A stretch of DNA of 64,000 nt from Acidobacteriota bacterium (GTDB lineage Bacteria; Acidobacteriota; Holophagae; Acanthopleuribacterales; Acanthopleuribacteraceae): assembly GCA_020439745.1 (NCBI GenBank), contig JAGQSC010000015.1, positions 1 through 64,000 on the forward strand, given 5' to 3'. The position numbers and the translations under genes were made by a program. Below the pieces are notes generated by a model. It was not told where the DNA came from, did not search any database, and saw only the letters and a program-made list of their open reading frames with translations. Within the stretch, counting starts at the first letter, position 1. Every line of letters starts with the position of its first letter. Positions 1-64,000 of this stretch are shown here, piece after piece.

Positions 1-324
1 CAGCCGCGCGGTGGCATGTGGAAATATGGAAAGACGCTATCGCGTTTCCCACATTCCCACAAGCTCGACGGCTACGACTAGGACAAATAAGAATTCTCCT
101 GTCTAGTCTTTATGGGGAGCGCTAGGCAGACAAATAGGTTGTCAACTGAAAACTAAACGTAAAACATGTAGCTTCTGAGTTACAAACCCATTGACTTTTC
201 GGCTCGTTCTGCTTTGCTTTAGGTTACTTATCCTTGACACATCAATCACCTGAAGCGTGGTAAACGTGGCCAAGAAAGTCATCCAGATGGATGAGACTCC
301 ATTGGTACGGGAGGAATGATTCTC
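1..324. other. Left-edge stretch without a confirmed gene
   Basis: All three forward frames are open for the first 80 to 125 bases, so the tail of an upstream gene may be present, but nothing identifies which frame. An imperfect inverted repeat near 18-60 could be a decayed terminator. A good -35 hexamer (TTGACA, 234-239) lies before the SusC-like gene, but no convincing -10 follows at 16-18 bases, so no promoter is called. Confidence 0.4.
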
Positions 325-3288
325 ATGAAGCGGTTGAAAAAACCATTCGCTGCAATACTCTTGTTCTTGGGCGGTTACACACTTGCTCAAGACCTGGAAA
401 TCTCCGGAACCGTCACCAGCAAGGCAGATAGTTTGCCATTGCCAGGTGTCAACGTTTCGGTCAAGAACACTACAATCTCAACCTTTACAAACGCGGCTGG
501 AGCTTACAGTTTAAAAGTTTCCGGCTTCGATTCAGTTACCCTTGAATTCAGTTTCATGGGATTCTCGCCAGCTACTGAGCAGGTGTCCGCCAGCACGGAC
601 AGCCTAAACGTCTCGCTCGCTGAATCACCCATGTCTGTATCAGAAGAAATGGTTGTGACCGGTTTTGCTACTTCTGTCAAACGCCGTAACCTCGCCAATT
701 CCGTGGCCACGGTAAACGCAGAAAAACTGGATCGGGCACCGGCCCCCACTTTGGACAGCGCACTGAGCGGCAAATTCGCCGGCGTGCTTGTCAGCCAAAA
801 TACGGGCGCACCGGGTGGTGGTATCTCGCTGACATTACGCGGTGTATCCACGATCAACGGTGCCTCACAACCCCTATACGTCATTGACGGAGTCATCGTA
901 AGCAATGTGGAAGTCCAATCGGGTGTCAACGCGGTAACCGCTGCAGCTGCAGCAGGTAGCCGAAGACCCCAAGACCAACCCACCAACAGAATCGCCGATC
1001 TGGCGCCTGGCGACATTGAAAACATCGAAATTTTGAAGGGCCCAAGTGCCGCGGCGCTGTATGGCGCAAAAGCATCAAACGGTGTGGTGATCATCACCAC
1101 CAAAAAAGGCAAAGCAGGAGCCGCCCAGTACACTGTGAGTCAGTCTTACGGTCAACGCAGTATTATCAAGAAACTGGGTGTCCGAGAGTTTACGGCACAA
1201 ACTGCATTGGAGACGTACGGTGACGTAGGTCTCGAAATCTTCAATCAAGGGCAGTTCGTAGATTACGAAGAAGAGATCTATGGTAACGAAGGCGATATTT
1301 TCGAAACGCGGTTCAGTGGTTCTGGTGGAAACGAAAAGACCCGCTACTACATGTCAGGCAACGCGTTAAGCGACGAGGGAATCGTCAAGAGAACCGGATA
1401 TGAAAAGTACGGAATTCGCCTCAACGTGGATCACCATTTCAACGATCGCTTCTCAGCGGAAATCAGCAGCAGCTTTACCAAATCGGTGTCAGATCGCGGA
1501 TTGACCGGCAACGACAACACAGGAACCACCTTCGGGGTGTCCCTGTCGTCTACGCCCAGTTTCATTGATCTCAGACCGGTCAACGGCGTTTATCCCATTA
1601 ACCCGTTCGCCCAATCCAACGCGGTGCAAACGCGCGACCTGATGCGCAACCGTGAAACAGTAGACCGTTCGGTCATTGCGGGTAAATTGGATTGGAACGT
1701 TTTTGAAACAGCTCGCCAAACATTAGATTTCAATATCACCGCTGGCGTGGATTACTTCTCCATGGAACACGATGCGCGTTTTCCTCGAGCATTACAGTTC
1801 GAACAAGTGAGTGATCAGCCCGGAACTGCGATTCTCGGTGAAACCGAGAACGAAACATCCAACCTATACCTCAACCTGACTCATTCACTGTTTACAGGTG
1901 GGGGTATCTCATTCCGCACCACGGGTGGTTTGCAATACGAACGAACCGACCTCAACAACGTGGTGATTGTGGGCAAAAACCTGATCGAAGGCCAGTTCAA
2001 CCTGGACAACGCGTCGGCGATTACGGTCACACAAAACCGCAACATCCAAAAAGACAACGGATACTTTATCCAAGAAGAGATCAACTTCAATGACAAGGTC
2101 TTCTTCACGATGGGTGTGCGAGGAGACTCTTCAAGTGCCAACGGAGATACTGACAAGGTATACACCTACCCCAAGACATCGATCTCTGTTCGCTTGTCGG
2201 AGTACGGATTCTGGGAAGGCATCAAGAGCACCATTAGCGAATTCAAGCTGCGTGGCGCTTGGGGCCAGACAGGCAACTTGCCTCCCCCATTTGCGAAGTA
2301 CACCTCTTTTGACAGCGTCAACATCGCGGGCCTCGGCGGTCTACTGCCGAACACGCTGCGCGGTAACCCGGATATTGAACCTGAAACATCGGAAGAATTG
2401 GAACTCGGATTCGATGCGACGCTGTGGGACGGCCGAGGTAGTTTGGAATTCACCTATTTCGAGCAGGACATCACGGATCTAATTCTGTTCCGCAACGTAC
2501 CACCCTCCACCGGATTCACCCAGGAAGTCATCAATGGCGGCGAGATGAAGACCGATGGTATGGAATTGGCGCTCAATCTGAATCCTATCCGCAAAGACAA
2601 CTTCAACTGGACCACCGGTTTGAACTATTACACCTATGATTCGGAAATCACGAAGTTGCCCGTGCCTTCATTCACGACGGGAGGATTTGCTGATTTTCTC
2701 GGTCGCTACCTCATCCGCGAAGGTGTGTCGCCCACAACGATCATCGGAGCCGACCAACTGCCGGCAGGGCCTGAGCGCGATGCCATCGAGGCACGTGGCC
2801 AAGTTCCTTATCAACCACTAGGCAACGAAACACCTGACTTCCAACTGGCATGGGACAACACCTTCTCGTTTGGCAATTTCAGTGCCTCATGGCTACTGGA
2901 CTGGAAAGAAGGTGGCGATGTCATCAACCTCACGGTGCTGTTGACTGACTTGGGAGGCACAACCGCCGACTACGATGCAGCCCAAGAACGTTTGGCCGGT
3001 CTAGGCGATACCACACGTCCGTTCGTTGAGGACGGAAGTTATGTCCGTCTGCGAGATATCAGATTGCAATACGACCTCGGTAAGGCCGTGTTGAACGACA
3101 TCGTGTATGGCAAGCTGAGCCATCTTCGTTTCTCACTAACAGGCCGCAACCTGAAGACATGGACAGACTACAGCTCATATGACCCAGAGGTAAGTAACTT
3201 CGGCAGCGTGGCCATTGGCCGCAGCGTCGAGGTGACACCCTTCCCGTCATCTAAGTCGGTCTACTTTGAAATTTCGGTCGGAATGTAA
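325..3288 (+). CDS. SusC/RagA-family TonB-linked outer-membrane protein
   Basis: Outer-membrane beta-barrel transporter that takes up an oligomeric ligand with a SusD-type lipoprotein, energised by TonB. Seen: a signal peptide (MKRLKK then a hydrophobic run ending LAQ), a carboxypeptidase-regulatory-like beta domain at about residues 25-105, a plug domain with VIDGV and the family motif ending GVVIITTKKG near residue 260, then a long barrel ending in SVGM. The 987-residue length is normal. The second ATG (325) is chosen because GGAGG at 310-314 sits 10 bases before it, but only 1 base before the first ATG (316). The SusD-like gene follows after 11 bases. The substrate cannot be read from sequence and no glycoside hydrolase is adjacent. 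Confidence 0.93.
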   Translation: MKRLKKPFAAILLFLGGYTLAQDLEISGTVTSKADSLPLPGVNVSVKNTTISTFTNAAGAYSLKVSGFDSVTLEFSFMGFSPATEQVSASTDSLNVSLAESPMSVSEEMVVTGFATSVKRRNLANSVATVNAEKLDRAPAPTLDSALSGKFAGVLVSQNTGAPGGGISLTLRGVSTINGASQPLYVIDGVIVSNVEVQSGVNAVTAAAAAGSRRPQDQPTNRIADLAPGDIENIEILKGPSAAALYGAKASNGVVIITTKKGKAGAAQYTVSQSYGQRSIIKKLGVREFTAQTALETYGDVGLEIFNQGQFVDYEEEIYGNEGDIFETRFSGSGGNEKTRYYMSGNALSDEGIVKRTGYEKYGIRLNVDHHFNDRFSAEISSSFTKSVSDRGLTGNDNTGTTFGVSLSSTPSFIDLRPVNGVYPINPFAQSNAVQTRDLMRNRETVDRSVIAGKLDWNVFETARQTLDFNITAGVDYFSMEHDARFPRALQFEQVSDQPGTAILGETENETSNLYLNLTHSLFTGGGISFRTTGGLQYERTDLNNVVIVGKNLIEGQFNLDNASAITVTQNRNIQKDNGYFIQEEINFNDKVFFTMGVRGDSSSANGDTDKVYTYPKTSISVRLSEYGFWEGIKSTISEFKLRGAWGQTGNLPPPFAKYTSFDSVNIAGLGGLLPNTLRGNPDIEPETSEELELGFDATLWDGRGSLEFTYFEQDITDLILFRNVPPSTGFTQEVINGGEMKTDGMELALNLNPIRKDNFNWTTGLNYYTYDSEITKLPVPSFTTGGFADFLGRYLIREGVSPTTIIGADQLPAGPERDAIEARGQVPYQPLGNETPDFQLAWDNTFSFGNFSASWLLDWKEGGDVINLTVLLTDLGGTTADYDAAQERLAGLGDTTRPFVEDGSYVRLRDIRLQYDLGKAVLNDIVYGKLSHLRFSLTGRNLKTWTDYSSYDPEVSNFGSVAIGRSVEVTPFPSSKSVYFEISVGM

Positions 3289-3299
3289 GGAGGCATGAC

Positions 3300-4568
3300 A
3301 TGAACAAAACCATTCTGAAACTATTGAGCGCATTTGCGTTGTCTCTGGTTCTCGTCACGTGTTCTTCATCTGATCTGGACATCGACGATCCCAATAGCGC
3401 TTCCGAAACCAGCGCCACTGTCGCGTTTCTAGCCACAGGCATTGAGGCTGGCGCGCGTTTGGACCACGCCATCTACCTGAGGGCAGTCGCTGTAATGGGC
3501 CGAGATGCCTATTACTTTGAACCTTCGGACCCTCGTTACACTGGTGAGCTGATTCGCGGACCTATTGACGCCAACGGATTCCTACTGACTCGACCTTGGG
3601 CTGCGCGTTATCGTGTTGTCCGAAACTGCTTGACTATGATCGATCGAGCAAACGAGCTCACTTCGGGGGCCGATGGTAACTCCGCCGCTGGCTTTGCGCG
3701 TACGTACATGGCATATCAGCTCATATTGAACCTGAACTATACCGACACCAATGGCATATTGGTCGATATCGACAACGGCACCATCGTCAGTAAAGGCGAA
3801 GCCTTGTCCGCCATCGCATCCATGTTAGATACCGGATACAATGAACTTCAGAACGGTGGATCATCGTTCCCGTTCCGACTATCACCGGGCCTTTCTGGAT
3901 TCGACACGCCTGCGACATTCGCTCAGTTCAACCGAGCGCTCAAGGCACGGGTATCTGCGTATCAATCCAACTGGCAAGGCGTACTTGACGCCTTGGGTGG
4001 ATCGTTCATTGACGCTAGCGGTGATATGAACACGGGTGTTTATCACGTCTACTCCACGGGCAGCGGTGACCAACTCAATCCCATATTCGAGAATCCCAGT
4101 GCGGATTTTGTCAAATTGATGGGACACCCCAGCTTTGAAACAGATGCTGAAGCAGGTGATGCACGTTTCTCGAACAACGTGTTCAAGCGCGCGACGGTCA
4201 CTACCTTCGATGGTCTGTCCAGTGATCTGGGTGTGATCAAAGCGTCCGGCTCCACAGCACCGTTCCCCATTATCCGCAACGAGGAATTGGTGTTACTCCG
4301 TGCTGAAGCCAATATTCAACTCAACAATTTGGGATCTGCAGAAGCCGATCTCAATGCCGTAAGAAGTAACGCCGGTCTTGGACCCGTTTCGCTTTCTAGC
4401 ACGGATCAAGCCATTAACCAGCTGTTACACGAACGGCGCTATTCGCTGTGGCTGGAAGGCCACCGCTGGGCAGATATGCGCCGTTACAATCGTTTGGACC
4501 AACTGCCCATTGATCGCGATGGCGATACGGTCGTTGACAAAATGCCCATCCCAACCGACGAAATCTGA
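3300..4568 (+). CDS. SusD/RagB-family surface lipoprotein
   Basis: Ligand-capturing lid partner of the upstream SusC-like transporter. Seen: a lipoprotein signal peptide with lipobox L-V-T-C (Cys21), followed by a Ser/Asp-rich linker; a mostly helical body; and the typical SusD C-terminal signature ERRYSLWLEGHRWADMRRY. The 422 residues are slightly short of many SusD proteins (about 450-600). GGAGG lies 6 bases before the ATG, and the 11-base gap to the transporter gene argues for one transcript ending at the hairpin at 4587-4612. Family assignment is firm; the substrate is unknown. Confidence 0.9.
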   Translation: MNKTILKLLSAFALSLVLVTCSSSDLDIDDPNSASETSATVAFLATGIEAGARLDHAIYLRAVAVMGRDAYYFEPSDPRYTGELIRGPIDANGFLLTRPWAARYRVVRNCLTMIDRANELTSGADGNSAAGFARTYMAYQLILNLNYTDTNGILVDIDNGTIVSKGEALSAIASMLDTGYNELQNGGSSFPFRLSPGLSGFDTPATFAQFNRALKARVSAYQSNWQGVLDALGGSFIDASGDMNTGVYHVYSTGSGDQLNPIFENPSADFVKLMGHPSFETDAEAGDARFSNNVFKRATVTTFDGLSSDLGVIKASGSTAPFPIIRNEELVLLRAEANIQLNNLGSAEADLNAVRSNAGLGPVSLSSTDQAINQLLHERRYSLWLEGHRWADMRRYNRLDQLPIDRDGDTVVDKMPIPTDEI

Positions 4569-4586
4569 GCGACGCTCACTCACAAG

Positions 4587-4612
4587 AAGGGGGCTCCGGC
4601 CCCCTTTTTTCT
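4587..4612 (+). terminator. Rho-independent terminator of the susCD pair
   Basis: An 8-bp perfect stem (AAGGGGGC / GCCCCCTT) with a TCCG loop is followed by a run of T on the plus strand. It lies 19 bases after the SusD-like stop and abuts the end of the convergent dockerin-like gene. On the minus strand there is no good T tract, so it acts mainly for the plus strand. Confidence 0.9.
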
Positions 4613-5727
4613 TAGGGTACGGCACCCGAATCGGGGTCCACGATCAAGCTACTTACATCGACGAATTCAAAATCAGACCCTAACAGCACATCCAACTCAT
4701 GCAAATCATCGTTGTCCCAACGCGGGTCCGGAATTCCAGAGATGTACCACGCACTGCCATTATCGGCGAGCATCATGCCGTACAACTTCAATGCCGTCAA
4801 AATCGCCTGATTCTCCGCAGAAAAACCGGAAATATCATAGTCGCTTTTCAACCTGGCTCGAACACCCATGGGTGGCAGGTTGGGATTAGTGTTTGACGAC
4901 GCGTAGTGTCTAGCTGGCCACACGTAAGCCCGTTGTGTTTGCGGTGCCGTAAAACGCAGTGCGTGTCGAATGGCGCCTGCATCAACCTCATCATATCGCA
5001 CCAGGCCTGGAAATATGGGAAGGCCCGCCGCATCCGCCGAAGTCCAGGTATCTGGGCGTAATTGATTGCTATTCAAGTCAAAAATCGCGCCGGAATCAGC
5101 ATCCCAACTGGCGCCCATGTTTATGGGGAAAGCGCGATACACCTCGTAAAGCACACAGTTATCGCGATCAATGACCAGCACATGGCGATCTCCAGTCCCC
5201 AAGGGGCCACCTTCAATGGGCGCATCTGGAGGAATGGGATAAGGGCCGGGATCGCTTTCGTCCCAATAGAAAAACGAGATCGGAACAAGCGGTTGTGTCC
5301 CGGGTACATCTACATAGGGAATACCAATTGGTGCACCCTGCCATTCACCCGATCCGAAGTCCATATGAAAACCGCTACTGGCCCCAATACTGGCAATATA
5401 TTGGGCGGACATGGGATGTAGGGGTAACTGGTCAATTCGCGTATTCCAGATGTTATTGGATGGAAACACCGGACAACCTGCGACGTTTGGGCCACAGAGA
5501 TAGCCAATGTTATCCAGGATCAGCAGCAGATCCAATACGTCTATGGATAGGCTATCGTTGAGATCAAAACCGACCTGGTATTGCGGGGTTCCTTCAGCCG
5601 CGGGCCAAACTGCTATGGCCTCTTGCAAGTCGTCGACATCCAAACTACCGTTGGCGTTAAGGTCGGCGCGGCACAGGTCTTGTCCCATGCCTACGACTGG
5701 AAAGACCAAGCAAATCAAATATCTCAT
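4612..5727 (-). CDS. Secreted protein with dockerin-like EF-hand pair
   Basis: Function unknown. Seen: a signal peptide (MRYLICLVFPVVGMGQ), then two dockerin-type calcium loops in the first 80 residues (DLNANGSLDVDD and DLNDSLSIDVLD), then about 290 residues of an unrecognised conserved-looking domain beginning CPVFPSNNIWN and rich in Pro, Trp and Tyr. Dockerin-like pairs in non-cellulolytic bacteria are often found beside secreted hydrolases, but no catalytic motif is visible here. The second ATG (5727) is preferred because AGAGGG lies 6 bases upstream; the first ATG (5733) directly abuts it. It converges on the susCD terminator. Confidence 0.75.
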   Translation of the reverse strand: MRYLICLVFPVVGMGQDLCRADLNANGSLDVDDLQEAIAVWPAAEGTPQYQVGFDLNDSLSIDVLDLLLILDNIGYLCGPNVAGCPVFPSNNIWNTRIDQLPLHPMSAQYIASIGASSGFHMDFGSGEWQGAPIGIPYVDVPGTQPLVPISFFYWDESDPGPYPIPPDAPIEGGPLGTGDRHVLVIDRDNCVLYEVYRAFPINMGASWDADSGAIFDLNSNQLRPDTWTSADAAGLPIFPGLVRYDEVDAGAIRHALRFTAPQTQRAYVWPARHYASSNTNPNLPPMGVRARLKSDYDISGFSAENQAILTALKLYGMMLADNGSAWYISGIPDPRWDNDDLHELDVLLGSDFEFVDVSSLIVDPDSGAVP

Positions 5728-5776
5728 GACCATCCCTCTAATTGTGTTCTAGGGACAATCTAACCTTCCCAAAGGC

Positions 5777-5785
5777 CATATACCA
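5777..5785 (-). promoter_or_regulatory. Possible extended -10 promoter of the dockerin-like gene
   Basis: On the minus strand TGGTATATG matches an extended -10 (TGn plus TATATG). No clear -35 is present. Transcription would begin about 40-45 bases before the start codon at 5727. Confidence 0.3.
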
Positions 5786-5866
5786 GTGATAGGGATCGCA
5801 GAAATTGAGATTAGTGCGTCCTAACAAGAAAGCCGAACCACTACCGGAGGATTTGTCGTGGATTAC

Positions 5867-8068
5867 TCACCGTTGATAGGCATACGACAGCTTGAGGAAC
5901 CAGCTTCGTTCCTGTGTCTGCCAGTCCTGTTGTTCATCCAAGCCGTGTGCATCTCCGTATCCCACAAACATCACCGATTGCCAATTCAGTTTGTAGGCCC
6001 AAAGTAGGGATCCTGTCCAGGCGCCAGACCGATCTGAAACATTAAATGTGTAGAGGTCAGGGTTTCTCTTAGAACCAGTATATTGGCCTATGAATCGCAA
6101 GAACATCTTAGCGGTGAAATTGTAATTCGTGCGAAGTCGCGCCACGGACGCCGAGAACAATCGTTCACGACCTTGCCCTGTATCCACATCCAGCCATCGC
6201 CGTGCAGCCGTGAGGTCCAGATTGAGATGGTCCGTGGGTTGAAACGTAGCGTTTACATCCACCGACACCGCCCGTCCGGGACGCCCATTTGCATAATCGA
6301 TTTCGTCGCCGATATTGCCATTCAGGTTAAGAAATCCCACCACGCGCCCCGGATTAGCCTGTGCGGTAAAAAAGAACTTGTCGCGGTCAAATAGATCCTC
6401 ACCCAACCGGACGGTGTCACGCGCATAGCGGAAACGGAAGAAACTGTTTTTCTTGCCGCTCATTCCAGCACCGTAACTAAACAGTCGATAGAGCACGGCA
6501 TGGTCTTCATCCGTGGTGTATTCACTGAAGAAAAAGGACCGCAATCGGTATAGAAAGCGATCCTGATATCGCCAGGTCCTCCCTACCTCGAAGTAGTGCT
6601 TGGAATACCCCACTTGAGGGATGAACCCATTTTCTGCGCGAAATTCAGGTCCCACGTGTTCACCCTGAATAAAGGTGTCCCATACGGCATTGCTGTGTTG
6701 GTACCATAACTGACCAGCCCAATCATTCAGCGCTCGTCCGTCCCATGTGTGATGTAGGTCAGGCGCTATGGGCGTCTCGCTTTGACTATATAGAACTTGG
6801 CCGACCACGCGATCTGATTGACTGGGACGCCAGTCAAAATCTGGACCGATGACGCGATTGAATCCGCCACCTTCCAGTTCACGGTCCGAGGCCAGAAAAC
6901 TCACAAACCCTTTACCCACGTCCCTTCTCAAGCGGGTTAGCCAAACTTGCGACCTGAAGTCCTGGTCCACGAGGCTTGAGCCTTGGTCCCCAGGAATCAC
7001 GACCGATCCACCACCATCATCGAGGGCCCCTAACACGGTATAGGATGTCTTGCCCAACTTCCCGGTGGCCCTAGCACCCACATTTGGGTCTGTGATTGTG
7101 CGTGTATGGACGGCCCTTAAGGGCGTCGAAAACAGGTCTGCACCCTCCAAAAAAAAGGGGCGTTTTTCCGCAAAAAATAGAGCAAACCGTTCGTTGGTCG
7201 TAATTTGTGCCGTATCTGACTCAATTTGAGAAAAATCAGGATTGACTGCCAAGTCGAGAGCCAGAGCCGGTGTCGGCGTCCACTTGAGATCCAGTCCAGG
7301 TTCTCCATCCGCATCTTCTGTCTCCAGGTCACCTTGTCCATTAAGTGACTGGCTTTGGCTGCCAAAAGCATAGGGAGCTACAACCAAATGTCCACCTTGG
7401 GGTAGATCCCGCAAGCCATTGATGGGCACGACATTGCAAATGAAACAACTCTTATCTCTTGGAAGTCGGTTGGAGAACATTTGGTAGCGAAACTCACGCG
7501 GATAATTGCGATACAACATAAACCGCCAAGTCTGGTCACCCCCTCCGTTGTAGCGCAACGAAGAGAAAGGAATCCTTAGTTCAGCGTTCCAACCTTGATC
7601 CGTTATTTGTGCTTTCACATCCCAAAAGAAGTCGGGTGAAGAGTCCTCCCCGGAAGAGTCTCCGCTGATGGCATCGTATTGCACGCCCCGTGGATTGGTC
7701 AGGAACATTTGAGAGACACGCCCTTCGTCGGCCGTGTCGAGAAATATGCCGGCATAATCGGTATAGCTCGGAACCTGATCCCGATCCGCAACGGGTGCCA
7801 CGATGCGTTCAGGATTCGGGTCGTGCATGATCAATCCCACATAAAAGTAGCGATCGTCATAGGTAATATACCCAATGTTTTTGACCTTGGGTGGAACGTT
7901 GTCGCCTGGATTCGTCTCATACCATTCGCTGATCACCAGAGCGTCGGCCCACTCGTCAGCATTGACAATCCCGTCCATTTGAATCGGTTCTTTTGTTGGG
8001 CTCACCTCCAAGGCGACCGGAGACGGTCCAGAAAACAGCCAGATTCCGATAGACAAGAACCACAACAT
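5867..8068 (-). CDS. DUF5916 protein with CBM9-like N-terminal domain
   Basis: Probable outer-membrane protein of unknown role. Seen: a signal peptide; a CBM9-like beta-sandwich at about residues 25-215 (IQMDGIVNADEWADA, DDRYFYVGL, FSSLRYNGG); then DUF5916 with its hallmark EKRPFFLEGADLF and a long stretch of alternating aromatic strands suggesting a barrel, ending LSYAYQR. The 733-residue length is typical. Many relatives sit near secreted peptidases or carbohydrate-uptake genes, but the ligand is not established. AGGG precedes the ATG by 4 bases. Monocistronic by context, with a promoter candidate at 8144-8173. Confidence 0.85.
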   Translation of the reverse strand: MLWFLSIGIWLFSGPSPVALEVSPTKEPIQMDGIVNADEWADALVISEWYETNPGDNVPPKVKNIGYITYDDRYFYVGLIMHDPNPERIVAPVADRDQVPSYTDYAGIFLDTADEGRVSQMFLTNPRGVQYDAISGDSSGEDSSPDFFWDVKAQITDQGWNAELRIPFSSLRYNGGGDQTWRFMLYRNYPREFRYQMFSNRLPRDKSCFICNVVPINGLRDLPQGGHLVVAPYAFGSQSQSLNGQGDLETEDADGEPGLDLKWTPTPALALDLAVNPDFSQIESDTAQITTNERFALFFAEKRPFFLEGADLFSTPLRAVHTRTITDPNVGARATGKLGKTSYTVLGALDDGGGSVVIPGDQGSSLVDQDFRSQVWLTRLRRDVGKGFVSFLASDRELEGGGFNRVIGPDFDWRPSQSDRVVGQVLYSQSETPIAPDLHHTWDGRALNDWAGQLWYQHSNAVWDTFIQGEHVGPEFRAENGFIPQVGYSKHYFEVGRTWRYQDRFLYRLRSFFFSEYTTDEDHAVLYRLFSYGAGMSGKKNSFFRFRYARDTVRLGEDLFDRDKFFFTAQANPGRVVGFLNLNGNIGDEIDYANGRPGRAVSVDVNATFQPTDHLNLDLTAARRWLDVDTGQGRERLFSASVARLRTNYNFTAKMFLRFIGQYTGSKRNPDLYTFNVSDRSGAWTGSLLWAYKLNWQSVMFVGYGDAHGLDEQQDWQTQERSWFLKLSYAYQR

Positions 8069-8143
8069 GACACCCTCGTGAATGCTTTGTTCAAGTCAAC
8101 GGTGCCATGTCCAAAATAGTTTTCTTCAAAACCCAACCGAACC

Positions 8144-8173
8144 ACAATAGAAAACCTAAGTAGTTCAAAACAA
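8144..8173 (-). promoter_or_regulatory. Candidate sigma70-type promoter of the DUF5916 gene
   Basis: Minus strand: TTGTTT, 18-base spacer, TATTGT, predicting a start near 8137 and a leader of about 70 bases. The rest of the 8069-8250 gap shows nothing else recognisable. Confidence 0.38.
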
Positions 8174-8250
8174 GAACCCTACGAGATTTTCCCCAGGACG
8201 TATTTTACAACATTTTGCAATGCATGACGTAGAGTGTGTCGTTTTGCCAG

Positions 8251-9972
8251 TTATAGTCCTTTGACGAATTCGGGTAGCTTGCCATCCTTCGACACACTTC
8301 GCGGTTCAGCTGCGCTAATGGGATGGGTAGAAATTGCCATGGCGACAGACTGGGCCACAGCAGCTGATTCATCAGGCAATGCATCATATTCATGATGAGA
8401 TTCTTGCTGCACATGAAGCGTTTGTGTTGGGAAGGCAAACGACACCCCTAACTCGTGTCCAATGCGCAGAATATCCACCAACAAGCGATGTTTTTCGGCC
8501 AGCTCCTTGTTCCAGTCAGGTACCTGCCAAAACACATACAGCAAAATCTCCAGCGAACTCGAACCCAGACCATTCAAATAGACGTGAAAGTAGTCTTTTC
8601 GCGTCCACCGATGGGCCAGGATCAATTGGCGAACCGCCTCACAAAAAGCTTCGATGCGATCTGGAGGTGTGTCATAGGTGATGCCTATCTTGGTTGTGAA
8701 ACGGCGGTAGCGGCGTCGCCCATAGTTGTCAATTTCTCGGTTTGTGAGGTTGGAGTTGGGCACCGTGATGACCGAATCGTAGAACGTACGTACGCGCGTG
8801 GACCGGAATCCGACCTCCTCAACCGAACCTTCCACATCGCCGGTGCAAATCCAGTCGCCGATTTGAAAAGGGCGATCCATGAGCACTGTCATGGAGCCAA
8901 ATACATTGGCAAGCGTATCTTTGGCAGCCAAGGCAACAGCTAGACCGCCAATCCCAAGCCCTGTAAGCAGGGCCGTCAAATCACTACCCATGGACTGAGC
9001 TACAAAGAGAATACCGACCAAGGTCACCAACACCTTTGCGGTTTTGTGTATGAGCGGCACCAGCAAATCGTCAAAGCGATTTTCTGTTCGTTTAGCCACC
9101 TGTAAAAAGTAGGAAGCAACCACGTTAATCACATTCAAGGCAGCCCAAACGATGCCGATTGCCATCGACACGAAGGAAACGCGAACCAGTAAGACCATCC
9201 ACTCACTGGAAGGCCGCATCAGATGGATGCCCAAATAGAACACAGCGGCATAGCTAACAATACGGAAAGGCATGCGTAACGAACGTTCATCACCATCGCT
9301 GAGGGCAGCCTGATTGCGGGAATACCATGCCAACACAAGTGCACGCACCATCGCATTAACGACACGCTCCACAATTACAGCCAACAAGACAATAAGAACC
9401 AACAGGATCCATTGACCGTTGTTCATCAAGAACATGCGTTCCCCAAGCCAAGGATGACGTTTCACCAGTTGTGTTTCCCACGTCTCAAGAGCTACCACCC
9501 CCTCTACCACATCTCTGGCAAGCAAATGTGCTCGGTATACCTCGATACCTGCCACAGTTTCGGGCGTAAAACGCCAGGCTCCATCCTCACAAGGTCCGAT
9601 CGCAATCGTACCCAAATGGGTCTTGCCTTGGTACACAAAGCGTTCTTTAGAAAAGACCCATGTCCCTTGTGCATCGTCGGGTATGTCCTCATAAACCACA
9701 TAGGCTATTCGATCGATGCACATCGAAAGGTCCGCTGCAGCTGCTTTCCCAACTGTTGATTGAAGGAGGGGATCCACCTGAGAGAGGTCCAGGCAATCGA
9801 CCGCCTGGGCCAAGGCACCATGATCGTCTTGCTTCACAGACAGCATGGCCGTCAGAAAGGTCTGCATGGTCGCTCTGGGGCTCCCCAACTCCGGGGGTAC
9901 CTGATGCTCGGGTATGTCAGCTTCTTGTGCCCAAGCAACCAACGTAAACAAAGCTAACGCAAACCACTTCAT
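8251..9972 (-). CDS. MscS-family mechanosensitive ion channel
   Basis: Inner-membrane channel that opens under tension or has a related small-solute/ion role. Seen: a signal-like N-terminus (MKWFALALFTLVAWAQ), a roughly 170-residue periplasmic domain, four or five membrane segments from about residue 187, and the MscS pore and beta domain at about 335-400: GIGGLAVALAAKDTLAN, DRPFQIGDWI, VEEVGFRSTRVRTF and VPNSNLTNREIDN. The C-terminal alpha/beta domain follows, then an extended tail. Most like the medium-sized, N-terminally extended MscS homologues rather than E. coli MscS itself. The second ATG (9972) is preferred: GGAGG lies 5 bases before it. Promoter at 9994-10021. Confidence 0.92.
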   Translation of the reverse strand: MKWFALALFTLVAWAQEADIPEHQVPPELGSPRATMQTFLTAMLSVKQDDHGALAQAVDCLDLSQVDPLLQSTVGKAAAADLSMCIDRIAYVVYEDIPDDAQGTWVFSKERFVYQGKTHLGTIAIGPCEDGAWRFTPETVAGIEVYRAHLLARDVVEGVVALETWETQLVKRHPWLGERMFLMNNGQWILLVLIVLLAVIVERVVNAMVRALVLAWYSRNQAALSDGDERSLRMPFRIVSYAAVFYLGIHLMRPSSEWMVLLVRVSFVSMAIGIVWAALNVINVVASYFLQVAKRTENRFDDLLVPLIHKTAKVLVTLVGILFVAQSMGSDLTALLTGLGIGGLAVALAAKDTLANVFGSMTVLMDRPFQIGDWICTGDVEGSVEEVGFRSTRVRTFYDSVITVPNSNLTNREIDNYGRRRYRRFTTKIGITYDTPPDRIEAFCEAVRQLILAHRWTRKDYFHVYLNGLGSSSLEILLYVFWQVPDWNKELAEKHRLLVDILRIGHELGVSFAFPTQTLHVQQESHHEYDALPDESAAVAQSVAMAISTHPISAAEPRSVSKDGKLPEFVKGL

Positions 9973-9993
9973 CATTACCTCCTGACCAGGCGC

Positions 9994-10021
9994 ATTGTAG
10001 CAAGGTCGCGTCTGATGACAA
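9994..10021 (-). promoter_or_regulatory. Promoter of the MscS-family gene
   Basis: Minus strand: TTGTCA, 16-base spacer, TACAAT. Predicted start near 9987, giving a leader of about 15 bases that carries the GGAGG. The -35 touches the downstream edge of the terminator at 10022-10056 of the preceding gene. Confidence 0.65.
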
Positions 10022-10056
10022 AAAGCCCCAACTCACACGAGGCGAGTTGGGGCTTT
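10022..10056 (-). terminator. Rho-independent terminator after the lipase gene
   Basis: A 13-bp perfect stem (AAAGCCCCAACTC / GAGTTGGGGCTTT) with a 9-base loop. On the minus strand it ends in a T run, 24 bases after the lipase stop. The A/T arms make it nearly symmetric. Confidence 0.92.
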
Positions 10057-10079
10057 GCCCTTACATAAGTTGTGGTTGG

Positions 10080-12116
10080 TTACTTCGTCGGGAAGTAAAC
10101 CAAAGTGTCCAAATTGATTTCAAATCCGAAGCGGTAAGGCATGTCCTCGACATAAGCAATGTCAATGTTCTTATTGCCGCCAAATGGATCGATAATGGTG
10201 GGTTGGCCTTGAAGACCGGTGAACAGGTAGGTCAACGCTTGCGTCTGACCTTGAACAATTGTAGGCGCCGTAGGATCGAGCAGGAACCCATGGCCACCTT
10301 CATTAAATTGGTAGTGACCAGATCCAATGTGTGGTGCACTCACTTGTTCTTGTCCCGGATAAACCCAAGAAGCATTCACTTGTGGCACGTGCATAGCACG
10401 CACAAGATCAAAGGTGGCTGAATTGGGAACAACCTGGTCATTGAACATCTCTTGAACGAGCGCATTGGAACCTACGCCACCGGCCAATCCGCCGTTGGTG
10501 AGGTATGGTACGTAGTTCATGGGATCGGCGTCATCCATTACTGTTTGGAATACCAGGAAGAACAAGGCATAGTCGGGAGTTCCGGGCAACACGCCCGCTG
10601 CTGCCAATCCTGCATTCACGGCTTGGCTGATGGTGGGTGAGTTGGGAACCAGTGAACCCACACGACCTCCGGGTACGTTAAGCGCACCCAAAGCCACATT
10701 GGGTTCCAGTGTCACGAATGCAGATCCCAACAAAGCGCCTAGTGACTGGCCGATATACGTCATGCCTATCGGTGCAATTTCCGGAATGCTGTCGCCATTG
10801 AAGTCTGCGGCACCGCTGCTGATCATGCGGGCCAACATGAACTGGTCTGAAAGTGTCTGTCGCGCATTATCACGGGCCATACGTGGATTAGCCACGTTCA
10901 GGAAGAATGTTCCAGAGGGGTCTTGGATTCCGTCGGGTCCAAATTCGCCCGTACTGTTGTTGATGAAGTCACCTGCACGATCACCGTGCAAAACCACATC
11001 AATACCAATCATCGCAATACCGTTGGCACAAGCGCCATTGGCAATCGCCAGCATGTCCTCTTTCGTCCGTGTGAGCCCATGTTGGAAGATCACCGCGGGC
11101 ACAGGTCCCGATGCGCCTGCTGGAAGCGCCGCCCAGAAGGTAATATCATTGCGACCTGCCGGTGTTAACGCTTCGCCTTCACCATTAAAGGGACCTGCCA
11201 ATGGGTGGTTGATGTAGTTGGGCGCATTAAAAGAGCCGTAGTATAGAGCGCCAATGCCGGCATGTGGCACCGCACCCAATCCTAGACTTTGGAAGAACGC
11301 ATCCACAGCGGCTGGCGACGGCAGCGCGGTCAGAATCGTAGGCGTGGGTGTTTCGCTTTGTGCGCGTGCTCGCAAAACTTGAGCCGTTGAGGCCAAAGGT
11401 TGCGTGGTAAATGCAAAGGCAAAGGGAATATCCAATCGGCCTTGTTGCGTGATTGCTTCCGCGGCACCCCAAATATTTTGGTAGGCCGCGCGAAGCGGTT
11501 CAAGTGCCGCCGCAGTTGCATCATCAAGAGCGCCACGGGTTGAATGTCCACTTCCATCCACGAACGGGGTCGTGCCTTTCAACAGGATCGTCAATATTTC
11601 AGATTCAACCGGTCGATGTGACGGGAGGCCTAAGACGCCTTTCGTCACGACCACCACATGAGTGGTTCCCGCTGCCAAGGGTACCAACGGCAAGATCCCG
11701 ACCGTTGAATTTCCTGTCTCGGGATTGGTGGTCACTTGATAGGCACAAGGTGCCGGTTGAAAGGTGGTGGTGTTGACCACAGGCATGGTTGCTGCACTGA
11801 CTGAAGCGGGATCCACTTCACCTACGAAAGGAATCACCATAGGCGCCAGTGTTGAAAACCCATACAGGCTATTCAGCGAATCGTAGGGCTCCCCAGTAAG
11901 AGGAATGGCAACCTGACCCGTGAACGGATTGCGCAAAATATCGTTGGGTATCGCGATATCCGCTGGGTTCCCCGTGCTCACGTCAAACTTAACAAACGTA
12001 TATTGGACCGGCTCTGGTGGCGTGGGCACCGTATTCTCGTTCTTTTCAAGATCCGAGCAGGCCACGCTGAGCAACAAAATCACAGCGCTCAAAGGAGCAA
12101 ATAATCGTCTAATCAC
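10080..12116 (-). CDS. VolA/Pla-1-like lipoprotein lipase (alpha/beta hydrolase)
   Basis: Predicted surface or periplasmic lipase/lysophospholipase. Seen: a lipoprotein signal with lipobox L-S-V-A-C; an N-terminal domain typical of bacterial virulence-factor lipases (IPNDILRNPFTG, LYGFSTLAPM); then an alpha/beta hydrolase with PAVIFQHGLTRTKEDM, nucleophile elbow G-Q-S-L-G, and a late GHGFLLD that probably supplies the catalytic His. The start is taken as GTG 12116: GGAGG lies 5 bases before it and it places the lipobox correctly. An upstream ATG (12185) would add 23 non-signal residues. Similarity to VolA/Pla-1 is by motif reading only; substrate not shown. Confidence 0.82.
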   Translation of the reverse strand: MIRRLFAPLSAVILLLSVACSDLEKNENTVPTPPEPVQYTFVKFDVSTGNPADIAIPNDILRNPFTGQVAIPLTGEPYDSLNSLYGFSTLAPMVIPFVGEVDPASVSAATMPVVNTTTFQPAPCAYQVTTNPETGNSTVGILPLVPLAAGTTHVVVVTKGVLGLPSHRPVESEILTILLKGTTPFVDGSGHSTRGALDDATAAALEPLRAAYQNIWGAAEAITQQGRLDIPFAFAFTTQPLASTAQVLRARAQSETPTPTILTALPSPAAVDAFFQSLGLGAVPHAGIGALYYGSFNAPNYINHPLAGPFNGEGEALTPAGRNDITFWAALPAGASGPVPAVIFQHGLTRTKEDMLAIANGACANGIAMIGIDVVLHGDRAGDFINNSTGEFGPDGIQDPSGTFFLNVANPRMARDNARQTLSDQFMLARMISSGAADFNGDSIPEIAPIGMTYIGQSLGALLGSAFVTLEPNVALGALNVPGGRVGSLVPNSPTISQAVNAGLAAAGVLPGTPDYALFFLVFQTVMDDADPMNYVPYLTNGGLAGGVGSNALVQEMFNDQVVPNSATFDLVRAMHVPQVNASWVYPGQEQVSAPHIGSGHYQFNEGGHGFLLDPTAPTIVQGQTQALTYLFTGLQGQPTIIDPFGGNKNIDIAYVEDMPYRFGFEINLDTLVYFPTK

Positions 12117-12205
12117 AACACCCTCCACTGATGATGGTGACTCCTCCATGAAGCGTTGAAACCGCGCTTCCTGTTGAGTTTTCAAATACTTGTGTCTCGT
12201 AACTA

Positions 12206-12234
12206 ACTATAGCGCAAATATGCACGTGCAACAA
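12206..12234 (-). promoter_or_regulatory. Candidate promoter of the lipase gene
   Basis: Minus strand: TTGTTG, 17-base spacer, TATAGT, with a predicted start near 12199. It lies outside the GTG-started reading frame but only 21 bases before the alternative ATG (12185), which also supports the GTG start. Confidence 0.5.
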
Positions 12235-12321
12235 CAAAAGGGACCCATCCAAACTGTTCTTAATATTCCCCTTAAGGACAAAATGAACGGCCACTCATGA
12301 TGGCACACCGACATAGGATGG

Positions 12322-13041
12322 TCAAATGCGCTCTATTTGAGATGCCGGGACCCAACCATTGTAGCCATTGGCCAGTCGAATCCGAAGCCAACTATCTGCC
12401 TCACTCATAATTTGACAACGGATTCCCTCATGTATCGTAAAGCTCACCGATTCCTTGCGGGATGGCCCTGCCATCACTTGGACTTCAGCGGCTAAGACGA
12501 CAGCATACTCAGATTGCGATAGATGTCGGTGCTGTATCAAAGACATACCTGTTCCCAAGATAGCAATGATACCCGCAACCACTAGCACGTAACCCAAAAG
12601 CCTTGTCTTGTCTCGAAGCACGACAAGTCCCAGCGAGGCAACCCCCGCGATCAACCAGGTGAGCAGGGCCAAGTAGAAAGGTACTTTGGGGTTCAGCCAA
12701 CTCATGATGTGATCGACGCCCCGCAAAAACGCGTCGTTCTCTTCATCGATTTGGGGGTCTGTTCTCAATTGGTTCGCCACTTGAATATTGTGCTGCAGAT
12801 CGTCGTCGTAGGGCATGTATCGTTCGGCCCGATAGTAGTGCAACAGGGCTCGACCCAAACTGCCATCACGAAGATAGGCATTCCCCAAATTGAAATGGAG
12901 CGCGCCTGTTTCTGTGCCTGAATCCAGCAAAGCATGGTAGTGAGTGATGGCGTCTGGGTAACGACCTTCGCGATAGGCGTCGTTTCCGTCCTGCCACGCG
13001 TCTCCGCTAAAACACAACAAAAGACAGACGAGTTGAATCAC
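12322..13041 (-). CDS. batE: BatE-like TPR and SH3-domain membrane protein
   Basis: Last gene of the Bat operon. Seen: a signal peptide; two TPR-like repeats in the first 90 residues (WQDGNDAYREGRYPDAITHY, LHFNLGNAYLRDGSLGRALLHYY); two membrane segments at about 120-165; then a C-terminal bacterial SH3-like domain (VQVMAGPS, GWVPASQIERI). This order matches BatE. Starts at GTG 13041 with GGAGG 7 bases upstream, overlapping the batD stop (GTGA). Bat proteins are thought to form an envelope complex with the MoxR ATPase; the biochemical role is unresolved. Confidence 0.8.
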   Translation of the reverse strand: MIQLVCLLLCFSGDAWQDGNDAYREGRYPDAITHYHALLDSGTETGALHFNLGNAYLRDGSLGRALLHYYRAERYMPYDDDLQHNIQVANQLRTDPQIDEENDAFLRGVDHIMSWLNPKVPFYLALLTWLIAGVASLGLVVLRDKTRLLGYVLVVAGIIAILGTGMSLIQHRHLSQSEYAVVLAAEVQVMAGPSRKESVSFTIHEGIRCQIMSEADSWLRIRLANGYNGWVPASQIERI

Positions 13042-14810
13042 GGCCAGGCCTCCTCAACCGCACCAATCGCCTCCGATGCTTTCATCAGGAGTTGCTCACG
13101 TGAACTGGAACTGCTTGGTGTGAATCGAGCGAGATCACATTCCTCGATCACCTTTTCAACCTCATGACTCAAGCGATCGTCCAGGTTCATACGGCCAAAT
13201 TGCTCGCGCACTAATTCCATGGAGACGCCTGTTGCCGAACGCTCCCATTTGTCGCCGAAATACTGTAGAACTGCAGACGAAAGTTCTGTGTGAAAGACGT
13301 CCCCTTCCACTTTGCCGGCCCTTGACTTCAACTGAGAAAGTTTGCGCTTAAACTGCTTGAAGGCATATTTGGGTCGCTGCCCATGCTTTTGTGTAAGCCA
13401 CCGATTGCGGATCCCCATGACCAACAACAGCAATATGTCTAATGCGCCGAACAATCCGGCTACCTTTAATAGAACCATTGGGTTTGGCAAGGCATTACGC
13501 GCAACCTGTTTTCCTTGTTCCAACTTGATGAACCGCATGTTTTCATCACTGATTTCTATGCGAGCTTGAGTCTGGGGACCTCCCACCAAAACGTTTTTGT
13601 CGCCCGGTAACACCTTAATGGTGAATGGACCTGCCTCAGTCCGCTCGTAGCTCCCTGTCTCCGGATTCAGAAAACTAAAGCTCAACACAGGAATTTCGTA
13701 ATCGCCAACGGCTTTCGGAACCAGCGCGTGCGTCCACACTTTGCCGGTCACCAATCCTTGTCGTATTTCGGTCTGCGGAGAGCCTCCCGCAAAGAATTCG
13801 AGGTTGGGGTCCAAGCCTTGCAGTGGGAATTCAGCGATCGCAGAGAAGTTACCCTTACCCGTGAGAGACAGTTTCACCGAAATCGACTCACCCACCTTGA
13901 CTTGATCACGGTCCACTTCTGCTGTTAGTTTGAATTTGCCAACCACCCCGTCGAAGTCGTCGGGGGCACCATCTGGATGCGGTACGATCTCAAGTTCAAC
14001 TGGTTCCGTCTCGCGAAAGATCCTTTGGTCACGGCTGAAAAAGCCACCCGTGGTCACCACCAACGTGAATTTGACCGGTGGAATTTGAACGGTACCTGGT
14101 TTATTGGCATAAAGAACTCGGGCATCCACGGGGTACACGTCAAACACCTTGCCATCCAGACGCTCTTGCGATGCTTCTAGCCCTTGCCTGTCGAGCTCTT
14201 CCATCCAGAAACCATCAAATGTGGGAAGGTCCATACTGGATCGGTCGGAGCGAACATAGACTCCGTGCGTGTAGAGGTTGGTCACAAACGGAATCGCTTC
14301 GCCGACAAAATACCGTCTTTTCTTTATGTCCACCTTCACCAAAACCTCAGGTTGCGAGGTTTGTCGTCGTCCCGTGAAGACATCATCAAATGGGTCGGTT
14401 TGACCAAATGGGTCGTTTGAGCGCGGATTCACCGCGGTGTTGGGTGGTCCAACCTTGACAGTTACGGGTTCACTGCGAAATTCCTTTCTCCCCAAAATGG
14501 CCCTCTGGGCAGGAAATACCAGGTCACCCTGTCGTTTTGGCCGGAATTGGTAGGATACCGTTTGGACATAGGTCATGCGACCATTGACCAGGCTCATCGA
14601 CGTTTGATTACTCGTTGCATTGCGGATGAATTCAAATCCATCGCCACCGCTGATTCCATCTGGCCATTCCAAAGTCTCTCCAGTGCCAGGGTTTTCGACC
14701 ACCACAGACATCACCAAGATCTCGTTCTCGGCCAATGCGCGTGGCTTCACGACGAATTTGACTTGGGCAAAGGAAAACCCGGCAATCCACAAGAGCAATG
14801 CGTTTCTCAC
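13038..14810 (-). CDS. batD: BatD family protein
   Basis: Large periplasmic/membrane component of the Bat complex. Seen: a signal peptide (MRNALLLWIAGFSFAQ), repeated Ig-like beta domains with the BatD pattern VSYQFRPKRQGDLVFPAQ and KVGESISVKLSLTGKGN, one membrane segment near residue 440 (VLLKVAGLFGALDILLLLV), and a cytoplasmic helical tail. The 590-residue length fits BatD. GTG start overlaps the batC stop by 4 bases, so translation is probably coupled. No enzymatic motif is visible. Confidence 0.88.
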   Translation of the reverse strand: MRNALLLWIAGFSFAQVKFVVKPRALAENEILVMSVVVENPGTGETLEWPDGISGGDGFEFIRNATSNQTSMSLVNGRMTYVQTVSYQFRPKRQGDLVFPAQRAILGRKEFRSEPVTVKVGPPNTAVNPRSNDPFGQTDPFDDVFTGRRQTSQPEVLVKVDIKKRRYFVGEAIPFVTNLYTHGVYVRSDRSSMDLPTFDGFWMEELDRQGLEASQERLDGKVFDVYPVDARVLYANKPGTVQIPPVKFTLVVTTGGFFSRDQRIFRETEPVELEIVPHPDGAPDDFDGVVGKFKLTAEVDRDQVKVGESISVKLSLTGKGNFSAIAEFPLQGLDPNLEFFAGGSPQTEIRQGLVTGKVWTHALVPKAVGDYEIPVLSFSFLNPETGSYERTEAGPFTIKVLPGDKNVLVGGPQTQARIEISDENMRFIKLEQGKQVARNALPNPMVLLKVAGLFGALDILLLLVMGIRNRWLTQKHGQRPKYAFKQFKRKLSQLKSRAGKVEGDVFHTELSSAVLQYFGDKWERSATGVSMELVREQFGRMNLDDRLSHEVEKVIEECDLARFTPSSSSSREQLLMKASEAIGAVEEAWP

Positions 14811-15634
14811 CAGTCTTTGGCCCTCCGCTTGACCGAACCCATCTTGCGCTTTTGAAATTCCTTTTGTTGCTGGCTTTCCTGGTCTTGCAGAGCCTGCAGA
14901 ATCTGTTCTTTCATCTCGTCATTATAGGTGTCTTGTTGTTCTTGCTGCTGAGAAGAATCACCCTGTTGATTGTCCTGGGGCTGTTGATCGGAAGATTGGT
15001 CCTGCTGATCCTGTGGTTCATCAGAAGGGTCATTGGGTTGATCCTGGGACTGTTCCTGCTGTGAATCGTCTTGGCCTTGATCCGACTGATCGTCTTGTTG
15101 GTTGTCCCCTTGTTGGGACTGTTCCTGATTTTGTGGATCATCTTGTTGCTGATCTTGGTTATCCTGTTGCTGTTGCTCCTGTTGCTGTTGCTGTTGCTCC
15201 TGCTCCTGCTGCTGCAGTTGGCGTAGCGCAAGTTCCAAATTTCGTTTCGCATCCAGGTCATGGGGACTCTCGCGCAGATAATCAACGTACTGTTTGATGG
15301 CTTCAGCGGGCTGTTGTCCCTGTAGATTTAAGTAGCCCATATTGAACTGAGATCGTCGCTTGGCTTCGGGATGTTCCGACTTCAAGGCCCGCTCGTAAAA
15401 TTGCTTGGCCTTTTCGCCATCACCCATCGCAAGGTAGGTATTTGCGATATTGTAAGCGAGCGCACCGTTGGTTGTATCCTGACCATAAAGATCCAAATAC
15501 TGTTTCAAAGCCTCTTCGTAGTTACCTTGTTCAAACGTCTTGTTGGCGTCTTTATTGATCAGAGGCAAATTGTCGCGAAGGAAATCTTGCCCGATGATGC
15601 TCAAAGAAAGCCAAAAAACAGTGAACACCCTCAT
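14807..15634 (-). CDS. batC: BatC-like TPR protein with glutamine-rich tail
   Basis: Seen: a signal peptide, three TPR repeats at about residues 30-135 (TFEQGNYEEALKQYLDLYG, LAYNIANTYLAMGDGEKAKQ), then a low-complexity tail of Gln with Asp, Asn and Ser from about 140 to 245, ending in a basic segment (RKMGSVKRRAKDW). BatC proteins usually combine TPRs with a disordered tail; this Gln content is extreme. It overlaps batB (ATGA) and batD (GTGA). GGAG lies 7 bases before the ATG. Likely a scaffold of the Bat complex. Confidence 0.83.
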   Translation of the reverse strand: MRVFTVFWLSLSIIGQDFLRDNLPLINKDANKTFEQGNYEEALKQYLDLYGQDTTNGALAYNIANTYLAMGDGEKAKQFYERALKSEHPEAKRRSQFNMGYLNLQGQQPAEAIKQYVDYLRESPHDLDAKRNLELALRQLQQQEQEQQQQQQEQQQQDNQDQQQDDPQNQEQSQQGDNQQDDQSDQGQDDSQQEQSQDQPNDPSDEPQDQQDQSSDQQPQDNQQGDSSQQQEQQDTYNDEMKEQILQALQDQESQQQKEFQKRKMGSVKRRAKDW

Positions 15635-16665
15635 ATCCTGACTCCTTGGGTACGTCGCAATTTTCGAAAACTACGGTCCGAAAGGCTGAACGCTAAGACC
15701 AGACATACAAACGCGCCGAGCAATGGTATTTGAAACCGTTCTTCCTTTTGGTGATGTAGCCTTGAGCTGAACTCAGTTTGCTCCATAGCTGACAATTGTT
15801 TATAGATTTCCACCAACTCGGTACCTGCTTGGGACACCCGGTAGTATTGGCCATTGCCCTCTTCCGCTATGGACTGTAGCGTGGCTTCATCCAGCTTGGT
15901 AATTACGAGATTACCTGCCTGATCAAGTTTGAATACCTCCTCTTGGCCTTTCTTGTCCAACGGGATGCGTTCCCCGGAGGTACTTGGGTTGCCGATACCT
16001 ACCGTGTACACCTGAATGCCTGCGTCCACCGCTTCTCGAACTGCTGGAAGTGGGTCTTGTTCGTGATGTTCGCCATCGGTAAATAGCACCAACACCCGGT
16101 ATGAGCTCGATTTCGAACGCTCAAACGTCTTGATACCTTCCGCAATCGCCGAATTGAGATTCGTTCCCGAATCCTCGATCACACCCGGCTCCAATCCACT
16201 TAGGAAGAGACGGATTGCTCGATAGTCGACGGTCAAGGGGCAGTAATTGTAGGCACTGCCCGCAAAAGCGATCAGTCCCACACGGTCTCCCTTTAGCAGC
16301 TCAAGGAACTTCTCAACCTCTTGTCGCGCTTTCGAGATTCGGTCCGGCGACACGTCACGGGCACGCATGCTTTCAGACACATCAATTGCCACAAGGATAT
16401 CGATGCCCCTGTGGGTAATTGCCTCCAGCTTGGTGCCCCATTGTGGCCGCGCGGCTGCAGCTACTAAGGCTGCAATACCCAGGCACAACAACACCATGGC
16501 TACTAATCTCCGTTCAAACCCTGCACCCATCACCAGGCCCGGTTTGTCGGAAGCTATCATGGAGGTGAGCAGTGCCCGTCGTTTGGTTTCGGATCGAATG
16601 AACACAATCGGCAGGAGCAGAACCAAAATCAACGCATAAAGGATTTCCGGATTGGCGAACGTCAT
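15631..16665 (-). CDS. batB: BatB-like von Willebrand factor A protein
   Basis: Membrane-anchored VWA protein. Seen: N-terminal aerotolerance-type membrane helices (two in the first 75 residues), VWA domain with an intact MIDAS site (DVSES; later Thr in GTNLNSA and FTDGEHHE), and a C-terminal membrane helix near residue 325. Start chosen at ATG 16665, which overlaps the batA stop (TAATG) and has GGAGG 8 bases upstream; an in-frame TTG at 16683 lies inside batA. Typical BatB length. Metal-dependent protein binding is the family role. Confidence 0.88.
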   Translation of the reverse strand: MTFANPEILYALILVLLLPIVFIRSETKRRALLTSMIASDKPGLVMGAGFERRLVAMVLLCLGIAALVAAAARPQWGTKLEAITHRGIDILVAIDVSESMRARDVSPDRISKARQEVEKFLELLKGDRVGLIAFAGSAYNYCPLTVDYRAIRLFLSGLEPGVIEDSGTNLNSAIAEGIKTFERSKSSSYRVLVLFTDGEHHEQDPLPAVREAVDAGIQVYTVGIGNPSTSGERIPLDKKGQEEVFKLDQAGNLVITKLDEATLQSIAEEGNGQYYRVSQAGTELVEIYKQLSAMEQTEFSSRLHHQKEERFQIPLLGAFVCLVLAFSLSDRSFRKLRRTQGVRI

Positions 16666-17624
16666 TAGGGCACCCTCCGACAAAGCAGGTGTCGTATGGC
16701 GATTTCAAACAGAATCAATCCGCATCCCGGCCAAAGAAACCACGGAAACCACTCATCCCAACTCTGGTAGTTCTTAACCACCACTTCACTCTTCTCCAAT
16801 TCGTCGATTAAGTCGTAAACCTGCTGGAGATCTTCCAATGAGTTTGACCTAAAGTATTTGCCGCCAGTTGTATCCGCAATTGTCCTCAGGAGATCCTCAT
16901 TCACATCAGTCCGGCCAACGCTTCCGAATCCAATCGTGTGCACGCGGATCGACTCGTCTTTAGCAATCTCTGCGGCCGTTACAGGTGCCACGTTTCCGGC
17001 GGTATTGTCCCCATCGGTCAATAAGATAATGACCTTGGATCGGGCATCCGATTTCCAAAGTCGAGACACACCGGTCGCGATGGCGTTTCCAATTGCAGTT
17101 CGTCTCATATCCTGAGGAAAGAGATTCAAATCTATTTCGTCCAGCGCCAGATTAACCAGGTCATAGTCGGTAGTCAGTGGGCAGCGGGTCAGACTCTGCG
17201 TGGCAAACGCAATCAATCCAATGCGATCTGATGAGCGACCCTGAATAAACTTTGCCATTTCCTTCTTGGCAGCCAGAAGACGAGACACTTCCCTATTCCC
17301 ATCGACCATGTCGCGCTCACCCATGGTGGCCGAAACGTCGAGCACCATCATGATATCCACACCAAAAGTCTCTACTTCCTCAATGGCCTGTCCCGTTTGA
17401 GGTCTGGTTAAGGCCAGCACCAGGAGTATTAGGCCGGGATAACGCAGCCAATGGGTGTGTGGCGAAACAACCGTCCGCCAAGTTCGTGGCAACTCCTGAA
17501 GTAGGTGCCCGCCACTGAACAGAAGTGACGACCTTCCGCGACGACTTCCATACACATGCCAGGCCAAGAGAGCAAAAGGAAACACCAATAGAAGGAGATA
17601 AACAGGATTAGCCAACCGCCACAC
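16665..17624 (-). CDS. batA: BatA-like von Willebrand factor A protein
   Basis: Partner VWA protein of BatB. Seen: two N-terminal membrane segments, VWA domain from about residue 88 with MIDAS-type DVSAT, later Thr and LLTDGDNTAG, and a C-terminal hydrophobic segment (WFPWFLWPGCGLILFEIAI). The first MIDAS motif ends in Thr rather than the usual Ser (DxSxT), which may still coordinate metal. GTG start at 17624 with GGAGG 6 bases upstream; the gene begins 17 bases inside the preceding one and ends in TAATG shared with batB. Confidence 0.87.
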   Translation of the reverse strand: MWRLANPVYLLLLVFPFALLAWHVYGSRRGRSSLLFSGGHLLQELPRTWRTVVSPHTHWLRYPGLILLVLALTRPQTGQAIEEVETFGVDIMMVLDVSATMGERDMVDGNREVSRLLAAKKEMAKFIQGRSSDRIGLIAFATQSLTRCPLTTDYDLVNLALDEIDLNLFPQDMRRTAIGNAIATGVSRLWKSDARSKVIILLTDGDNTAGNVAPVTAAEIAKDESIRVHTIGFGSVGRTDVNEDLLRTIADTTGGKYFRSNSLEDLQQVYDLIDELEKSEVVVKNYQSWDEWFPWFLWPGCGLILFEIAIRHLLCRRVP

Positions 17625-18525
17625 TGGTAACCTCCTTTTCTTGCGGTTTCAACTGATCGAGTAATTGGTGTGCCCAATTGACCACTTCGTTGTGTTCACC
17701 TTCCTCAGGGTCGTATTTGGCATATTTGACGCGATCACACAGATCATGAAATTGGTCATTCAATTGGCGAAAAGCAGACTCAAAACCATGAAATTCAAAC
17801 CAGTCCGCTAATTCAAACGTCGTCATTTCTTCGGCAGGTATTCCGTTCAGCCGGGCGTAATACCGCCGAATGATTTGGTTGATCTCCACATAAAACGCTT
17901 TCACTTTTCCTTCCTTAAGAAGGGAACCTGTCGTTAAGGCTTGCAACCTAGCCAGTGCCTCATCGTAGGGAGGATCAAGCGGTTTTTCGGGTGTAATGGC
18001 CTGTTTTCTGCGTTTTCGGATCGCGTAGCCTACAAAAAACGCCAGAACACAAGCAAACAGGCCTATCCCCACTAACCAGGGCCAAAGTGCGCTCACAGGC
18101 AATTCAACCTGACCTCTGGGAGGCGCCGCGGTTTGGTCATCCTCCTGCAGCATTGCTTGTATATCAATGGTCAGCTCAGGGGTCCTAAATACCCGCGTAT
18201 CTGTTCCATTTAATGTGCCGCGAAATTCTATGGGCGGAACCTTAAACTCGCCCATCTCGTACCATGCCAGATTCGCTTTGAGCGTCAACACGTTAAGCCC
18301 AGTATCTTGGTCTTTTCGTACCGGCTCCCAGTGCTGATCAAGCACTGTGGCTTTTTCCAGTTGCTTCGGAACCTCTTGAAGCTCAAACGCCCAGCTATTG
18401 TCGAAATGAATGTCGACGGTCAACGTCACCGGGTCACCCAGCCAAGCGTTTCGAGTTTCCAGCTCGGCCGTGACCACGGGGTCCGTCCCGATCTGCGCAA
18501 GACACAGCAACACGGACCAAATCAT
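17608..18525 (-). CDS. BatD-like/DUF4381-like membrane protein
   Basis: Probable extra component of the Bat complex. Seen: a signal peptide; an Ig-like periplasmic domain of about 130 residues (AWLGDPVTLTVDIHF, EFKVPPIEFRG); one membrane helix near residues 150-172 followed by RKRRK; and a cytoplasmic helical domain with VEINQIIRRYYARLNG. This layout resembles DUF4381-type proteins often placed between DUF58 and VWA genes. Overlaps the DUF58 gene by 4 bases and batA by 18. No catalytic residues are evident. Confidence 0.72.
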   Translation of the reverse strand: MIWSVLLCLAQIGTDPVVTAELETRNAWLGDPVTLTVDIHFDNSWAFELQEVPKQLEKATVLDQHWEPVRKDQDTGLNVLTLKANLAWYEMGEFKVPPIEFRGTLNGTDTRVFRTPELTIDIQAMLQEDDQTAAPPRGQVELPVSALWPWLVGIGLFACVLAFFVGYAIRKRRKQAITPEKPLDPPYDEALARLQALTTGSLLKEGKVKAFYVEINQIIRRYYARLNGIPAEEMTTFELADWFEFHGFESAFRQLNDQFHDLCDRVKYAKYDPEEGEHNEVVNWAHQLLDQLKPQEKEVTSVAVG

Positions 18526-19397
18526 CGCCGCAACTCTCTTGTTTTAAAAAACTTGACTAGCTCCTGCTCATAGGGCTCACCACAGGCAATGGGAATGTAA
18601 TCAACCTTTGATCTTTTGAAGCTGTGCTCAAGTTCTGCCCTTTTCCCCAAAGCGGCCAGCCGATAGGCGTCTCGCACTCTTCGGCTGGAGAAATCCACGA
18701 TGACCTCTTCTCCAGTTTCACCGTCTTCCAATTGAAAGAGGCCTGACGAGGGAGGTTCCAGTTCGCGCGGATCATAGAGGGGAATTGCAATCAGGTCATG
18801 TTTACTTTGAACATTCTGCATGGTGCGTAGGTAGTTATCGTCCATGAAATCTGAAATTGCAAAGACTACGGATTTGCGTTTCATGATCTTTGAAAAATAT
18901 TTGAATGCATCGCCGATCCTGGTTTTCACGCCCTTCGGCTCAAATGCAAGGATTTCGCGAATGAGTCGCAAAACGTGGTTTTTACCCTTCTTGGGTGCAA
19001 TGTAGAGCTCAACATGGTCTGTGAAAATGAGGCAGCCCACTTTGTCCTGATTCCGAATGGCCGAAAACGCAAACATTGCGGTCAGTTCAGCGGCAACATC
19101 CCGTTTGGACCGCATCCCTGAACCGTATTCGGTAGAGCCTGACATGTCTACAAGCATCATCACGGTGAGTTCTCGCTCTTCGACGAACTTCTTGATGAAA
19201 GGCTCTCCCATTCTCGCAGTCACATTCCAGTCGATGCTGCGGATATCATCGCCAGCCTGATAGGCGCGCACTTCCGAAAATTCCATGCCTTGGCCCTTGA
19301 AGGCCGAATGGTATTTACCGGCTAGGTTTTCGTCCACAATGCGCCGCGTCTTGATTTCGATGCGACGGATCTGGCGAATCAGGTCTCGGGTGAGCAT
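18522..19397 (-). CDS. DUF58 domain protein
   Basis: Cytoplasmic VWA-like protein that pairs with MoxR ATPases. Seen: the DUF58 signature GQGMEFSEVRAYQAGDD and RSIDWNVTARMGEPFIKKF, then VDMSGSTEYG and a helical C-terminus (ALGKRAELEHSFKR). The 291-residue length is typical. Lies 4 bases after moxR and overlaps the next gene by ATGA. A weak GAGG is about 12 bases before the ATG, so translation may depend on coupling with moxR. Confidence 0.92.
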   Translation of the reverse strand: MLTRDLIRQIRRIEIKTRRIVDENLAGKYHSAFKGQGMEFSEVRAYQAGDDIRSIDWNVTARMGEPFIKKFVEERELTVMMLVDMSGSTEYGSGMRSKRDVAAELTAMFAFSAIRNQDKVGCLIFTDHVELYIAPKKGKNHVLRLIREILAFEPKGVKTRIGDAFKYFSKIMKRKSVVFAISDFMDDNYLRTMQNVQSKHDLIAIPLYDPRELEPPSSGLFQLEDGETGEEVIVDFSSRRVRDAYRLAALGKRAELEHSFKRSKVDYIPIACGEPYEQELVKFFKTRELRR

Positions 19398-19401
19398 GAA
19401 A

Positions 19402-20394
19402 TCAGGGTACCTCTATATGATCAAAGAGATTTTGGATGATTTCATCGGACGATATGTTTTCAGCTTCTGCCTCAAAGGTAAGACTGAGTCGGTGCCTTAG
19501 CACATCGAAACCAATCGCTTTGATGTCCTCAGGAATCACAAAGCCCCGACCGCGTAAGAACGCGTGTGCTTTTGCGGCGGTGATCAAGGCCAGGGTCGCA
19601 CGCGGTGATGCTCCGTATTCGATAAGATCACCTAGATTCTCCAGGCCATGTTCTGCCGGTTCGCGAGTCGCGAACACCAACTCAATAATGTAGTTGCGAA
19701 TGCGTTCATCCACATAAATTTCGTGAACCACATCGCGTGCTCTAAAGATATCTTCCGCATTGGCAACGGTTTTGGGGGCAATCCTGTTGCCATCGGTCAT
19801 GCGATCCATAATGTTTCGTTCTTCTGCTTTGCTGGGATATTTCACGTTCAATTTCAGCATGAACCGGTCCACCTGAGCTTCGGGCAACCGATAGGTCCCT
19901 TCCTGTTCTATGGGGTTCTGCGTGGCCAATACTAAAAAGGGATTTGGCAACTTATAGGTTTGATCCCCTATGGTGACCTGTTTCTCCTGCATCGATTCCA
20001 ACAATGCGGACTGAACCTTAGCGGGGGCGCGGTTGATCTCGTCGGTCAGAATCAAATTGGCAAAGACTGGACCGCGTTTGGGTTCAAATGACCCTTCCTT
20101 TTGGTTGTAGATCATGGTACCCAGAATATCCGCAGGCAGGAGGTCCGGTGTGAATTGGATGCGTTTGAATTCCATATCCAGACTGGAAGCCAGTGTGTTT
20201 ACAGCCAAAGTCTTGGCAAGTCCTGGCACACCTTCCATTAGGATATGGCCTTCCGTCAACAATCCGATCATCATCCGGTCAAGCATGTACCGTTGGCCCA
20301 CGATGACCTTGCGTACTTCCATCAAAACCAGATCCACAAATTGGCAATTTGCCTGAACTTTTTCAGTAATTGCCTTAATAGACTCCTCCATCAT
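19402..20394 (-). CDS. moxR: MoxR-family AAA+ ATPase
   Basis: Chaperone-like ATPase heading the Bat operon. Seen: Walker A in EGVPGLAKT, Walker B LILTDEIN, sensor-1 ATQNP with IEQEGTYRLPEAQVDRF, and a C-terminal lid ending in HIEVP. The start is ATG 20394, with GGAGG 5 bases upstream; a longer reading frame from 20460 lacks any ribosome site. MoxR proteins act with DUF58/VWA partners in protein maturation or stress tolerance; all expected partners follow. No clear promoter could be read in the 190-base divergent gap. Confidence 0.93.
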   Translation of the reverse strand: MMEESIKAITEKVQANCQFVDLVLMEVRKVIVGQRYMLDRMMIGLLTEGHILMEGVPGLAKTLAVNTLASSLDMEFKRIQFTPDLLPADILGTMIYNQKEGSFEPKRGPVFANLILTDEINRAPAKVQSALLESMQEKQVTIGDQTYKLPNPFLVLATQNPIEQEGTYRLPEAQVDRFMLKLNVKYPSKAEERNIMDRMTDGNRIAPKTVANAEDIFRARDVVHEIYVDERIRNYIIELVFATREPAEHGLENLGDLIEYGASPRATLALITAAKAHAFLRGRGFVIPEDIKAIGFDVLRHRLSLTFEAEAENISSDEIIQNLFDHIEVP

Positions 20395-20549
20395 GTATGC
20401 CTCCAGGTGGTTCCAACTCGTCGCAGCGGTGAAGCAATTCTGATACCAATACCAAATCACCCATTATCAGGAGTTCCCAGGCGCCGCGTCTTCCGTGCTG
20501 TGCCAAAATGACGTGGACTCGCGAATCATATGCCCAATTCAGCAAGTAG

Positions 20550-20578
20550 TTGGGCGCGAGCAGCAAAGGGCTTAGAAT
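20550..20578 (+). promoter_or_regulatory. Promoter implying a leaderless transcript
   Basis: TTGGGC, 17-base spacer, TAGAAT. The -10 ends 6 bases before the ATG at 20585, so transcription should begin at or next to the start codon. No Shine-Dalgarno sequence is present, which agrees with a leaderless message. Confidence 0.5.
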
Positions 20579-20584
20579 CGTTGC

Positions 20585-21742
20585 ATGTTTATGCTGCTGT
20601 TGTTCTTGGTATCGGGAGAATCGCCAAAATGGGCCACACCGGCCGACGAACAGCACATTTGGGTGATTGCACAAGATGATGGCCAATTACCCCATCTTTC
20701 ACTGTGGTCCTCCAAATCGTCACACGCAGTTGCGGCACCACCACAAACGTTGGTAGCCGTCGACGGACTAGATTTGTTTGTCATCCACCAATCACACATA
20801 ACTCGCCTGAGATGGGTCAAGAACAGTTGGCAACAACAAGACACCTGGACATTTCAAAAACCACACCCCATTCGGGTTCCTTTCTGGTTACTCGCCCAAA
20901 CATGGACGTTCGAAGGCCTACGGTATTGGGCTTGGTCTTGCCACGAAACAGACCAAAACCACCTCATCATCGCCTGGGCGAAAGGTGACCAGGTCACGGA
21001 TAGGGTGTTTCCCCTGCCGAAGCCCTACATCAGACCATCGTCTTATCAACGCACACAGTTCACGACGCCCATATTGGAAAAGCGCGGCCATTTCATATGG
21101 TGGATTGATGGCAAAACCGCCCAAGCTTTTGACCTCTCACACCACAAACTGCACACTTTTGACATGCCTCAACTAAAAGGTACCTATAGCTACTTTCCGC
21201 TTTGGAACGGTAAGTCTGTTGATTGGTTGTGTTCTGGTGGACCTGCTGGTTCATTTGGCGAATTGGGCTTTCAGCTTGGTACTACGGGGACAAAAACATC
21301 TGGAATCACGATTCGCATTCTGGTCGACCCCCTCAGTCAAGGTACACGCGTGGCGGTAGTCACAACCGAAGCGAGCGTGTCTAGCCAGTTGATATCTGCA
21401 CTTTCGGATTCGCGAAAAATCCAGGTGCATCTCATGCGTTTGCAACAGGGGGAATGGCAAATCGTCAGCACGACCAAAATGAGGTTCGACACCGACGAAC
21501 GAACGCCTTTTCAGGAAACCTCGATGGACATGTTTGCTGATTTCAATCAAGATGGCTTCGCTGATTTGGTATTCAATGACGGATCCCGCAACATGCGAGT
21601 TTGGATGTCCAACGTGGTCGGTGGCCTGTCACAGAACTCGGCGGATTTGGGTCCAGCTGCCGATATTCTGGTTTCAAGCAGCCCCTATGCTATCCGATTT
21701 GACTATCGCGACACATGGACATGGTCCAAGGTGACACCATGA
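20585..21742 (+). CDS. Secreted protein of unknown function, FG-GAP-like motif
   Basis: Not recognised. Seen: a short signal peptide (MFMLLLFLVSGES), about 370 residues rich in Trp, His and beta-type repeats suggesting a propeller-like fold, and one calcium-loop motif of FG-GAP/VCBS style (DFNQDGFADLVF) near residue 320. No catalytic motif. First gene of a three-gene run with 4-base overlaps (unknown, unknown, thioesterase). An ATG two codons later (20591) is the only nearby alternative start. Confidence 0.6.
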   Translation: MFMLLLFLVSGESPKWATPADEQHIWVIAQDDGQLPHLSLWSSKSSHAVAAPPQTLVAVDGLDLFVIHQSHITRLRWVKNSWQQQDTWTFQKPHPIRVPFWLLAQTWTFEGLRYWAWSCHETDQNHLIIAWAKGDQVTDRVFPLPKPYIRPSSYQRTQFTTPILEKRGHFIWWIDGKTAQAFDLSHHKLHTFDMPQLKGTYSYFPLWNGKSVDWLCSGGPAGSFGELGFQLGTTGTKTSGITIRILVDPLSQGTRVAVVTTEASVSSQLISALSDSRKIQVHLMRLQQGEWQIVSTTKMRFDTDERTPFQETSMDMFADFNQDGFADLVFNDGSRNMRVWMSNVVGGLSQNSADLGPAADILVSSSPYAIRFDYRDTWTWSKVTP

Positions 21743-22776
21743 TTGCGATGTTGGGATTCTTATGGCTCGGAGAAGTTGTGGCGGTCCAGGTGGGCCAGGA
21801 AGCACGTCTGATTGACCTGACAACCCTGAAAGTTCAATCCCATGCTGGTCAGCTGATTACGAGAACCTCGGAAGGTATGCTGGTGCAATCGGATCAAGCC
21901 ATGACCTGGATTGCGCCTGATGGCGAGACCAAGGTATTTCAATCAATAGGCGAAACACCGATTAGTTTGGCTTTGCAACAGGTCTCGAGCCCATTGGCCG
22001 TCACACCGCAGGCCGTCTATCTAGCAGACGGTCAAGAATGGCGGCGAATAGACCACCCTATGTGGATCGACTTCCACAAACCCACAACGATTGCGGGCGG
22101 TGCAACGGGCTTGACGGCCATCGGGTATCACTTGATCCAAACCGGCCCTAACTCCTGGGTGTCGTATGAACCCAAGACGGGACATGTACGATGGATTCAA
22201 GGGACGCAAATCAGCCATGAAAAACTCGATCGCAAACTGCGATTGACCCAATGCGGCGATCGTGTTGTTTGGCTAGGTAGACCGAGCGAGTCACGTGTCG
22301 GCTTAGCCGACGCGAACAATCCAATGCGTATCGTCCAATCAATCGCCATCACCGACCTTTCCGAATACAGTTTTTGTGTCGTGAATCAAGATCGATTGTG
22401 GCTGGGCACTTTTTCAGACGCAGTGAGGACATTATTGAAAAACTGGGAAAATAGCAGGATGACCCTCACCCTGTGGGCGATCGATGTAGTTGAAGGTCGC
22501 GTGATTTATCACACCAAGACGGATGTTCCTTTGAGCATTGAAGTTGGGGCATCGCCAAGCGGCTCGCCTCGTCTGAATCCAAAATTGGATTTCACCTTGC
22601 TCCCTGTATTCAACAGTCGCGATTTGGCCGTTGAATTGCCGCATGAGGTCAGGTGGGTTTCCACCAGCCACACCACCCAAACACAAGCCCGAACGGGCGA
22701 CGAAATAGCTTACCGCCTGATGAATGGCGTGATTCAAGGGATCAATACTCATGGCAAAATCGTGAGTGCTCCATGA
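21739..22776 (+). CDS. Secreted protein of unknown function, beta-rich
   Basis: Not recognised. Seen: a signal-like N-terminus (MIAMLGFLWLGEVVAV) and a body of short beta-type repeats (LIDLTTLKVQSHAGQLITRT, WIAPDGETKVFQ, YEPKTGHVRWIQG) reminiscent of WD/PQQ-like propellers without their exact motifs. ATG 21739 overlaps the previous stop (ATGA) with AAGGTG upstream; an ATG 24 bases earlier would precede the signal peptide. Likely co-expressed and perhaps interacting with the preceding protein. Confidence 0.6.
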   Translation: MIAMLGFLWLGEVVAVQVGQEARLIDLTTLKVQSHAGQLITRTSEGMLVQSDQAMTWIAPDGETKVFQSIGETPISLALQQVSSPLAVTPQAVYLADGQEWRRIDHPMWIDFHKPTTIAGGATGLTAIGYHLIQTGPNSWVSYEPKTGHVRWIQGTQISHEKLDRKLRLTQCGDRVVWLGRPSESRVGLADANNPMRIVQSIAITDLSEYSFCVVNQDRLWLGTFSDAVRTLLKNWENSRMTLTLWAIDVVEGRVIYHTKTDVPLSIEVGASPSGSPRLNPKLDFTLLPVFNSRDLAVELPHEVRWVSTSHTTQTQARTGDEIAYRLMNGVIQGINTHGKIVSAP

Positions 22777-23177
22777 GATGGTTCGAACGCGAGGTAGAGA
22801 TTCGCTATGCCGACACAGATCAGATGGGAATTGTCCATCATGCGGTTTATGCCTGTTATACAGAGCTGGGACGCACCGATCTCTGTGCCAAGTTAGGGAT
22901 GCCTTACGCAGAATTGGAAAATCAGGGTACTTTTCTTATGGTTGCAGCGATGACATCCCGATTCGTTCATCCTGCTCGATATGGTCAATGTCTGCTCGTG
23001 CGCACAGCCATCCAACGCCTGAGCAGGAGACTGCTCGAATTCAGTTACGAGATCAGCGTGAGAGAGACCGGGCAACTTGTCTTTACAGGAACCACCACGC
23101 ATGTCTTCACAACAGGAGTGGGAAAACCGCGCAGTGCCGATGATTTACTGTTCCAAAAACTCAGCCATGGAACTTGA
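22773..23177 (+). CDS. YbgC/FadM-type acyl-CoA thioesterase (hotdog fold)
   Basis: Cytoplasmic 4HBT-family thioesterase of 134 residues. Seen: the signature RYADTDQMGIVHHAVYACY with the catalytic-position Asp, ELGRTDLCAKLGM, and hotdog strands LLVRTAIQRLSRRLLEFSYEI. Length matches YbgC-like enzymes. ATG 22773 overlaps the preceding stop (ATGA). Acyl chain preference cannot be inferred; there is no tol-pal neighbourhood as for classical ybgC. Confidence 0.85.
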   Translation: MRWFEREVEIRYADTDQMGIVHHAVYACYTELGRTDLCAKLGMPYAELENQGTFLMVAAMTSRFVHPARYGQCLLVRTAIQRLSRRLLEFSYEISVRETGQLVFTGTTTHVFTTGVGKPRSADDLLFQKLSHGT

Positions 23178-23230
23178 ACGAATCGTCATTCCTTGCGTAA
23201 GACCAACACATCTCTTAAAGGACCCGGCAC

Positions 23231-24613
23231 ATGTTCACACTCATTCTTGTTCTGTTCTATTCCACACCAGATTCACAGCCGATCCGAAATGCATTCGAGT
23301 CCCATGTCCGTTTCCTCAGCAGCGACGAGCTTGAGGGGCGTGAAACTAGTTTTCACGGGCAAAAAATTGCCGCTCGTTACTTGGAAACGCAATTCAAATT
23401 GAATGGTGCTTTGCCTGCTTTTGCAGAAGGTTACATTCAGTCCTATCCGGTTTGGGTTCACGGTTTGGACGAAGAGGAAACGGTCTTAATCGCAGATAAG
23501 GGCCGCACGCGCCTCACATTGGATGAAGACTTTATGCTTTACGCTCGATTCACGGCGGAAGGCCAATTTGAAGGGCCTATCGCCTACGTGGGCCAGCACA
23601 CCGAATACAGCCTAGGTGTCAATGGTCGTTGGGCCATGATCGTGGATTCAGGTTCGAACGATGGACCTACCATCCGCGACCGCGTCCTTAAGCTTCGCGA
23701 TCAGGGTGCTTTAGGCGCCATGATTGTCCCGTTGACCGAAGGACAATCCTTTTCCGCTGGATCTCCTGCGTTCCGCCAGATGAGCCTGTCCCCAAACCCC
23801 TTCGATGTGCGGTTCACCTTTCCCACCGTGCGACTCACGCTGCAGGCTTGCGAACAACTTATAGGCAATCAGGCGGCAAAACATGCTGGACAACCGTTTT
23901 ATGTGCGGGGTGTGCGGGCGCGCCTCCAAGTAAAAAAGCGATCCTTTGAGAAGACTGGCGACAATGTGGCAGCACTTATCCGAGGAAGTGACCTTCAAGA
24001 GGAGACCATCATCGTCAGCGCCCATTACGATCATTTGGGCATGATGGGTAGGCATATCTTCAATGGTGCCGACGATAATGCCAGCGGTACAGCGACACTG
24101 TTGGTTCTAGCTGACCAATTGGCACGTTCCGCGCCAAGACGCAATCTCATCTTGCTCGCCGTATCGGGCGAAGAGGTCGGCTTGTTGGGGAGTTCGTACT
24201 TTCTTGAACATCCGCCAGTTGCACTTGAAAAGATCGTCGCCAACATCAATATCGACATGATTGGTCGCAACGATGGCAACACCATTGGCGTGATTCCAGC
24301 CTTTGAAGACGTTTCAACGTTAACCTTGCGGACCCGAGAATTAGCTTCGCAATTGGGCATCCACCTGCAGCAGGACCTAGACCGATTTCATCGGCGTAGT
24401 GATCATTACAATTTTGTCAAATCTGGCATTCCTGCCGTCTTCTTTTTCTCCGACCTACACGATGACTATCACGGGGAAGATGACCACTGGGACCGCATCA
24501 ATTTTGATAAATTGGCTCGAGTTTACACTTTGATTGAGGCGTTGGTTGTAGATTCACTCAACCGTGACGAGCCACCCCATTTTGTCAACGAAAAGGATAC
24601 GGTCAATCCTTAA
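23231..24613 (+). CDS. Secreted M28-family zinc peptidase with PA domain
   Basis: Predicted exported aminopeptidase. Seen: a signal peptide; N-terminal FLSSDELEGRETSFHGQKIA typical of bacterial M28 proteins; an inserted PA-like domain at about residues 95-215; and the di-zinc centre ligands AHYDHLG, GADDNASG, VSGEEVGLLGS, NIDMIGRND and RSDHYNFVKSGIP (His, Asp, Glu-Glu, Asp, His all present). The 460-residue length fits. AAAGGA lies 8 bases before the ATG. It follows the thioesterase by 53 bases without an obvious terminator. Confidence 0.93.
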   Translation: MFTLILVLFYSTPDSQPIRNAFESHVRFLSSDELEGRETSFHGQKIAARYLETQFKLNGALPAFAEGYIQSYPVWVHGLDEEETVLIADKGRTRLTLDEDFMLYARFTAEGQFEGPIAYVGQHTEYSLGVNGRWAMIVDSGSNDGPTIRDRVLKLRDQGALGAMIVPLTEGQSFSAGSPAFRQMSLSPNPFDVRFTFPTVRLTLQACEQLIGNQAAKHAGQPFYVRGVRARLQVKKRSFEKTGDNVAALIRGSDLQEETIIVSAHYDHLGMMGRHIFNGADDNASGTATLLVLADQLARSAPRRNLILLAVSGEEVGLLGSSYFLEHPPVALEKIVANINIDMIGRNDGNTIGVIPAFEDVSTLTLRTRELASQLGIHLQQDLDRFHRRSDHYNFVKSGIPAVFFFSDLHDDYHGEDDHWDRINFDKLARVYTLIEALVVDSLNRDEPPHFVNEKDTVNP

Positions 24614-24620
24614 TCCGTGT

Positions 24621-24649
24621 TTGGTGTTCACAGTGGTTTGTGGTATGCT
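24621..24649 (+). promoter_or_regulatory. Promoter of secG
   Basis: TTGGTG, 17-base spacer, TATGCT, with TG one base before the -10 (extended -10). Predicted start near 24656, giving a leader of about 40 bases that carries AAGGAG. Confidence 0.6.
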
Positions 24650-24694
24650 TTCGCGCTCGTGAGCTGCAGCTGGTCTGTCTAAGGAGAAAAACCC

Positions 24695-25240
24695 ATGCCC
24701 ATGATTTACGTCTTTCATATTGTCATTTGCATCTTTCTGGTGCTGACGATCCTGTTTCAGGATGGCAAAGCGGGCGGTTTTGCAGGTCCAGCGGACAACG
24801 CAGCTGCCAAAGCTGTGTTCGGGGCGAAGGGTGCTGGCGATTTTCTGACAAAGGTCACAACCTACCTAGCCATCTTTTTTATGGTCACATCACTGACATT
24901 GGCACTCGTTGATTCAGATAAGTCACAAAGTGTCGGTGACGATTTTGTTCCGGAAACGCAGGAACAAACGACCACAATCGATGATGGCATCGAAGGTCTG
25001 CCTACTAATCGAGGCGAAGTAGCTCCCAAAACCGGCGACGTGACCATCAAGGACGAAGACGGCAACACGAAAACCGTGCCTTTGGGCGAAGCCATTCAAG
25101 GATTCGAAATCGTACCCGACGATGAAGTGCCCGAGGAAATCAAGGAAGCGCACCGCCTTGACCGTGAACGTGTTGAAGCTCTGAAGAAACAGGCCGAACA
25201 GGCTACAACTGAAGAATCAGACAAAGATGGCGACCAGTAG
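24695..25240 (+). CDS. secG: Preprotein translocase subunit SecG with long acidic tail
   Basis: Auxiliary subunit of the SecYEG channel. Seen: two membrane helices (residues about 3-22 and 52-73) around the conserved segment LFQDGKAGGFAGP and AAKAVFGAKGAGDFLTKVT. After the second helix comes about 105 residues rich in Asp, Glu and Thr with no predicted structure, ending ESDKDGDQ. SecG is usually 70-120 residues, so the tail is an add-on. AAGGAG 8 bases before the first ATG supports the start. tRNA-Leu follows. Confidence 0.9.
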   Translation: MPMIYVFHIVICIFLVLTILFQDGKAGGFAGPADNAAAKAVFGAKGAGDFLTKVTTYLAIFFMVTSLTLALVDSDKSQSVGDDFVPETQEQTTTIDDGIEGLPTNRGEVAPKTGDVTIKDEDGNTKTVPLGEAIQGFEIVPDDEVPEEIKEAHRLDRERVEALKKQAEQATTEESDKDGDQ

Positions 25241-25246
25241 GTGCGC

Positions 25247-25275
25247 TTGATTTGTAGCGATGTCACGCGTAAAAT
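25247..25275 (+). promoter_or_regulatory. Promoter of tRNA-Leu
   Basis: TTGATT, 17-base spacer, TAAAAT, with a predicted start near 25282, about 12 bases before the mature tRNA 5' end. Confidence 0.65.
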
Positions 25276-25293
25276 ACGCGCGTAACACAAAAT

Positions 25294-25380
25294 GCCCAAG
25301 TGGTGAAATTGGTAGACACACTATCTTGAGGGGGTAGCGCCTGTACGGGCATCCCGGTTCGAGTCCGGGCTTGGGCACCA
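25294..25380 (+). tRNA. tRNA-Leu (anticodon GAG), CCA encoded
   Basis: A complete class II tRNA: acceptor stem GCCCAAG / CTTGGGC, D arm with GGTAGAC, anticodon stem CTATC / GGTAG with loop TTGAGGG (GAG at 25328-25330), a long variable arm, T arm CCCGG-TTCGAGT-CCGGG, discriminator A and genome-encoded CCA. It reads CUC and CUU leucine codons. No integrase or repeat suggests use as an attachment site. Confidence 0.97.
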
Positions 25381-25421
25381 CGATTTGACGAAGACACGGT
25401 TTGTGTCCTATTTTGCGACAC

Positions 25422-26273
25422 ATGTTGTTGTTTACTTGTATTCTCTGCCAATGGGCACCGGAACCCGTTCGTGTGGTGCCGCTGGTTGGTATTAACTCAC
25501 CATCCGGACTCATCGTTGAAAGCGATCAGGGCTTTTTTGCCGTCGACCAATTGGACCCTATTCCAGGTGTTGCGAAGGCCGACTTGGCCAGTAACCCGAT
25601 CAGAAGCACCTTGGTATTCGCCATGAGCGACTACTACGTGCGTGACCTGGCGATGACCGAAGATCATCGTGCATTCGTCCTGATTGCAAATACAGCTATT
25701 AACTACGACGACCGCACCCAACATATCCAGTATATGGACATAGCCAGCAAGATGATGGGTGAACGCAAACGCGTCGATTGGTCTACCTACTGCCAGGCCA
25801 ATGAACCCTGTCGTGCAACTTGCGCATTGTTAAGGGACGAATCCCTTGTTTTGGCCACCGATGAAACGCCCAGCAGCCTGATCATCTTTCAACCTACACC
25901 AAATGGTGACTTTCAAGCGATGCGGAGAAAGTTTGTTCAGTTGAAGGGTACGCTGCCTCTGATCAGTGATATGCAAAACGTAGGCGCCACCTTCATGTTG
26001 CTCATTCGCAACCAATGGGCCATCGCACGGGCCAACTGGTCTGATCTCAGTTTGCCCGACCACGCGCTACCTTTGGAGATCATCTTTGATTTCAAACATC
26101 TCAAACGGTCATACCGTACGGTTTCGCTGGACCGAACCGAGGACGGATTGGCCGAGGCATTTGCCATCGCCGAAGACGGTAGCTTGTGGGTCCTTTTCAG
26201 TACTCTGGGCTATGCTCGGGAAACAGATGGAATGCCACACCCGCTACTGCTCCAATTCCGGTCCATCCCTTAA
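25422..26273 (+). CDS. Secreted protein of unknown function
   Basis: Not recognised. Seen: a short hydrophobic signal (MLLFTCILCQWA), then about 265 residues with beta-type repeats (GLIVESDQGFFAVDQL, AFAIAEDGSLWVLFSTLGY) and a Cys cluster (TYCQANEPCRATC) near residue 120. No catalytic motif; a propeller-like fold is a guess. ATG 25422 is chosen because it begins the signal peptide; no clear ribosome site is visible. It overlaps the convergent SCO1 gene by 4 bases. Confidence 0.6.
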   Translation: MLLFTCILCQWAPEPVRVVPLVGINSPSGLIVESDQGFFAVDQLDPIPGVAKADLASNPIRSTLVFAMSDYYVRDLAMTEDHRAFVLIANTAINYDDRTQHIQYMDIASKMMGERKRVDWSTYCQANEPCRATCALLRDESLVLATDETPSSLIIFQPTPNGDFQAMRRKFVQLKGTLPLISDMQNVGATFMLLIRNQWAIARANWSDLSLPDHALPLEIIFDFKHLKRSYRTVSLDRTEDGLAEAFAIAEDGSLWVLFSTLGYARETDGMPHPLLLQFRSIP

Positions 26274-26836
26274 AGTAGCCGGGGTAGGTCAGAAATCAGG
26301 CGGGCAATGTCTTGATCGTCCGTCCCGTTGTAGTAACCGCGAATAGCACCCTGTCCATCCACCAATACAAAGCGTTGGCTGTGATTAATCACAGATTCAG
26401 GGTCTCCGATCTTGAAACCACCGACGCTTAATTGCAAGACGTCCTCCTCCGGTCCCGTCACAAATTGCCATATTTCTGTATTCGCTTTGAATTTTTTAGC
26501 ATATTGAGCCAGGATGTCCGGTGTGTCGAACTCAGGATGTACCGAAACACTAAGTTGCGCCACTCGGGGATCCGATTTGAATGTTTCATGGATCAACGAC
26601 ATGTTCTTCGACATGGCAGGACACGGGCCGGCACATGATGTAAAGAAGAAATCTACAACCCACACCTTTCCATCCAAATGGCTACTGTGCCACACGTCTC
26701 CACTCGAATCTGTAAACTGAAATGAGGGAACTTGTCCCAGCACAGGTAGGGGAGGCTTCAGCTCGTTTACCAACCGAAAAACAACCATCGACCCGACTAA
26801 TGCAACGATAAATATCGCAGCGATCCATGCACGCAT
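26270..26836 (-). CDS. SCO1/SenC-family copper-delivery protein
   Basis: Membrane-anchored thioredoxin-fold protein that delivers copper to the CuA site of cytochrome oxidase. Seen: one N-terminal membrane helix (AWIAAIFIVALVGSMVVF), Cys pair in TSCAGPC and the distal His in VINHSQRFVLVD, giving the C-x3-C...H copper site. 188 residues. ATG 26836 has GGAGG 5 bases upstream. Divergent from SURF1. One of three SCO proteins in the window and closely similar to the one at 35211. Confidence 0.93.
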   Translation of the reverse strand: MRAWIAAIFIVALVGSMVVFRLVNELKPPLPVLGQVPSFQFTDSSGDVWHSSHLDGKVWVVDFFFTSCAGPCPAMSKNMSLIHETFKSDPRVAQLSVSVHPEFDTPDILAQYAKKFKANTEIWQFVTGPEEDVLQLSVGGFKIGDPESVINHSQRFVLVDGQGAIRGYYNGTDDQDIARLISDLPRLL

Positions 26837-26854
26837 GCACACCTCCCACCGCGC

Positions 26855-26883
26855 CATTCTAACCCGGACAACTCAGATATAAT
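26855..26883 (+). promoter_or_regulatory. Promoter of the SURF1 gene
   Basis: A perfect -10 TATAAT (26878-26883) with a weak -35 (CATTCT) at 17 bases. Predicted start near 26890 leaves a leader of about 10 bases. A TAGAAT on the other strand (26856-26861) could serve the divergent SCO1 gene, but its -35 spacing is poor. Confidence 0.5.
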
Positions 26884-26899
26884 GCAAACGAGGTGAAGC

Positions 26900-27619
26900 G
26901 TGTTCCGTGGAAAATCATTTACATTCTCACTGGAAAGGACATTGCTGTCACTGCTGGCAGCCTCTGTTTGCTGGGCCATGGGTTTCTGGCAATTCAACCG
27001 GTACCAATTCAAACTGGATTTCTTTGCTCGGTTGGATGCCATGAACGCCTTAGGCGAACAGCATTTCGAGCCTGGGCGTGAAGTCGACGACATGCTCTAT
27101 GCCCATGTAGTGTTGACCGGTGATTTTGACTACCCCAATGAACTCTATTTGATGAATCGATCCATGAAGGGACAGCCAGGTGTGAAAGTCATCACACCCA
27201 TTAATGTGGATGGGGTTCACGTTTTAGTGGACCGCGGATTTATCAGTTATGAAGAAGCCATGGACGATCGGCGCTTGCGTTACCAGGTGCCGGGGCACCT
27301 TCAGATTCAAGGCATCGTTCGACCAAGCCAAGACCAACAGTTCATCCTGAACACATCTGCCGCTGTGAATGCCGAAGCTGGCCAATGGCTTCGATTGGAT
27401 GTTCAAGCCATCAGTGCGCATTTACCTTACTCTTTGTACCCCGCATTTATTGAAATGACCCATCCACTGGACGGGTTCCCAACACCTTTCGAGCGACTTG
27501 AAATACCCGCCTCGCGACATTTGAATTACACGTTGCAGTGGACGGGTTTTGGGTTCTTTGCCCTATTCCTCGGTGTCTTCTTTCAATTCAAAAGGCCGCA
27601 GGTGAGGATTGATCGTTAG
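26900..27619 (+). CDS. SURF1 family protein
   Basis: Cytochrome oxidase assembly factor, probably involved in haem insertion into subunit I. Seen: two membrane helices, one near the N-terminus (LLSLLAASVCWAMGFWQFNRYQ) and one near the C-terminus (LQWTGFGFFALFLGVFF), with the intervening periplasmic SURF1 domain (VVLTGDFDY, LLVDRGFI-like VLVDRGFIS, YPAFIEM). The 239-residue length is typical. GTG start 26900 with GAGGTGA upstream. Overlaps the convergent DUF1223 gene by 4 bases. Confidence 0.9.
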   Translation: MFRGKSFTFSLERTLLSLLAASVCWAMGFWQFNRYQFKLDFFARLDAMNALGEQHFEPGREVDDMLYAHVVLTGDFDYPNELYLMNRSMKGQPGVKVITPINVDGVHVLVDRGFISYEEAMDDRRLRYQVPGHLQIQGIVRPSQDQQFILNTSAAVNAEAGQWLRLDVQAISAHLPYSLYPAFIEMTHPLDGFPTPFERLEIPASRHLNYTLQWTGFGFFALFLGVFFQFKRPQVRIDR

Positions 27620-28254
27620 CGTTGCCAACCGCTGACCGCTACGATTGAATGGGAAGACTCAATCATCACGACCAAGGAATCGGCACCTTCCGGCCAACTT
27701 GGCTTTACCGTCAATCCCTGTAACCGTTCCCAGTCCAGAACAATCCGGTCGTGACGCAAATTACGTCCTCTGTTTTCACCTGCTGAAACCCGCGAGTTAA
27801 TGGGTCCCGACACGTAGAGCACCAAGGCGGTTTGACCTGTTTCCAGCTCCCAATCCAGCCGCAATTCACCCGCACTTTCGCGGATTAACTCAAAGGTACG
27901 TACGGGTTTTGTCTGCAAGGCGCGACGCACCTCGGAAGATCTCGAGCCGACGCAAGACACCGTTCCATTAATCACCGCTTGTGGCGTGAACATGCTATCG
28001 AGCCCCAATCGCTCGACATAGTTTCGTTGTCGTGCTGTGTTCTTGGCAGATGCAAATCGATCTGTCCACCCTAAGCGGTCCCAATAATCGACGTGATAGC
28101 TAAGCACGATAACTTGATGGGCACCGTTCCTGACTTCAGTCGCTATTTCTGCGGCCAATTCATCAGCAGGAGGGCAACTTGAGCAGCCTTCCGAGGTAAA
28201 TAACTCAAGCACAGCCACGGGCCCCGACCAAATGAGAAAGGTGACTATCAACAT
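27616..28254 (-). CDS. DUF1223 thioredoxin-like secreted protein
   Basis: Thioredoxin-fold protein of uncertain role. Seen: a short signal peptide, then LELFTSEGCSSCPPADEL carrying the CxxC typical of DUF1223, VIVLSYHVDYWDRLGW and FTPQAVING. The C-terminal third is a beta-rich domain. 212 residues, close to the family norm. Placed beside SURF1 and SCO1, a thiol or copper task in oxidase assembly is possible but unproven. No strong ribosome site precedes the ATG. Confidence 0.85.
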   Translation of the reverse strand: MLIVTFLIWSGPVAVLELFTSEGCSSCPPADELAAEIATEVRNGAHQVIVLSYHVDYWDRLGWTDRFASAKNTARQRNYVERLGLDSMFTPQAVINGTVSCVGSRSSEVRRALQTKPVRTFELIRESAGELRLDWELETGQTALVLYVSGPINSRVSAGENRGRNLRHDRIVLDWERLQGLTVKPSWPEGADSLVVMIESSHSIVAVSGWQR

Positions 28255-28304
28255 ACGGATAGGAACATTACTTTATGGCACTCTATTCCCGGGTATATCT
28301 GGCA

Positions 28305-28964
28305 CTAGTTCCCAGAACTGAATGACCCGTGAACCAATTGACAGGTCTTCATGCCTTCACACAAATCAACGATCTGATGATTGAGGATCTTCAAGCCCCG
28401 GTCCCTAAGGTAATCCGCAAACTCACTGCGGTTCCACTCGCGAACGTGGGCTCGGTTTTCCGGTGGACCCATCGACTCAGGGCCACGGCGCAAGTCCCGA
28501 TCGGGAGTTGATAAAATCACTTCTGTTTCGCAGTGGGCGTGGCGGCGCATCCATTCAATCAAATGGTCCGGATTACGGAGGTGTTCAATGACATCCGCAC
28601 TAATGATTAGGTCAAATGGCTGCAAATGCAATCTCGGTTTTTCCAAGTCCTCAGCATACCATTCACCCACTTGATGCGTTTTTTTGCATACGGAAATAGT
28701 GGATTCTTGATTCACGCCGACGAATTGGTTGGTCACGGGCGCCACATAATGTACCAGTTTGTCGCCCGTTCCACAGCCAACATCTGCCACTCGATTGGCA
28801 CCCATTGACTTAATCGCTTCGGCAGCATAAATGTACACATCTCTTTGATACCGCATGGGGTCTATCTTCGAATGACGCACCTTTGCATTGGATCGGTTAA
28901 TCCGATAGCCCTCCTTGATGAAGAATCGATCCTGATGCGGCTTGCGACTAAAGAATCCAAACAT
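28305..28964 (-). CDS. Class I SAM-dependent methyltransferase
   Basis: Seen: motif I VADVGCGTGDK, acidic residue in the second strand, and motif post-I DLIISADVIEHLRNPD, typical of UbiE/UbiG-like small-molecule or lipid methyltransferases; the substrate is not predictable. 219 residues. ATG 28964 with GAGG 6 bases upstream is preferred over the upstream TTG. Last gene of a four-gene minus-strand run with an Mrp-like ATPase; it follows the zinc-ribbon gene by 37 bases. Confidence 0.82.
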   Translation of the reverse strand: MFGFFSRKPHQDRFFIKEGYRINRSNAKVRHSKIDPMRYQRDVYIYAAEAIKSMGANRVADVGCGTGDKLVHYVAPVTNQFVGVNQESTISVCKKTHQVGEWYAEDLEKPRLHLQPFDLIISADVIEHLRNPDHLIEWMRRHAHCETEVILSTPDRDLRRGPESMGPPENRAHVREWNRSEFADYLRDRGLKILNHQIVDLCEGMKTCQLVHGSFSSGN

Positions 28965-29001
28965 TTTCGACCTCAAAATCGTCTTTCGCTCTTAGCCACC
29001 C

Positions 29002-29289
29002 TCAATCTTCGGGCAACATAGCTGAGAATGGACACTTGCCGCTTGGGGTCCCTTCCGTTGTGCCTAAATGAGCACGGAGGGTTTCCATGGGGGCAGGGGG
29101 TACATGCGACCCACCAATTTTCACGCCCAACGACCGCACCATCTGTGTCTCTTGCGGATTCGTCCACATCACAAACCCCCAGTCGCAACTGGGACAGGCA
29201 AATCGGACAGAGAATGTACCATCATCCTCAAGCCCACCGGTTTTATCTAGTTTCATCGCTTCCTGACATTCAGAACACAAGAACTTCAT
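29002..29289 (-). CDS. Small zinc-ribbon protein
   Basis: Not recognised as a named family. Seen: 95 residues with two Cys pairs (CSEC near residue 5 and CPSC near residue 33) that would form a zinc ribbon or rubredoxin-like knuckle; a further Cys-Pro near the C-terminus (GKCPFSAM) could be a third ligand site. No DNA-binding or catalytic motif. Overlaps the Mrp-like gene (ATGA) and has GAGG 6 bases before its ATG, so the two products are probably made together. Confidence 0.7.
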   Translation of the reverse strand: MKFLCSECQEAMKLDKTGGLEDDGTFSVRFACPSCDWGFVMWTNPQETQMVRSLGVKIGGSHVPPAPMETLRAHLGTTEGTPSGKCPFSAMLPED

Positions 29290-30161
29290 GACTGACCTCT
29301 TTCAATGACCAACTGCGCAATCCTTCTTATTTCAATCGATGCAGGTGCATCGGGATGAGCGATGACAAAAGGAACACCTCGATCACAACAACCTACCATG
29401 CGAGGGTCAAACGGTACATCACCAAGTTGCTCCAGATCAATGGGGTCAACTGTTCCTGAATCAAACAATGGCAATAGCCGGTTTGTTTCGGGATCGTAGT
29501 ATTGACGCATGTTGGTCACCAATCCGAAAGTCTCCTGACCCAGATGGTCGCGCACTAAGCGGATCGATTTACCTACGATAAGCTGCGATACTTCGGACCC
29601 TAGACCAACCACTACTGCTCCCGACAAGGGCCCAACGGTGTCGCAAACGGCGGTTATCCGGTCACCCCCGGGCGGTAGGTCCAAAACAAGCACATCCAGG
29701 CGCCCCCAATGTGTATCGGAAAGCATCTCGCGCAATGCATTTGCTTCAACCATGCCACGCCATGCGTGTTGATGGGACTGCGGGCCACGCCAAATCAGCG
29801 GCTGTGCCTCATCGGGCATGAAGAAATCCATACTCATCAATCGGATCCCATGGGGGCTGGTCGCCGGCTCCACGCCTTGTTCGGACTCTTGAATGCGATA
29901 CCCGCGTACACCCAACAGCTTTGCCATGCACGAACCATTCAAGTCCGCGTCCAACACACCTACGTTCAATCCCATTCTCTGCCAGGCCGCAGCAAAATTA
30001 GCGGTCAACGTGCTTTTACCGACACCACCTTTACCGCTCAGCACCGCAATCACCCGTTTGATTTGGCGTAACCGGCTTGACAGACGGTCGGTGAGCGCTT
30101 CGACTTGGCCAGCGATATTTGAACCCCCATCACCGACCAAGTCCTTGTATTTGCGTGTCAT
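29286..30161 (-). CDS. Mrp/NBP35-like P-loop ATPase lacking the CxxC motif
   Basis: Cytoplasmic MinD/Mrp-type ATPase. Seen: deviant Walker A SGKGGVGKST, DADLNGSC, DLPPGGDR and the late region GLVTNMRQYYDPETNR, where Fe-S carrier Mrp proteins normally have a CxxC-bearing segment. That pair is absent, so Fe-S cluster transfer is doubtful. 291 residues. ATG 30161 overlaps the preceding stop (TAATG). The downstream zinc-ribbon protein may supply the cysteines in trans. Alternative: a MinD/ParA-like positioning ATPase. Confidence 0.75.
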   Translation of the reverse strand: MTRKYKDLVGDGGSNIAGQVEALTDRLSSRLRQIKRVIAVLSGKGGVGKSTLTANFAAAWQRMGLNVGVLDADLNGSCMAKLLGVRGYRIQESEQGVEPATSPHGIRLMSMDFFMPDEAQPLIWRGPQSHQHAWRGMVEANALREMLSDTHWGRLDVLVLDLPPGGDRITAVCDTVGPLSGAVVVGLGSEVSQLIVGKSIRLVRDHLGQETFGLVTNMRQYYDPETNRLLPLFDSGTVDPIDLEQLGDVPFDPRMVGCCDRGVPFVIAHPDAPASIEIRRIAQLVIERGQS

Positions 30162-30613
30162 TAAATGTAGTTCGGCAACACACCCAAACAAATACCCACG
30201 GTCAAACCATAGGCAATGTGTGAAATCACGTGTGCAGCCATGTCGCCAGGCTCGAGTTTCTTGAATTCATCGATGGGATGGTATTGCGCGACTGTAATTA
30301 CCAGAAACAAAGTGACAACCAACCCGTGAACCAGGCCCATGAGCGTGCAAGCAACTACGATCACCATCATGCTGCCGGCCGCATCGGGTGCGGTGGAAAG
30401 AAGGAACGAATACACATAGGCGAAAAGCACACCGCCAGCCGTATGAATAATGGTGCCGGGTAACAGCGCATTGTCGACGCGTTTCGTAATCGCTGAGCCA
30501 ATGGCACGAATCATCTCTGTCTCGGGCAAATGGAGAAAACGCGCTCTTCGCAAGAAAAAACTCATGACGACAACGCCGGCAATTCCGGCAATCAATGGAT
30601 AGATATCAGACAT
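30161..30613 (-). CDS. Four-helix membrane protein of unknown function
   Basis: Not recognised. Seen: 150 residues with four hydrophobic segments (residues about 4-20, 55-75, 83-108 and 128-147) and short charged loops, including PIDEFKKLEPGDMAAHVISHIAYG. First gene of the operon with the Mrp-like ATPase, sharing TAATG with it. ATG 30613 has GGAGG 4 bases upstream. A transporter or membrane anchor for the ATPase is possible, but nothing in the sequence proves it. Confidence 0.65.
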   Translation of the reverse strand: MSDIYPLIAGIAGVVVMSFFLRRARFLHLPETEMIRAIGSAITKRVDNALLPGTIIHTAGGVLFAYVYSFLLSTAPDAAGSMMVIVVACTLMGLVHGLVVTLFLVITVAQYHPIDEFKKLEPGDMAAHVISHIAYGLTVGICLGVLPNYI

Positions 30614-30667
30614 AACACCTCCGGGAGCATGTAGGTTCATGTATGGCTATGTGAAATGGTCGTGTCC

Positions 30668-30697
30668 ATTAGAGCACATACCCATTTAACCCATCAA
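30668..30697 (-). promoter_or_regulatory. Candidate promoter of the membrane protein-Mrp-like operon
   Basis: Minus strand: TTGATG, 18-base spacer, TCTAAT, with a predicted start near 30661 and a leader of about 50 bases. Confidence 0.4.
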
Positions 30698-30846
30698 TGT
30701 TAATTCCTTCCAGAGTGTTCTGGCGTTTTGCATCACTGCGTCTAACTATGCCAGAGCACCAGCAAATGATAGAATGGCAACATATCTAATTCACCGAACA
30801 GACTCAGATGGTTTCATCATTGGTTGGTCATTATCCGGGAGGATTC

Positions 30847-31389
30847 ATGCTGTTGATTACTGGCCCAGGTCTCATTGGAATCGTGGTTTTGTTGGCAGTT
30901 GTCTCGTATGCCGCAGGCTATTTCCAAGTAAGAAGAAACACCGATTCCGATTTCTTATCGGGCGAATTACCTTCAGATAAAGACGGTTGTGTGGCGGCTG
31001 TCTTTACCGCTTATGGCCATGAGGCCAGTGCCGTGCTCGAACGAAACCACAGCCGAAGACACGCGGAAAAACGATTGCGTGAATTTGGGTTGGCATCCAT
31101 TCACTTTGTCGTATTCACGACGACCACGGCGTTGACGGCCTCCATAGAACGGCTGGAAGCAGGTTACGGTGCATCGTTAGTGCTCTTAGGTCTTACTTTA
31201 ATGGCCATGGCACTGAAAGCAGGCCAGTTAACGGGCGCACACGAGGATCTGTCAAACCGCGAACGTCTGCTGGTTCATCTATCTAACCGGATTCGTGAAC
31301 TGCGTGAGCATGCATTCAAACATGTACCTTCAGATCTATGGTCAACGCTTATGGCTGCCCGCGAGGATAAGTTTCTCGACAAATATTGA
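30847..31389 (+). CDS. Small membrane protein of unknown function (oxidase-neighbourhood)
   Basis: Not recognised. Seen: an N-terminal membrane helix (LLITGPGLIGIVVLLAVVSYAAG), a charged cytoplasmic stretch, and two further hydrophobic segments at about 78-97 and 102-122, then an amphipathic helical tail. 180 residues. ATG 30847 has GGAGG 4 bases upstream, which decides it over an earlier ATG at 30808. Plus-strand gene between two minus-strand operons. No motif hints at function. Confidence 0.65.
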   Translation: MLLITGPGLIGIVVLLAVVSYAAGYFQVRRNTDSDFLSGELPSDKDGCVAAVFTAYGHEASAVLERNHSRRHAEKRLREFGLASIHFVVFTTTTALTASIERLEAGYGASLVLLGLTLMAMALKAGQLTGAHEDLSNRERLLVHLSNRIRELREHAFKHVPSDLWSTLMAAREDKFLDKY

Positions 31390-31390
31390 T

Positions 31391-31678
31391 TTGAACACTT
31401 CGAGAGCGCTGCGTTTCGGATCCATAGCAGCCGGGGCCATACACACTGTATGGTTGTTGACCTGTTGGCGACTCATATCCAGCGGTAAGTCTTTTACCAT
31501 CATGGATGGCGTGTACCCATTCTCAATCATTGTGTATCTGTGGTTGCCCCTCTGGCTCAGAGACATCTATTACTCGAGAAAGAGTGGGTCATCGTCTCGT
31601 ATCTGGCTGATATCTCTTGCCTTGGCGACTATCCCTTCCTTGTTTGCCTACCCATTCATATTCGGTTGGCGATGGTGA
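31391..31678 (+). CDS. Possible small membrane protein
   Basis: A reading frame directly after the preceding gene encodes three hydrophobic segments (GSIAAGAIHTVWLLTCW, GVYPFSIIVYLWLPLWL, WLISLALATIPSLFAYPFI) with positive residues between them, which is unlikely by chance. The start is uncertain: TTG 31391 lies one base after the previous stop, there is no good ribosome site, and ATG 31501 would remove the first helix. It overlaps the convergent GNAT gene by 23 bases. Confidence 0.45.
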   Translation: MNTSRALRFGSIAAGAIHTVWLLTCWRLISSGKSFTIMDGVYPFSIIVYLWLPLWLRDIYYSRKSGSSSRIWLISLALATIPSLFAYPFIFGWRW

Positions 31679-32507
31679 CTGCCCATGGTTTGTATGCCGA
31701 AATAGGATCAAACCCATTCGATATGAGGAACTCATAGCCTCGACTTGCTTGTGGCCAGCGATGTGCGACCACGTAGCCATGAGAAGAACGACACACATCG
31801 CTAAGGAGAATCTTGGCGGCCTGTTGGCCACGAGCATCCGGTGACCACTCAAGCATCCACAGCTCGCGCATTTGGTCCAAATCACGAAAAGCAACCACAG
31901 CCTCAAGCCGATCAGAGAGCAGCGCCCAAACGGTCAAATCATCTGAGACTGCGGCCATGGCTTCACGTTCGCGGTGCCACGACCGCTGATGGACAGGTTG
32001 GACGCAGTGATGTTGCGCTACATCTTCCCAAGTAAGCGGAGTGACCTGACCTGTGGCAGTCGTGGGACCCGGTTCACCCCGCCAGGCCAGATCCACATAT
32101 TTTTCAACCAGTTGCGCAAAATCCATCCGCGCCAATAGGTGGTCCAACAGGCCAACGTCCTCAGGCATTTCAACACGCAATCGGGACGGACCCAGAATCG
32201 CCAACTTCCGCATTAACGAGTCCAGCAAATGCGCGGCATGTCCGCGGCGAACGTGTTCCGGGTGAGTCGCCAGACGGGTGATCAAAGTGCTATGTGCGCG
32301 CTTGGCTCCCATCAATACAGCGATGGGGTCATCTCCCTCGCAAGCGATCATACAACTGCTGGCCCACAGATGCTGTTCACTGACTTCCCTACGGTAACGC
32401 ATGCGATCAAACGCATAGTTATCCCGGCCATACACATCCCAACATTGCTGTACCGCCAACACCAACAGCGAGGCGTCATCCGGTCGGCAGAACCGATAAG
32501 AGACCAT
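31656..32507 (-). CDS. GNAT-family acetyltransferase-like protein
   Basis: Seen: an N-terminal GNAT domain with the acetyl-CoA-binding motif A region LATHPEHVRRGHAAHLLDSL near residue 85, and a second, degenerate GNAT-like half (LEWSPDARGQQAAKILLSDV) near residue 225, so this is probably a tandem fold. 283 residues. Starts immediately after the radical-SAM stop (TAG-ATG) with no separate ribosome site, suggesting coupled translation as the last gene of the oxidase/haem operon. Substrate unknown. Confidence 0.78.
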   Translation of the reverse strand: MVSYRFCRPDDASLLVLAVQQCWDVYGRDNYAFDRMRYRREVSEQHLWASSCMIACEGDDPIAVLMGAKRAHSTLITRLATHPEHVRRGHAAHLLDSLMRKLAILGPSRLRVEMPEDVGLLDHLLARMDFAQLVEKYVDLAWRGEPGPTTATGQVTPLTWEDVAQHHCVQPVHQRSWHREREAMAAVSDDLTVWALLSDRLEAVVAFRDLDQMRELWMLEWSPDARGQQAAKILLSDVCRSSHGYVVAHRWPQASRGYEFLISNGFDPISAYKPWAVTIANRI

Positions 32508-33800
32508 CTACTTACGCAGAAAGGAGGGTGCACCACCAAATCGAGCACCCATTCGCTCGCGGATCTCGTGCATCATTTCCACTGTGATCATGGTCTTCCC
32601 GTGATCCGCAGCATAACGCTCCACGCGTTGTACCACCATGCCCCTGACAAAGGAAGGGATGCGTTCAAGACGCTCTTTTGCAGCGGGTGTCCAATAAATG
32701 TTGGACTCACTGGGCTTGCCGTAAGTGACAAATGGGGCAGGTACGGCAGCACCACCCGGTTCATAGACGCACCAGGGATCCTCCGCCATCAATCCCGATC
32801 CTGCACCGAATGCCCGAGCACGGCAGCCGCCGCAAACTTCAGCGAACTCACATTGTCCACATCGACCTCCGAGATTAGAACGGTCGCGAATTTCATTGAA
32901 CAAAGTCGATCCATGCCAAATCTCTGAAAATGACTGCTGACGCAAGTTACCGCCATATTCTGGCAAATACGGACAAGGTGTGACATCGCCATTGGGGCGA
33001 ATGCCGCAGTAATGCGTGCCGGCGGGGCAGCCACCCGCTCCGGCTGTAAAAGCCTTGCTTTGTACGGATTCCGGCTCACGCTGATGAAGGACTCTCTGAT
33101 AGTGAGGCGCACACTTTGAATTCACCATCATGCGCCCAAGAAACGACTTCTGCATGTCGTACAGGCGTTGCAAAACAGTCTCGTACGCTTCAGGTTCAAT
33201 ATCCGTGACGAATTGACCTCGCCCAGTCGCGACAAGAAAGTACAGGTTAAAAACCCGAGCGCCTAGCTCACATGCCATTTCTGCCAATTGTTCAAGTTGG
33301 TGAATATTGTCTCGATGTACGGTTGTCTGAACAATGAATGGCAGTCCACGTGCGGCCAGCAAGCGGGCACCATTGACCGTGTTGTCAAATGCGCCGCGAA
33401 CACGCCTAAACCGGTCATGCACGTCTGCATCCAGAGAATCTAGCGACAAGCTCAAACCCCTTATACCCGCTGATTCAGCTCGATCTAAAAGCGCATCGCT
33501 GATCAACACGCCGTTGGTCCCAACCACCACCCACAAGCCTTTGTTGCTGGCGTATCCAGCAATTTCAAACACGTCTGGGCGAAGGAACGGCTCACCACCC
33601 GTAAGGATTAAGAGCGCCTGCGGATTCACGGTAAGGATGCTGTCCACGACACCAAAGCATTCCTCGGTACTCAATTCTCCAGCCAACTCATCGCGGTGGC
33701 GAATGGGACCCGATTCCAAGTAGCAATGTTCGCAAGCCAAGTTGCAGCGTTTGGTAATATTCCAGGAAATTACGTGCGACTGATAGGCCGTCAACGTCAT
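32508..33800 (-). CDS. Radical SAM/SPASM haem-type enzyme with C-terminal PCP_red domain
   Basis: Seen: radical-SAM cluster C-N-L-A-C-E-H-C at residues 19-26, then ILTGGEPFLRPD; a SPASM-type Cys region (YCGIRPNGDVTPCPYLPE, GGRCGQCEFAEVCGGCRA, DPWCVYEPG) that matches the AhbD/NirJ-like branch; and a C-terminal PCP_red domain (YWTPAAKERLERIPSFVRG) at about residues 372-425. AhbD-type enzymes decarboxylate Fe-coproporphyrin to haem; NirJ acts in haem d1 synthesis. Directly downstream of HemY/CgoX with a TAATG overlap, so a haem-forming role is likely. ATG 33800. The exact reaction is inference. Confidence 0.82.
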   Translation of the reverse strand: MTLTAYQSHVISWNITKRCNLACEHCYLESGPIRHRDELAGELSTEECFGVVDSILTVNPQALLILTGGEPFLRPDVFEIAGYASNKGLWVVVGTNGVLISDALLDRAESAGIRGLSLSLDSLDADVHDRFRRVRGAFDNTVNGARLLAARGLPFIVQTTVHRDNIHQLEQLAEMACELGARVFNLYFLVATGRGQFVTDIEPEAYETVLQRLYDMQKSFLGRMMVNSKCAPHYQRVLHQREPESVQSKAFTAGAGGCPAGTHYCGIRPNGDVTPCPYLPEYGGNLRQQSFSEIWHGSTLFNEIRDRSNLGGRCGQCEFAEVCGGCRARAFGAGSGLMAEDPWCVYEPGGAAVPAPFVTYGKPSESNIYWTPAAKERLERIPSFVRGMVVQRVERYAADHGKTMITVEMMHEIRERMGARFGGAPSFLRK

Positions 33801-35188
33801 TAGGATGCCTCGTGCAAAGATCCCTGCCGTTCGCGGATCTGCGATATGACCGATCGAGCCCGGGCGACACAATCTGGAATGCCCACACATCCAACAGAAC
33901 TGCCAGTTAGATACAATCCCGGCAAACGCGCGACTTCCCTGTTAATCTGAACCAGACGGCCACTGAATCCAACCTCGAACTGAGGCATGGCACGGTCAAA
34001 CTTGAACACCACTGAATCAATAGGCTTGCCTGAAACAAGACCCAGTCGGCTAAGCCCATCATGGGCTGACCTAGCTAACTCAGAATCCTTGTGTGGACCA
34101 CTGTGACTGAGGAATGAACGTATGGAGAACAGGTCTCTTTGACATCGATCTGGGAACTTGTGGCTCATGAAATTGGCTGCGACCAGCGAAAGCCCATCTT
34201 GCCTGGGAGCAAAGAACCCAAATGAGCGTTCAGGGATACGCGTGTTCGCGCGCGGGTACAACTGAGTAACCGTGGTACACGAGGCATACTCAAGTTGATC
34301 CAAATAGGTTGATAGCGGACCGTCAATGTGTCGCAACAAATCGGCGGTCACATAAGACGGACAAGCCATGATCACGTGGTCCACAGTGGTGAAACCCTGG
34401 TTGGACCCAATTCGCCAAGCGCCTTGTTCGATCAAAACCGACGTAACTTTAGCTTGAGTACTAATCACATGAGCCGGAATCTTCGCAAGAAGCCCATCGA
34501 TTAGCGACCGCATACCCGACTTGAACCCTTGGAAAGCGCTGGCCGCATTTGAGGGGCGCTCTCGACGGAGCTCCGTAAGCCCAGTGGTAACACTACCATA
34601 TCGGGATTCAATATCGAGAAACTGAGGCATCGTATGACGCAATGAAAGGTACTCTGGATCCCCTAGGTAGAGTCCACCCATAATAGGGCCAGCCGCGCGC
34701 CGGAGGATTTCCTCTCCAAATCTGCGCCGGACAAACGAAGCCACCGTTTCGTCATGAGAGGCACCCGACCTGCGGGGTATGAGACGCTCTCGCTGAGCAC
34801 GCCACTTCGCCGCCCAACTGAATTGAGAACGGTAGAACGCGGGCCAATTGCCGGGCGACATCATAAAAAATCCTGCGGGCATTTCGTCTATGTTGTTTGC
34901 GCGCGCTACAAACAGGCGCTGGCTGCGGGGATCCAAGCCCACTAACTGATCTTCGAGTCCTAATTCCCGACATAAGGTCACAGCGGCCGGTTTACGAACC
35001 AGTAACGTATCTGGGCCACCTTCGATAAGGTGTGTGCCCTTTTGGACGGTCTTAATGACACCACCCAGCGAACCCGACGCCTCAAACACACTGACCTGAC
35101 AATCCGTCCCGAACGTGCGAATGGCATCATAGGCTGCCGTCAGGCCGGAAATCCCGCCCCCAATGATCGCTAGTCGCATTTTCTTCAT
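33800..35188 (-). CDS. hemY: HemY/CgoX-type porphyrinogen oxidase
   Basis: FAD-dependent oxidase acting on protoporphyrinogen IX or coproporphyrinogen III. Seen: N-terminal dinucleotide fold IIGGGISGLTAAYD, GGVIKTVQKGTHLIEGGPDT, LSLRHTMPQFLDIE, and a C-terminal FAD contact (GLYLTGSSVGCVGIPDCV). 462 residues, as expected. ATG 35188 is preferred; the upstream TTG has no advantage. It shares TAATG with the radical-SAM gene and follows SCO1 by 22 bases, tying haem synthesis to the oxidase operon. Sequence alone does not separate the proto- from the copro-specific activity. Confidence 0.88.
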   Translation of the reverse strand: MKKMRLAIIGGGISGLTAAYDAIRTFGTDCQVSVFEASGSLGGVIKTVQKGTHLIEGGPDTLLVRKPAAVTLCRELGLEDQLVGLDPRSQRLFVARANNIDEMPAGFFMMSPGNWPAFYRSQFSWAAKWRAQRERLIPRRSGASHDETVASFVRRRFGEEILRRAAGPIMGGLYLGDPEYLSLRHTMPQFLDIESRYGSVTTGLTELRRERPSNAASAFQGFKSGMRSLIDGLLAKIPAHVISTQAKVTSVLIEQGAWRIGSNQGFTTVDHVIMACPSYVTADLLRHIDGPLSTYLDQLEYASCTTVTQLYPRANTRIPERSFGFFAPRQDGLSLVAANFMSHKFPDRCQRDLFSIRSFLSHSGPHKDSELARSAHDGLSRLGLVSGKPIDSVVFKFDRAMPQFEVGFSGRLVQINREVARLPGLYLTGSSVGCVGIPDCVARARSVISQIRERQGSLHEAS

Positions 35189-35210
35189 GACCTGAAACCC
35201 CAGTCCCAAA

Positions 35211-35738
35211 TCATAACAGCGCCTCGATATCGTTCTTCAATGCGTCCCTGTCAGAAGGTTCGGAACTCAAGTAGGTGCCACGAATGCGCTGTGAAGCGTC
35301 TACCAGTACAAACCTTTGACTGTGTGCAATAACATCGTTTGGATCACCAATCTTAAAGCCATTGACACTCAATGCCAGAACCGCCTCCTCAGACCCTGTG
35401 AGAAAGTGCCACTTGTCGGACGCTCGAAACCGCTTGGCGTATTCAGCTAGAACTTCCGGCGTGTCATAGGCAGGATTAACCGAAACACTCACAAACGCCA
35501 CCTGAGGACGGTCCAGAAACAACTGGTCCAGTTCAGACATGAATTGGGACATCGCAGGACAAGGACCTGGACACGTGGTGAATATGAAGTCAACAACCCA
35601 GATTTTCCCTTTCAAATCAGTCTTGCCAAAGGGTACCGCACGGTGGTCGGTAAACTTGAAATCAGGAACTTCTCCCAAATCGGGCAGTGCTTTCCCACAT
35701 GCCACAAGCATGCTTGCCGAGGCCAACAAGCCCACCAT
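35211..35738 (-). CDS. SCO1/SenC-family lipoprotein
   Basis: Copper chaperone for the adjacent oxidase. Seen: a lipobox L-V-A-C in the first 15 residues of the ATG-started protein, thioredoxin-like fold with copper-binding TTCPGPC and distal His in VIAHSQRFVLVD. 175 residues. ATG 35738 lies just after the subunit II stop (35744) with GAGG close upstream; the TTG at 35753 would overlap subunit II. Very similar to the SCO1 protein at 26270, suggesting duplication. Confidence 0.9.
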   Translation of the reverse strand: MVGLLASASMLVACGKALPDLGEVPDFKFTDHRAVPFGKTDLKGKIWVVDFIFTTCPGPCPAMSQFMSELDQLFLDRPQVAFVSVSVNPAYDTPEVLAEYAKRFRASDKWHFLTGSEEAVLALSVNGFKIGDPNDVIAHSQRFVLVDASQRIRGTYLSSEPSDRDALKNDIEALL

Positions 35739-35743
35739 GGACC

Positions 35744-36514
35744 TCAATCCCAAAAATCGTCCCCCTCGCCTTCCTCAGCCAAAAGTGCCGCCTGTTCATC
35801 CATCCATGCCTGATATTCAGTTGGCTCGTGCACGGTCACAAATCCTTTCATGCGGTAATGCCCCAAGCCACAGAGTTGAGCGCAGGCGATTTCGAAAGCG
35901 CCCGTCTTCACGGGCGTGAACCATACGGGAATACTCATGCCAGGGATCACATCGTGTTTGATGCGCATGTGAGGAATGCCAAACGAATGAATCACGTCCT
36001 TGGACGACAAATGGACAATGATCGGTTTGTTGTTTTCCAAATGGAGCTGGTTGATCGTGGTGATGTCATCTGCCGCCGCAGGATCATTTCGATCCAGTCC
36101 GATGGGATTGGTCTCGTTATTCACGAGATCAATCGAGGTTTTGCCAAACACGCCATCGGGACCAGGGTAATGCACGTTCCAAGCAAACTGCTCGGCAACC
36201 AAGCGAACTTCGTTGGCCTTGTCTGTGGGAAACTCATTGACGCGTTCGGCCCAAAGCGGGATGGAAAATCCAATCAAAAGCACGGCTTCAATCAATGCAA
36301 CAACCACTTCCAAGTAGGTCGAAAATTTCCCTTTAACCCCAGCATAATCCGCTGGTCCGGGCCGAGAGCCGCGGAACTTGATCAACGCAAGGATAAAAAA
36401 ACCACCCCAGAACACAAATAGCGCAAGCATCAGGTAATGAATGTAGGCTATCAAGCGATCAATATCGCCACCATGAGCGGACGCTATTTCGGTCATGCCC
36501 CAAAAGTGTTCCAT
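35744..36514 (-). CDS. ctaC: Cytochrome c oxidase subunit II (CuA)
   Basis: Accepts electrons from cytochrome c. Seen: two membrane helices (about residues 23-47 and 66-86), then the CuA domain with QFAWNVHYPG, DVIHSFGIPHMRIKHDVIPG, and the copper motif C-A-Q-L-C-G-L-G-H-Y-R-M. No fused cytochrome c. The Glu of the usual C-S-E motif is Gln here; that residue binds through its backbone, so function should be kept. ATG 36514 with AGAGGG 6 bases upstream. Unusually, subunit II follows subunits I, III and IV. Confidence 0.93.
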   Translation of the reverse strand: MEHFWGMTEIASAHGGDIDRLIAYIHYLMLALFVFWGGFFILALIKFRGSRPGPADYAGVKGKFSTYLEVVVALIEAVLLIGFSIPLWAERVNEFPTDKANEVRLVAEQFAWNVHYPGPDGVFGKTSIDLVNNETNPIGLDRNDPAAADDITTINQLHLENNKPIIVHLSSKDVIHSFGIPHMRIKHDVIPGMSIPVWFTPVKTGAFEIACAQLCGLGHYRMKGFVTVHEPTEYQAWMDEQAALLAEEGEGDDFWD

Positions 36515-36516
36515 AA

Positions 36517-36750
36517 TCAACCCTCTCTTAGAAGAAGTCCGGCCTCATGCCGCGATGCTCGGTACCAGAGCACAAATACAAAGGTAGCGATGCAACTCAG
36601 CATCATCACCACAATCACCAGCAAAAACAGGACTGCCATACTCATACCTTGCACCTGAGGTGAATTCGCATTTCCATAGCACACAGAACACGCCATCGCA
36701 GGTAGCTGACACACCAACGCAAACAGTCCAAGCAACTTAATCCGCTTCAC
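36517..36750 (-). CDS. Small membrane protein in oxidase operon, SVCYG motif
   Basis: 77 residues. Seen: a signal-like N-terminus ending PAMA, then CSVCYGNANSPQVQGM and one membrane helix (VLFLLVIVVMMLSCIATFVFVL). The C-x2-C followed by a helix could hold a metal or disulfide at the outer membrane face. GTG 36750 is chosen because GGAGGG lies 6 bases upstream and it makes the signal region N-terminal; it overlaps the preceding stop (GTGA). Probable oxidase accessory protein; not named. Confidence 0.65.
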   Translation of the reverse strand: MKRIKLLGLFALVCQLPAMACSVCYGNANSPQVQGMSMAVLFLLVIVVMMLSCIATFVFVLWYRASRHEAGLLLREG

Positions 36751-36944
36751 GATCGTCCCTCCATGCTTCGCATCTTGCGTATGAACACCACGGCGTAACC
36801 GATAAGGGCCACCCCAGCCACCAGTGACGCCACACCCATCCATACATTGACCGGTTCACCATTGCGCAGTCCCCAAACACCAAACATCATCGCGCATGCA
36901 ATGGACAATGCGATGAAGAGATAGTGAAAGGCTTTGAGTGACAT
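36747..36944 (-). CDS. Two-helix membrane protein in oxidase operon
   Basis: 65 residues with two hydrophobic segments (LFIALSIACAMMFGVWGL and VWMGVASLVAGVALIGYAVVFI) and a basic C-terminus. Lies between the subunit IV gene (2-base gap) and the SVCYG protein (GTGA overlap), so it belongs to the operon. No catalytic residue; probably a small structural or assembly component. Confidence 0.65.
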   Translation of the reverse strand: MSLKAFHYLFIALSIACAMMFGVWGLRNGEPVNVWMGVASLVAGVALIGYAVVFIRKMRSMEGRS

Positions 36945-36946
36945 GC

Positions 36947-37246
36947 CTAGATCCTAATCTCGTCCAGCGAATGACCGACCGGCAAGAACATCAGTCCGAC
37001 AAAGAATATGGCTGCCAAAATCAAGGTGTAATAAATGAGCTTTTTTTCGGAAATCAAGTGCATGAAATAGGCCGCCACCAAGGATGCTTTTATGGCCGCA
37101 ATGACGATGGCAACCGCTATGTTCACTCCGTGCCCCATATCGATGTAACTGACGCCAATCGTGACACCGGTCAGAACCAACAACGCTACAAAGACGCCTA
37201 TATAAACACGAACATGTTTCTTGATGTCTTCTACTGACTCACCCAT
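36947..37246 (-). CDS. Cytochrome c oxidase subunit IV family protein
   Basis: Prokaryotic COX4-type small subunit. Seen: 99 residues, three membrane helices, and the family core IAAIKASLVAAYFMHL followed by a charged turn and a third helix. The same core (LVAAIKASLVVLYFMHG) occurs in the larger fusion protein at 57874, confirming the family. Lies 10 bases after subunit III. Confidence 0.88.
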   Translation of the reverse strand: MGESVEDIKKHVRVYIGVFVALLVLTGVTIGVSYIDMGHGVNIAVAIVIAAIKASLVAAYFMHLISEKKLIYYTLILAAIFFVGLMFLPVGHSLDEIRI

Positions 37247-37255
37247 TGGACCCTC

Positions 37256-37846
37256 CTACAAGAGATAAAGCACAGGGAAAAGGAATATCCACACAAGGTC
37301 CACAAAGTGCCAATAGACACCCGCCACCTCAATGCGGTTTGTGAAGTGTTCGGGTTCTGAATGCCACATTTTGGAGCCGGGCCCCCAAAAATAGGCAAAT
37401 ACAATCATGCCACCCAATACGTGAAGACCATGTAGGCCGGTCAAAGTAAAGTAGATGGCCAAGAAAGTGCTTTCGCTTGGAAACAAACCCGTATGGAATT
37501 TGTGGTTGTATTCATAAGCCTTAACGCACATGAACACGAGCCCTAACACAAACGTCAACAACAGGTACATTCTCCCTTTTGACAAACTACCCATTTTCAA
37601 CGAGGCCCAAGCCATAATCACCGTGACTGACGAACTAATCAGGACAACCGTGTTAAAGGCAGCTACGGGAACTGAGAGAATTTCATGGCCTTTGGGCCAT
37701 ACATCGGCGTTCACACGAAGCAGAATGTATGAAGAGAACAGGGCGCCAAACAACATCACTTCAGAGGCAAGGAATAACCAAATCCCCAATTTGGCGTTGT
37801 TGAGTCCAGTGTCTGGTCGCGCTTCAACAGTGAAAGGAATTTGCAT
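37256..37846 (-). CDS. ctaE: Cytochrome c oxidase subunit III
   Basis: Seen: the start of the core LGIWLFLASEVMLFGALFSSYI, LTGLHGLHVLGGMIVF with the family His, and the C-terminal signature VAGVYWHFVDLVWIFLFPVLYLL. 196 residues, five helices, the short bacterial form. Separated by 3 bases from subunit I. Stabilises subunit I and assists proton uptake. Confidence 0.93.
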   Translation of the reverse strand: MQIPFTVEARPDTGLNNAKLGIWLFLASEVMLFGALFSSYILLRVNADVWPKGHEILSVPVAAFNTVVLISSSVTVIMAWASLKMGSLSKGRMYLLLTFVLGLVFMCVKAYEYNHKFHTGLFPSESTFLAIYFTLTGLHGLHVLGGMIVFAYFWGPGSKMWHSEPEHFTNRIEVAGVYWHFVDLVWIFLFPVLYLL

Positions 37847-37849
37847 GTT

Positions 37850-39589
37850 TCACGCCTCCGCTTCAAATTGAGGGCTGTAGTCCTTTTCCGCACCAGGAAC
37901 GCTGTACTCATACGGTCCGCGGTAGACTTTTGGAATGGCGTCAAAATTGCCATGTGGGGGCGGCGAAGGCGCTGCCCACTCCAACGTGGTGGCATGCCAA
38001 GGGTTGTCGTCCACTTTTTTGCCCTTCTTAATAGAAACAAAGAAGTTAATGATAAACGGCAACTGGAACACCGCCAGGGCAAAGGCTGCATGAGACATCA
38101 TGGTGTTGTAGTGAATCACTGGTTCAGCGAAATCGTATGAGGCCCCACCATCGTAAAGACGGCGAGAAACACCCATCAGTCCCTGTATCAGCATGGGAAA
38201 GAAGATGAAGTTCATACACACAATCGAACCCCAAAAATGGACCTTTCCCCAAAGCTCGCTCATCACGCGTCCTGTCACCTTAGGAAACCAATAGTAAATG
38301 CCTGCAAACAGTGCCAGGATCGTGCCGGGCGCAACCACGTAGTGAAAGTGTCCAATCACGTAGTAGGTGTCGTGAAGAGGTATGTCGGACGCCGACAGAC
38401 CTAACGGAAGCCCTGTCAGGCCGCCGATGCCAAACATGGGTAAGAACCCCAAAGCAAAGAGCATAGACGTATTAAATCGGATCCTTCCACCCCACAGTGA
38501 GATGAAAAACACCGTCAAAATAATCACCGACGGAATGGAAATGATCATGGTTGTGGTCTGGAAAAACGCACTGATGGTGGTACCCATACCCGTGAGGAAC
38601 ATATGGTGTGCCCACACAATGAAAGACATGAAACCGAGGAATATCACGGCGTATACCAGAGACTTGTAACCAAAGAGTGGTTTTCGGGTGTTATTGGCAA
38701 TAATTTCACCAACGATACCCATCGCGGGCAGTATCAAAACATATACTTCCGGATGGGCTAAAAACCAGAACAGGTGCTGCCACAATAGCGGGCTGCCCCC
38801 GCCACTCACCTGCAACACATCACCGGTTACCACCAGTCCTGAAGGCAGGAAAAACGACGTGCCAGCCAAACGATCCATCAGCTGTAGAACGCCAGCCGCT
38901 TCCAAAGGCGGGAATGCAAGCAGTAGCAGGAATGCGGTTACCAATTGTGCCCAAACGAAAAAGGGCAATCGCATGTAAGACAATCCCTCAGCGCGCAATT
39001 GAATGATCGTCACAATGAAGTTCACCGAACCCAGTAACGATGACGTGATGAGAAACACCATGCCAATCAGCCAGAAGGTCTGTCCGGTGGTAGCGATATC
39101 CGATAATGGTGGGTAAGATGTCCAGCCAGAGTTGGCCGCGCCTCCAGGGGCTGTGAAGCTATACAACATCACGACGCCGCCTGCAAAGAAACACCAGTAG
39201 CTAGCCATGTTCAGTTTCGGGAACGCCATGTCGGGTGCACCAATTTGGAGCGGAACGACAAAATTGCCGAAGGCGCCAACAGCTAAAGGCACCACGCCCA
39301 AGAACACCATAATCGTCCCATGCATGGCGCCCAGACTGTTGTAAAACTCGGGCAACATCACACCGCCTGGCATGGTTGCGTCCGAAAACAATCCCCCAAT
39401 CACAGGAATCGGTTGCCCCGGGTACGCTAGTTGCCAGCGCATCAATAACATCAAGCAGAATCCAAAGAACAGGAAGACGAGCGCCGTGAGGCCATATTGG
39501 ATGCCAATGGTCTTATGATCGGTTGAGAATATATAAGTTCGCCAGAAGCCCTGTTGGTGATGGGCCTCGTGATGGTCCGCTGCACTCAT
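37850..39589 (-). CDS. ctaD: Cytochrome c oxidase subunit I, A1-type
   Basis: Catalytic haem-copper subunit reducing oxygen to water with proton pumping. Seen: 579 residues with about 12 helices; haem a ligand HGTIM; active-site WFLAHPEVYVLILP with the CuB His, D-channel Glu and cross-linked Tyr; HHMF; DTYYVIGHFHYV. The Glu in HPEVY indicates the A1 class, unlike the second oxidase at 55640. C-terminal ATTLEWAAPSPPPHGNFD is typical. Followed tightly by subunits III, IV and II. Confidence 0.95.
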   Translation of the reverse strand: MSAADHHEAHHQQGFWRTYIFSTDHKTIGIQYGLTALVFLFFGFCLMLLMRWQLAYPGQPIPVIGGLFSDATMPGGVMLPEFYNSLGAMHGTIMVFLGVVPLAVGAFGNFVVPLQIGAPDMAFPKLNMASYWCFFAGGVVMLYSFTAPGGAANSGWTSYPPLSDIATTGQTFWLIGMVFLITSSLLGSVNFIVTIIQLRAEGLSYMRLPFFVWAQLVTAFLLLLAFPPLEAAGVLQLMDRLAGTSFFLPSGLVVTGDVLQVSGGGSPLLWQHLFWFLAHPEVYVLILPAMGIVGEIIANNTRKPLFGYKSLVYAVIFLGFMSFIVWAHHMFLTGMGTTISAFFQTTTMIISIPSVIILTVFFISLWGGRIRFNTSMLFALGFLPMFGIGGLTGLPLGLSASDIPLHDTYYVIGHFHYVVAPGTILALFAGIYYWFPKVTGRVMSELWGKVHFWGSIVCMNFIFFPMLIQGLMGVSRRLYDGGASYDFAEPVIHYNTMMSHAAFALAVFQLPFIINFFVSIKKGKKVDDNPWHATTLEWAAPSPPPHGNFDAIPKVYRGPYEYSVPGAEKDYSPQFEAEA

Positions 39590-39613
39590 GGATGAACCCC
39601 TTTATTAAGAAGC

Positions 39614-40312
39614 CTATTTCGAAGGCATAGAGAAACTGAAGTCGAGCGACTTGGATTCGTCCTGACCGATGGTGACCGACTGGGTTTGCGTCCCGAGCTT
39701 CTCGTGCCAGACTTCCACCTCATAAGTACCAGCATCCAGACCCGAAATGGTGTACTTACCGTCTTCGCCAGTTACGGCAAAAAACGGGTGACTGGATACG
39801 CCGATATAACTTTTCATCCAAGGGTGAACATTGCATTTCACTTCGATCATCAGCTCTTCACGAGAAAACTTCTGCATCGACTCACGCATCGAAGTAGGCA
39901 TACCGAGATTGAAACCGCGATTGACCGTGGCTTTCACATTCACGTTGTGAAGCGTATCGTCTGAGTTTACGAACTTGAAGTCTTGATCTACCATCACTCC
40001 AACGACATGAGGACTGTACATACACCCCTTTTGGTCCATCTCCGCAGGCTCGCTGGGTGTGGGCCATTTCTTATCAGGAAGACCCTTTGAAATACGGACA
40101 AAAATGTGTGCCATGGTGTTTCCCTCGCCCAAAACAAGCGTTTCTGCGCGAGCCATTTCCCCACCACTGTATGCGGCCGAGCAAACGGGATCAGCATCCA
40201 TCTTCAAAGGCTTCATCTTGGGCGCATTACCGTCCCACTTGACCACACCTGTGATTTCTCCTGCTAAAGATGTGATGGATAGAAAAACCAATAAAAAAGC
40301 TGTCAGCTTCAT
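39614..40312 (-). CDS. Cupredoxin-like exported copper protein
   Basis: Likely periplasmic electron carrier or copper donor in front of subunit I. Seen: a signal peptide (MKLTAFLLVFLSITSLAG), a plastocyanin-like domain with candidate copper ligands His in DTLHNVNV and C-N-V-H-P-W-M, then HPFFAVTGEDGKYTISGLDAGTYEVEVWH, a carboxypeptidase-regulatory-like beta module. The second ATG (40312) has AGGGG 6 bases upstream and is preferred. First gene of the A1 oxidase operon. Confidence 0.8.
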   Translation of the reverse strand: MKLTAFLLVFLSITSLAGEITGVVKWDGNAPKMKPLKMDADPVCSAAYSGGEMARAETLVLGEGNTMAHIFVRISKGLPDKKWPTPSEPAEMDQKGCMYSPHVVGVMVDQDFKFVNSDDTLHNVNVKATVNRGFNLGMPTSMRESMQKFSREELMIEVKCNVHPWMKSYIGVSSHPFFAVTGEDGKYTISGLDAGTYEVEVWHEKLGTQTQSVTIGQDESKSLDFSFSMPSK

Positions 40313-40400
40313 AGACATCCCCTAAGGTTGTATTTCAAAGAGAGGTGTTGGTGGACAACCCCCAATTGACGATTAAATTGTGTGCGATTTCGCGACCCCC

Positions 40401-40428
40401 ATCCTAACACAAGTCGCTGTGGAAACAA
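40401..40428 (-). promoter_or_regulatory. Candidate promoter of the A1 oxidase operon
   Basis: Minus strand: TTGTTT, 16-base spacer, TAGGAT, with a start near 40394 and a leader of about 80 bases before the cupredoxin gene. Confidence 0.4.
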
Positions 40429-40465
40429 GGAATCGCAAAGATGATGCGTAAAAACGCCAAATGCT

Positions 40466-40954
40466 TCATTGAATGGCATATACCAACCGCTCGTTCTGAA
40501 AATAATAGATCGCTGTAGGTGGATTCTGCTCTGTGGCCCCCCACAAATTAACGGGTTCATCGCGATACACCCAACACTCGATGGGGCCATGTGGGTTGTC
40601 TGTGACATATCGCTCATCGGCACGAGGGCGTATGCACAGGAACACTTGAAGCGTCATACCTATCTGGATGGTCCCATTCTCAATCTGACGCCACTGCTGA
40701 TCGGTAAAATCGTATTTTCCATGGGGATCCTCGCGAAATGCATAGTCGTCACCAAAATCAGCCTTCAGATAGTATTTGCGGTGATCATCCAAGACCACGC
40801 GAACTTCTTTCATGATCAATTCGCGTGCCTTCACGACGGTCATTTTCTGACCAAATGGCAATCCATAACCCACAGCCATTCCGTGCCCGACCCAAATGGC
40901 ATCGCCCGGTTGTATCCCCGTCGAGCATATGAGGGTTAAGGCCAGCCATTTCAT
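40466..40954 (-). CDS. Exported protein of unknown function in bd-like cluster
   Basis: Not recognised. Seen: 162 residues with a signal-like N-terminus (MKWLALTLICSTGIQPGDA), then a compact beta-rich body containing VRVVLDDHRKYYLKADFGD and many aromatic residues. No haem or copper motif: the only Cys residues are in the signal region and in FLCIRPR and PIECWVYRD. Overlaps the dihaem gene by 4 bases, making it the last gene of the bd-like cluster; it may be an accessory of that complex. Confidence 0.6.
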   Translation of the reverse strand: MKWLALTLICSTGIQPGDAIWVGHGMAVGYGLPFGQKMTVVKARELIMKEVRVVLDDHRKYYLKADFGDDYAFREDPHGKYDFTDQQWRQIENGTIQIGMTLQVFLCIRPRADERYVTDNPHGPIECWVYRDEPVNLWGATEQNPPTAIYYFQNERLVYAIQ

Positions 40955-42582
40955 GTGGCTGATTCCACCACTTCCGAAGGTTCTTGACGGCTTGAGTCAC
41001 GTGCGGCCCGAATGGCCCATAAAAGCAATATGGCAGTTAAGAACGCAGCACCTGCCGTTTTCACGTAGACACTCCGATCCACAGGCTGTTCCAATCGCAA
41101 AAAGAACCAGGCGGACAGATTACCCATGGCCTCTTTCTCATTGCGGTGACCGTCCCATGCCCAAAACAGGATCGGCAAGAACTTACCTACTTCGAGTTGC
41201 ACTTCATCCTCGGAATCCGTCAAAAGTGTTCGAGTCACCATGAGGTGGTAACGGCCGTTTAAGTAGTGGACTGAACCCTTCAAAGGCGTGCCATCGGACA
41301 GGGCTGAAATCTGATTGCGACCCTTGGCAAGTTCACTGCTCAGGCTGACGTTTCCTTTGTATTCTGTCCATAGGTTTGCGTGTCCAGATTGTGCTTCGGC
41401 AGGTGCCTGTTGAGACGCCAGCGAACCGTCCTGAACCCAGCGCCAAAGATTGACGGGATTAGAACCGTCGCCCATGACGATATAGGGGCGTTCATTGGGT
41501 GCGGGAAATCCACTGGGAAACTGAATGGCGAATTGATCGGCGTCTACCTGAGCTGCCGGCTCTTCATCGAAGAAATCACCAAAATCATCTTCTTCCTCTG
41601 TTTCAAAACCCCAGTCATCCTCTTCGTCGGCGCCGCCTGGTGCCTCGGCACCTGCCACACTGAACGAAGGATCGTCCCATGACACGAGCAAAGCGACTGA
41701 CGACTGATCGTGAAGTGCTTTCACCGTCACACTGCGCACACCAGGCTGATGGTTCACAGGTGCCCACATCATTTGCCCCGTCAATGGAAAATAGGCCTCA
41801 GGCGCCGAATCCCACAACGGATCGTCCATGGACTCCGGTAGCTGATCCACAATTGAGGCACTCACCTGGGCTGATGCCGTAGGCTCTTCCCCTACGGACA
41901 AACTCTGCACATAACTGGCTAATGCCCATCGGTCATCCGCAGGAATCGCATCAGCAAAGGAGGCCATCGGGGTTCCCGACAGTCCAGTCGTGAAGGCCCT
42001 GAAAATATCCGTCAACTCGTGACCGGCGCGAAACTCCCATCCGCGATTCAAATTGGCCGGCAAAATGGATTCGTCGTAGTCATCTTTCAAGGTGAGTGAC
42101 GAAGGTCCGTCGGCTCGGCCTTCGTAACCATGACAATCACCGCAGCCACTTTGCAAATAGACTTCACGTCCATGAGTGATTAATGCATCCGTGACCTTGG
42201 GAGGGTTCCCCATTTCCGCGACCTTGGGTGGATAAAACCCCTCCTCTTTGTCTCGATCAATCACTGCCTGGTAGTAACCCTGGATATGTGCCACGACCGC
42301 CTTAATTTCAGATTCTCCAAGTTGAGCAAAGGAGGGCATTGACGTTCCGCGGATACCTTCACGTACCACCTTCTCCAAGTCTGACTCAAGCGGAAGTTGA
42401 CCCGATTGAGTACTGCGAAATTTGAACACGCCTGTCGTGAAATTTCTTGGACGAGGCATGACGAATTCAGTGGCAATGCCTTGGCCATCTCCCTGTTCGC
42501 CATGACACTGGGCACAGTATTTATCGTAAGTCGTAGCACCGAGATCGGACTGAAGCATGAAGAAAAACAGGATCGCGCTCAT
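40951..42582 (-). CDS. Dihaem cytochrome c fused to EB_dh-type haem-binding domain
   Basis: Exported, membrane-anchored electron-transfer protein. Seen: a short hydrophobic N-terminus, cytochrome c domain 1 with C-A-Q-C-H (residues 23-27), domain 2 with C-G-D-C-H (147-151), then from about 240 an ethylbenzene-dehydrogenase-gamma-like domain (YFPLTGQMMWAPVNHQPGVR, VALLVSWDDPS), interrupted by an acidic Asp/Glu tract near 330-350, and a C-terminal helix (AGAAFLTAILLLWAI). EB_dh domains usually bind one b-type haem. 543 residues. Shares one base with the preceding stop (TGATG). No molybdopterin enzyme partner is present. Confidence 0.82.
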   Translation of the reverse strand: MSAILFFFMLQSDLGATTYDKYCAQCHGEQGDGQGIATEFVMPRPRNFTTGVFKFRSTQSGQLPLESDLEKVVREGIRGTSMPSFAQLGESEIKAVVAHIQGYYQAVIDRDKEEGFYPPKVAEMGNPPKVTDALITHGREVYLQSGCGDCHGYEGRADGPSSLTLKDDYDESILPANLNRGWEFRAGHELTDIFRAFTTGLSGTPMASFADAIPADDRWALASYVQSLSVGEEPTASAQVSASIVDQLPESMDDPLWDSAPEAYFPLTGQMMWAPVNHQPGVRSVTVKALHDQSSVALLVSWDDPSFSVAGAEAPGGADEEDDWGFETEEEDDFGDFFDEEPAAQVDADQFAIQFPSGFPAPNERPYIVMGDGSNPVNLWRWVQDGSLASQQAPAEAQSGHANLWTEYKGNVSLSSELAKGRNQISALSDGTPLKGSVHYLNGRYHLMVTRTLLTDSEDEVQLEVGKFLPILFWAWDGHRNEKEAMGNLSAWFFLRLEQPVDRSVYVKTAGAAFLTAILLLWAIRAARDSSRQEPSEVVESAT

Positions 42583-43352
42583 CAGTGTCCCTCCCCTACG
42601 CTACTCTGGCTTCGTGGCTCTTTCCCAATGGCGTCATACAGATACATAATCACCGACCAGATCTCGTCTTCACTCAAGCGGCCTTCCCATGCCGGCATCG
42701 CTGAGTTCCAAGGGGTTGCTTCACGAGGGAGCCCTGGCCCACCTTTAGCTATTCGCCAAAACACATAGGATTCCGTGAGAATGGCGAGTGTTTCATCCCC
42801 AGTAAACTTTGCGGGTTTGGGCACAAATCCCCTTGCAAAATGACCATCACCTGCCCACGTATCGCCATGGCAATAAAAACAGTGTTGGTAGTAAACGCGT
42901 TTACCCACAGCCACGTGGGACTCGTATTGGGCGGCATCCGCTCGCAAGGGATTGGCCTGAGTGATCATGCTAATGGTTTTGCCATTGAAACTTATGGATT
43001 CTGGGTTGGCTGGATGGACGGTTCGGAAAGGGGGCGGGGCCTGTGTGCTCGGTTTCACACCCATGTACGTGCGGTACCCAACAAACAGAGGAATTGCAAT
43101 AAGGGCCACCAGCCGCACGGTTCGGTGCGTGGGGGTCAATCCCAAGAGCGTCTCGTAAATCGGTCGCTTGAATTCAGACCAAACATCATTACTGGAAGCC
43201 ATATACAAGAACACCACGCCCAAAGTGATTCCCATATACTGGGTGACCAGAGAGGAAGGTATGGGCTTGCTCAAAACAGCGATTCCGTAGGTATAAAAGA
43301 TATAGGCACCTACCATCAATAAGAACGCCTGGAACAACGGGTTGCGGATCAC
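42582..43352 (-). CDS. Membrane-bound monohaem cytochrome c
   Basis: Seen: three hydrophobic segments in the first 100 residues (FLLMVGAYIFYTYGIAVL, GITLGVVFLYMAS, LVALIAIPLFVGYRTYMG), then a class I cytochrome c domain with C-F-Y-C-H and the late axial Met region NSAMPAWEGRLSEDEIWSVIMYL. 256 residues, GTG start overlapping the CydA-like stop (GTGA). Resembles cytochrome c subunits of quinol-oxidising complexes; here it probably relays electrons from the CydA-like protein. Confidence 0.85.
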   Translation of the reverse strand: MIRNPLFQAFLLMVGAYIFYTYGIAVLSKPIPSSLVTQYMGITLGVVFLYMASSNDVWSEFKRPIYETLLGLTPTHRTVRLVALIAIPLFVGYRTYMGVKPSTQAPPPFRTVHPANPESISFNGKTISMITQANPLRADAAQYESHVAVGKRVYYQHCFYCHGDTWAGDGHFARGFVPKPAKFTGDETLAILTESYVFWRIAKGGPGLPREATPWNSAMPAWEGRLSEDEIWSVIMYLYDAIGKEPRSQSSVGEGH

Positions 43353-45883
43353 TGTGACACCTCCCCGTTCAAACTCATCATGAAAGCCATCAAGTCGTTA
43401 AACTCGCGGGCCGTCAAACTGTCACCCAAGGTGGGTGGCATGATGGGTTGGTACCCCGCAACGACCACCTTGGTCGGTTCAAGGATGGACTCTTTGATGT
43501 AGTCCGCCGTATTGATTCTGGCTATCTCTGTCAATTCAGGGCCTATCCCGGCTGGGGATCCCTCACCGCCCACCATGTGGCAGGTGAAACAGATACCTTT
43601 GCCAAAGAAGATTTCCCTGCCTTTGGCCGGATCGCCAAAGGTCAACGCAGGGCCGGCATCAGCAGCGGCGGATTCCGCCTGGGCGGGTACATCATCCTTC
43701 GTAATCGTAATATCCCCGGAAAGACTCTCCAGATACGCGGCTACCACAAATAATTCTTGAGCCGAGAGTGAAATGGGAGGACGGTTAACTGCTGGCATGA
43801 TATTGCCGTAGCCCTCCACGATATAAGCACCAGGATCAACCATCGACTCAATGATGTATTGCGAAGTGGTCAAATCGGGCTTGTGCTGTGAGGCCAATTT
43901 CCCGACAGGCTTTAAGTCTGGCGCGCGCGGGCCCGCTTCGCCAATGCCGTGACATAACGCACAAGTTCCTTTACCGTAAAACACCTGCTCACCCAATGCG
44001 ACAACCTCAGCCTTGTCCATGCTGAACACGTCTTGATCCGCAGAGAGCTCCATCGGTGGCCGATGTTCCACTTGAGGGATACGATTGGCAAAAATAACGA
44101 ACCCGAATATGACGGCCAGGCCAAACACGGTGACCTTGGAAAACACCAGGAGACCCTTCCACCCACGTCCCTTAGGTCCATCCGCTTTCTTGCTCCCAAG
44201 GCTACCCAGCCACATGACAAAACTGGTCATCAACAGGAAGATGATCACTGAAGCAGAAATCTTAAAACTGGCCTGCCCCAAGGTTGGCAAAAACGCGTCT
44301 GGCGATGTGTCTCGCATAACCCCATACACGTGCCAATGTTGGCGCAAGGCCGAACGGGCGTAACCCATCAGGCCCATCAACCAACAAAAAGTGATGGCAA
44401 GGAGAAATAGGGCATATTGGGCACGAGCCGGGATGGTGCCCCAACGAATGCGTCCCACAATCTTGGCATTCTTGAACAGGGCAATATCCATGCTTGTAAA
44501 CACCACAATGGCCAACAAAACTGCCAGCACCTGTTTGGGTGCATATCCGATGCGTGTCGCTGCATCGACGAAATAGCCTTTGACACCCAGATAAATCACA
44601 AAGGTTGCCGCTAATCCAAGCACAAACCATTGAGCGGTCATGCCTTTGACACGCCAGGGAACTGTGGCCTCTTTGTTGCCGCGTCGGTAAAGCATGAAAC
44701 TGAGAAACGTCGTGAGGATCATCAGGTTCACAGCTGTGTTCTTTGCCGACATTACACCCAAAACGCCCAGTAAAGGGTGGTGCGTACCGCCCATCTTGCG
44801 GGCCTCCTCCAGAGACGCCACCAGCGAATGAGGTGTCGCCCAAACCAAGACACAAACCAACAAAACGATTAGCAGATACTTGATGTACTTTTTGTAGCGC
44901 TCGGCGCCCTCAATGCGTTCCATTCCCACCCACAAATAGAAGTTTGCGGATAGGAACAAAATGCCGATCATGATGGCTTGGATGATCCAAAGCCACGACA
45001 AGAATCCACCCATCAAGGTGATGCCCATCTGTTGGTTATGATCGTAAATTTCCTTGCCCAGCCAGTATCCCGCGAACGGCAACACGAGGAACACACTGAC
45101 CGCCACGAAATTGCCAATGTAGCCCATCCAGTCGTAGTACGCTCGCTGTTCATCGGTTTCGGCCGTCAAGAAGCGGAACCCTGCATAAGCACCAGCAATG
45201 GCCCCACCGAATACCGCGTTGGCAATCAGTCGGTGAATGTTCAACGGCTGCCAGGTGGCATTATTGATGGCTTCCCAAACACTGATCACAGATCCGGTAT
45301 CCATGTCGATGCCATTGGGTGTCATCATGAAAGTGGCCCATGCATTCGTCAGAACGACCAGCGCTGTTCCGAACACATTCAGGAGAATCCCCAACATCAA
45401 ATGCCACTTCTTTTTGTTGCCGCTTAGCCAATCCCAGCCGTACCAATAAAGATACAAGGTGAATGACTCAGCAAAGAAAAGTACGGGATAAATCCACATG
45501 GTGGGCGCAAACACGCCACTCATGTAATTCCAAAACGAGGGGTACAACGTGATCAACAAGAAGAGCAAGATGGCCCCTAATGTGGCGGTCGCTGAGAATG
45601 CGATCAGCGATAATTTAATGAATTCCTTAGCCAGCTTGTCGAATTTCTCGTCTTTGGTCAGCATCCCGATGTATTCGATGAGGATGGCAAACATAGGCAC
45701 GCCGAGAATAAACGCGGCGAACATCAGTTTCACCTGAGCTACAATCCACACGATATTTCGAGACGACATGCCCCCAAATTGGCGGTACGGCGGTATATCG
45801 CCTACGCCGTCGGCCATGGACCAACCGGCCACTAACAAAAGTCCCAAGACGACCCAAAAGCGTCTCCAATTGATCTTATTCAC
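43349..45883 (-). CDS. CydA-like membrane protein fused to two cytochrome c domains
   Basis: 844 residues. Seen: a signal-like N-terminus, then a CydA homologue of about 9-10 helices (FFAESFTLYLYWYGWDWL; VLTNAWATFMMTPNG; NIHRLIANAVFGG; IIQAIMIG), a linking helix near 580-600, and two class I cytochrome c domains with C-A-L-C-H (641-645) and C-F-T-C-H (765-769). By hand alignment to E. coli CydA: His186 is kept (His217), Met393 is kept (Met305), but His19 is Lys52, Glu99 is Tyr132, and the GRQPW/Glu445 region is changed to TRIGY. There is no Q loop. It may not reduce oxygen. GTG 45883 is chosen because GGGAGG lies 7 bases upstream. Confidence 0.85.
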   Translation of the reverse strand: MNKINWRRFWVVLGLLLVAGWSMADGVGDIPPYRQFGGMSSRNIVWIVAQVKLMFAAFILGVPMFAILIEYIGMLTKDEKFDKLAKEFIKLSLIAFSATATLGAILLFLLITLYPSFWNYMSGVFAPTMWIYPVLFFAESFTLYLYWYGWDWLSGNKKKWHLMLGILLNVFGTALVVLTNAWATFMMTPNGIDMDTGSVISVWEAINNATWQPLNIHRLIANAVFGGAIAGAYAGFRFLTAETDEQRAYYDWMGYIGNFVAVSVFLVLPFAGYWLGKEIYDHNQQMGITLMGGFLSWLWIIQAIMIGILFLSANFYLWVGMERIEGAERYKKYIKYLLIVLLVCVLVWATPHSLVASLEEARKMGGTHHPLLGVLGVMSAKNTAVNLMILTTFLSFMLYRRGNKEATVPWRVKGMTAQWFVLGLAATFVIYLGVKGYFVDAATRIGYAPKQVLAVLLAIVVFTSMDIALFKNAKIVGRIRWGTIPARAQYALFLLAITFCWLMGLMGYARSALRQHWHVYGVMRDTSPDAFLPTLGQASFKISASVIIFLLMTSFVMWLGSLGSKKADGPKGRGWKGLLVFSKVTVFGLAVIFGFVIFANRIPQVEHRPPMELSADQDVFSMDKAEVVALGEQVFYGKGTCALCHGIGEAGPRAPDLKPVGKLASQHKPDLTTSQYIIESMVDPGAYIVEGYGNIMPAVNRPPISLSAQELFVVAAYLESLSGDITITKDDVPAQAESAAADAGPALTFGDPAKGREIFFGKGICFTCHMVGGEGSPAGIGPELTEIARINTADYIKESILEPTKVVVAGYQPIMPPTLGDSLTAREFNDLMAFMMSLNGEVSQ

Positions 45884-45920
45884 GAGCGCGCCTCCCATAG
45901 AGTCATTGGCTTTCGGTCTA

Positions 45921-47957
45921 TCAGTTCTTGGACTCACCCTGTCGCGAGTACTCGAGCATCTGGCGCATGAACCCGATCTCGTTAATGGCTTCCTCGCTCT
46001 TGGATTTCTGTTCGGCAAGACCCTGAACGTGGAATGGGCACACTCCTTCTTTGGCTGCTTGTTCAGGTGTGGCCTGATCGATCATTCCAGCCTGGCGCAA
46101 CAGGTCGTTCATCATGTCGCGACCCCGCGCAAGACCTTCCTCCACACTGGCCATATTGATGCTTTCCAGTCCCTGCTCCTGGGCGACCTGCTCGACACGT
46201 TGCTGTGTCCGGTCACGCATAAATCCCGAAGGAACCCTTAAGATACGAGCCAATGCGTCTTCATCCCATTGCCAGTTAGAGTGAAGCGGCACACCTTCAG
46301 CATCTGTCCCGACGATTTGACCTTGCGAACGAGAATCTGACACCTCAACGACAGACTGCTCAATCATCAGGTCCCCAAGTTCCTCTTCAATGATTTGGCG
46401 CGCAAATTCCAAAGTAATAGCCGACAAACGGTTCATACGTGCTGATTTCTCGATGCGCGCCTTGGCTCTGCGCCGTTTGTAGGCATCGGTAATGTCTTTC
46501 AACGACAGACGAGCTTCGCGGGTCCAAACCAGTTTGCGCCCATCATAGGACGTCTCTTCTTCCAATCCCCCTTCAGAAGCCGCGATCTCCTTCACGCGGT
46601 CCTGAGATATCTTTTCAAAATTCTGAGAACCGCAAACGGCACATGACTTGGGATCGGCATGTTTGGCAGTTACGCCGCAGTCCATACAAATGGCCACGTG
46701 TTGATTGCGTTCTGCATGCGCCACAGCCAACTGTTCAGCCAATGATTCGGTGGCGTGTGCCGTGTATCGGGGCATGAAACGGTCCATGGCCGCGTCGATC
46801 ACCTTATTCGTGATCACGCTGTGGCCCTCTTCCATGGCGAGGCGCAGAATCCCGGTGCGTGCGATGCCGCGCACCAGACTGGGTACGCGTTCCATGCGTT
46901 CTTTGGCCTCATCGGTCCAGCGAATGCTCTCTTCAGCCTTCAGATCTAGCTTGGGTACCACCACGCGGGTGCTCAACAACAGATCGCATGGACACAAACG
47001 CAGCAGGTTTTCAGTGGTGTTGCCCATACCGCTTTCTTCATCTGAGCTATGCACGCCCACGCGTCCTATCACCAACAGCCATGGATCGATTTGGCGCACA
47101 TGGTTGACAATTTTCTGGAATGCCTTCCCGTCGAGTAGGGTCTTGGTAACCTCAACACCCTGTTCGCGAGCAACCACTTCTGCCACGTTCAAATGGGATT
47201 GATAGATCTGCGCCAAGCCCGTGTCGATGATCTCTTCGTGTAATTGGTTCTGCTCCTCAAAACGGAAAACCTTCTTTGCTTGGTCAGAAAGGATATCCAC
47301 GATGCCATTAAACACTGCGTAATGGAGGTATGGGTCATAGACGGAAATCAGTTCTATTTTCTTATCGAAGCGCCGGGCCAAATCGATCGCAGTCATCAAA
47401 CCACCAAATGAGTGGGGGCTGCCATCAATGGCCACAAGGATGGGCCCTGTGCCCTCAGCTTCCTTTTCGTGGCGCTTGATTACCCACACATCGCGATTGA
47501 CGTTTCGCGCCACCTGCGCACAGACGCTGCCTAACTGGCTATCGCGCGATTGGCCAATGCCCTGAGCCCCCAAAACTACAAGATCGTATTCTGTGGATGT
47601 CAGGTCTTTGATGATTTCGACGTAGTGCTTGCCATCCATCATGCGTCGAGTAAAGGGAATACCTTCATCGCGACACTGTTGGTCCATTTGATCCAGGTAA
47701 CTATCTGAAATGAGCTCCAATCCCATCGTGATCAAGCTGTCGTGTATCTTGCGCTGGCGCTCGATCTCGCCTTCTTGGAGGTATTCATCGGGAAGCGTGT
47801 ATTCCATCTGCTTGAAACGGTAATCGTGCATGCGGGCCGCATAAACGTGAGTGCCGGTCACTGCACCTTGGCAAGATGCCGCCACTTGCAACGCGCGTTT
47901 CGCTGCGCGGTTAGAATAGGCGGAATTATCCACAGGCACATAAATATGTTTGTACAT
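45921..47957 (-). CDS. Tandem UspA protein with three PCP_red-like domains and a zinc ribbon
   Basis: 678 residues. Seen: UspA domain 1 (about 1-165; VPVDNSAYSNRAAKRALQ, LVVLGAQGIG), UspA domain 2 (about 172-330; ILVAIDGSPHSFGG, LLVIGRVG), PCP_red-like 1 (346-395; RWTDEAKERMERVPSLVRG), a zinc ribbon C-M-D-C...C-A-V-C (424-442), PCP_red-like 2 (477-527, divergent), PCP_red-like 3 (562-616; WDEDALARILRVPSGFMRD) and a coiled tail. PCP_red was defined in protochlorophyllide reductase subunits and recurs in respiratory loci. First gene of the bd-like cluster; ATG 47957 has GAGGAG 8 bases upstream. Function unknown: sensing or assembly. Confidence 0.8.
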   Translation of the reverse strand: MYKHIYVPVDNSAYSNRAAKRALQVAASCQGAVTGTHVYAARMHDYRFKQMEYTLPDEYLQEGEIERQRKIHDSLITMGLELISDSYLDQMDQQCRDEGIPFTRRMMDGKHYVEIIKDLTSTEYDLVVLGAQGIGQSRDSQLGSVCAQVARNVNRDVWVIKRHEKEAEGTGPILVAIDGSPHSFGGLMTAIDLARRFDKKIELISVYDPYLHYAVFNGIVDILSDQAKKVFRFEEQNQLHEEIIDTGLAQIYQSHLNVAEVVAREQGVEVTKTLLDGKAFQKIVNHVRQIDPWLLVIGRVGVHSSDEESGMGNTTENLLRLCPCDLLLSTRVVVPKLDLKAEESIRWTDEAKERMERVPSLVRGIARTGILRLAMEEGHSVITNKVIDAAMDRFMPRYTAHATESLAEQLAVAHAERNQHVAICMDCGVTAKHADPKSCAVCGSQNFEKISQDRVKEIAASEGGLEEETSYDGRKLVWTREARLSLKDITDAYKRRRAKARIEKSARMNRLSAITLEFARQIIEEELGDLMIEQSVVEVSDSRSQGQIVGTDAEGVPLHSNWQWDEDALARILRVPSGFMRDRTQQRVEQVAQEQGLESINMASVEEGLARGRDMMNDLLRQAGMIDQATPEQAAKEGVCPFHVQGLAEQKSKSEEAINEIGFMRQMLEYSRQGESKN

Positions 47958-48049
47958 ACACGATACTCCTCTGCCCTGTACCGCGGAGAACCAAGCGCAT
48001 TCCACGCGGCTCAAGCTAAATAAAAAATAGGTGGCTTTTCTTATCACCT

Positions 48050-48079
48050 AACCTATTCGGGATCCCAAGAGCATGTCAA
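48050..48079 (-). promoter_or_regulatory. Promoter of the UspA/bd-like cluster
   Basis: Minus strand: perfect -35 TTGACA (48074-48079), 18-base spacer, TAGGTT. Predicted start near 48043, leader of about 85 bases. Confidence 0.5.
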
Positions 48080-48105
48080 TAGCAAACCGAATATTCACCG
48101 ACATT

Positions 48106-48134
48106 TTGCTCAAATCTCATCGTCTTAGTATTGC
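48106..48134 (+). promoter_or_regulatory. Candidate promoter of the unknown secreted protein at 48206
   Basis: TTGCTC, 17-base spacer, TATTGC, leader of about 65 bases. It is divergent from the promoter at 48050-48079, with the two -35 elements 26 bases apart, so shared regulation is possible. Confidence 0.33.
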
Positions 48135-48205
48135 TTATGCATCAATTAGCAAATCCTTAAGAAACAGCATGTTCCCGCAATCGTAGATCAACAGCGGAGG
48201 TAACT

Positions 48206-49093
48206 ATGTACTGGGTTTTATCGCTTTTTGTCCTTCTTGGAGATTGCTGGCTGGCCCCTGTCGTATCAACAGTCGGGCAACAATCTGAAAAGTGGATTGA
48301 ACGCATCCAATCGGATCCTGTGATCCAGGACATTCCCGACGTGCGATTTCAGATTCACATTCATGAATCTCATACAGCCACCATCTATTTGCACAAACCG
48401 GACAGTTGGCAAGGAGCTTGTCAGTTGGTGCCTTGGGCCGACAATGTCTGTTTTGCCACCATCACGTTCAGCGTAGGATCTGGGGACCGCCTATTGGGTG
48501 CGTCTCTTAACCGCTTGGAAGACGACCATTTGCGAGCATTTGTCGCACCACCGATTACGGGTTCGAACATGTCCGCGCCCATTTTCGGAAAACGCATGCT
48601 GGTTTACAGCGCCGAAACACCCACGCTTGCGGTGTCTATCGATGAAGTGCTTGCATTTTTTGAACGCCAAGTCGCTCAACCTCCTCCTGGGTTGACACAA
48701 GACGAGCGCGACGCTTGGTTAACCTACATCGAAGAGCTGCGGGTTAGTGACCCACAAGCGGCCGATGAGCTAGCCGATTCACTGCGTGAGGGCGATTCAT
48801 TGATTGATTCCTGGCAGGCAGATGAAAGTGAATGGGTACACTTGCGCAATTCCTACACCCCGTATCAACTGTCGCAGCCAGCCTTTCTATCTGCCGATGC
48901 CCTTGCAACCAGTCGAATTGCGTTGGCCGCATCACAATCTGACGCCGTACCTCTGGTCCAACTGAATCCCCAAGCCAGCTATTTGATCATTGAAGTGTTC
49001 ATGAACAACGAGGGCGATTCGCAACAAGATCAGTTGGAATCTGCTCTGACTCGCATCGACGTGAGTCGGTACCTCGATCTGCTCGCCGACTAA
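48206..49093 (+). CDS. Secreted protein of unknown function
   Basis: Not recognised. Seen: 295 residues with a signal peptide (MYWVLSLFVLLGDCWLA), a mixed N-terminal domain with FQIHIHESHTATIYLHKP and one possible disulfide pair (CQLVPWADNVC), and an acidic helical central stretch rich in Asp and Glu. No catalytic motif. GGAGG lies 5 bases before the ATG. Stands alone between two divergent/cytochrome units. Confidence 0.65.
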   Translation: MYWVLSLFVLLGDCWLAPVVSTVGQQSEKWIERIQSDPVIQDIPDVRFQIHIHESHTATIYLHKPDSWQGACQLVPWADNVCFATITFSVGSGDRLLGASLNRLEDDHLRAFVAPPITGSNMSAPIFGKRMLVYSAETPTLAVSIDEVLAFFERQVAQPPPGLTQDERDAWLTYIEELRVSDPQAADELADSLREGDSLIDSWQADESEWVHLRNSYTPYQLSQPAFLSADALATSRIALAASQSDAVPLVQLNPQASYLIIEVFMNNEGDSQQDQLESALTRIDVSRYLDLLAD

Positions 49094-49217
49094 ACGCCCT
49101 TTCCACCAGGCCTCCCATACGCTGATTGATAGTGCTTACCGAACACACCCCATCTTTGCCATTGACAAAGCGTCCATACTTGCCGATGGTGGTGAGGTGA
49201 GATTTTGTGGAGGGGCC

Positions 49218-49394
49218 ATGGCCACAACCACATTTGAAAACCAAAAAATCGACACCATCGACACACACGTTTCTGAGTTGTGGCAAACACCAACTGGGAC
49301 GCACACATGGGAATCCGGCACGTTTGATTTCGGACCTATCGTTCGATGTTCATCGATCAAGCCTCAAGAACGAGTCAAGCTCGGAAAGGAATGA
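49218..49394 (+). CDS. Possible small protein upstream of the cytochrome c gene
   Basis: 58 residues from ATG 49218, with GGAGG 4 bases upstream. The stop (49392-49394) lies 2 bases before the cytochrome c ATG, and the cytochrome ribosome site (GGAAAGGA) is inside the 3' end, as expected of translationally coupled genes. The product (TFENQKIDTIDTHVSELWQT) is soluble and polar with one Cys and no known motif. The 124 bases before it hold nothing recognisable. Confidence 0.42.
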   Translation: MATTTFENQKIDTIDTHVSELWQTPTGTHTWESGTFDFGPIVRCSSIKPQERVKLGKE

Positions 49395-49396
49395 TT

Positions 49397-49744
49397 ATGC
49401 GACGTATATGGATCATCGTTTTTATCTTGTTTGGAAGCTTCATTTACCTACAAGCCAGTGAAGGGCCAGAGGCATTCAAGGCCAATGGCTGCACCAAGTG
49501 TCACGCCATTGAAGTGGCGGGCATTGAGTTTGCGCCCGGCGAGCCGGAAGAAGGCGAAGAGGCCGAAGAAAAGGAGCCTGTGGATCTGTCCAAAATAGGC
49601 AGTGAAGTCAGCGAGGAACACATTCTCGCGTTCCTCAAACGACAGGAGGTAAGCCACGGAAACGAGAAAAAACACAAGAAAAAGTTCAAAGGCACCGACG
49701 AAGAGATGCAGATACTGGCCCACTGGTTGGCATCCTTAAAGTGA
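49397..49744 (+). CDS. Small exported monohaem cytochrome c
   Basis: 115 residues. Seen: a signal peptide (MRRIWIIVFILFGSFIYLQA), one haem motif C-T-K-C-H early in the protein, an acidic Gly-Glu-rich linker that interrupts the domain (PGEPEEGEEAEEKEP), then ILAFLKRQEV, a Lys-rich patch and a C-terminal LAHWLASLK helix typical of class I cytochromes. The axial Met is probably in DEEMQIL. The second ATG (49397) is 6 bases after AAGGA; the first ATG (49391) directly abuts it. Terminator follows. Confidence 0.85.
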   Translation: MRRIWIIVFILFGSFIYLQASEGPEAFKANGCTKCHAIEVAGIEFAPGEPEEGEEAEEKEPVDLSKIGSEVSEEHILAFLKRQEVSHGNEKKHKKKFKGTDEEMQILAHWLASLK

Positions 49745-49751
49745 TTCAAGG

Positions 49752-49776
49752 GCGGGTCGGTCTCCGACCCGCTTTC
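49752..49776 (+). terminator. Terminator after the small cytochrome c gene
   Basis: A 9-bp perfect GC-rich stem (GCGGGTCGG / CCGACCCGC) with a TCT loop and a short TTTCCCC tail, 7 bases after the stop. The weak T run may make it imperfect. Confidence 0.75.
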
Positions 49777-49827
49777 CCCAATTCAGTTCGTGACATCATC
49801 CGAATATCACGGTATGACTGGACGATT

Positions 49828-50460
49828 TCAGTTGAGGAGCCAGACGCATTCATCAGCGTCGCAAATTCCTTTTAAACCTCCCGGAACCGGCACACGATCT
49901 ATGAGCTTAAGATTGTATCTTTCGCCATAGAGACTGTTTATTTCCGCCGAAGTCACCGAAAAGGGTGGACCTGCCATCTCTGATTGATCGTAATCAAAGC
50001 TGATCAGGAGCTGAGGCGCACGGCCCGTCAACGCGACCAGATGCTCTGCGTATTTCTTTCGTATGGCTTGTGGCAGAGCCACCAAAGCCGCTCGATCATA
50101 GGTCGCATCGATGGGCCCAACCAACGTCTTCTGCAAGCAAAAGATGTCTCCCGCGAACAGATCAAGGTCCTCACAGGCGTAACGGACCACATCCCCCATG
50201 GCGGTGATCTGCGGCTTCAGACCCAAGATTTCAATCAGCTGCTCGATGGCTGAGGGGACCAGTTCCGATCCCACCACACGGTAACCCTTCTCCAATAGCC
50301 AAGCGATATCAATGGTTTTGCCGCACATCGGCACAAAAACACGGCCCGGTGCAGGAACCGCAAGCCGGCCGAAATGATTCACCAATAGTGGGTTGGGGTT
50401 TGCCTGATCAAATCCAAGTCGGTTTTCGCGCCACCGCTCAAACCAAAATTCATGCTCCAT
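49828..50460 (-). CDS. tpm: Thiopurine S-methyltransferase
   Basis: Cytosolic SAM-dependent methyltransferase for thiopurine-like or chalcogen (selenium/tellurium) substrates. Seen: the family N-terminus MEHEFWFERWRENRLGF, VFVPMCGKTIDIAWL with the SAM-binding loop, VVGSELVPSAIEQ, TYDRAALVALP and a conserved C-terminal domain. 210 residues, matching bacterial TPMT (about 218). ATG 50460 with GAGGAG 7 bases upstream. Divergent from the metzincin-type gene. Physiological substrate not shown. Confidence 0.92.
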   Translation of the reverse strand: MEHEFWFERWRENRLGFDQANPNPLLVNHFGRLAVPAPGRVFVPMCGKTIDIAWLLEKGYRVVGSELVPSAIEQLIEILGLKPQITAMGDVVRYACEDLDLFAGDIFCLQKTLVGPIDATYDRAALVALPQAIRKKYAEHLVALTGRAPQLLISFDYDQSEMAGPPFSVTSAEINSLYGERYNLKLIDRVPVPGGLKGICDADECVWLLN

Positions 50461-50575
50461 CACTTCGCTCCTCACAGGCAGGTTTCGCCATCCCTCTCAC
50501 CATTATCACAAACTTGGCCCGTGTGGTTTGTGAATCTCGCGTGCACTTATGAAAACCTAGAAAGGAGCACGTGTG

Positions 50576-52663
50576 ATGAAACGCGCCGTTTTGATTTTTT
50601 TCGGGATGCTCCCACTGATCGCATCCGATTTTGAGATTGTGGAGATGGAAGCCACACAAATCATCCAGAACCTGGACAACGACATGAGCCTGATTGCGGG
50701 TAAACCCACAACTGTTCGGTTGTTCGTGAAGAGCAACACCGGTTCACCGATTCAAGACGTCATCGGTGACTTGGAAGGCCAAATCAACGGAACATCTTTG
50801 GGCATCCTGAGTAGTGTCAATCACATCACTGCTGAGCCCGATTCGAGTATTGATTTGGCGCAACAGAGACTGGCCAACCACATGACCCTGTTGTTTCAAC
50901 TACCGGAGTCCTGGATAACTAACACGGGGAGCATGGTGTTGAAGGCATCCGTTCGGACCCTACAATCACAAGTTCAGGACACCCATCAAATCGGTATCAA
51001 CGTGGTCAGAGACATCGGACTAAAGGTGGAGCTGGTCCCTGTGGGCATTCGATGCGGCGGTGAGTTTTCATGCCGTCCCTCAGATCAAGAGATGCTGGAC
51101 ACGTTGGTCCTGGTCAGGCGGATGTATCCCACCGAGAAGATTAAGGCCACCATCTCCAAACACTATGTCCAGTTCCCTTCGAACCAAAGCTCCACAACAC
51201 TTTTTAACGCCATCCATTTTTCGCACATGAATGCCGGTCCTGCCACTTTTCCCCAAGCACCTACCGATACTGTACGTATGGGTGTGGTCCCCCCTGGCGT
51301 TGAGTTCATTGCGTTTAGCAAAAAAGAACAAAAGTGGGTTCGAGACCCACTGAATGGATACGCCACGGCACACTCACGGACTGGTTTTGTAATGTTGGGC
51401 ATTGACCACCCTGAAGCAACCATGGCTCACGAAATGGGGCACGCACTGGGCATGGACCATGTAAACGACGGGGTCACATGCAAAAACGCGGATTCGGTGT
51501 GCGAACCCTACCCCTACCCCGGGCGTCAGTTGAGTACCGGTAGCGCGCGCGATTATTTCGGTTGGACAAAATGGTTCGCTGTGAATCCCCTGACTTTTTC
51601 AGACATGATGACCTATCAGCGCGATCGCTGGATTTCGGACTACACCTATCGAATGCTCTACTGTCTGATGGACAACCTGACAAAGACCGCCGATCAACGC
51701 AAAGCGATCTGCAAAGGTGGAGCACCCAAGACCATTTCCATGATTGAAGATGCACCGGAGTTTCTCTGGATAAGCTTAGTGATGGATCTGGACGGATATT
51801 CAGTTTCCTTGCGTTCACGTGTCTTTCCCCGCGACACCTTGGACTTGGAGCAACTGCGGGACCGTTTCACACCGCGTGATGAGGAAGGTCCGTTGACCAT
51901 CAACCTGTTGGACCACGAAGGCCAGGTGCACACAAGCTATACCTATACACCATCGCTGGGCACGATTGACGGAGTGGAAGCCGAGCGACCCCTAAAAATC
52001 GCAGAATGGTGCTTGCCTTTCAACGAAGACATCGAGCGAATCGAAGTCATAGACCGAGAGCGGGGGATCGTCATTGCCGAACGATTCGTGGGCGAGCATC
52101 CACCTCAGGCTTATGCCAATGAAGCCATCGCAGATGGCGATCAGCTGGAACTGACCTGGTCGGTAGCCGATGAAGATGGCCAACCCCTCCATGTAGATAT
52201 TCAACTGAGTACCGACCAGGGTGAGCGTTGGAGCACCGTAGCTAGCGGGTTTGATGAAGTAGATACACACACCGTACTGGATACAAGTAACTGGGGTGGC
52301 ACGGACGAGGCAATCCTCAGACTGATTGCTTGTGATGGTTTCAAATCCACAACCGCTGAATGGCCAACGATTCCACTATCCCGGAAATCCCCAAAGGTGC
52401 TGTTATTCGATTCAGAAACGTCTGTGACTCAAGGCACATACACCCCAGGTGAAGTCTGGACTTTCGATGCAGAAGACGGCTCCTTGGAGGGCGACAGCGT
52501 CACCTGGGTCTCGGATCTGGATGGACCATTCGCAAATGGGACACGGGCGGATCTGGGCGATCTTTCCGTTGGCTCGCATGTGATTCAAGTCATTGCCCGC
52601 GACAGCGACCAAATGACAGGGGATGCATGGCTAACGGTGACCGTCCAACAAGAGCTTCCTTGA
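50576..52663 (+). CDS. Secreted metzincin-type zinc metalloprotease
   Basis: Predicted exported zinc endopeptidase of no exact known family. Seen: a signal peptide, two or more Ig-like beta domains in the first 230 residues, a zinc site H-E-M-G-H-A-L-G-M-D-H (285-295), a probable Met-turn SDMMTY near 345, and C-terminal beta-sandwich domains (LTWSVADEDGQPLHVDIQLS, VIQVIARDSDQ). All three zinc His and the catalytic Glu are present. ATG 50576 with GGAG 8 bases upstream; the GTG three bases earlier is less likely. 695 residues. Confidence 0.8.
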   Translation: MKRAVLIFFGMLPLIASDFEIVEMEATQIIQNLDNDMSLIAGKPTTVRLFVKSNTGSPIQDVIGDLEGQINGTSLGILSSVNHITAEPDSSIDLAQQRLANHMTLLFQLPESWITNTGSMVLKASVRTLQSQVQDTHQIGINVVRDIGLKVELVPVGIRCGGEFSCRPSDQEMLDTLVLVRRMYPTEKIKATISKHYVQFPSNQSSTTLFNAIHFSHMNAGPATFPQAPTDTVRMGVVPPGVEFIAFSKKEQKWVRDPLNGYATAHSRTGFVMLGIDHPEATMAHEMGHALGMDHVNDGVTCKNADSVCEPYPYPGRQLSTGSARDYFGWTKWFAVNPLTFSDMMTYQRDRWISDYTYRMLYCLMDNLTKTADQRKAICKGGAPKTISMIEDAPEFLWISLVMDLDGYSVSLRSRVFPRDTLDLEQLRDRFTPRDEEGPLTINLLDHEGQVHTSYTYTPSLGTIDGVEAERPLKIAEWCLPFNEDIERIEVIDRERGIVIAERFVGEHPPQAYANEAIADGDQLELTWSVADEDGQPLHVDIQLSTDQGERWSTVASGFDEVDTHTVLDTSNWGGTDEAILRLIACDGFKSTTAEWPTIPLSRKSPKVLLFDSETSVTQGTYTPGEVWTFDAEDGSLEGDSVTWVSDLDGPFANGTRADLGDLSVGSHVIQVIARDSDQMTGDAWLTVTVQQELP

Positions 52664-52671
52664 CGCTTCAT

Positions 52672-52693
52672 ATGGGGGCCTATGCGCCCCCAT
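52672..52693. terminator. Hairpin between convergent genes
   Basis: An 8-bp perfect stem (ATGGGGGC / GCCCCCAT) with a 6-base loop lies between the metalloprotease and cysteine synthase stops. Neither strand has a proper T tract, so it is a terminator-like hairpin for both genes rather than a canonical terminator. Confidence 0.5.
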
Positions 52694-52696
52694 CGC

Positions 52697-53602
52697 TTAT
52701 CGATAGAGATCACCATTCAAATACCTGAGGCCCGAGTCGATGATCACCGTCACAACCCTTTTTCCAGGCCCTAAAACCTTTGCGCGTTGCAAAGCGGCCC
52801 ACAAATTGGCACCGGAGGTATACCCACCGAGCAAGCCTTCATAACGAGCCAGGTCCCGCGCGCTTTGTTGCGCATCTTGATCAGATACAGCCACCACGCG
52901 ATCCACCAAGTCATGGCGAAAGATGGATGGCACAAACGAAAGCCCAATGCCTTCCAGCTTATGCGTGCCAGACACGTCGCCACCTGATATGTTGCGCACG
53001 TTTAGGGGCTCAACGGCCGTAACCGTCAATTCGGGTAGGGCTTCTTTCAGGACCTCAGCGTTTCCTGAGATGCAACCGCCTCCACCCACAGCCATGACAA
53101 ATTCATCAATTTGGTGATCCAGTTCCTGAAGAATCTCGCGACCCATTTCGTGATAACCCCGCTTGTTATCTAGGTTGTTGACTTGGTCCGGCCAAAAAGT
53201 ATGGGGTTCACGCGCCAATTCCTGCGCACGGCCAATCATCTGGTCAATCACAGATGCGGTCAGCTTACCCCCGGGCGCAGGAATCAGTTCCACCGTTGCG
53301 CCAAAGGCCCGCATGGTCTGAATTTTCTCGGCGGCAAATCCATCAGAAGAAACGAAATGGGCACGATACCCCCGAACGGCGCAGACCATCGCTAGCGAAC
53401 TCCCTGTGCTTCCTCCGGTGTATTCCACGACCCGATCACCGGGTTTGATGGCCCCTCGCAATTCTGCACCCTGAATCATGGACAGGGCCATGCGGTCCTT
53501 CATGCTCCCTGTTGGGTTGGCACCCTCAAATTTGACGTAGATTTCGGCCATCTCTGGTGTGACCAGATGTTTGAGTTTGACTAAGGGTGTGTTGCCAATC
53601 AT
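52697..53602 (-). CDS. PLP-dependent cysteine synthase family enzyme
   Basis: Beta-replacement PLP enzyme making cysteine from an activated serine. Seen: MIGNTPLVKLKHL, FEGANPTGSMKDRMA with the PLP Lys, EYTGGSTGSSLAMVCA phosphate/substrate loops, AVGGGGCISG, and YTSGANLWAAL. 301 residues, as for CysK/CysM. ATG 53602 with GAGGT 7 bases upstream is chosen; the long upstream extension lacks a ribosome site. O-acetylserine (CysK) versus O-phosphoserine or CysM-type specificity cannot be decided. Confidence 0.87.
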   Translation of the reverse strand: MIGNTPLVKLKHLVTPEMAEIYVKFEGANPTGSMKDRMALSMIQGAELRGAIKPGDRVVEYTGGSTGSSLAMVCAVRGYRAHFVSSDGFAAEKIQTMRAFGATVELIPAPGGKLTASVIDQMIGRAQELAREPHTFWPDQVNNLDNKRGYHEMGREILQELDHQIDEFVMAVGGGGCISGNAEVLKEALPELTVTAVEPLNVRNISGGDVSGTHKLEGIGLSFVPSIFRHDLVDRVVAVSDQDAQQSARDLARYEGLLGGYTSGANLWAALQRAKVLGPGKRVVTVIIDSGLRYLNGDLYR

Positions 53603-53630
53603 CACTACTACCTCATCAGCCAGCTTACAC

Positions 53631-53659
53631 AGTATATTGATTTCCGGTTTGCAAAAAAA
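53631..53659 (-). promoter_or_regulatory. Possible promoter of the cysteine synthase gene
   Basis: Minus strand: -10 TATACT (53631-53636) about 22 bases before the likely transcription-to-start distance; the -35 is only a T run. Apart from this and the opposing promoter at 53781-53810, the 292-base gap shows nothing. Confidence 0.3.
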
Positions 53660-53780
53660 AGACCACACGCGAAGGCGCCAGCGCGCAAAGTACAGCCTTG
53701 CGGTGCCAACTTTGAAGCTGCATGTCTTCGTTTGACAACCTCTGCCGTCTCAAAAAAATCTGCTCGGGGTGCGAAACTCG

Positions 53781-53810
53781 TTGAAACCGACCCACCATAG
53801 CGAGTATGAT
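53781..53810 (+). promoter_or_regulatory. Promoter of the caa3-type oxidase operon
   Basis: TTGAAA, 18-base spacer, TATGAT, with a predicted start near 53817 and a leader of about 78 bases. This places the SCO1 start at 53895, because an earlier ATG (53769) would lie upstream of the promoter. Confidence 0.55.
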
Positions 53811-53894
53811 TTGGGACCGAGCGCGTCTAAACAAGGGTCTATTTGTGCCCTCATTTATTTGAAGCTTTGCGCCAAAGAGGTTCGGACACAGGTC

Positions 53895-54695
53895 ATGAGG
53901 AGTGTCATTTTTACGTCTATTTTGCTGTGCGGGTTTCCGCTATGGTCCCAGACCAGTACGGAACCCTTGGTAGATGGCGTCGGCGTGCAGGAACACCTGG
54001 GTGAATTTGTGGACCTGAACCTGACATTTGTCGACGAATCAGGTGAAACGGTTCAGTTAAGTGACTTTGCCAAGCCAGGCAGGCCCATGATCCTGGCCCC
54101 TGTCTACTATTCATGTCCACGCATGTGCACGCTTGTGCTCAACGGAGTAGCAGATCTTGTTCGGCAGCTGGATTTGGTGGCCGGCGAAGACTACACCATT
54201 GTCTGTGTGAGTTTTGATCCCAGCAACACTGCTGAAATGGCAACCGCCAAGAAAGCCAATTACCTCGACTCGGTACGCCCAAAGGATCTGGAGGCGGATT
54301 GGCATTTTCTCACCGGAACGCCAGAATCCATAGAGACGCTTATGGGCCAAATCGGGTTTCACTACAAATGGGTGAATGACGCATTCAGTCATGCATCCAT
54401 TCTGGTCTTCTTGGGAGACCAAGGAAAAATTTCACGGTACCTCTACGGAGTCAACTACCCTGTCCGCGATGCGCGCATGGCCTTGGTTGAAACGTCTCAG
54501 GGAAAAGTCGGTACCACGCTCGATCGCATCTTGATTTACTGCTTTCACTATGACCCTCTGGCCGGTAAGTACACATTTATGGCCACAAAAATCATGCGTA
54601 TCGGCGCCGTCGCTGCCGTTTTGCTGATCGCAGTCATAGCGATTTATCTCGTGAAGAAACCGTCAAGGACACGGAGGATGGAATTGCATGGATAA
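53895..54695 (+). CDS. SCO1/SenC-family copper protein, membrane-anchored
   Basis: Copper delivery to the CuA site encoded next. Seen: a signal peptide (SVIFTSILLCGFPLWSQ), the copper site Y-S-C-P-R-M-C and distal His in DAFSHASILVFL, and a C-terminal membrane helix (VAAVLLIAVIAIYLV) with a basic end, an arrangement unlike the other two SCO proteins here. 266 residues. ATG 53895 begins the signal peptide; its ribosome site is poor. Overlaps subunit II by 8 bases. Confidence 0.88.
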   Translation: MRSVIFTSILLCGFPLWSQTSTEPLVDGVGVQEHLGEFVDLNLTFVDESGETVQLSDFAKPGRPMILAPVYYSCPRMCTLVLNGVADLVRQLDLVAGEDYTIVCVSFDPSNTAEMATAKKANYLDSVRPKDLEADWHFLTGTPESIETLMGQIGFHYKWVNDAFSHASILVFLGDQGKISRYLYGVNYPVRDARMALVETSQGKVGTTLDRILIYCFHYDPLAGKYTFMATKIMRIGAVAAVLLIAVIAIYLVKKPSRTRRMELHG

Positions 54696-55626
54696 AATTT
54701 TGTTCAACGGGCTATCTGAGCTCGGGACCCATGTGGACCGAGTTCACGTCTTCATCATAGCCATCATGGCATTCTGCTTTATCGCGTGCAATGCCGTGTT
54801 GATCTACTTTATGCTGCGTTACCGACGCAAAGGTCCTGATGATGTCACCGCATCAATCAAGGGTAATCATCTACTTGAAGCCGTTTGGACGATTATTCCA
54901 ACCATCGTGGTACTGATCGTATTCGTCTACGGTGTTCGGGTTTGGGGCGACATGCGCAAACCACCTGAGAACGCCATGACCATCAACGTCACGGGTGTCC
55001 AGTGGGCTTGGCGATTCGAATATCCGGACGGACGGATTGAAGCAGAGGATCTTTATGTTCCTGCCGGCCAGCCGATACGCTTGAACATGGTCTCCAACGA
55101 TGTTCTTCACTCTTTCTTTATTCCGGAGTTACGCGTCAAGGAAGACGTCGTTCCCTCGCAGTACACTCATTTGTGGTTCCAGGCGGACTATGAAGGTGTA
55201 TACAACATCTTCTGTACGGAATATTGTGGCGACAACCATTCCTACATGTTGGGTAAGGTCCATGCTTTAGGACCCGAAGCTTGGGACCGATGGGTGCGCC
55301 GCGTGCCCGATCCAGACGCGGTACAGCTTTCCCCTGCTGAACGTGGTGCCAAGCTCTATTCAAAGTGGGGCTGTCTTGGCTGTCACTCCACAGATGGTTC
55401 ACCCAATATCGGGCCTACATTCAAAAACCTGATGGGCAGGTCGGAATCATTTGCAGATGGTTCGACTGTCGTTGTTGACGAGAACTACATCATGGAATCC
55501 ATCAAACAACCCAATGCCAAGATCGTCGCGGGATTCAAGCCCGATCAGATGCCTGCCTTTGAGGGCCAATTGAGCCAACAAGACATCACCGATCTGATTG
55601 ATTACATCAAGACGTTGAACGAATAA
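54688..55626 (+). CDS. ctaC: Cytochrome c oxidase subunit II with fused cytochrome c (caa3)
   Basis: Electron-input subunit of a caa3-type oxidase. Seen: two membrane helices (about 22-42 and 66-86), CuA domain with WAWRFEYPDG, VLHSFFIPELRVKEDVVPG-like segment, copper motif C-T-E-Y-C-G-D-N-H-S-Y-M, then a C-terminal class I cytochrome c with C-L-G-C-H and axial Met in DQMPAFEG. 312 residues. GGAGG lies 10 bases before the ATG. Fused haem c means a separate cytochrome c is not strictly needed. Confidence 0.95.
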   Translation: MDKILFNGLSELGTHVDRVHVFIIAIMAFCFIACNAVLIYFMLRYRRKGPDDVTASIKGNHLLEAVWTIIPTIVVLIVFVYGVRVWGDMRKPPENAMTINVTGVQWAWRFEYPDGRIEAEDLYVPAGQPIRLNMVSNDVLHSFFIPELRVKEDVVPSQYTHLWFQADYEGVYNIFCTEYCGDNHSYMLGKVHALGPEAWDRWVRRVPDPDAVQLSPAERGAKLYSKWGCLGCHSTDGSPNIGPTFKNLMGRSESFADGSTVVVDENYIMESIKQPNAKIVAGFKPDQMPAFEGQLSQQDITDLIDYIKTLNE

Positions 55627-55639
55627 GGAGCCTGAAACC

Positions 55640-57247
55640 ATGTCGACGCAAAGCGATACGCATTACTTGGAAGCCAAAGGCTTCTACAACTGGTTTTTCT
55701 CTGTGGACCACAAGCGAATCGGCTTGATGTACCTAGCCGCCATCTTATTCTTCTTTGTGCTGGCGGGTATGGCCGCCATGTTGGTCCGACTGGAGCTACT
55801 GGCACCAGGAGAGCAGTTCATCGATCGCCACGGTTACAACGTGGCTTTTACACTGCACGGCGCCATGATGGTGTTTTTGTTTATTGTGCCAGGGATTCCC
55901 GCGACCTTGGGCAACTTCTGTTTGCCCTTGATGATCGGGGCAAAGGACGTCGCATTCCCTCGCTTAAACCTTTTGAGTTTCTGGATCTATGTCTTGGGCG
56001 CAGCCATTGTGGTCATGTCCTTGATTGGCCCTCCGGGCGAAGCGTGGTTGGACACGGGCTGGACGCTCTATACACCCTATTCGGTTGAGTCGTCTTCCGG
56101 CGTCATACCGGTAACTTTGGGTGTATTTATCCTTGGGTTTTCATCAATTTTGACCGGTCTCAACTTTGCCGTGACGATTCACAAGATGCGAGCACCTGGT
56201 ATGACCTGGCATCGCTTGCCCCTATTTGTGTGGGCGCTTTACTCGGCTTCTCTGATTCAGATTCTGGCCACACCTGTAGTAGGCATCACCTTGCTGCTGT
56301 TAATCATGGAACGCTCATTCGGTATCGGTTTCTTCACAGCCAGCCTGGGCGGCGATCCGATTCTGTTTGAGAATTTCTTCTGGTTCTACTCCCATCCGGT
56401 GGTTTACATCATGATCCTCCCGGCTATGGGTGTGGTTGCCGAGATCCTGCCGGTTTTTGCCAAGAAGCCCATCTTCGGGTATCGAGCAATTGCCTACTCG
56501 AGTTTGGCCATTGCCCTGGTTAGTTTCTTCGTGTGGGGTCATCACCTGTTCGTGAGTGGCATGTCCAACTGGTCCCGTTGGGTTTTCTCGCTGTTAACGT
56601 TTGCGGTTGCGATTCCCACGGCGATCAAAGTGTTCAACTGGATCAGTACGCTTTACAAAGGATCAATCCAATTGGATTCGCCTATGTTATATGCCTGTGC
56701 GTTCATTTTCTTGTTCACCATTGCCGGATTGACAGGCTTGCCACTGGCCACCTTGGCCACGGACGTCCACCTGCACGACACCTACTTCGTGGTGGCGCAT
56801 TTCCACTACACCATGCAGGGTGGCACAGTGATTGGACTGTTGGCGGGACTCCATTTTTGGTTCCCCAAGATTTTCGGCAAGATGTACAACGAAAAGCGCG
56901 CCCGGGTTGGTTTCTGGATGCTCTTTGTGGGATTCAACGCCACGTTCATGCCTCAGTTCATACTCGGCTACATGGGCATGCCGCGCCGCTACTTTGATTA
57001 CTTGGATCAATTTGCGGATCTGCATTTCATGAGCTCTATTGGCGGCTTCGTGAACGGTCTGGCCTATCTGTTTATCTTGGGTAATCTGATCCACGGCATC
57101 ATCAAGGGAACCGCGGCGGAAAAGAACCCACATGGTTCGCTTTCTTTGGAATGGACCGTTCCCTCACCACCACCACTTACCAACTTTGACGAGATTCCGG
57201 AAGTTCATGATTGGACTTACGGCTACGGCAACGAACAGCACGCTTAA
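55640..57247 (+). CDS. ctaD: Cytochrome c oxidase subunit I, A2-type
   Basis: Catalytic subunit of the second oxidase. Seen: LHGAMM haem a ligand, FWFYSHPVVYIMILPAMG with the YSHPxVY motif (Val where A1 enzymes have the D-channel Glu), WGHHLFVSGM, DTYFVVAHFHYTMQGG, about 12 helices, and a C-terminal SLEWTVPSPPPL. The YSHP motif marks the A2 class, in which proton entry uses Tyr/Ser instead of Glu. 535 residues. Tight spacing to subunits II and III. Confidence 0.95.
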   Translation: MSTQSDTHYLEAKGFYNWFFSVDHKRIGLMYLAAILFFFVLAGMAAMLVRLELLAPGEQFIDRHGYNVAFTLHGAMMVFLFIVPGIPATLGNFCLPLMIGAKDVAFPRLNLLSFWIYVLGAAIVVMSLIGPPGEAWLDTGWTLYTPYSVESSSGVIPVTLGVFILGFSSILTGLNFAVTIHKMRAPGMTWHRLPLFVWALYSASLIQILATPVVGITLLLLIMERSFGIGFFTASLGGDPILFENFFWFYSHPVVYIMILPAMGVVAEILPVFAKKPIFGYRAIAYSSLAIALVSFFVWGHHLFVSGMSNWSRWVFSLLTFAVAIPTAIKVFNWISTLYKGSIQLDSPMLYACAFIFLFTIAGLTGLPLATLATDVHLHDTYFVVAHFHYTMQGGTVIGLLAGLHFWFPKIFGKMYNEKRARVGFWMLFVGFNATFMPQFILGYMGMPRRYFDYLDQFADLHFMSSIGGFVNGLAYLFILGNLIHGIIKGTAAEKNPHGSLSLEWTVPSPPPLTNFDEIPEVHDWTYGYGNEQHA

Positions 57248-57262
57248 CGAAGGACGAAACCT

Positions 57263-57862
57263 ATGAGTGAACCTGGAACCTTTTTTCATCTTCACGAAGA
57301 AGATCCCGTAGAGGCTTATGAGAATTTCAAGCTGGGTATGTGGATCTTCCTCGCCACGGAAGTCTTGTTGTTTGGTGGCCTATTCGCCGCTTACTTCATT
57401 TTTAAATTCATTTGGCCAACTGTGTTTGAGGACGGCTCCAGCCACCTCAACAAATTCATGGGTGGCCTGAACACGCTGGTATTGATCTTCAGTTCCTTCT
57501 CCATGGCTATGGCTGTGGACGCAGCACAACGTGGCCAGCAGAAAAAGTTGGTACGGAATCTGGCGATCACGCTGTTCTTTGCTTTGTGTTTTATCGTGGT
57601 CAAGGGCTTTGAATGGGGCCCGAAACTGAGCCACGGCATCACACCGGGTTCTGACGTGTTCTTTTCCGTGTACTACATGACCACAGGCCTTCACTTACTA
57701 CACGTGTTGGTGGGGATGTCGTTCATTGGACTGCTCCTGGCCCGTGCCCTTAAGGGTCGTTACCATGAAGAAAACTTTGGCGGTGTTGAAATCGGCGGCC
57801 TTTATTGGCACTTGGTCGATATCATCTGGATCTTCCTGTTCCCGCTACTTTATTTGATTTGA
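57263..57862 (+). CDS. ctaE: Cytochrome c oxidase subunit III (caa3 operon)
   Basis: 199 residues. Seen: KLGMWIFLATEVLLFGGLFAAY, VKGFEW, TTGLHLLHVLVGMSF and GGLYWHLVDIIWIFLFPLLYLI, the subunit III signature. Five membrane helices. Sixteen bases after subunit I. Paralogue of the gene at 37256 with the same short form. Confidence 0.94.
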   Translation: MSEPGTFFHLHEEDPVEAYENFKLGMWIFLATEVLLFGGLFAAYFIFKFIWPTVFEDGSSHLNKFMGGLNTLVLIFSSFSMAMAVDAAQRGQQKKLVRNLAITLFFALCFIVVKGFEWGPKLSHGITPGSDVFFSVYYMTTGLHLLHVLVGMSFIGLLLARALKGRYHEENFGGVEIGGLYWHLVDIIWIFLFPLLYLI

Positions 57863-57873
57863 TGAGGTGAGCC

Positions 57874-58647
57874 ATGAGTGAACATAAAATGGGACATATC
57901 CAAGAGTTTTCGATCTATTTCAAGGTACTTCTGGCCCTGATTGGTCTCACCATCGCCACGGTATTGGTTTCGCTGGTGGATTTCGGTATCTTCAACACAC
58001 TGGTTGCGTTGTTGGTGGCTGCCATCAAAGCCTCGCTCGTGGTGCTCTACTTTATGCACGGTAAATACGAGGACCGAATTACCTGGGCCTTTATTTACTA
58101 CCCGTTGATTCTATTGGCTACGCTCGTGGGCGCGCTGTTCCTGGATTACGGATTCCGCGACAAGGGCCAATTTACAGTCGGTCCCATAAGCTTTGATGCC
58201 ATGCATCAGTCTCATGATGCAGATTCGCACGGCGCGACCGACGACCATGGGGCCACGACTCACGACAGTCATAACGCCGATTCGGCAGATACCCACACCG
58301 ACGCCCATGGCGAACCATCCATCATGGATCCAGCAACCGAGGCACATGCTGCAGAAACGCCCGCTGTGGATATGTGGGAAGGCGTGCATGGCGATGTAGA
58401 GGCGGGTCGTGCCAAGGCTAAGGTGCTGTGTATCGCATGTCACCTTATTGATGGTGAAGGAAACGCCCTGCCGGGCGCCCCTCCCTTCGCAGAAACCGCC
58501 AACAACACCGAGAAAACGCCTGAATTCCTGCGAACCTGGCTAAAAGCCCCGCAATCGGTCAAGCCTGGCACACTCATGCCACAGCTCCCATTGACCGACG
58601 CCGACATCGAAAACCTGATCACCTACCTGCACACCTACGCAGAGTAA
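57874..58647 (+). CDS. Cytochrome oxidase subunit IV fused to cytochrome c by a His-rich linker
   Basis: Seen: a COX4-type three-helix region in the first 95 residues (LVAAIKASLVVLYFMHG), then a linker of about 60 residues rich in His, Asp, Ser and Thr (HDADSHGATDDHG, DTHTDAHGE) with eight His in about 37 residues, then a class I cytochrome c with C-I-A-C-H and axial Met in GTLMPQLPLTD. Adds a second haem c to the caa3 complex. The His/Asp linker could bind copper, zinc or iron, but this is only suggested by composition. 257 residues. Confidence 0.85.
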   Translation: MSEHKMGHIQEFSIYFKVLLALIGLTIATVLVSLVDFGIFNTLVALLVAAIKASLVVLYFMHGKYEDRITWAFIYYPLILLATLVGALFLDYGFRDKGQFTVGPISFDAMHQSHDADSHGATDDHGATTHDSHNADSADTHTDAHGEPSIMDPATEAHAAETPAVDMWEGVHGDVEAGRAKAKVLCIACHLIDGEGNALPGAPPFAETANNTEKTPEFLRTWLKAPQSVKPGTLMPQLPLTDADIENLITYLHTYAE

Positions 58648-58653
58648 ACAACC

Positions 58654-58700
58654 AATGGACCAGCTACTCCGCTTTTTTTCTTGCGGAAGGCTGGTCCATT
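58654..58700 (+). terminator. Long hairpin with T-rich loop after the caa3 operon
   Basis: An 11-bp outer stem (AATGGACCAGC / GCTGGTCCATT), a short internal loop, and a 5-bp inner stem (TCCGC / GCGGA) closed by a loop of ten pyrimidines (TTTTTTTCTT). The T run is inside the hairpin, not after it. Seven bases beyond the last stop. Terminator or transcript-end structure is the likely role. Confidence 0.6.
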
Positions 58701-58734
58701 CGGTTAGGTTTTAGGAGAGATTGGAGTCTTTAGT

Positions 58735-58753
58735 GATATTGAGACTCGATTGC
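58735..58753. promoter_or_regulatory. Possible Fur box of the feo operon
   Basis: A 19-base site matches the Fur consensus GATAATGATAATCATTATC at 12 of 19 positions and overlaps the -35 of the feo promoter, where binding would block transcription. Iron-dependent control fits the genes but the match is only moderate. Confidence 0.33.
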
Positions 58754-58778
58754 AATTTCTCGCCGTTTGACGTAATAT
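58750..58778 (+). promoter_or_regulatory. Promoter of the feo operon
   Basis: TTGCAA, 17-base spacer, TAATAT. Predicted start near 58785, about 10 bases before the ATG of the Cys-rich protein. Confidence 0.65.
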
Positions 58779-58795
58779 GAGCAGGTGAGGTGGAC

Positions 58796-58933
58796 ATGGA
58801 TGGACTGATTGTTGCCTTTGTTGTAGGGACTGCGGTTACCTACCTCGCTCGACGCTTCTACAAGACGGCTCACGCAAAGACAAACTGTGGCACCTGCAGC
58901 AGCACATGTAGCAGCAAAGGCTGGTCTGTATGA
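58796..58933 (+). CDS. FeoB-associated Cys-rich membrane protein
   Basis: 45 residues. Seen: an N-terminal membrane helix (GLIVAFVVGTAVTYLARRFY) then a Cys cluster C-G-T-C-S-S-T-C, matching the FeoB-associated Cys-rich family, which may act in iron handling or complex formation at the FeoB membrane site. GAGGT lies 4 bases before the ATG, and the stop overlaps the feoA ATG (ATGA). Too small to be found by length-filtered gene calling, but the context is decisive. Confidence 0.82.
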   Translation: MDGLIVAFVVGTAVTYLARRFYKTAHAKTNCGTCSSTCSSKGWSV

Positions 58934-59166
58934 CGCTCGACTCATTGGTTCCAGGTCAATCAGCACGCATCACGTACCTCGAACCTTCCCATCCCAGTTT
59001 GATCCGATTGTCAGAAATGGGATTCATTAGCGGTCAGCACATTCAACTGATCCGAAAAGCTCCCCTGGGCGAACCTTTTAAGGTACGCGTGATGAACTAT
59101 GAATTGTGCATCCGAAAATCTGAAGCAGCCGCCATTCACGTGGAACCTGTGAGCCTGACAGCGTGA
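58930..59166 (+). CDS. feoA: Ferrous iron transport protein A
   Basis: Cytoplasmic SH3-like regulator of FeoB. Seen: 78 residues with LSEMGFISGQHIQLIRKAPLG and FKVRVMNYELCIRKSEA typical of FeoA. Overlaps both neighbours by 4 bases (ATGA and GTGA), so it is coupled to feoB. Confidence 0.93.
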   Translation: MTLDSLVPGQSARITYLEPSHPSLIRLSEMGFISGQHIQLIRKAPLGEPFKVRVMNYELCIRKSEAAAIHVEPVSLTA

Positions 59167-61292
59167 CGTCCAGCAGCAGCGACAACTCAAGACCACCACT
59201 CGTTGCCCTGGTCGGCAATCCCAACACGGGCAAAACCAGTGTGTTCAACGCTTTATGTGGCACCCGGCAACAGGTTGGTAACTACCCGGGTGTTACGGTT
59301 GAAAAGAAGACGGGTTCCTTTGATTGGGACGGTCAAACCATTCAAGTTGTGGATCTACCCGGCCTTTATAGCCTCAACCCCTTGTCTCCCGATGAGCAGG
59401 TAGCAACAGACGGCATCCTGGCTCATGCGCCCGGTATGCCAACCCCAGATCTGTTGATATTTGTGGCAGACAGTACCAACCTGAAACGAAACCTCTTGCT
59501 TTACAGCCAGATCGCAGATACCCAGAAACCGGTAATCGCCGTAATCACCATGATGGATTTGTTGGATGGCGAAGGCGTACAGATCGATATTGATCAGCTG
59601 GGCCATTGTCTGAATATTCCCATGGCGGTACTCACCAAGGGTGATGCCAAGCAGGTTCAGCAGCTGAAAAATATCATTGGCGACGCACTCGACCAGCCAC
59701 CCATCCCAACAGTCTGTTTGGCATTTGAGCCAGCGATTGGTTCCATGCTGGACGACCTGCAGCACATGTTTCCACAAATCAGTCGCTTCGATGCTCGAGC
59801 ACTGTTGTTCGGCAGCCAAAATGTACGCGTCGGAGACCCCATGTTGGGCGCGATGCAACAAAAGGTTCAAGCACTCCGTGAGCAAGCAGACTCCAGTAAT
59901 TTGACACCAGCAGCGTTGGTGACGCAACGTTACCAATGGGCAGAAGCAATCGTCCAGCGCGTGGAAAAACGAAGCGAGAAGGCGCTGACTTTCAGCCGAA
60001 AACTAGACCGAATCCTTACCCACCGTTTCTTCGGTTTGATTATTTTTGCAGCCGTGATGTTCTTGATGTTCCAATCCATCTACACATGGGCCGTGCCGTT
60101 TATGGACCTCATCGAAACAGGAATTAGTACCCTGTCGGATGTGGTTGGATCGTCCTTGGCAGCCAGACCTTTGTTGGCATCCATCATGGTGGACGGCATG
60201 ATCGCAGGGGTCGGGTCGGTGATCGTTTTCTTGCCACAGATTGTGATCCTGTTTTTGTTTGTCGCAGTGTTGGAGGACAGTGGTTACCTTTCGCGCGCAG
60301 CCTTCTTGATGGACAAACTTCTGGGCTGGACCGGCCTCAATGGCCGAGCCTTCATTCCCATGTTGTCCAGTTTCGCCTGCGCTGTGCCTGGAATCATGGC
60401 TGCTCGCGTCATGCCAGACCCCAAGGCACGTATGGCCACGATTCTGGTGTCTCCGTTGATGAGTTGTTCTGCCCGCCTACCTGTGTACATTTTACTGATC
60501 AGTGCCTTTATTGAACCTCGCTTTGGGGCGTCCTGGGCAGCGGTCACTTTGTTTGCCATGCATGGGATCGGGTTGCTTATTGCGTTGCCCATTGCGTGGA
60601 TCCTAAACAAAGGGATTTTGAAAACGCCGGACATGCCTTTCATTCTTGAACTGCCAGTCTATCGATTGCCCAACTGGACCAATGTCGTGTTTCGGGCGTA
60701 TGAGGCTGGAAAAAAATTCACGGTTCGAGCGGGCACAGTAATTTTTGCCTTTTCGATCATCATCTGGGCGCTTAGCTATTTTCCACGTCCAGACCACATT
60801 GCCGATGACATACGCGCACAAGCTCAATCCCAAGACGCGTTATTGATCGATCAGCAAATCGCGGGTGCCTATCTGGAACAGAGTTACTTGGGCACTGCGG
60901 GCAAGGCCATCCAACCCATTTTCGGCCCGCTTGGATTCGACTGGAAGATCACGGTTGGTATTCTTGGCGCTTTTCCCGCTCGTGAGGTGATCCTCAGCAC
61001 GTTAGGTATCATTTATCAGATCGGCGAAGCAGATGAAGAGAGCGACGATTTGAAACAGCGCATGGCCGCCGAATCCTGGCCTGATGGTTCTCAAGTCTTT
61101 ACACCACTCGTCGCCATTGTGCTGATGATCTTCTTTGCACTTTGCAGTCAATGCATGTCCACCTTGATCACGGTGCAACGCGAACTTAACTCGTGGAAAT
61201 GGGCGGGGTTCCTATTCACGTACATGACGGCCCTTGCCTATTTGCTCTCCCTGGTTACCTATCAAGGCGGTAAAGCCCTGGGATTGGGTTAA
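59163..61292 (+). CDS. feoB: Ferrous iron transporter B
   Basis: Inner-membrane GTPase-linked Fe2+ importer. Seen: an N-terminal G domain with G1 GNPNTGKTS, switch region NYPGVTVEKKTG and G3 DLPGLYSL; a helical linker; then the two Gate membrane modules with FACAVPGIMAARVMPD and SCSARLPVYILL, and the late FPAREVILSTLGIIY. 709 residues, normal length. GTG start overlaps feoA. The usual C-terminal helix set ends LVTYQGGKALGLG. Promoter of the next gene begins within its final codons. Confidence 0.95.
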   Translation: MTSSSSDNSRPPLVALVGNPNTGKTSVFNALCGTRQQVGNYPGVTVEKKTGSFDWDGQTIQVVDLPGLYSLNPLSPDEQVATDGILAHAPGMPTPDLLIFVADSTNLKRNLLLYSQIADTQKPVIAVITMMDLLDGEGVQIDIDQLGHCLNIPMAVLTKGDAKQVQQLKNIIGDALDQPPIPTVCLAFEPAIGSMLDDLQHMFPQISRFDARALLFGSQNVRVGDPMLGAMQQKVQALREQADSSNLTPAALVTQRYQWAEAIVQRVEKRSEKALTFSRKLDRILTHRFFGLIIFAAVMFLMFQSIYTWAVPFMDLIETGISTLSDVVGSSLAARPLLASIMVDGMIAGVGSVIVFLPQIVILFLFVAVLEDSGYLSRAAFLMDKLLGWTGLNGRAFIPMLSSFACAVPGIMAARVMPDPKARMATILVSPLMSCSARLPVYILLISAFIEPRFGASWAAVTLFAMHGIGLLIALPIAWILNKGILKTPDMPFILELPVYRLPNWTNVVFRAYEAGKKFTVRAGTVIFAFSIIIWALSYFPRPDHIADDIRAQAQSQDALLIDQQIAGAYLEQSYLGTAGKAIQPIFGPLGFDWKITVGILGAFPAREVILSTLGIIYQIGEADEESDDLKQRMAAESWPDGSQVFTPLVAIVLMIFFALCSQCMSTLITVQRELNSWKWAGFLFTYMTALAYLLSLVTYQGGKALGLG

Positions 61293-61312
61293 CACAAAGA
61301 ATGTAATAGTAT
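61284..61312 (+). promoter_or_regulatory. Promoter of the M23 peptidase gene
   Basis: TTGGGT, 17-base spacer, TAGTAT. The -35 lies inside the end of feoB. Predicted start near 61319, leader of about 22 bases with GAGGG before the ATG. Confidence 0.48.
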
Positions 61313-61340
61313 GTGCATCCATATAGGCGAGAGGGTTCTG

Positions 61341-64000
61341 ATGCGCATCATACTGTGTCTTTGGATGCTTCAAGTCATGGCGCAAGATGGGGGCGGTCCG
61401 TTGATAAGCCCCATCCATACGCCATGTCTGTTTCCTGCTCAAAGGGCTGCAATCAAAAGCAGGATAGAGCCAATGCTTCACTCGGCCAGAAAGCACATCA
61501 AAAGGAGCACGGGCGCCCGTCTCACCTGGCCTGTCCAAGCAGCGTTGCACCACCCGTATCGCGGATTCTATGGGATTTCGAATTTTGTCGATCACGATCC
61601 TCGCTTTCCCGACCGACTGCGCGACTACCAGTTAGGCCAACGCACCTATGACACTGCCAATGGCTATAATCACCAAGGCGTCGACATTTTCAACTGGCCA
61701 TTCTTGTGGGAAACCATGGCATCGAACGGTGTTCAGGTGGTGGCAGCTGATGATGGCATCATCCTGGGTAAGGACGATGGTCATCCAGATCAGTCGTGCA
61801 GCGGGTGGACTGACCCCAATGCCATGTGGAATGCCGTTTACCTGTTGCATGACGATGGCACCACAGGTTGGTATGGACATATGAAGAAGGGTTCGACCAC
61901 CCAAAAACCAGTTGGTTCGCGCGTACAACGGGGAGAAACAATCGGTATCGTTGGTAGCTCCGGCATATCAACTGGCCCTCACCTTCATTTCGAACTTTAC
62001 GATGAGAACGATCAACTGCTGGACCCCTTTGCGGGACCCGGCAACACGATCAATGCGACTTCCTATTGGCTGAACCAGCCAGACTACCTCAATTCCAGTC
62101 TTTCGGCGGTGCTGACACACGGCGCGCCACCTGTGTTCGGATGTGCAGACGAAGAACAGAGCAATCTCAAAGACCACTTTGACGCAGGAGAGCCAGTGAT
62201 TGTTGCCGTCTACTTCCGCGATCAAGTTCAAATACCGTACACCGTCCAGTTACTCGCACCCAATGGTTCCGTGTTTCGTGAATGGACCACAGAGTTGAGC
62301 GGCGTAGAACACTACAACGCATCCTATTGGTACTGGACGCAAAGTCTTCCCGCTACGGTAACCGGTATTTGGAGTGTTCGAGTGCTTTACGATAACCAGA
62401 CGATCACCCATTCGTTCAGCTATGGTTTCACACAGGAAGACGATGGCGATCTGTCAACACATGCGTCATTGCTCACCTTGAATGACGTTGTCGAGCGCAC
62501 ACTGAATCGCGCGGACGACGTGGATTTTTTCCAAATTGATATCCGTGATTGGGGACTGCTGAATCTTCGGTTTGAGGGAACCATGCAAGCTGAGCTTGCG
62601 GACAATCACGGCCAATTCATTCTAGCCTTAGGTGCCCAACAAGACCTGTTACTTAAGCCGGGGACATACCTTGTGTCCATCTTTGGTACCGAGACGTCTG
62701 CATACCGTTTGACAACCTCATTTCGTCACAATCTCACGTATGTTGCGCCGCACCTGCCAGACCCGGAACTCGGTTGGCAAAGTGAAATTTGGTTGTTAGG
62801 CGGCGCACACCGGAACGGATTCATCGAAACGACGTTGGTAGATGCAGCAGGCACGATTCAAAGCACGTCGCAAGACTTCTTGGTGAGCGGTTTGCCTGTG
62901 GTCAAAGAGGGACGCTTTGGTGCCAGCACTTGGGCTGATATTCAGCCTCTAGCAAATCTAGATGGCCATATTCGCTTTGCCTTTAAGCGTTCTAGTGGTA
63001 GCGAGAAAACGGCTGTCCCTTTGCAGCTCATTACTGACGCCCATCAACATTTGGTGTTTCCCCATATTCCGGCCGATCGCATCCAATTCTGGTCTGGTTA
63101 CGCACTGGTAAATCCACAAAGCGACGACGCCCACATCCAGTGGACTGCTTGGGGTGAACAGGGCCAAAATCTCGACCACCTTGTGCAAGGTCCAACGATT
63201 TTGTCTGCACATGCCAAGGTCGTCTCGTTGTTCGAAGGATCCCTTTTCGACGATCAACAAGCTGAAGAAAAGATCGCATGGCTGGAGTTGAACTCGGATA
63301 TGCCACTGGTGGGATTTGAACTCTTTGGACGTCACGCGGCTTTTTCATCGGGCGAACTGGCGGGTATTCCCGCGCAACCGCTAATCCCCAGTCAGCCGTC
63401 GGACTGGGCTTTGCCCTTTGCACTTTCTACATTCAACTACCAAGGCTGCTCCGTACTCAACCCAAACGACCACCCAATCAATATGACGCTTTCAGTATAC
63501 GGATTTGATGGCAACCTCGTCGGGTCGTCTCAGTTGATGATTGGAGCGCGCCAAAAACTATTGGGATTGCTTCTACCAGACCGTTTCACATTTCCCGTCC
63601 AGGATCCTGTTTTGAATCTCAACGACGGGCATCAAGTTGCTTGGTTGCGTTTCCAGGCGACCGAGCCTTTGATGGTTTTTTCCCTCACAGGCGACAGCTA
63701 TGCCATTTTTGACGGGATCACCCCAATACTGGGCAAACCCAATCTGAACTTAGTCATTGGACCGCCTGGACTAACGAACAAAGCACAAGTTTGTAATCTA
63801 ACAAATCAATCAGCCGAAATCGTTTGCACGGTTCAGAGTGGAGACATCAGTCTATGGTCGAATTTCGTGACTTTACCCGCCTTCGGCTCCGTGCTACTGG
63901 ACATCCCCTCAGACTGGGAGGATGTGACCCATTTGCACATTAGTGGCCCCGATGACAGTCGCCTCTCAGCGGTTTTATGGCAGATGGACGAACGAGACGG
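61341..64000 (+). CDS. Long secreted M23 (LytM-type) endopeptidase, C-terminus beyond the window
   Basis: Open to the right edge (at least 886 codons, no stop). Seen: a signal peptide (MRIILCLWMLQVMAQD), then an M23 domain with the zinc/catalytic set H111 and D115 in HQGVDIF, H180 in YGHMKKG, and H214-x-H216 in GPHLHFEL, all intact; a pre-peptidase-type beta domain at about 365-465 (DDVDFFQIDIRDWG); then large repeated beta modules with FWSGYALVNP and GFELFG. Probable cell-wall or peptide hydrolase. GAGGG lies 5 bases before ATG 61341. The C-terminal modules resemble those of other large secreted acidobacterial proteins, but this is recollection. Confidence 0.87.
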   Translation, partial: MRIILCLWMLQVMAQDGGGPLISPIHTPCLFPAQRAAIKSRIEPMLHSARKHIKRSTGARLTWPVQAALHHPYRGFYGISNFVDHDPRFPDRLRDYQLGQRTYDTANGYNHQGVDIFNWPFLWETMASNGVQVVAADDGIILGKDDGHPDQSCSGWTDPNAMWNAVYLLHDDGTTGWYGHMKKGSTTQKPVGSRVQRGETIGIVGSSGISTGPHLHFELYDENDQLLDPFAGPGNTINATSYWLNQPDYLNSSLSAVLTHGAPPVFGCADEEQSNLKDHFDAGEPVIVAVYFRDQVQIPYTVQLLAPNGSVFREWTTELSGVEHYNASYWYWTQSLPATVTGIWSVRVLYDNQTITHSFSYGFTQEDDGDLSTHASLLTLNDVVERTLNRADDVDFFQIDIRDWGLLNLRFEGTMQAELADNHGQFILALGAQQDLLLKPGTYLVSIFGTETSAYRLTTSFRHNLTYVAPHLPDPELGWQSEIWLLGGAHRNGFIETTLVDAAGTIQSTSQDFLVSGLPVVKEGRFGASTWADIQPLANLDGHIRFAFKRSSGSEKTAVPLQLITDAHQHLVFPHIPADRIQFWSGYALVNPQSDDAHIQWTAWGEQGQNLDHLVQGPTILSAHAKVVSLFEGSLFDDQQAEEKIAWLELNSDMPLVGFELFGRHAAFSSGELAGIPAQPLIPSQPSDWALPFALSTFNYQGCSVLNPNDHPINMTLSVYGFDGNLVGSSQLMIGARQKLLGLLLPDRFTFPVQDPVLNLNDGHQVAWLRFQATEPLMVFSLTGDSYAIFDGITPILGKPNLNLVIGPPGLTNKAQVCNLTNQSAEIVCTVQSGDISLWSNFVTLPAFGSVLLDIPSDWEDVTHLHISGPDDSRLSAVLWQMDERD

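Follow-up and report, generated by a model that had tools for sequence, protein, structure and literature searches.

The window, a stretch of 64,000 nucleotides of contig JAGQSC010000015.1 from an Acidobacteriota bacterium of the family Acanthopleuribacteraceae, carries on its minus strand a run of respiratory genes built around a bd-like membrane protein. An earlier note on this DNA described a CydA-like protein fused to two cytochromes c, a description borne out by Pfam (Cyt_bd_oxida_I with E 1.8e-20 over residues 50-564, plus two Cytochrom_C stretches) and by the CXXCH motifs of two homologous c domains at residues 646 and 770. The open reading frame is intact and encodes 849 aa on the minus strand from an ATG at 45898; the frame given in that note, 43349-45883, begins at a GTG located 5 aa downstream, so that its Lys52 is the Lys57 of the numbering used here. 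In what follows, A1 denotes the core bd-like subunits orthologous to this protein (the query) and A2 an OR-N1-like paralogue.

43349..45898 (-): bd-like A1 protein with dihaem c tail (the query), from Pfam, homologues and model
44174..45763 (-): bd-like membrane core, residues 46-575, with 13 predicted membrane helices, 4 of them in the place of the Q-loop
45728..45730 (-): Lys57, codon AAA, aligned with E. coli CydA His19 (haem d ligand)
45488..45490 (-): Tyr137, at the Glu99 position, Tyr throughout A1 and A2
45233..45235 (-): His222, equivalent of the b558 ligand His186, invariant
45011..45013 (-): Met296, invariant in A1 and A2
44969..44971 (-): Met310, altered along with Lys57 in a four-member clade
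44330..44344 (-): RQHWH (519-523), counterpart of GRQPW, His523 invariant
43949..43963 (-): haem c site 1, CALCH (646-650)
43577..43591 (-): haem c site 2, CFTCH (770-774)
45921..48047 (-): protein with a double UspA domain and two PCP_red domains, inherited together with A1
42582..43352 (-): membrane-anchored monohaem cytochrome c (CFYCH), conserved core member
40951..42582 (-): dihaem c and EB_dh protein (type II DMSO reductase gamma / NxrC-like haem b), conserved core
40466..40954 (-): 162-aa protein without Pfam match
39614..40318 (-): periplasmic CarboxypepD_reg protein, recurring beside A1 and cox genes
37850..39589 (-): aa3-type cytochrome c oxidase subunit I, from domain searches
37256..37846 (-): oxidase subunit III
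36947..37246 (-): small membrane protein in the place of subunit IV, named from its position and from relatives in kin loci
35744..36520 (-): oxidase subunit II with intact CuA motif CAQLCGLGHYRM
35211..35753 (-): SCO1/SenC copper chaperone
33800..35209 (-): protoporphyrinogen oxidase-like protein, TIGR00562 above cut-off
32508..33890 (-): NirJ2/AhbD-group radical SAM/SPASM protein ending in a PCP_red domain, inherited together with A1
29286..30191 (-): NUBPL/ApbC-like Fe-S carrier ATPase, recurring beside the UspA-PCP_red gene

The 162-aa protein is present in all three Acanthopleuribacteraceae loci of sufficient length. Given its intact CuA motif in subunit II, the aa3 enzyme is a cytochrome c and not a quinol oxidase. 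A second haem-copper oxidase set lies on the plus strand at 53769-58647 of the window and comprises SCO, subunit II, COX1, COX3 and a COX4_pro/cytochrome c fusion; its subunit II is fused to haem c, with CoxB above cut-off. As already pointed out in the earlier note, nothing in the window matches E. coli CydB; a canonical CydA with an adjoining CydB is encoded elsewhere in the genome. A plasmid search gave distant partial matches only.

Fold, haem ligands and the lysine variant

An AlphaFold model of the query finds strong PDB matches solely among the CydA chains of bd oxidases. In this model, four helices (residues 300-442) occupy the position of the quinol-binding Q-loop, in agreement with the reported absence of this loop. 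Helix alignment past residue 289 is weak. The fused protein of Acidobacteriota MO_135.B14 (L006 / L055) carries around query residue 409 some 50 extra residues, which resemble one or two additional membrane segments.

In E. coli CydA, His19 ligates haem d, Glu445 haem b595 and the pair His186/Met393 haem b558, whereas Glu99 faces haem d (PMC8585947, PMC6853902). Among these canonical haem ligands, the only certain survivor in the query is the equivalent of His186 (H222), which the alignment retains together with Glu107 (E144, the Glu139 of the earlier note); an equivalent of Arg448 is present as well. Other readings of the ligand positions needed revision. The change of Glu99 to tyrosine is real, but as Tyr is found in all A1 and A2 proteins it is not peculiar to the query. 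The segment replacing GRQPW had been read as TRIGY, with alanine in place of Glu445; profile-profile alignment instead pairs W..GRQPW with W506...LRQHWH after a 6-residue insertion (local E 1.2e-5). The loss of Glu445 stands, but it is family-wide, and the column corresponds to a family-invariant Leu510, with a certainty lowered by the adjoining insertion. Likewise, of the two b558 ligands said to be kept, the histidine holds and the methionine (Met305, here Met310) was rejected as a ligand of the family, since 60 of 64 orthologues have Leu at this position and Met is restricted to the four-member clade. Met296, on the other hand, is invariant in 75/75 aligned sequences and is the sole nearby methionine constant in both A1 and A2, from which we infer that it is the best candidate for the sixth ligand of the low-spin haem b.

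Further positions set A1 apart: Glu365, Met369, His374, Met383 and His523 are invariant in A1, and all but His523 are missing from A2. Residues 365-383 and 521-523, which map to ~44750-44806 and ~44330-44344 of the window and presumably face the periplasmic side, might form a metal or haem site peculiar to A1.

The replacement of His19 by lysine was confirmed by the alignment and proved to be clade-specific. In this column, 59 of 63 readable A1 proteins have His, as do 11/11 A2 and 28 further Acidobacteriota; the four exceptions, each with Lys, are the four genomes of an Acanthopleuribacteraceae clade. Of the 58 positions invariant across 60 orthologues and 11 A2 paralogues, H57K is the only one altered by this clade; when the 119 positions invariant in the 60 other A1 proteins are considered, the clade-wide changes are H57K, L310M and S453A, and each of the four genera retains 114-115 of the 119. 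In a tree made by a quick method without bootstrap, the four Lys proteins form a clade (SH-aLRT 100), for which one change suffices. A sequencing error was rejected, as the codon (AAA or AAG) was seen in four genomes including a complete chromosome. The nearest relatives of the query come from a Holophagae MAG (84% identity) and from the cultured Sulfidibacter corallicola (71%), which has the lysine form. Synonymous sites are saturated, so that dN/dS itself is not computable; pN/pS was used instead, and its value for the query gene (0.10, versus 0.08 for the neighbouring COX1) indicates purifying selection and hence a gene that is not in decay.

The dihaem tail, modelled with low confidence in the query, matches Kustd1711, an anammox cytochrome (PDB 7zs0, E 3e-36), whose haems have potentials near +350 mV and a Ca2+ beside each of them, bound via backbone and propionate (PMC11791136). 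Among the proteins examined, the c-haem fusion occurs only in the four Acanthopleuribacteraceae, whereas loci outside this clade have a homologous c gene directly after A1.

Orthology, gene neighbourhood and co-inherited genes

The family set comes from one scan of named genomes and comprises 80 loci, with A1 found in every non-Nitrospira genome tested. Nitrospira moscoviensis has both A1 and the paralogue A2, to which the query is about 52% (core) and about 33% identical, respectively. Its gene order, bd-like / c / c / EB_dh, agrees with the published Nitrospira cluster, bd-like_1 / CIII_1 / bd-like_2 / c / c / alt_nxrC_1 (PMC6606698), where the NIDE0901-like subunit has been named OR-N2 and paired with OR-N1 (PMC12342949, PMC10839748). 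This difference in identity, the common downstream genes and the tree show the query to be an orthologue of Nitrospira bd-like_2 (OR-N2, NIDE0901-like), the mapping of A1 on bd-like_2 being deduced from gene order. In keeping with the features of OR-N proteins, the query lacks a quinol site and has cytochrome c partners; a homologue search of its genome found no second bd-like subunit (OR-N1). Two Rokubacteria (G063 and G074) carry a second, more divergent A1-like gene.

A conserved core recurs across loci, made up of A1, a cytochrome c (fused or separate), the membrane cytochrome c and EB_dh. Nitrospira-type loci (n=46), defined by A2 and/or Rieske/cytochrome b genes, have COX1 in 0/46, whereas solo loci without A2 or bc genes (n=34) have COX1 or COX2 within ~10 kb in 17/34; for about half of the solo loci no cox gene is seen at this distance, which is due in part to short contigs. 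In the query window, the A1 run extends into the genes of the CuA-type aa3 oxidase, an adjacency that would be compatible with electron transfer to this enzyme, without being proof of it. The alternative complex III marker ActD occurs in 24/29 A1 genomes, including 4/4 clade members, a co-occurrence to which shared ancestry may contribute; the quinol:cytochrome c step would thus be covered in most A1 genomes. A link of the query locus to an NXR-like enzyme was not found by a search of low sensitivity, in which TIGR03479 (type II DMSO reductase) had 0 matches at E 1e-60 in the query genome and N. moscoviensis was likewise missed.

Two PCP_red proteins are closely tied to A1. In a sample of 396 Acidobacteriota genomes, the UspA-PCP_red protein was present in 36 of 37 A1 carriers and in 1 of 359 non-carriers, and radical-SAM-PCP_red orthologues (about E 1e-80 or better) in 34/37 and 0/359; ignoring relatedness, Fisher P is ~1e-49 and ~1e-46, respectively. 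The single A1 genome without UspA-PCP_red is 77% complete, and the 36 genomes with both genes span 16 families. One Acidobacteriota genome (G423) has a partial UspA-PCP_red at a contig start and no A1 match. Across phyla, UspA-PCP_red was found in 29/29 A1 genomes, N. moscoviensis among them, where it adjoins its radical-SAM partner at a distance from A1; at least in some Rokubacteria, both genes lie ~13 kb past A1 on the same contig, the radical SAM matches being partial in several of them. In several phyla, relatives of the radical SAM/SPASM-PCP_red protein, such as L061:14971-16275 and L041:15002-16249, are encoded beside the bd-like cluster or not far from it.

Among solved structures, PCP_red is matched by the C-terminal domain of protochlorophyllide reductase subunit B. 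The radical-SAM-PCP_red neighbour of the query comes closest to two haem-pathway models, scoring 341 bits against AhbD and 301 against NirJ2, below the NCBIfam cut-offs of 500, and its relatives score 352-355 against NirJ2. A tetrapyrrole role of these proteins may be considered a lead and not a finding, although their co-inheritance with A1 does open a way into the assembly and haem type of OR-N2 subunits. A bolder proposal, which we regard as distinctly doubtful, is that the two PCP_red proteins produce a modified tetrapyrrole for OR-N2 or insert it there, and that in Acanthopleuribacteraceae Lys57 holds this cofactor or a haem; were it true, the lysine-held cofactor would be a haem centre of a type new to the bd superfamily.

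Proposed function and known systems

In the lineage of Acanthopleuribacteraceae, the query is, on a modest balance of probability, a membrane-anchored electron-transfer subunit and not an oxygen reductase. A low-spin haem b near the periplasmic side, with His222 and probably Met296 as its ligands, would exchange electrons with the haem b of the EB_dh protein and with the c haems, which in turn would deliver them at high potential to the CuA centre of the adjacent aa3 oxidase. As a further step, the UspA-PCP_red and radical-SAM-PCP_red proteins might serve the assembly of the A1 subunit or its tetrapyrrole supply. This reading relies on the loss of the last oxygen-haem ligand in a constrained protein, on the missing Q-loop, on the other oxidases of the organism and on the single gene run shared with a CuA-type aa3 oxidase. 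The earlier note had also arrived at a bd-derived electron carrier in place of a quinol oxidase, which is still the best reading; its argument from ligand losses is not, because most of these absences are shared by the whole OR-N-like family, including the proposed oxidase of Nitrospira, and part of them came from misalignment.

The chief rival, which we hold to be unlikely, is that the query is still an oxygen reductase driven by cytochrome c, with a non-canonical site where Lys57, His374 or His523 ligates a high-spin haem. Its Nitrospira orthologue has indeed been proposed as a terminal oxidase, as no haem-copper oxidase was thought to be present in Nitrospira (PMC6606698, PMC12342949). Moreover, Glu99 and Glu445 are already missing family-wide, and A1 proteins have His374, His523 and Met383 without exception. 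In NrfA the proximal haem ligand is a lysine, a precedent in favour of this rival; because lysine can ligate haem, a haem might be retained by Lys57 at the His19 site. Against such an oxygen reductase weigh the loss in the clade of His19, the sole oxygen-site ligand retained by the family, the two haem-copper oxidases of the window together with a canonical CydAB in the genome, and the lack of an OR-N1 partner there.

It is quite improbable that the query interacts with quinone, either as an alternative complex III-like subunit or in reverse electron flow from cytochrome c to quinone. Something similar was proposed for the Nitrospina/anammox relative (PMC3578206), and the Nitrospira cluster does include Rieske and cytochrome b genes; yet helices stand in place of the Q-loop, Rieske and cytochrome b are missing from the solo clusters, and alternative complex III is encoded separately in most A1 genomes. 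The strict co-inheritance with a UspA-domain protein could also suggest a redox or ligand sensor acting with it outside the respiratory chain, a role that we deem very unlikely for a gene that lies in one operon with those of the c cytochromes, EB_dh and the cox subunits, and whose Nitrospira orthologue, as a respiratory gene, reaches very high transcript levels (PMC6606698). Finally, the loss of an invariant ligand might be expected of a decaying, functionless paralogue, but the positions kept in all four genera, the purifying selection and the intact partners leave this idea with hardly any credit: the pseudogene reading was rejected, and the constraint data in practice refute decay.

The electron-transfer reading bears on a wider problem, since OR-N bd-like proteins are the proposed main terminal oxidase of Nitrospira and oxygen reduction by them is at issue. 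In this regard, the Acanthopleuribacteraceae clade is a natural experiment in which the last canonical oxygen-site ligand has been swapped and the rest retained; if the protein works without His19, electron transfer would be the essential job of the subunit.

The gene combination had been thought undescribed, which is not the case of its core, because Nitrospira has it as bd-like_2 / c / c / alt_nxrC_1 (PMC6606698); the linkage to UspA/PCP_red did not turn up in a literature search dedicated to it. Neither the lysine variant, the c fusion and the PCP_red co-inheritance, nor an aa3-linked solo form across several phyla, was found in the literature searched, a scope outside which the main superfamily survey falls. 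What looks new is thus the aa3-linked form without a second bd-like subunit, together with the c fusion, the strict PCP_red co-inheritance and the lysine variant.

Compared with E. coli CydA, a quinol oxidase (qOR), the query shares the fold of the first helices and the equivalents of His186, Glu107 and Arg448, and differs by the absence of Q-loop, Glu99, Glu445 and CydB, by the exchange of His19 for Lys and by the added haem c tail. This tail is ~35% identical to Kustd1711 of the anammox nxr cluster, but fused to a membrane protein. In the nxr clusters of Nitrospina and anammox bacteria, a bd-like protein is likewise accompanied by monohaem and dihaem cytochromes c and an NxrC-like subunit, and in the Nitrospina relative the Q-loop was also described as replaced by helices (PMC3578206); these proteins are linked to nitrite oxidoreductase, a link that the insensitive NXR search did not find for the query locus. 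The closest system is Nitrospira bd-like_2, which has in common with the query, besides core identity and gene order, the helices replacing the Q-loop, the Tyr at Glu99 and an RxHWH motif, but which keeps His19, has its haem c on a separate gene and is accompanied by an OR-N1-like A2 and Rieske/cytochrome b partners, with no cox genes nearby.
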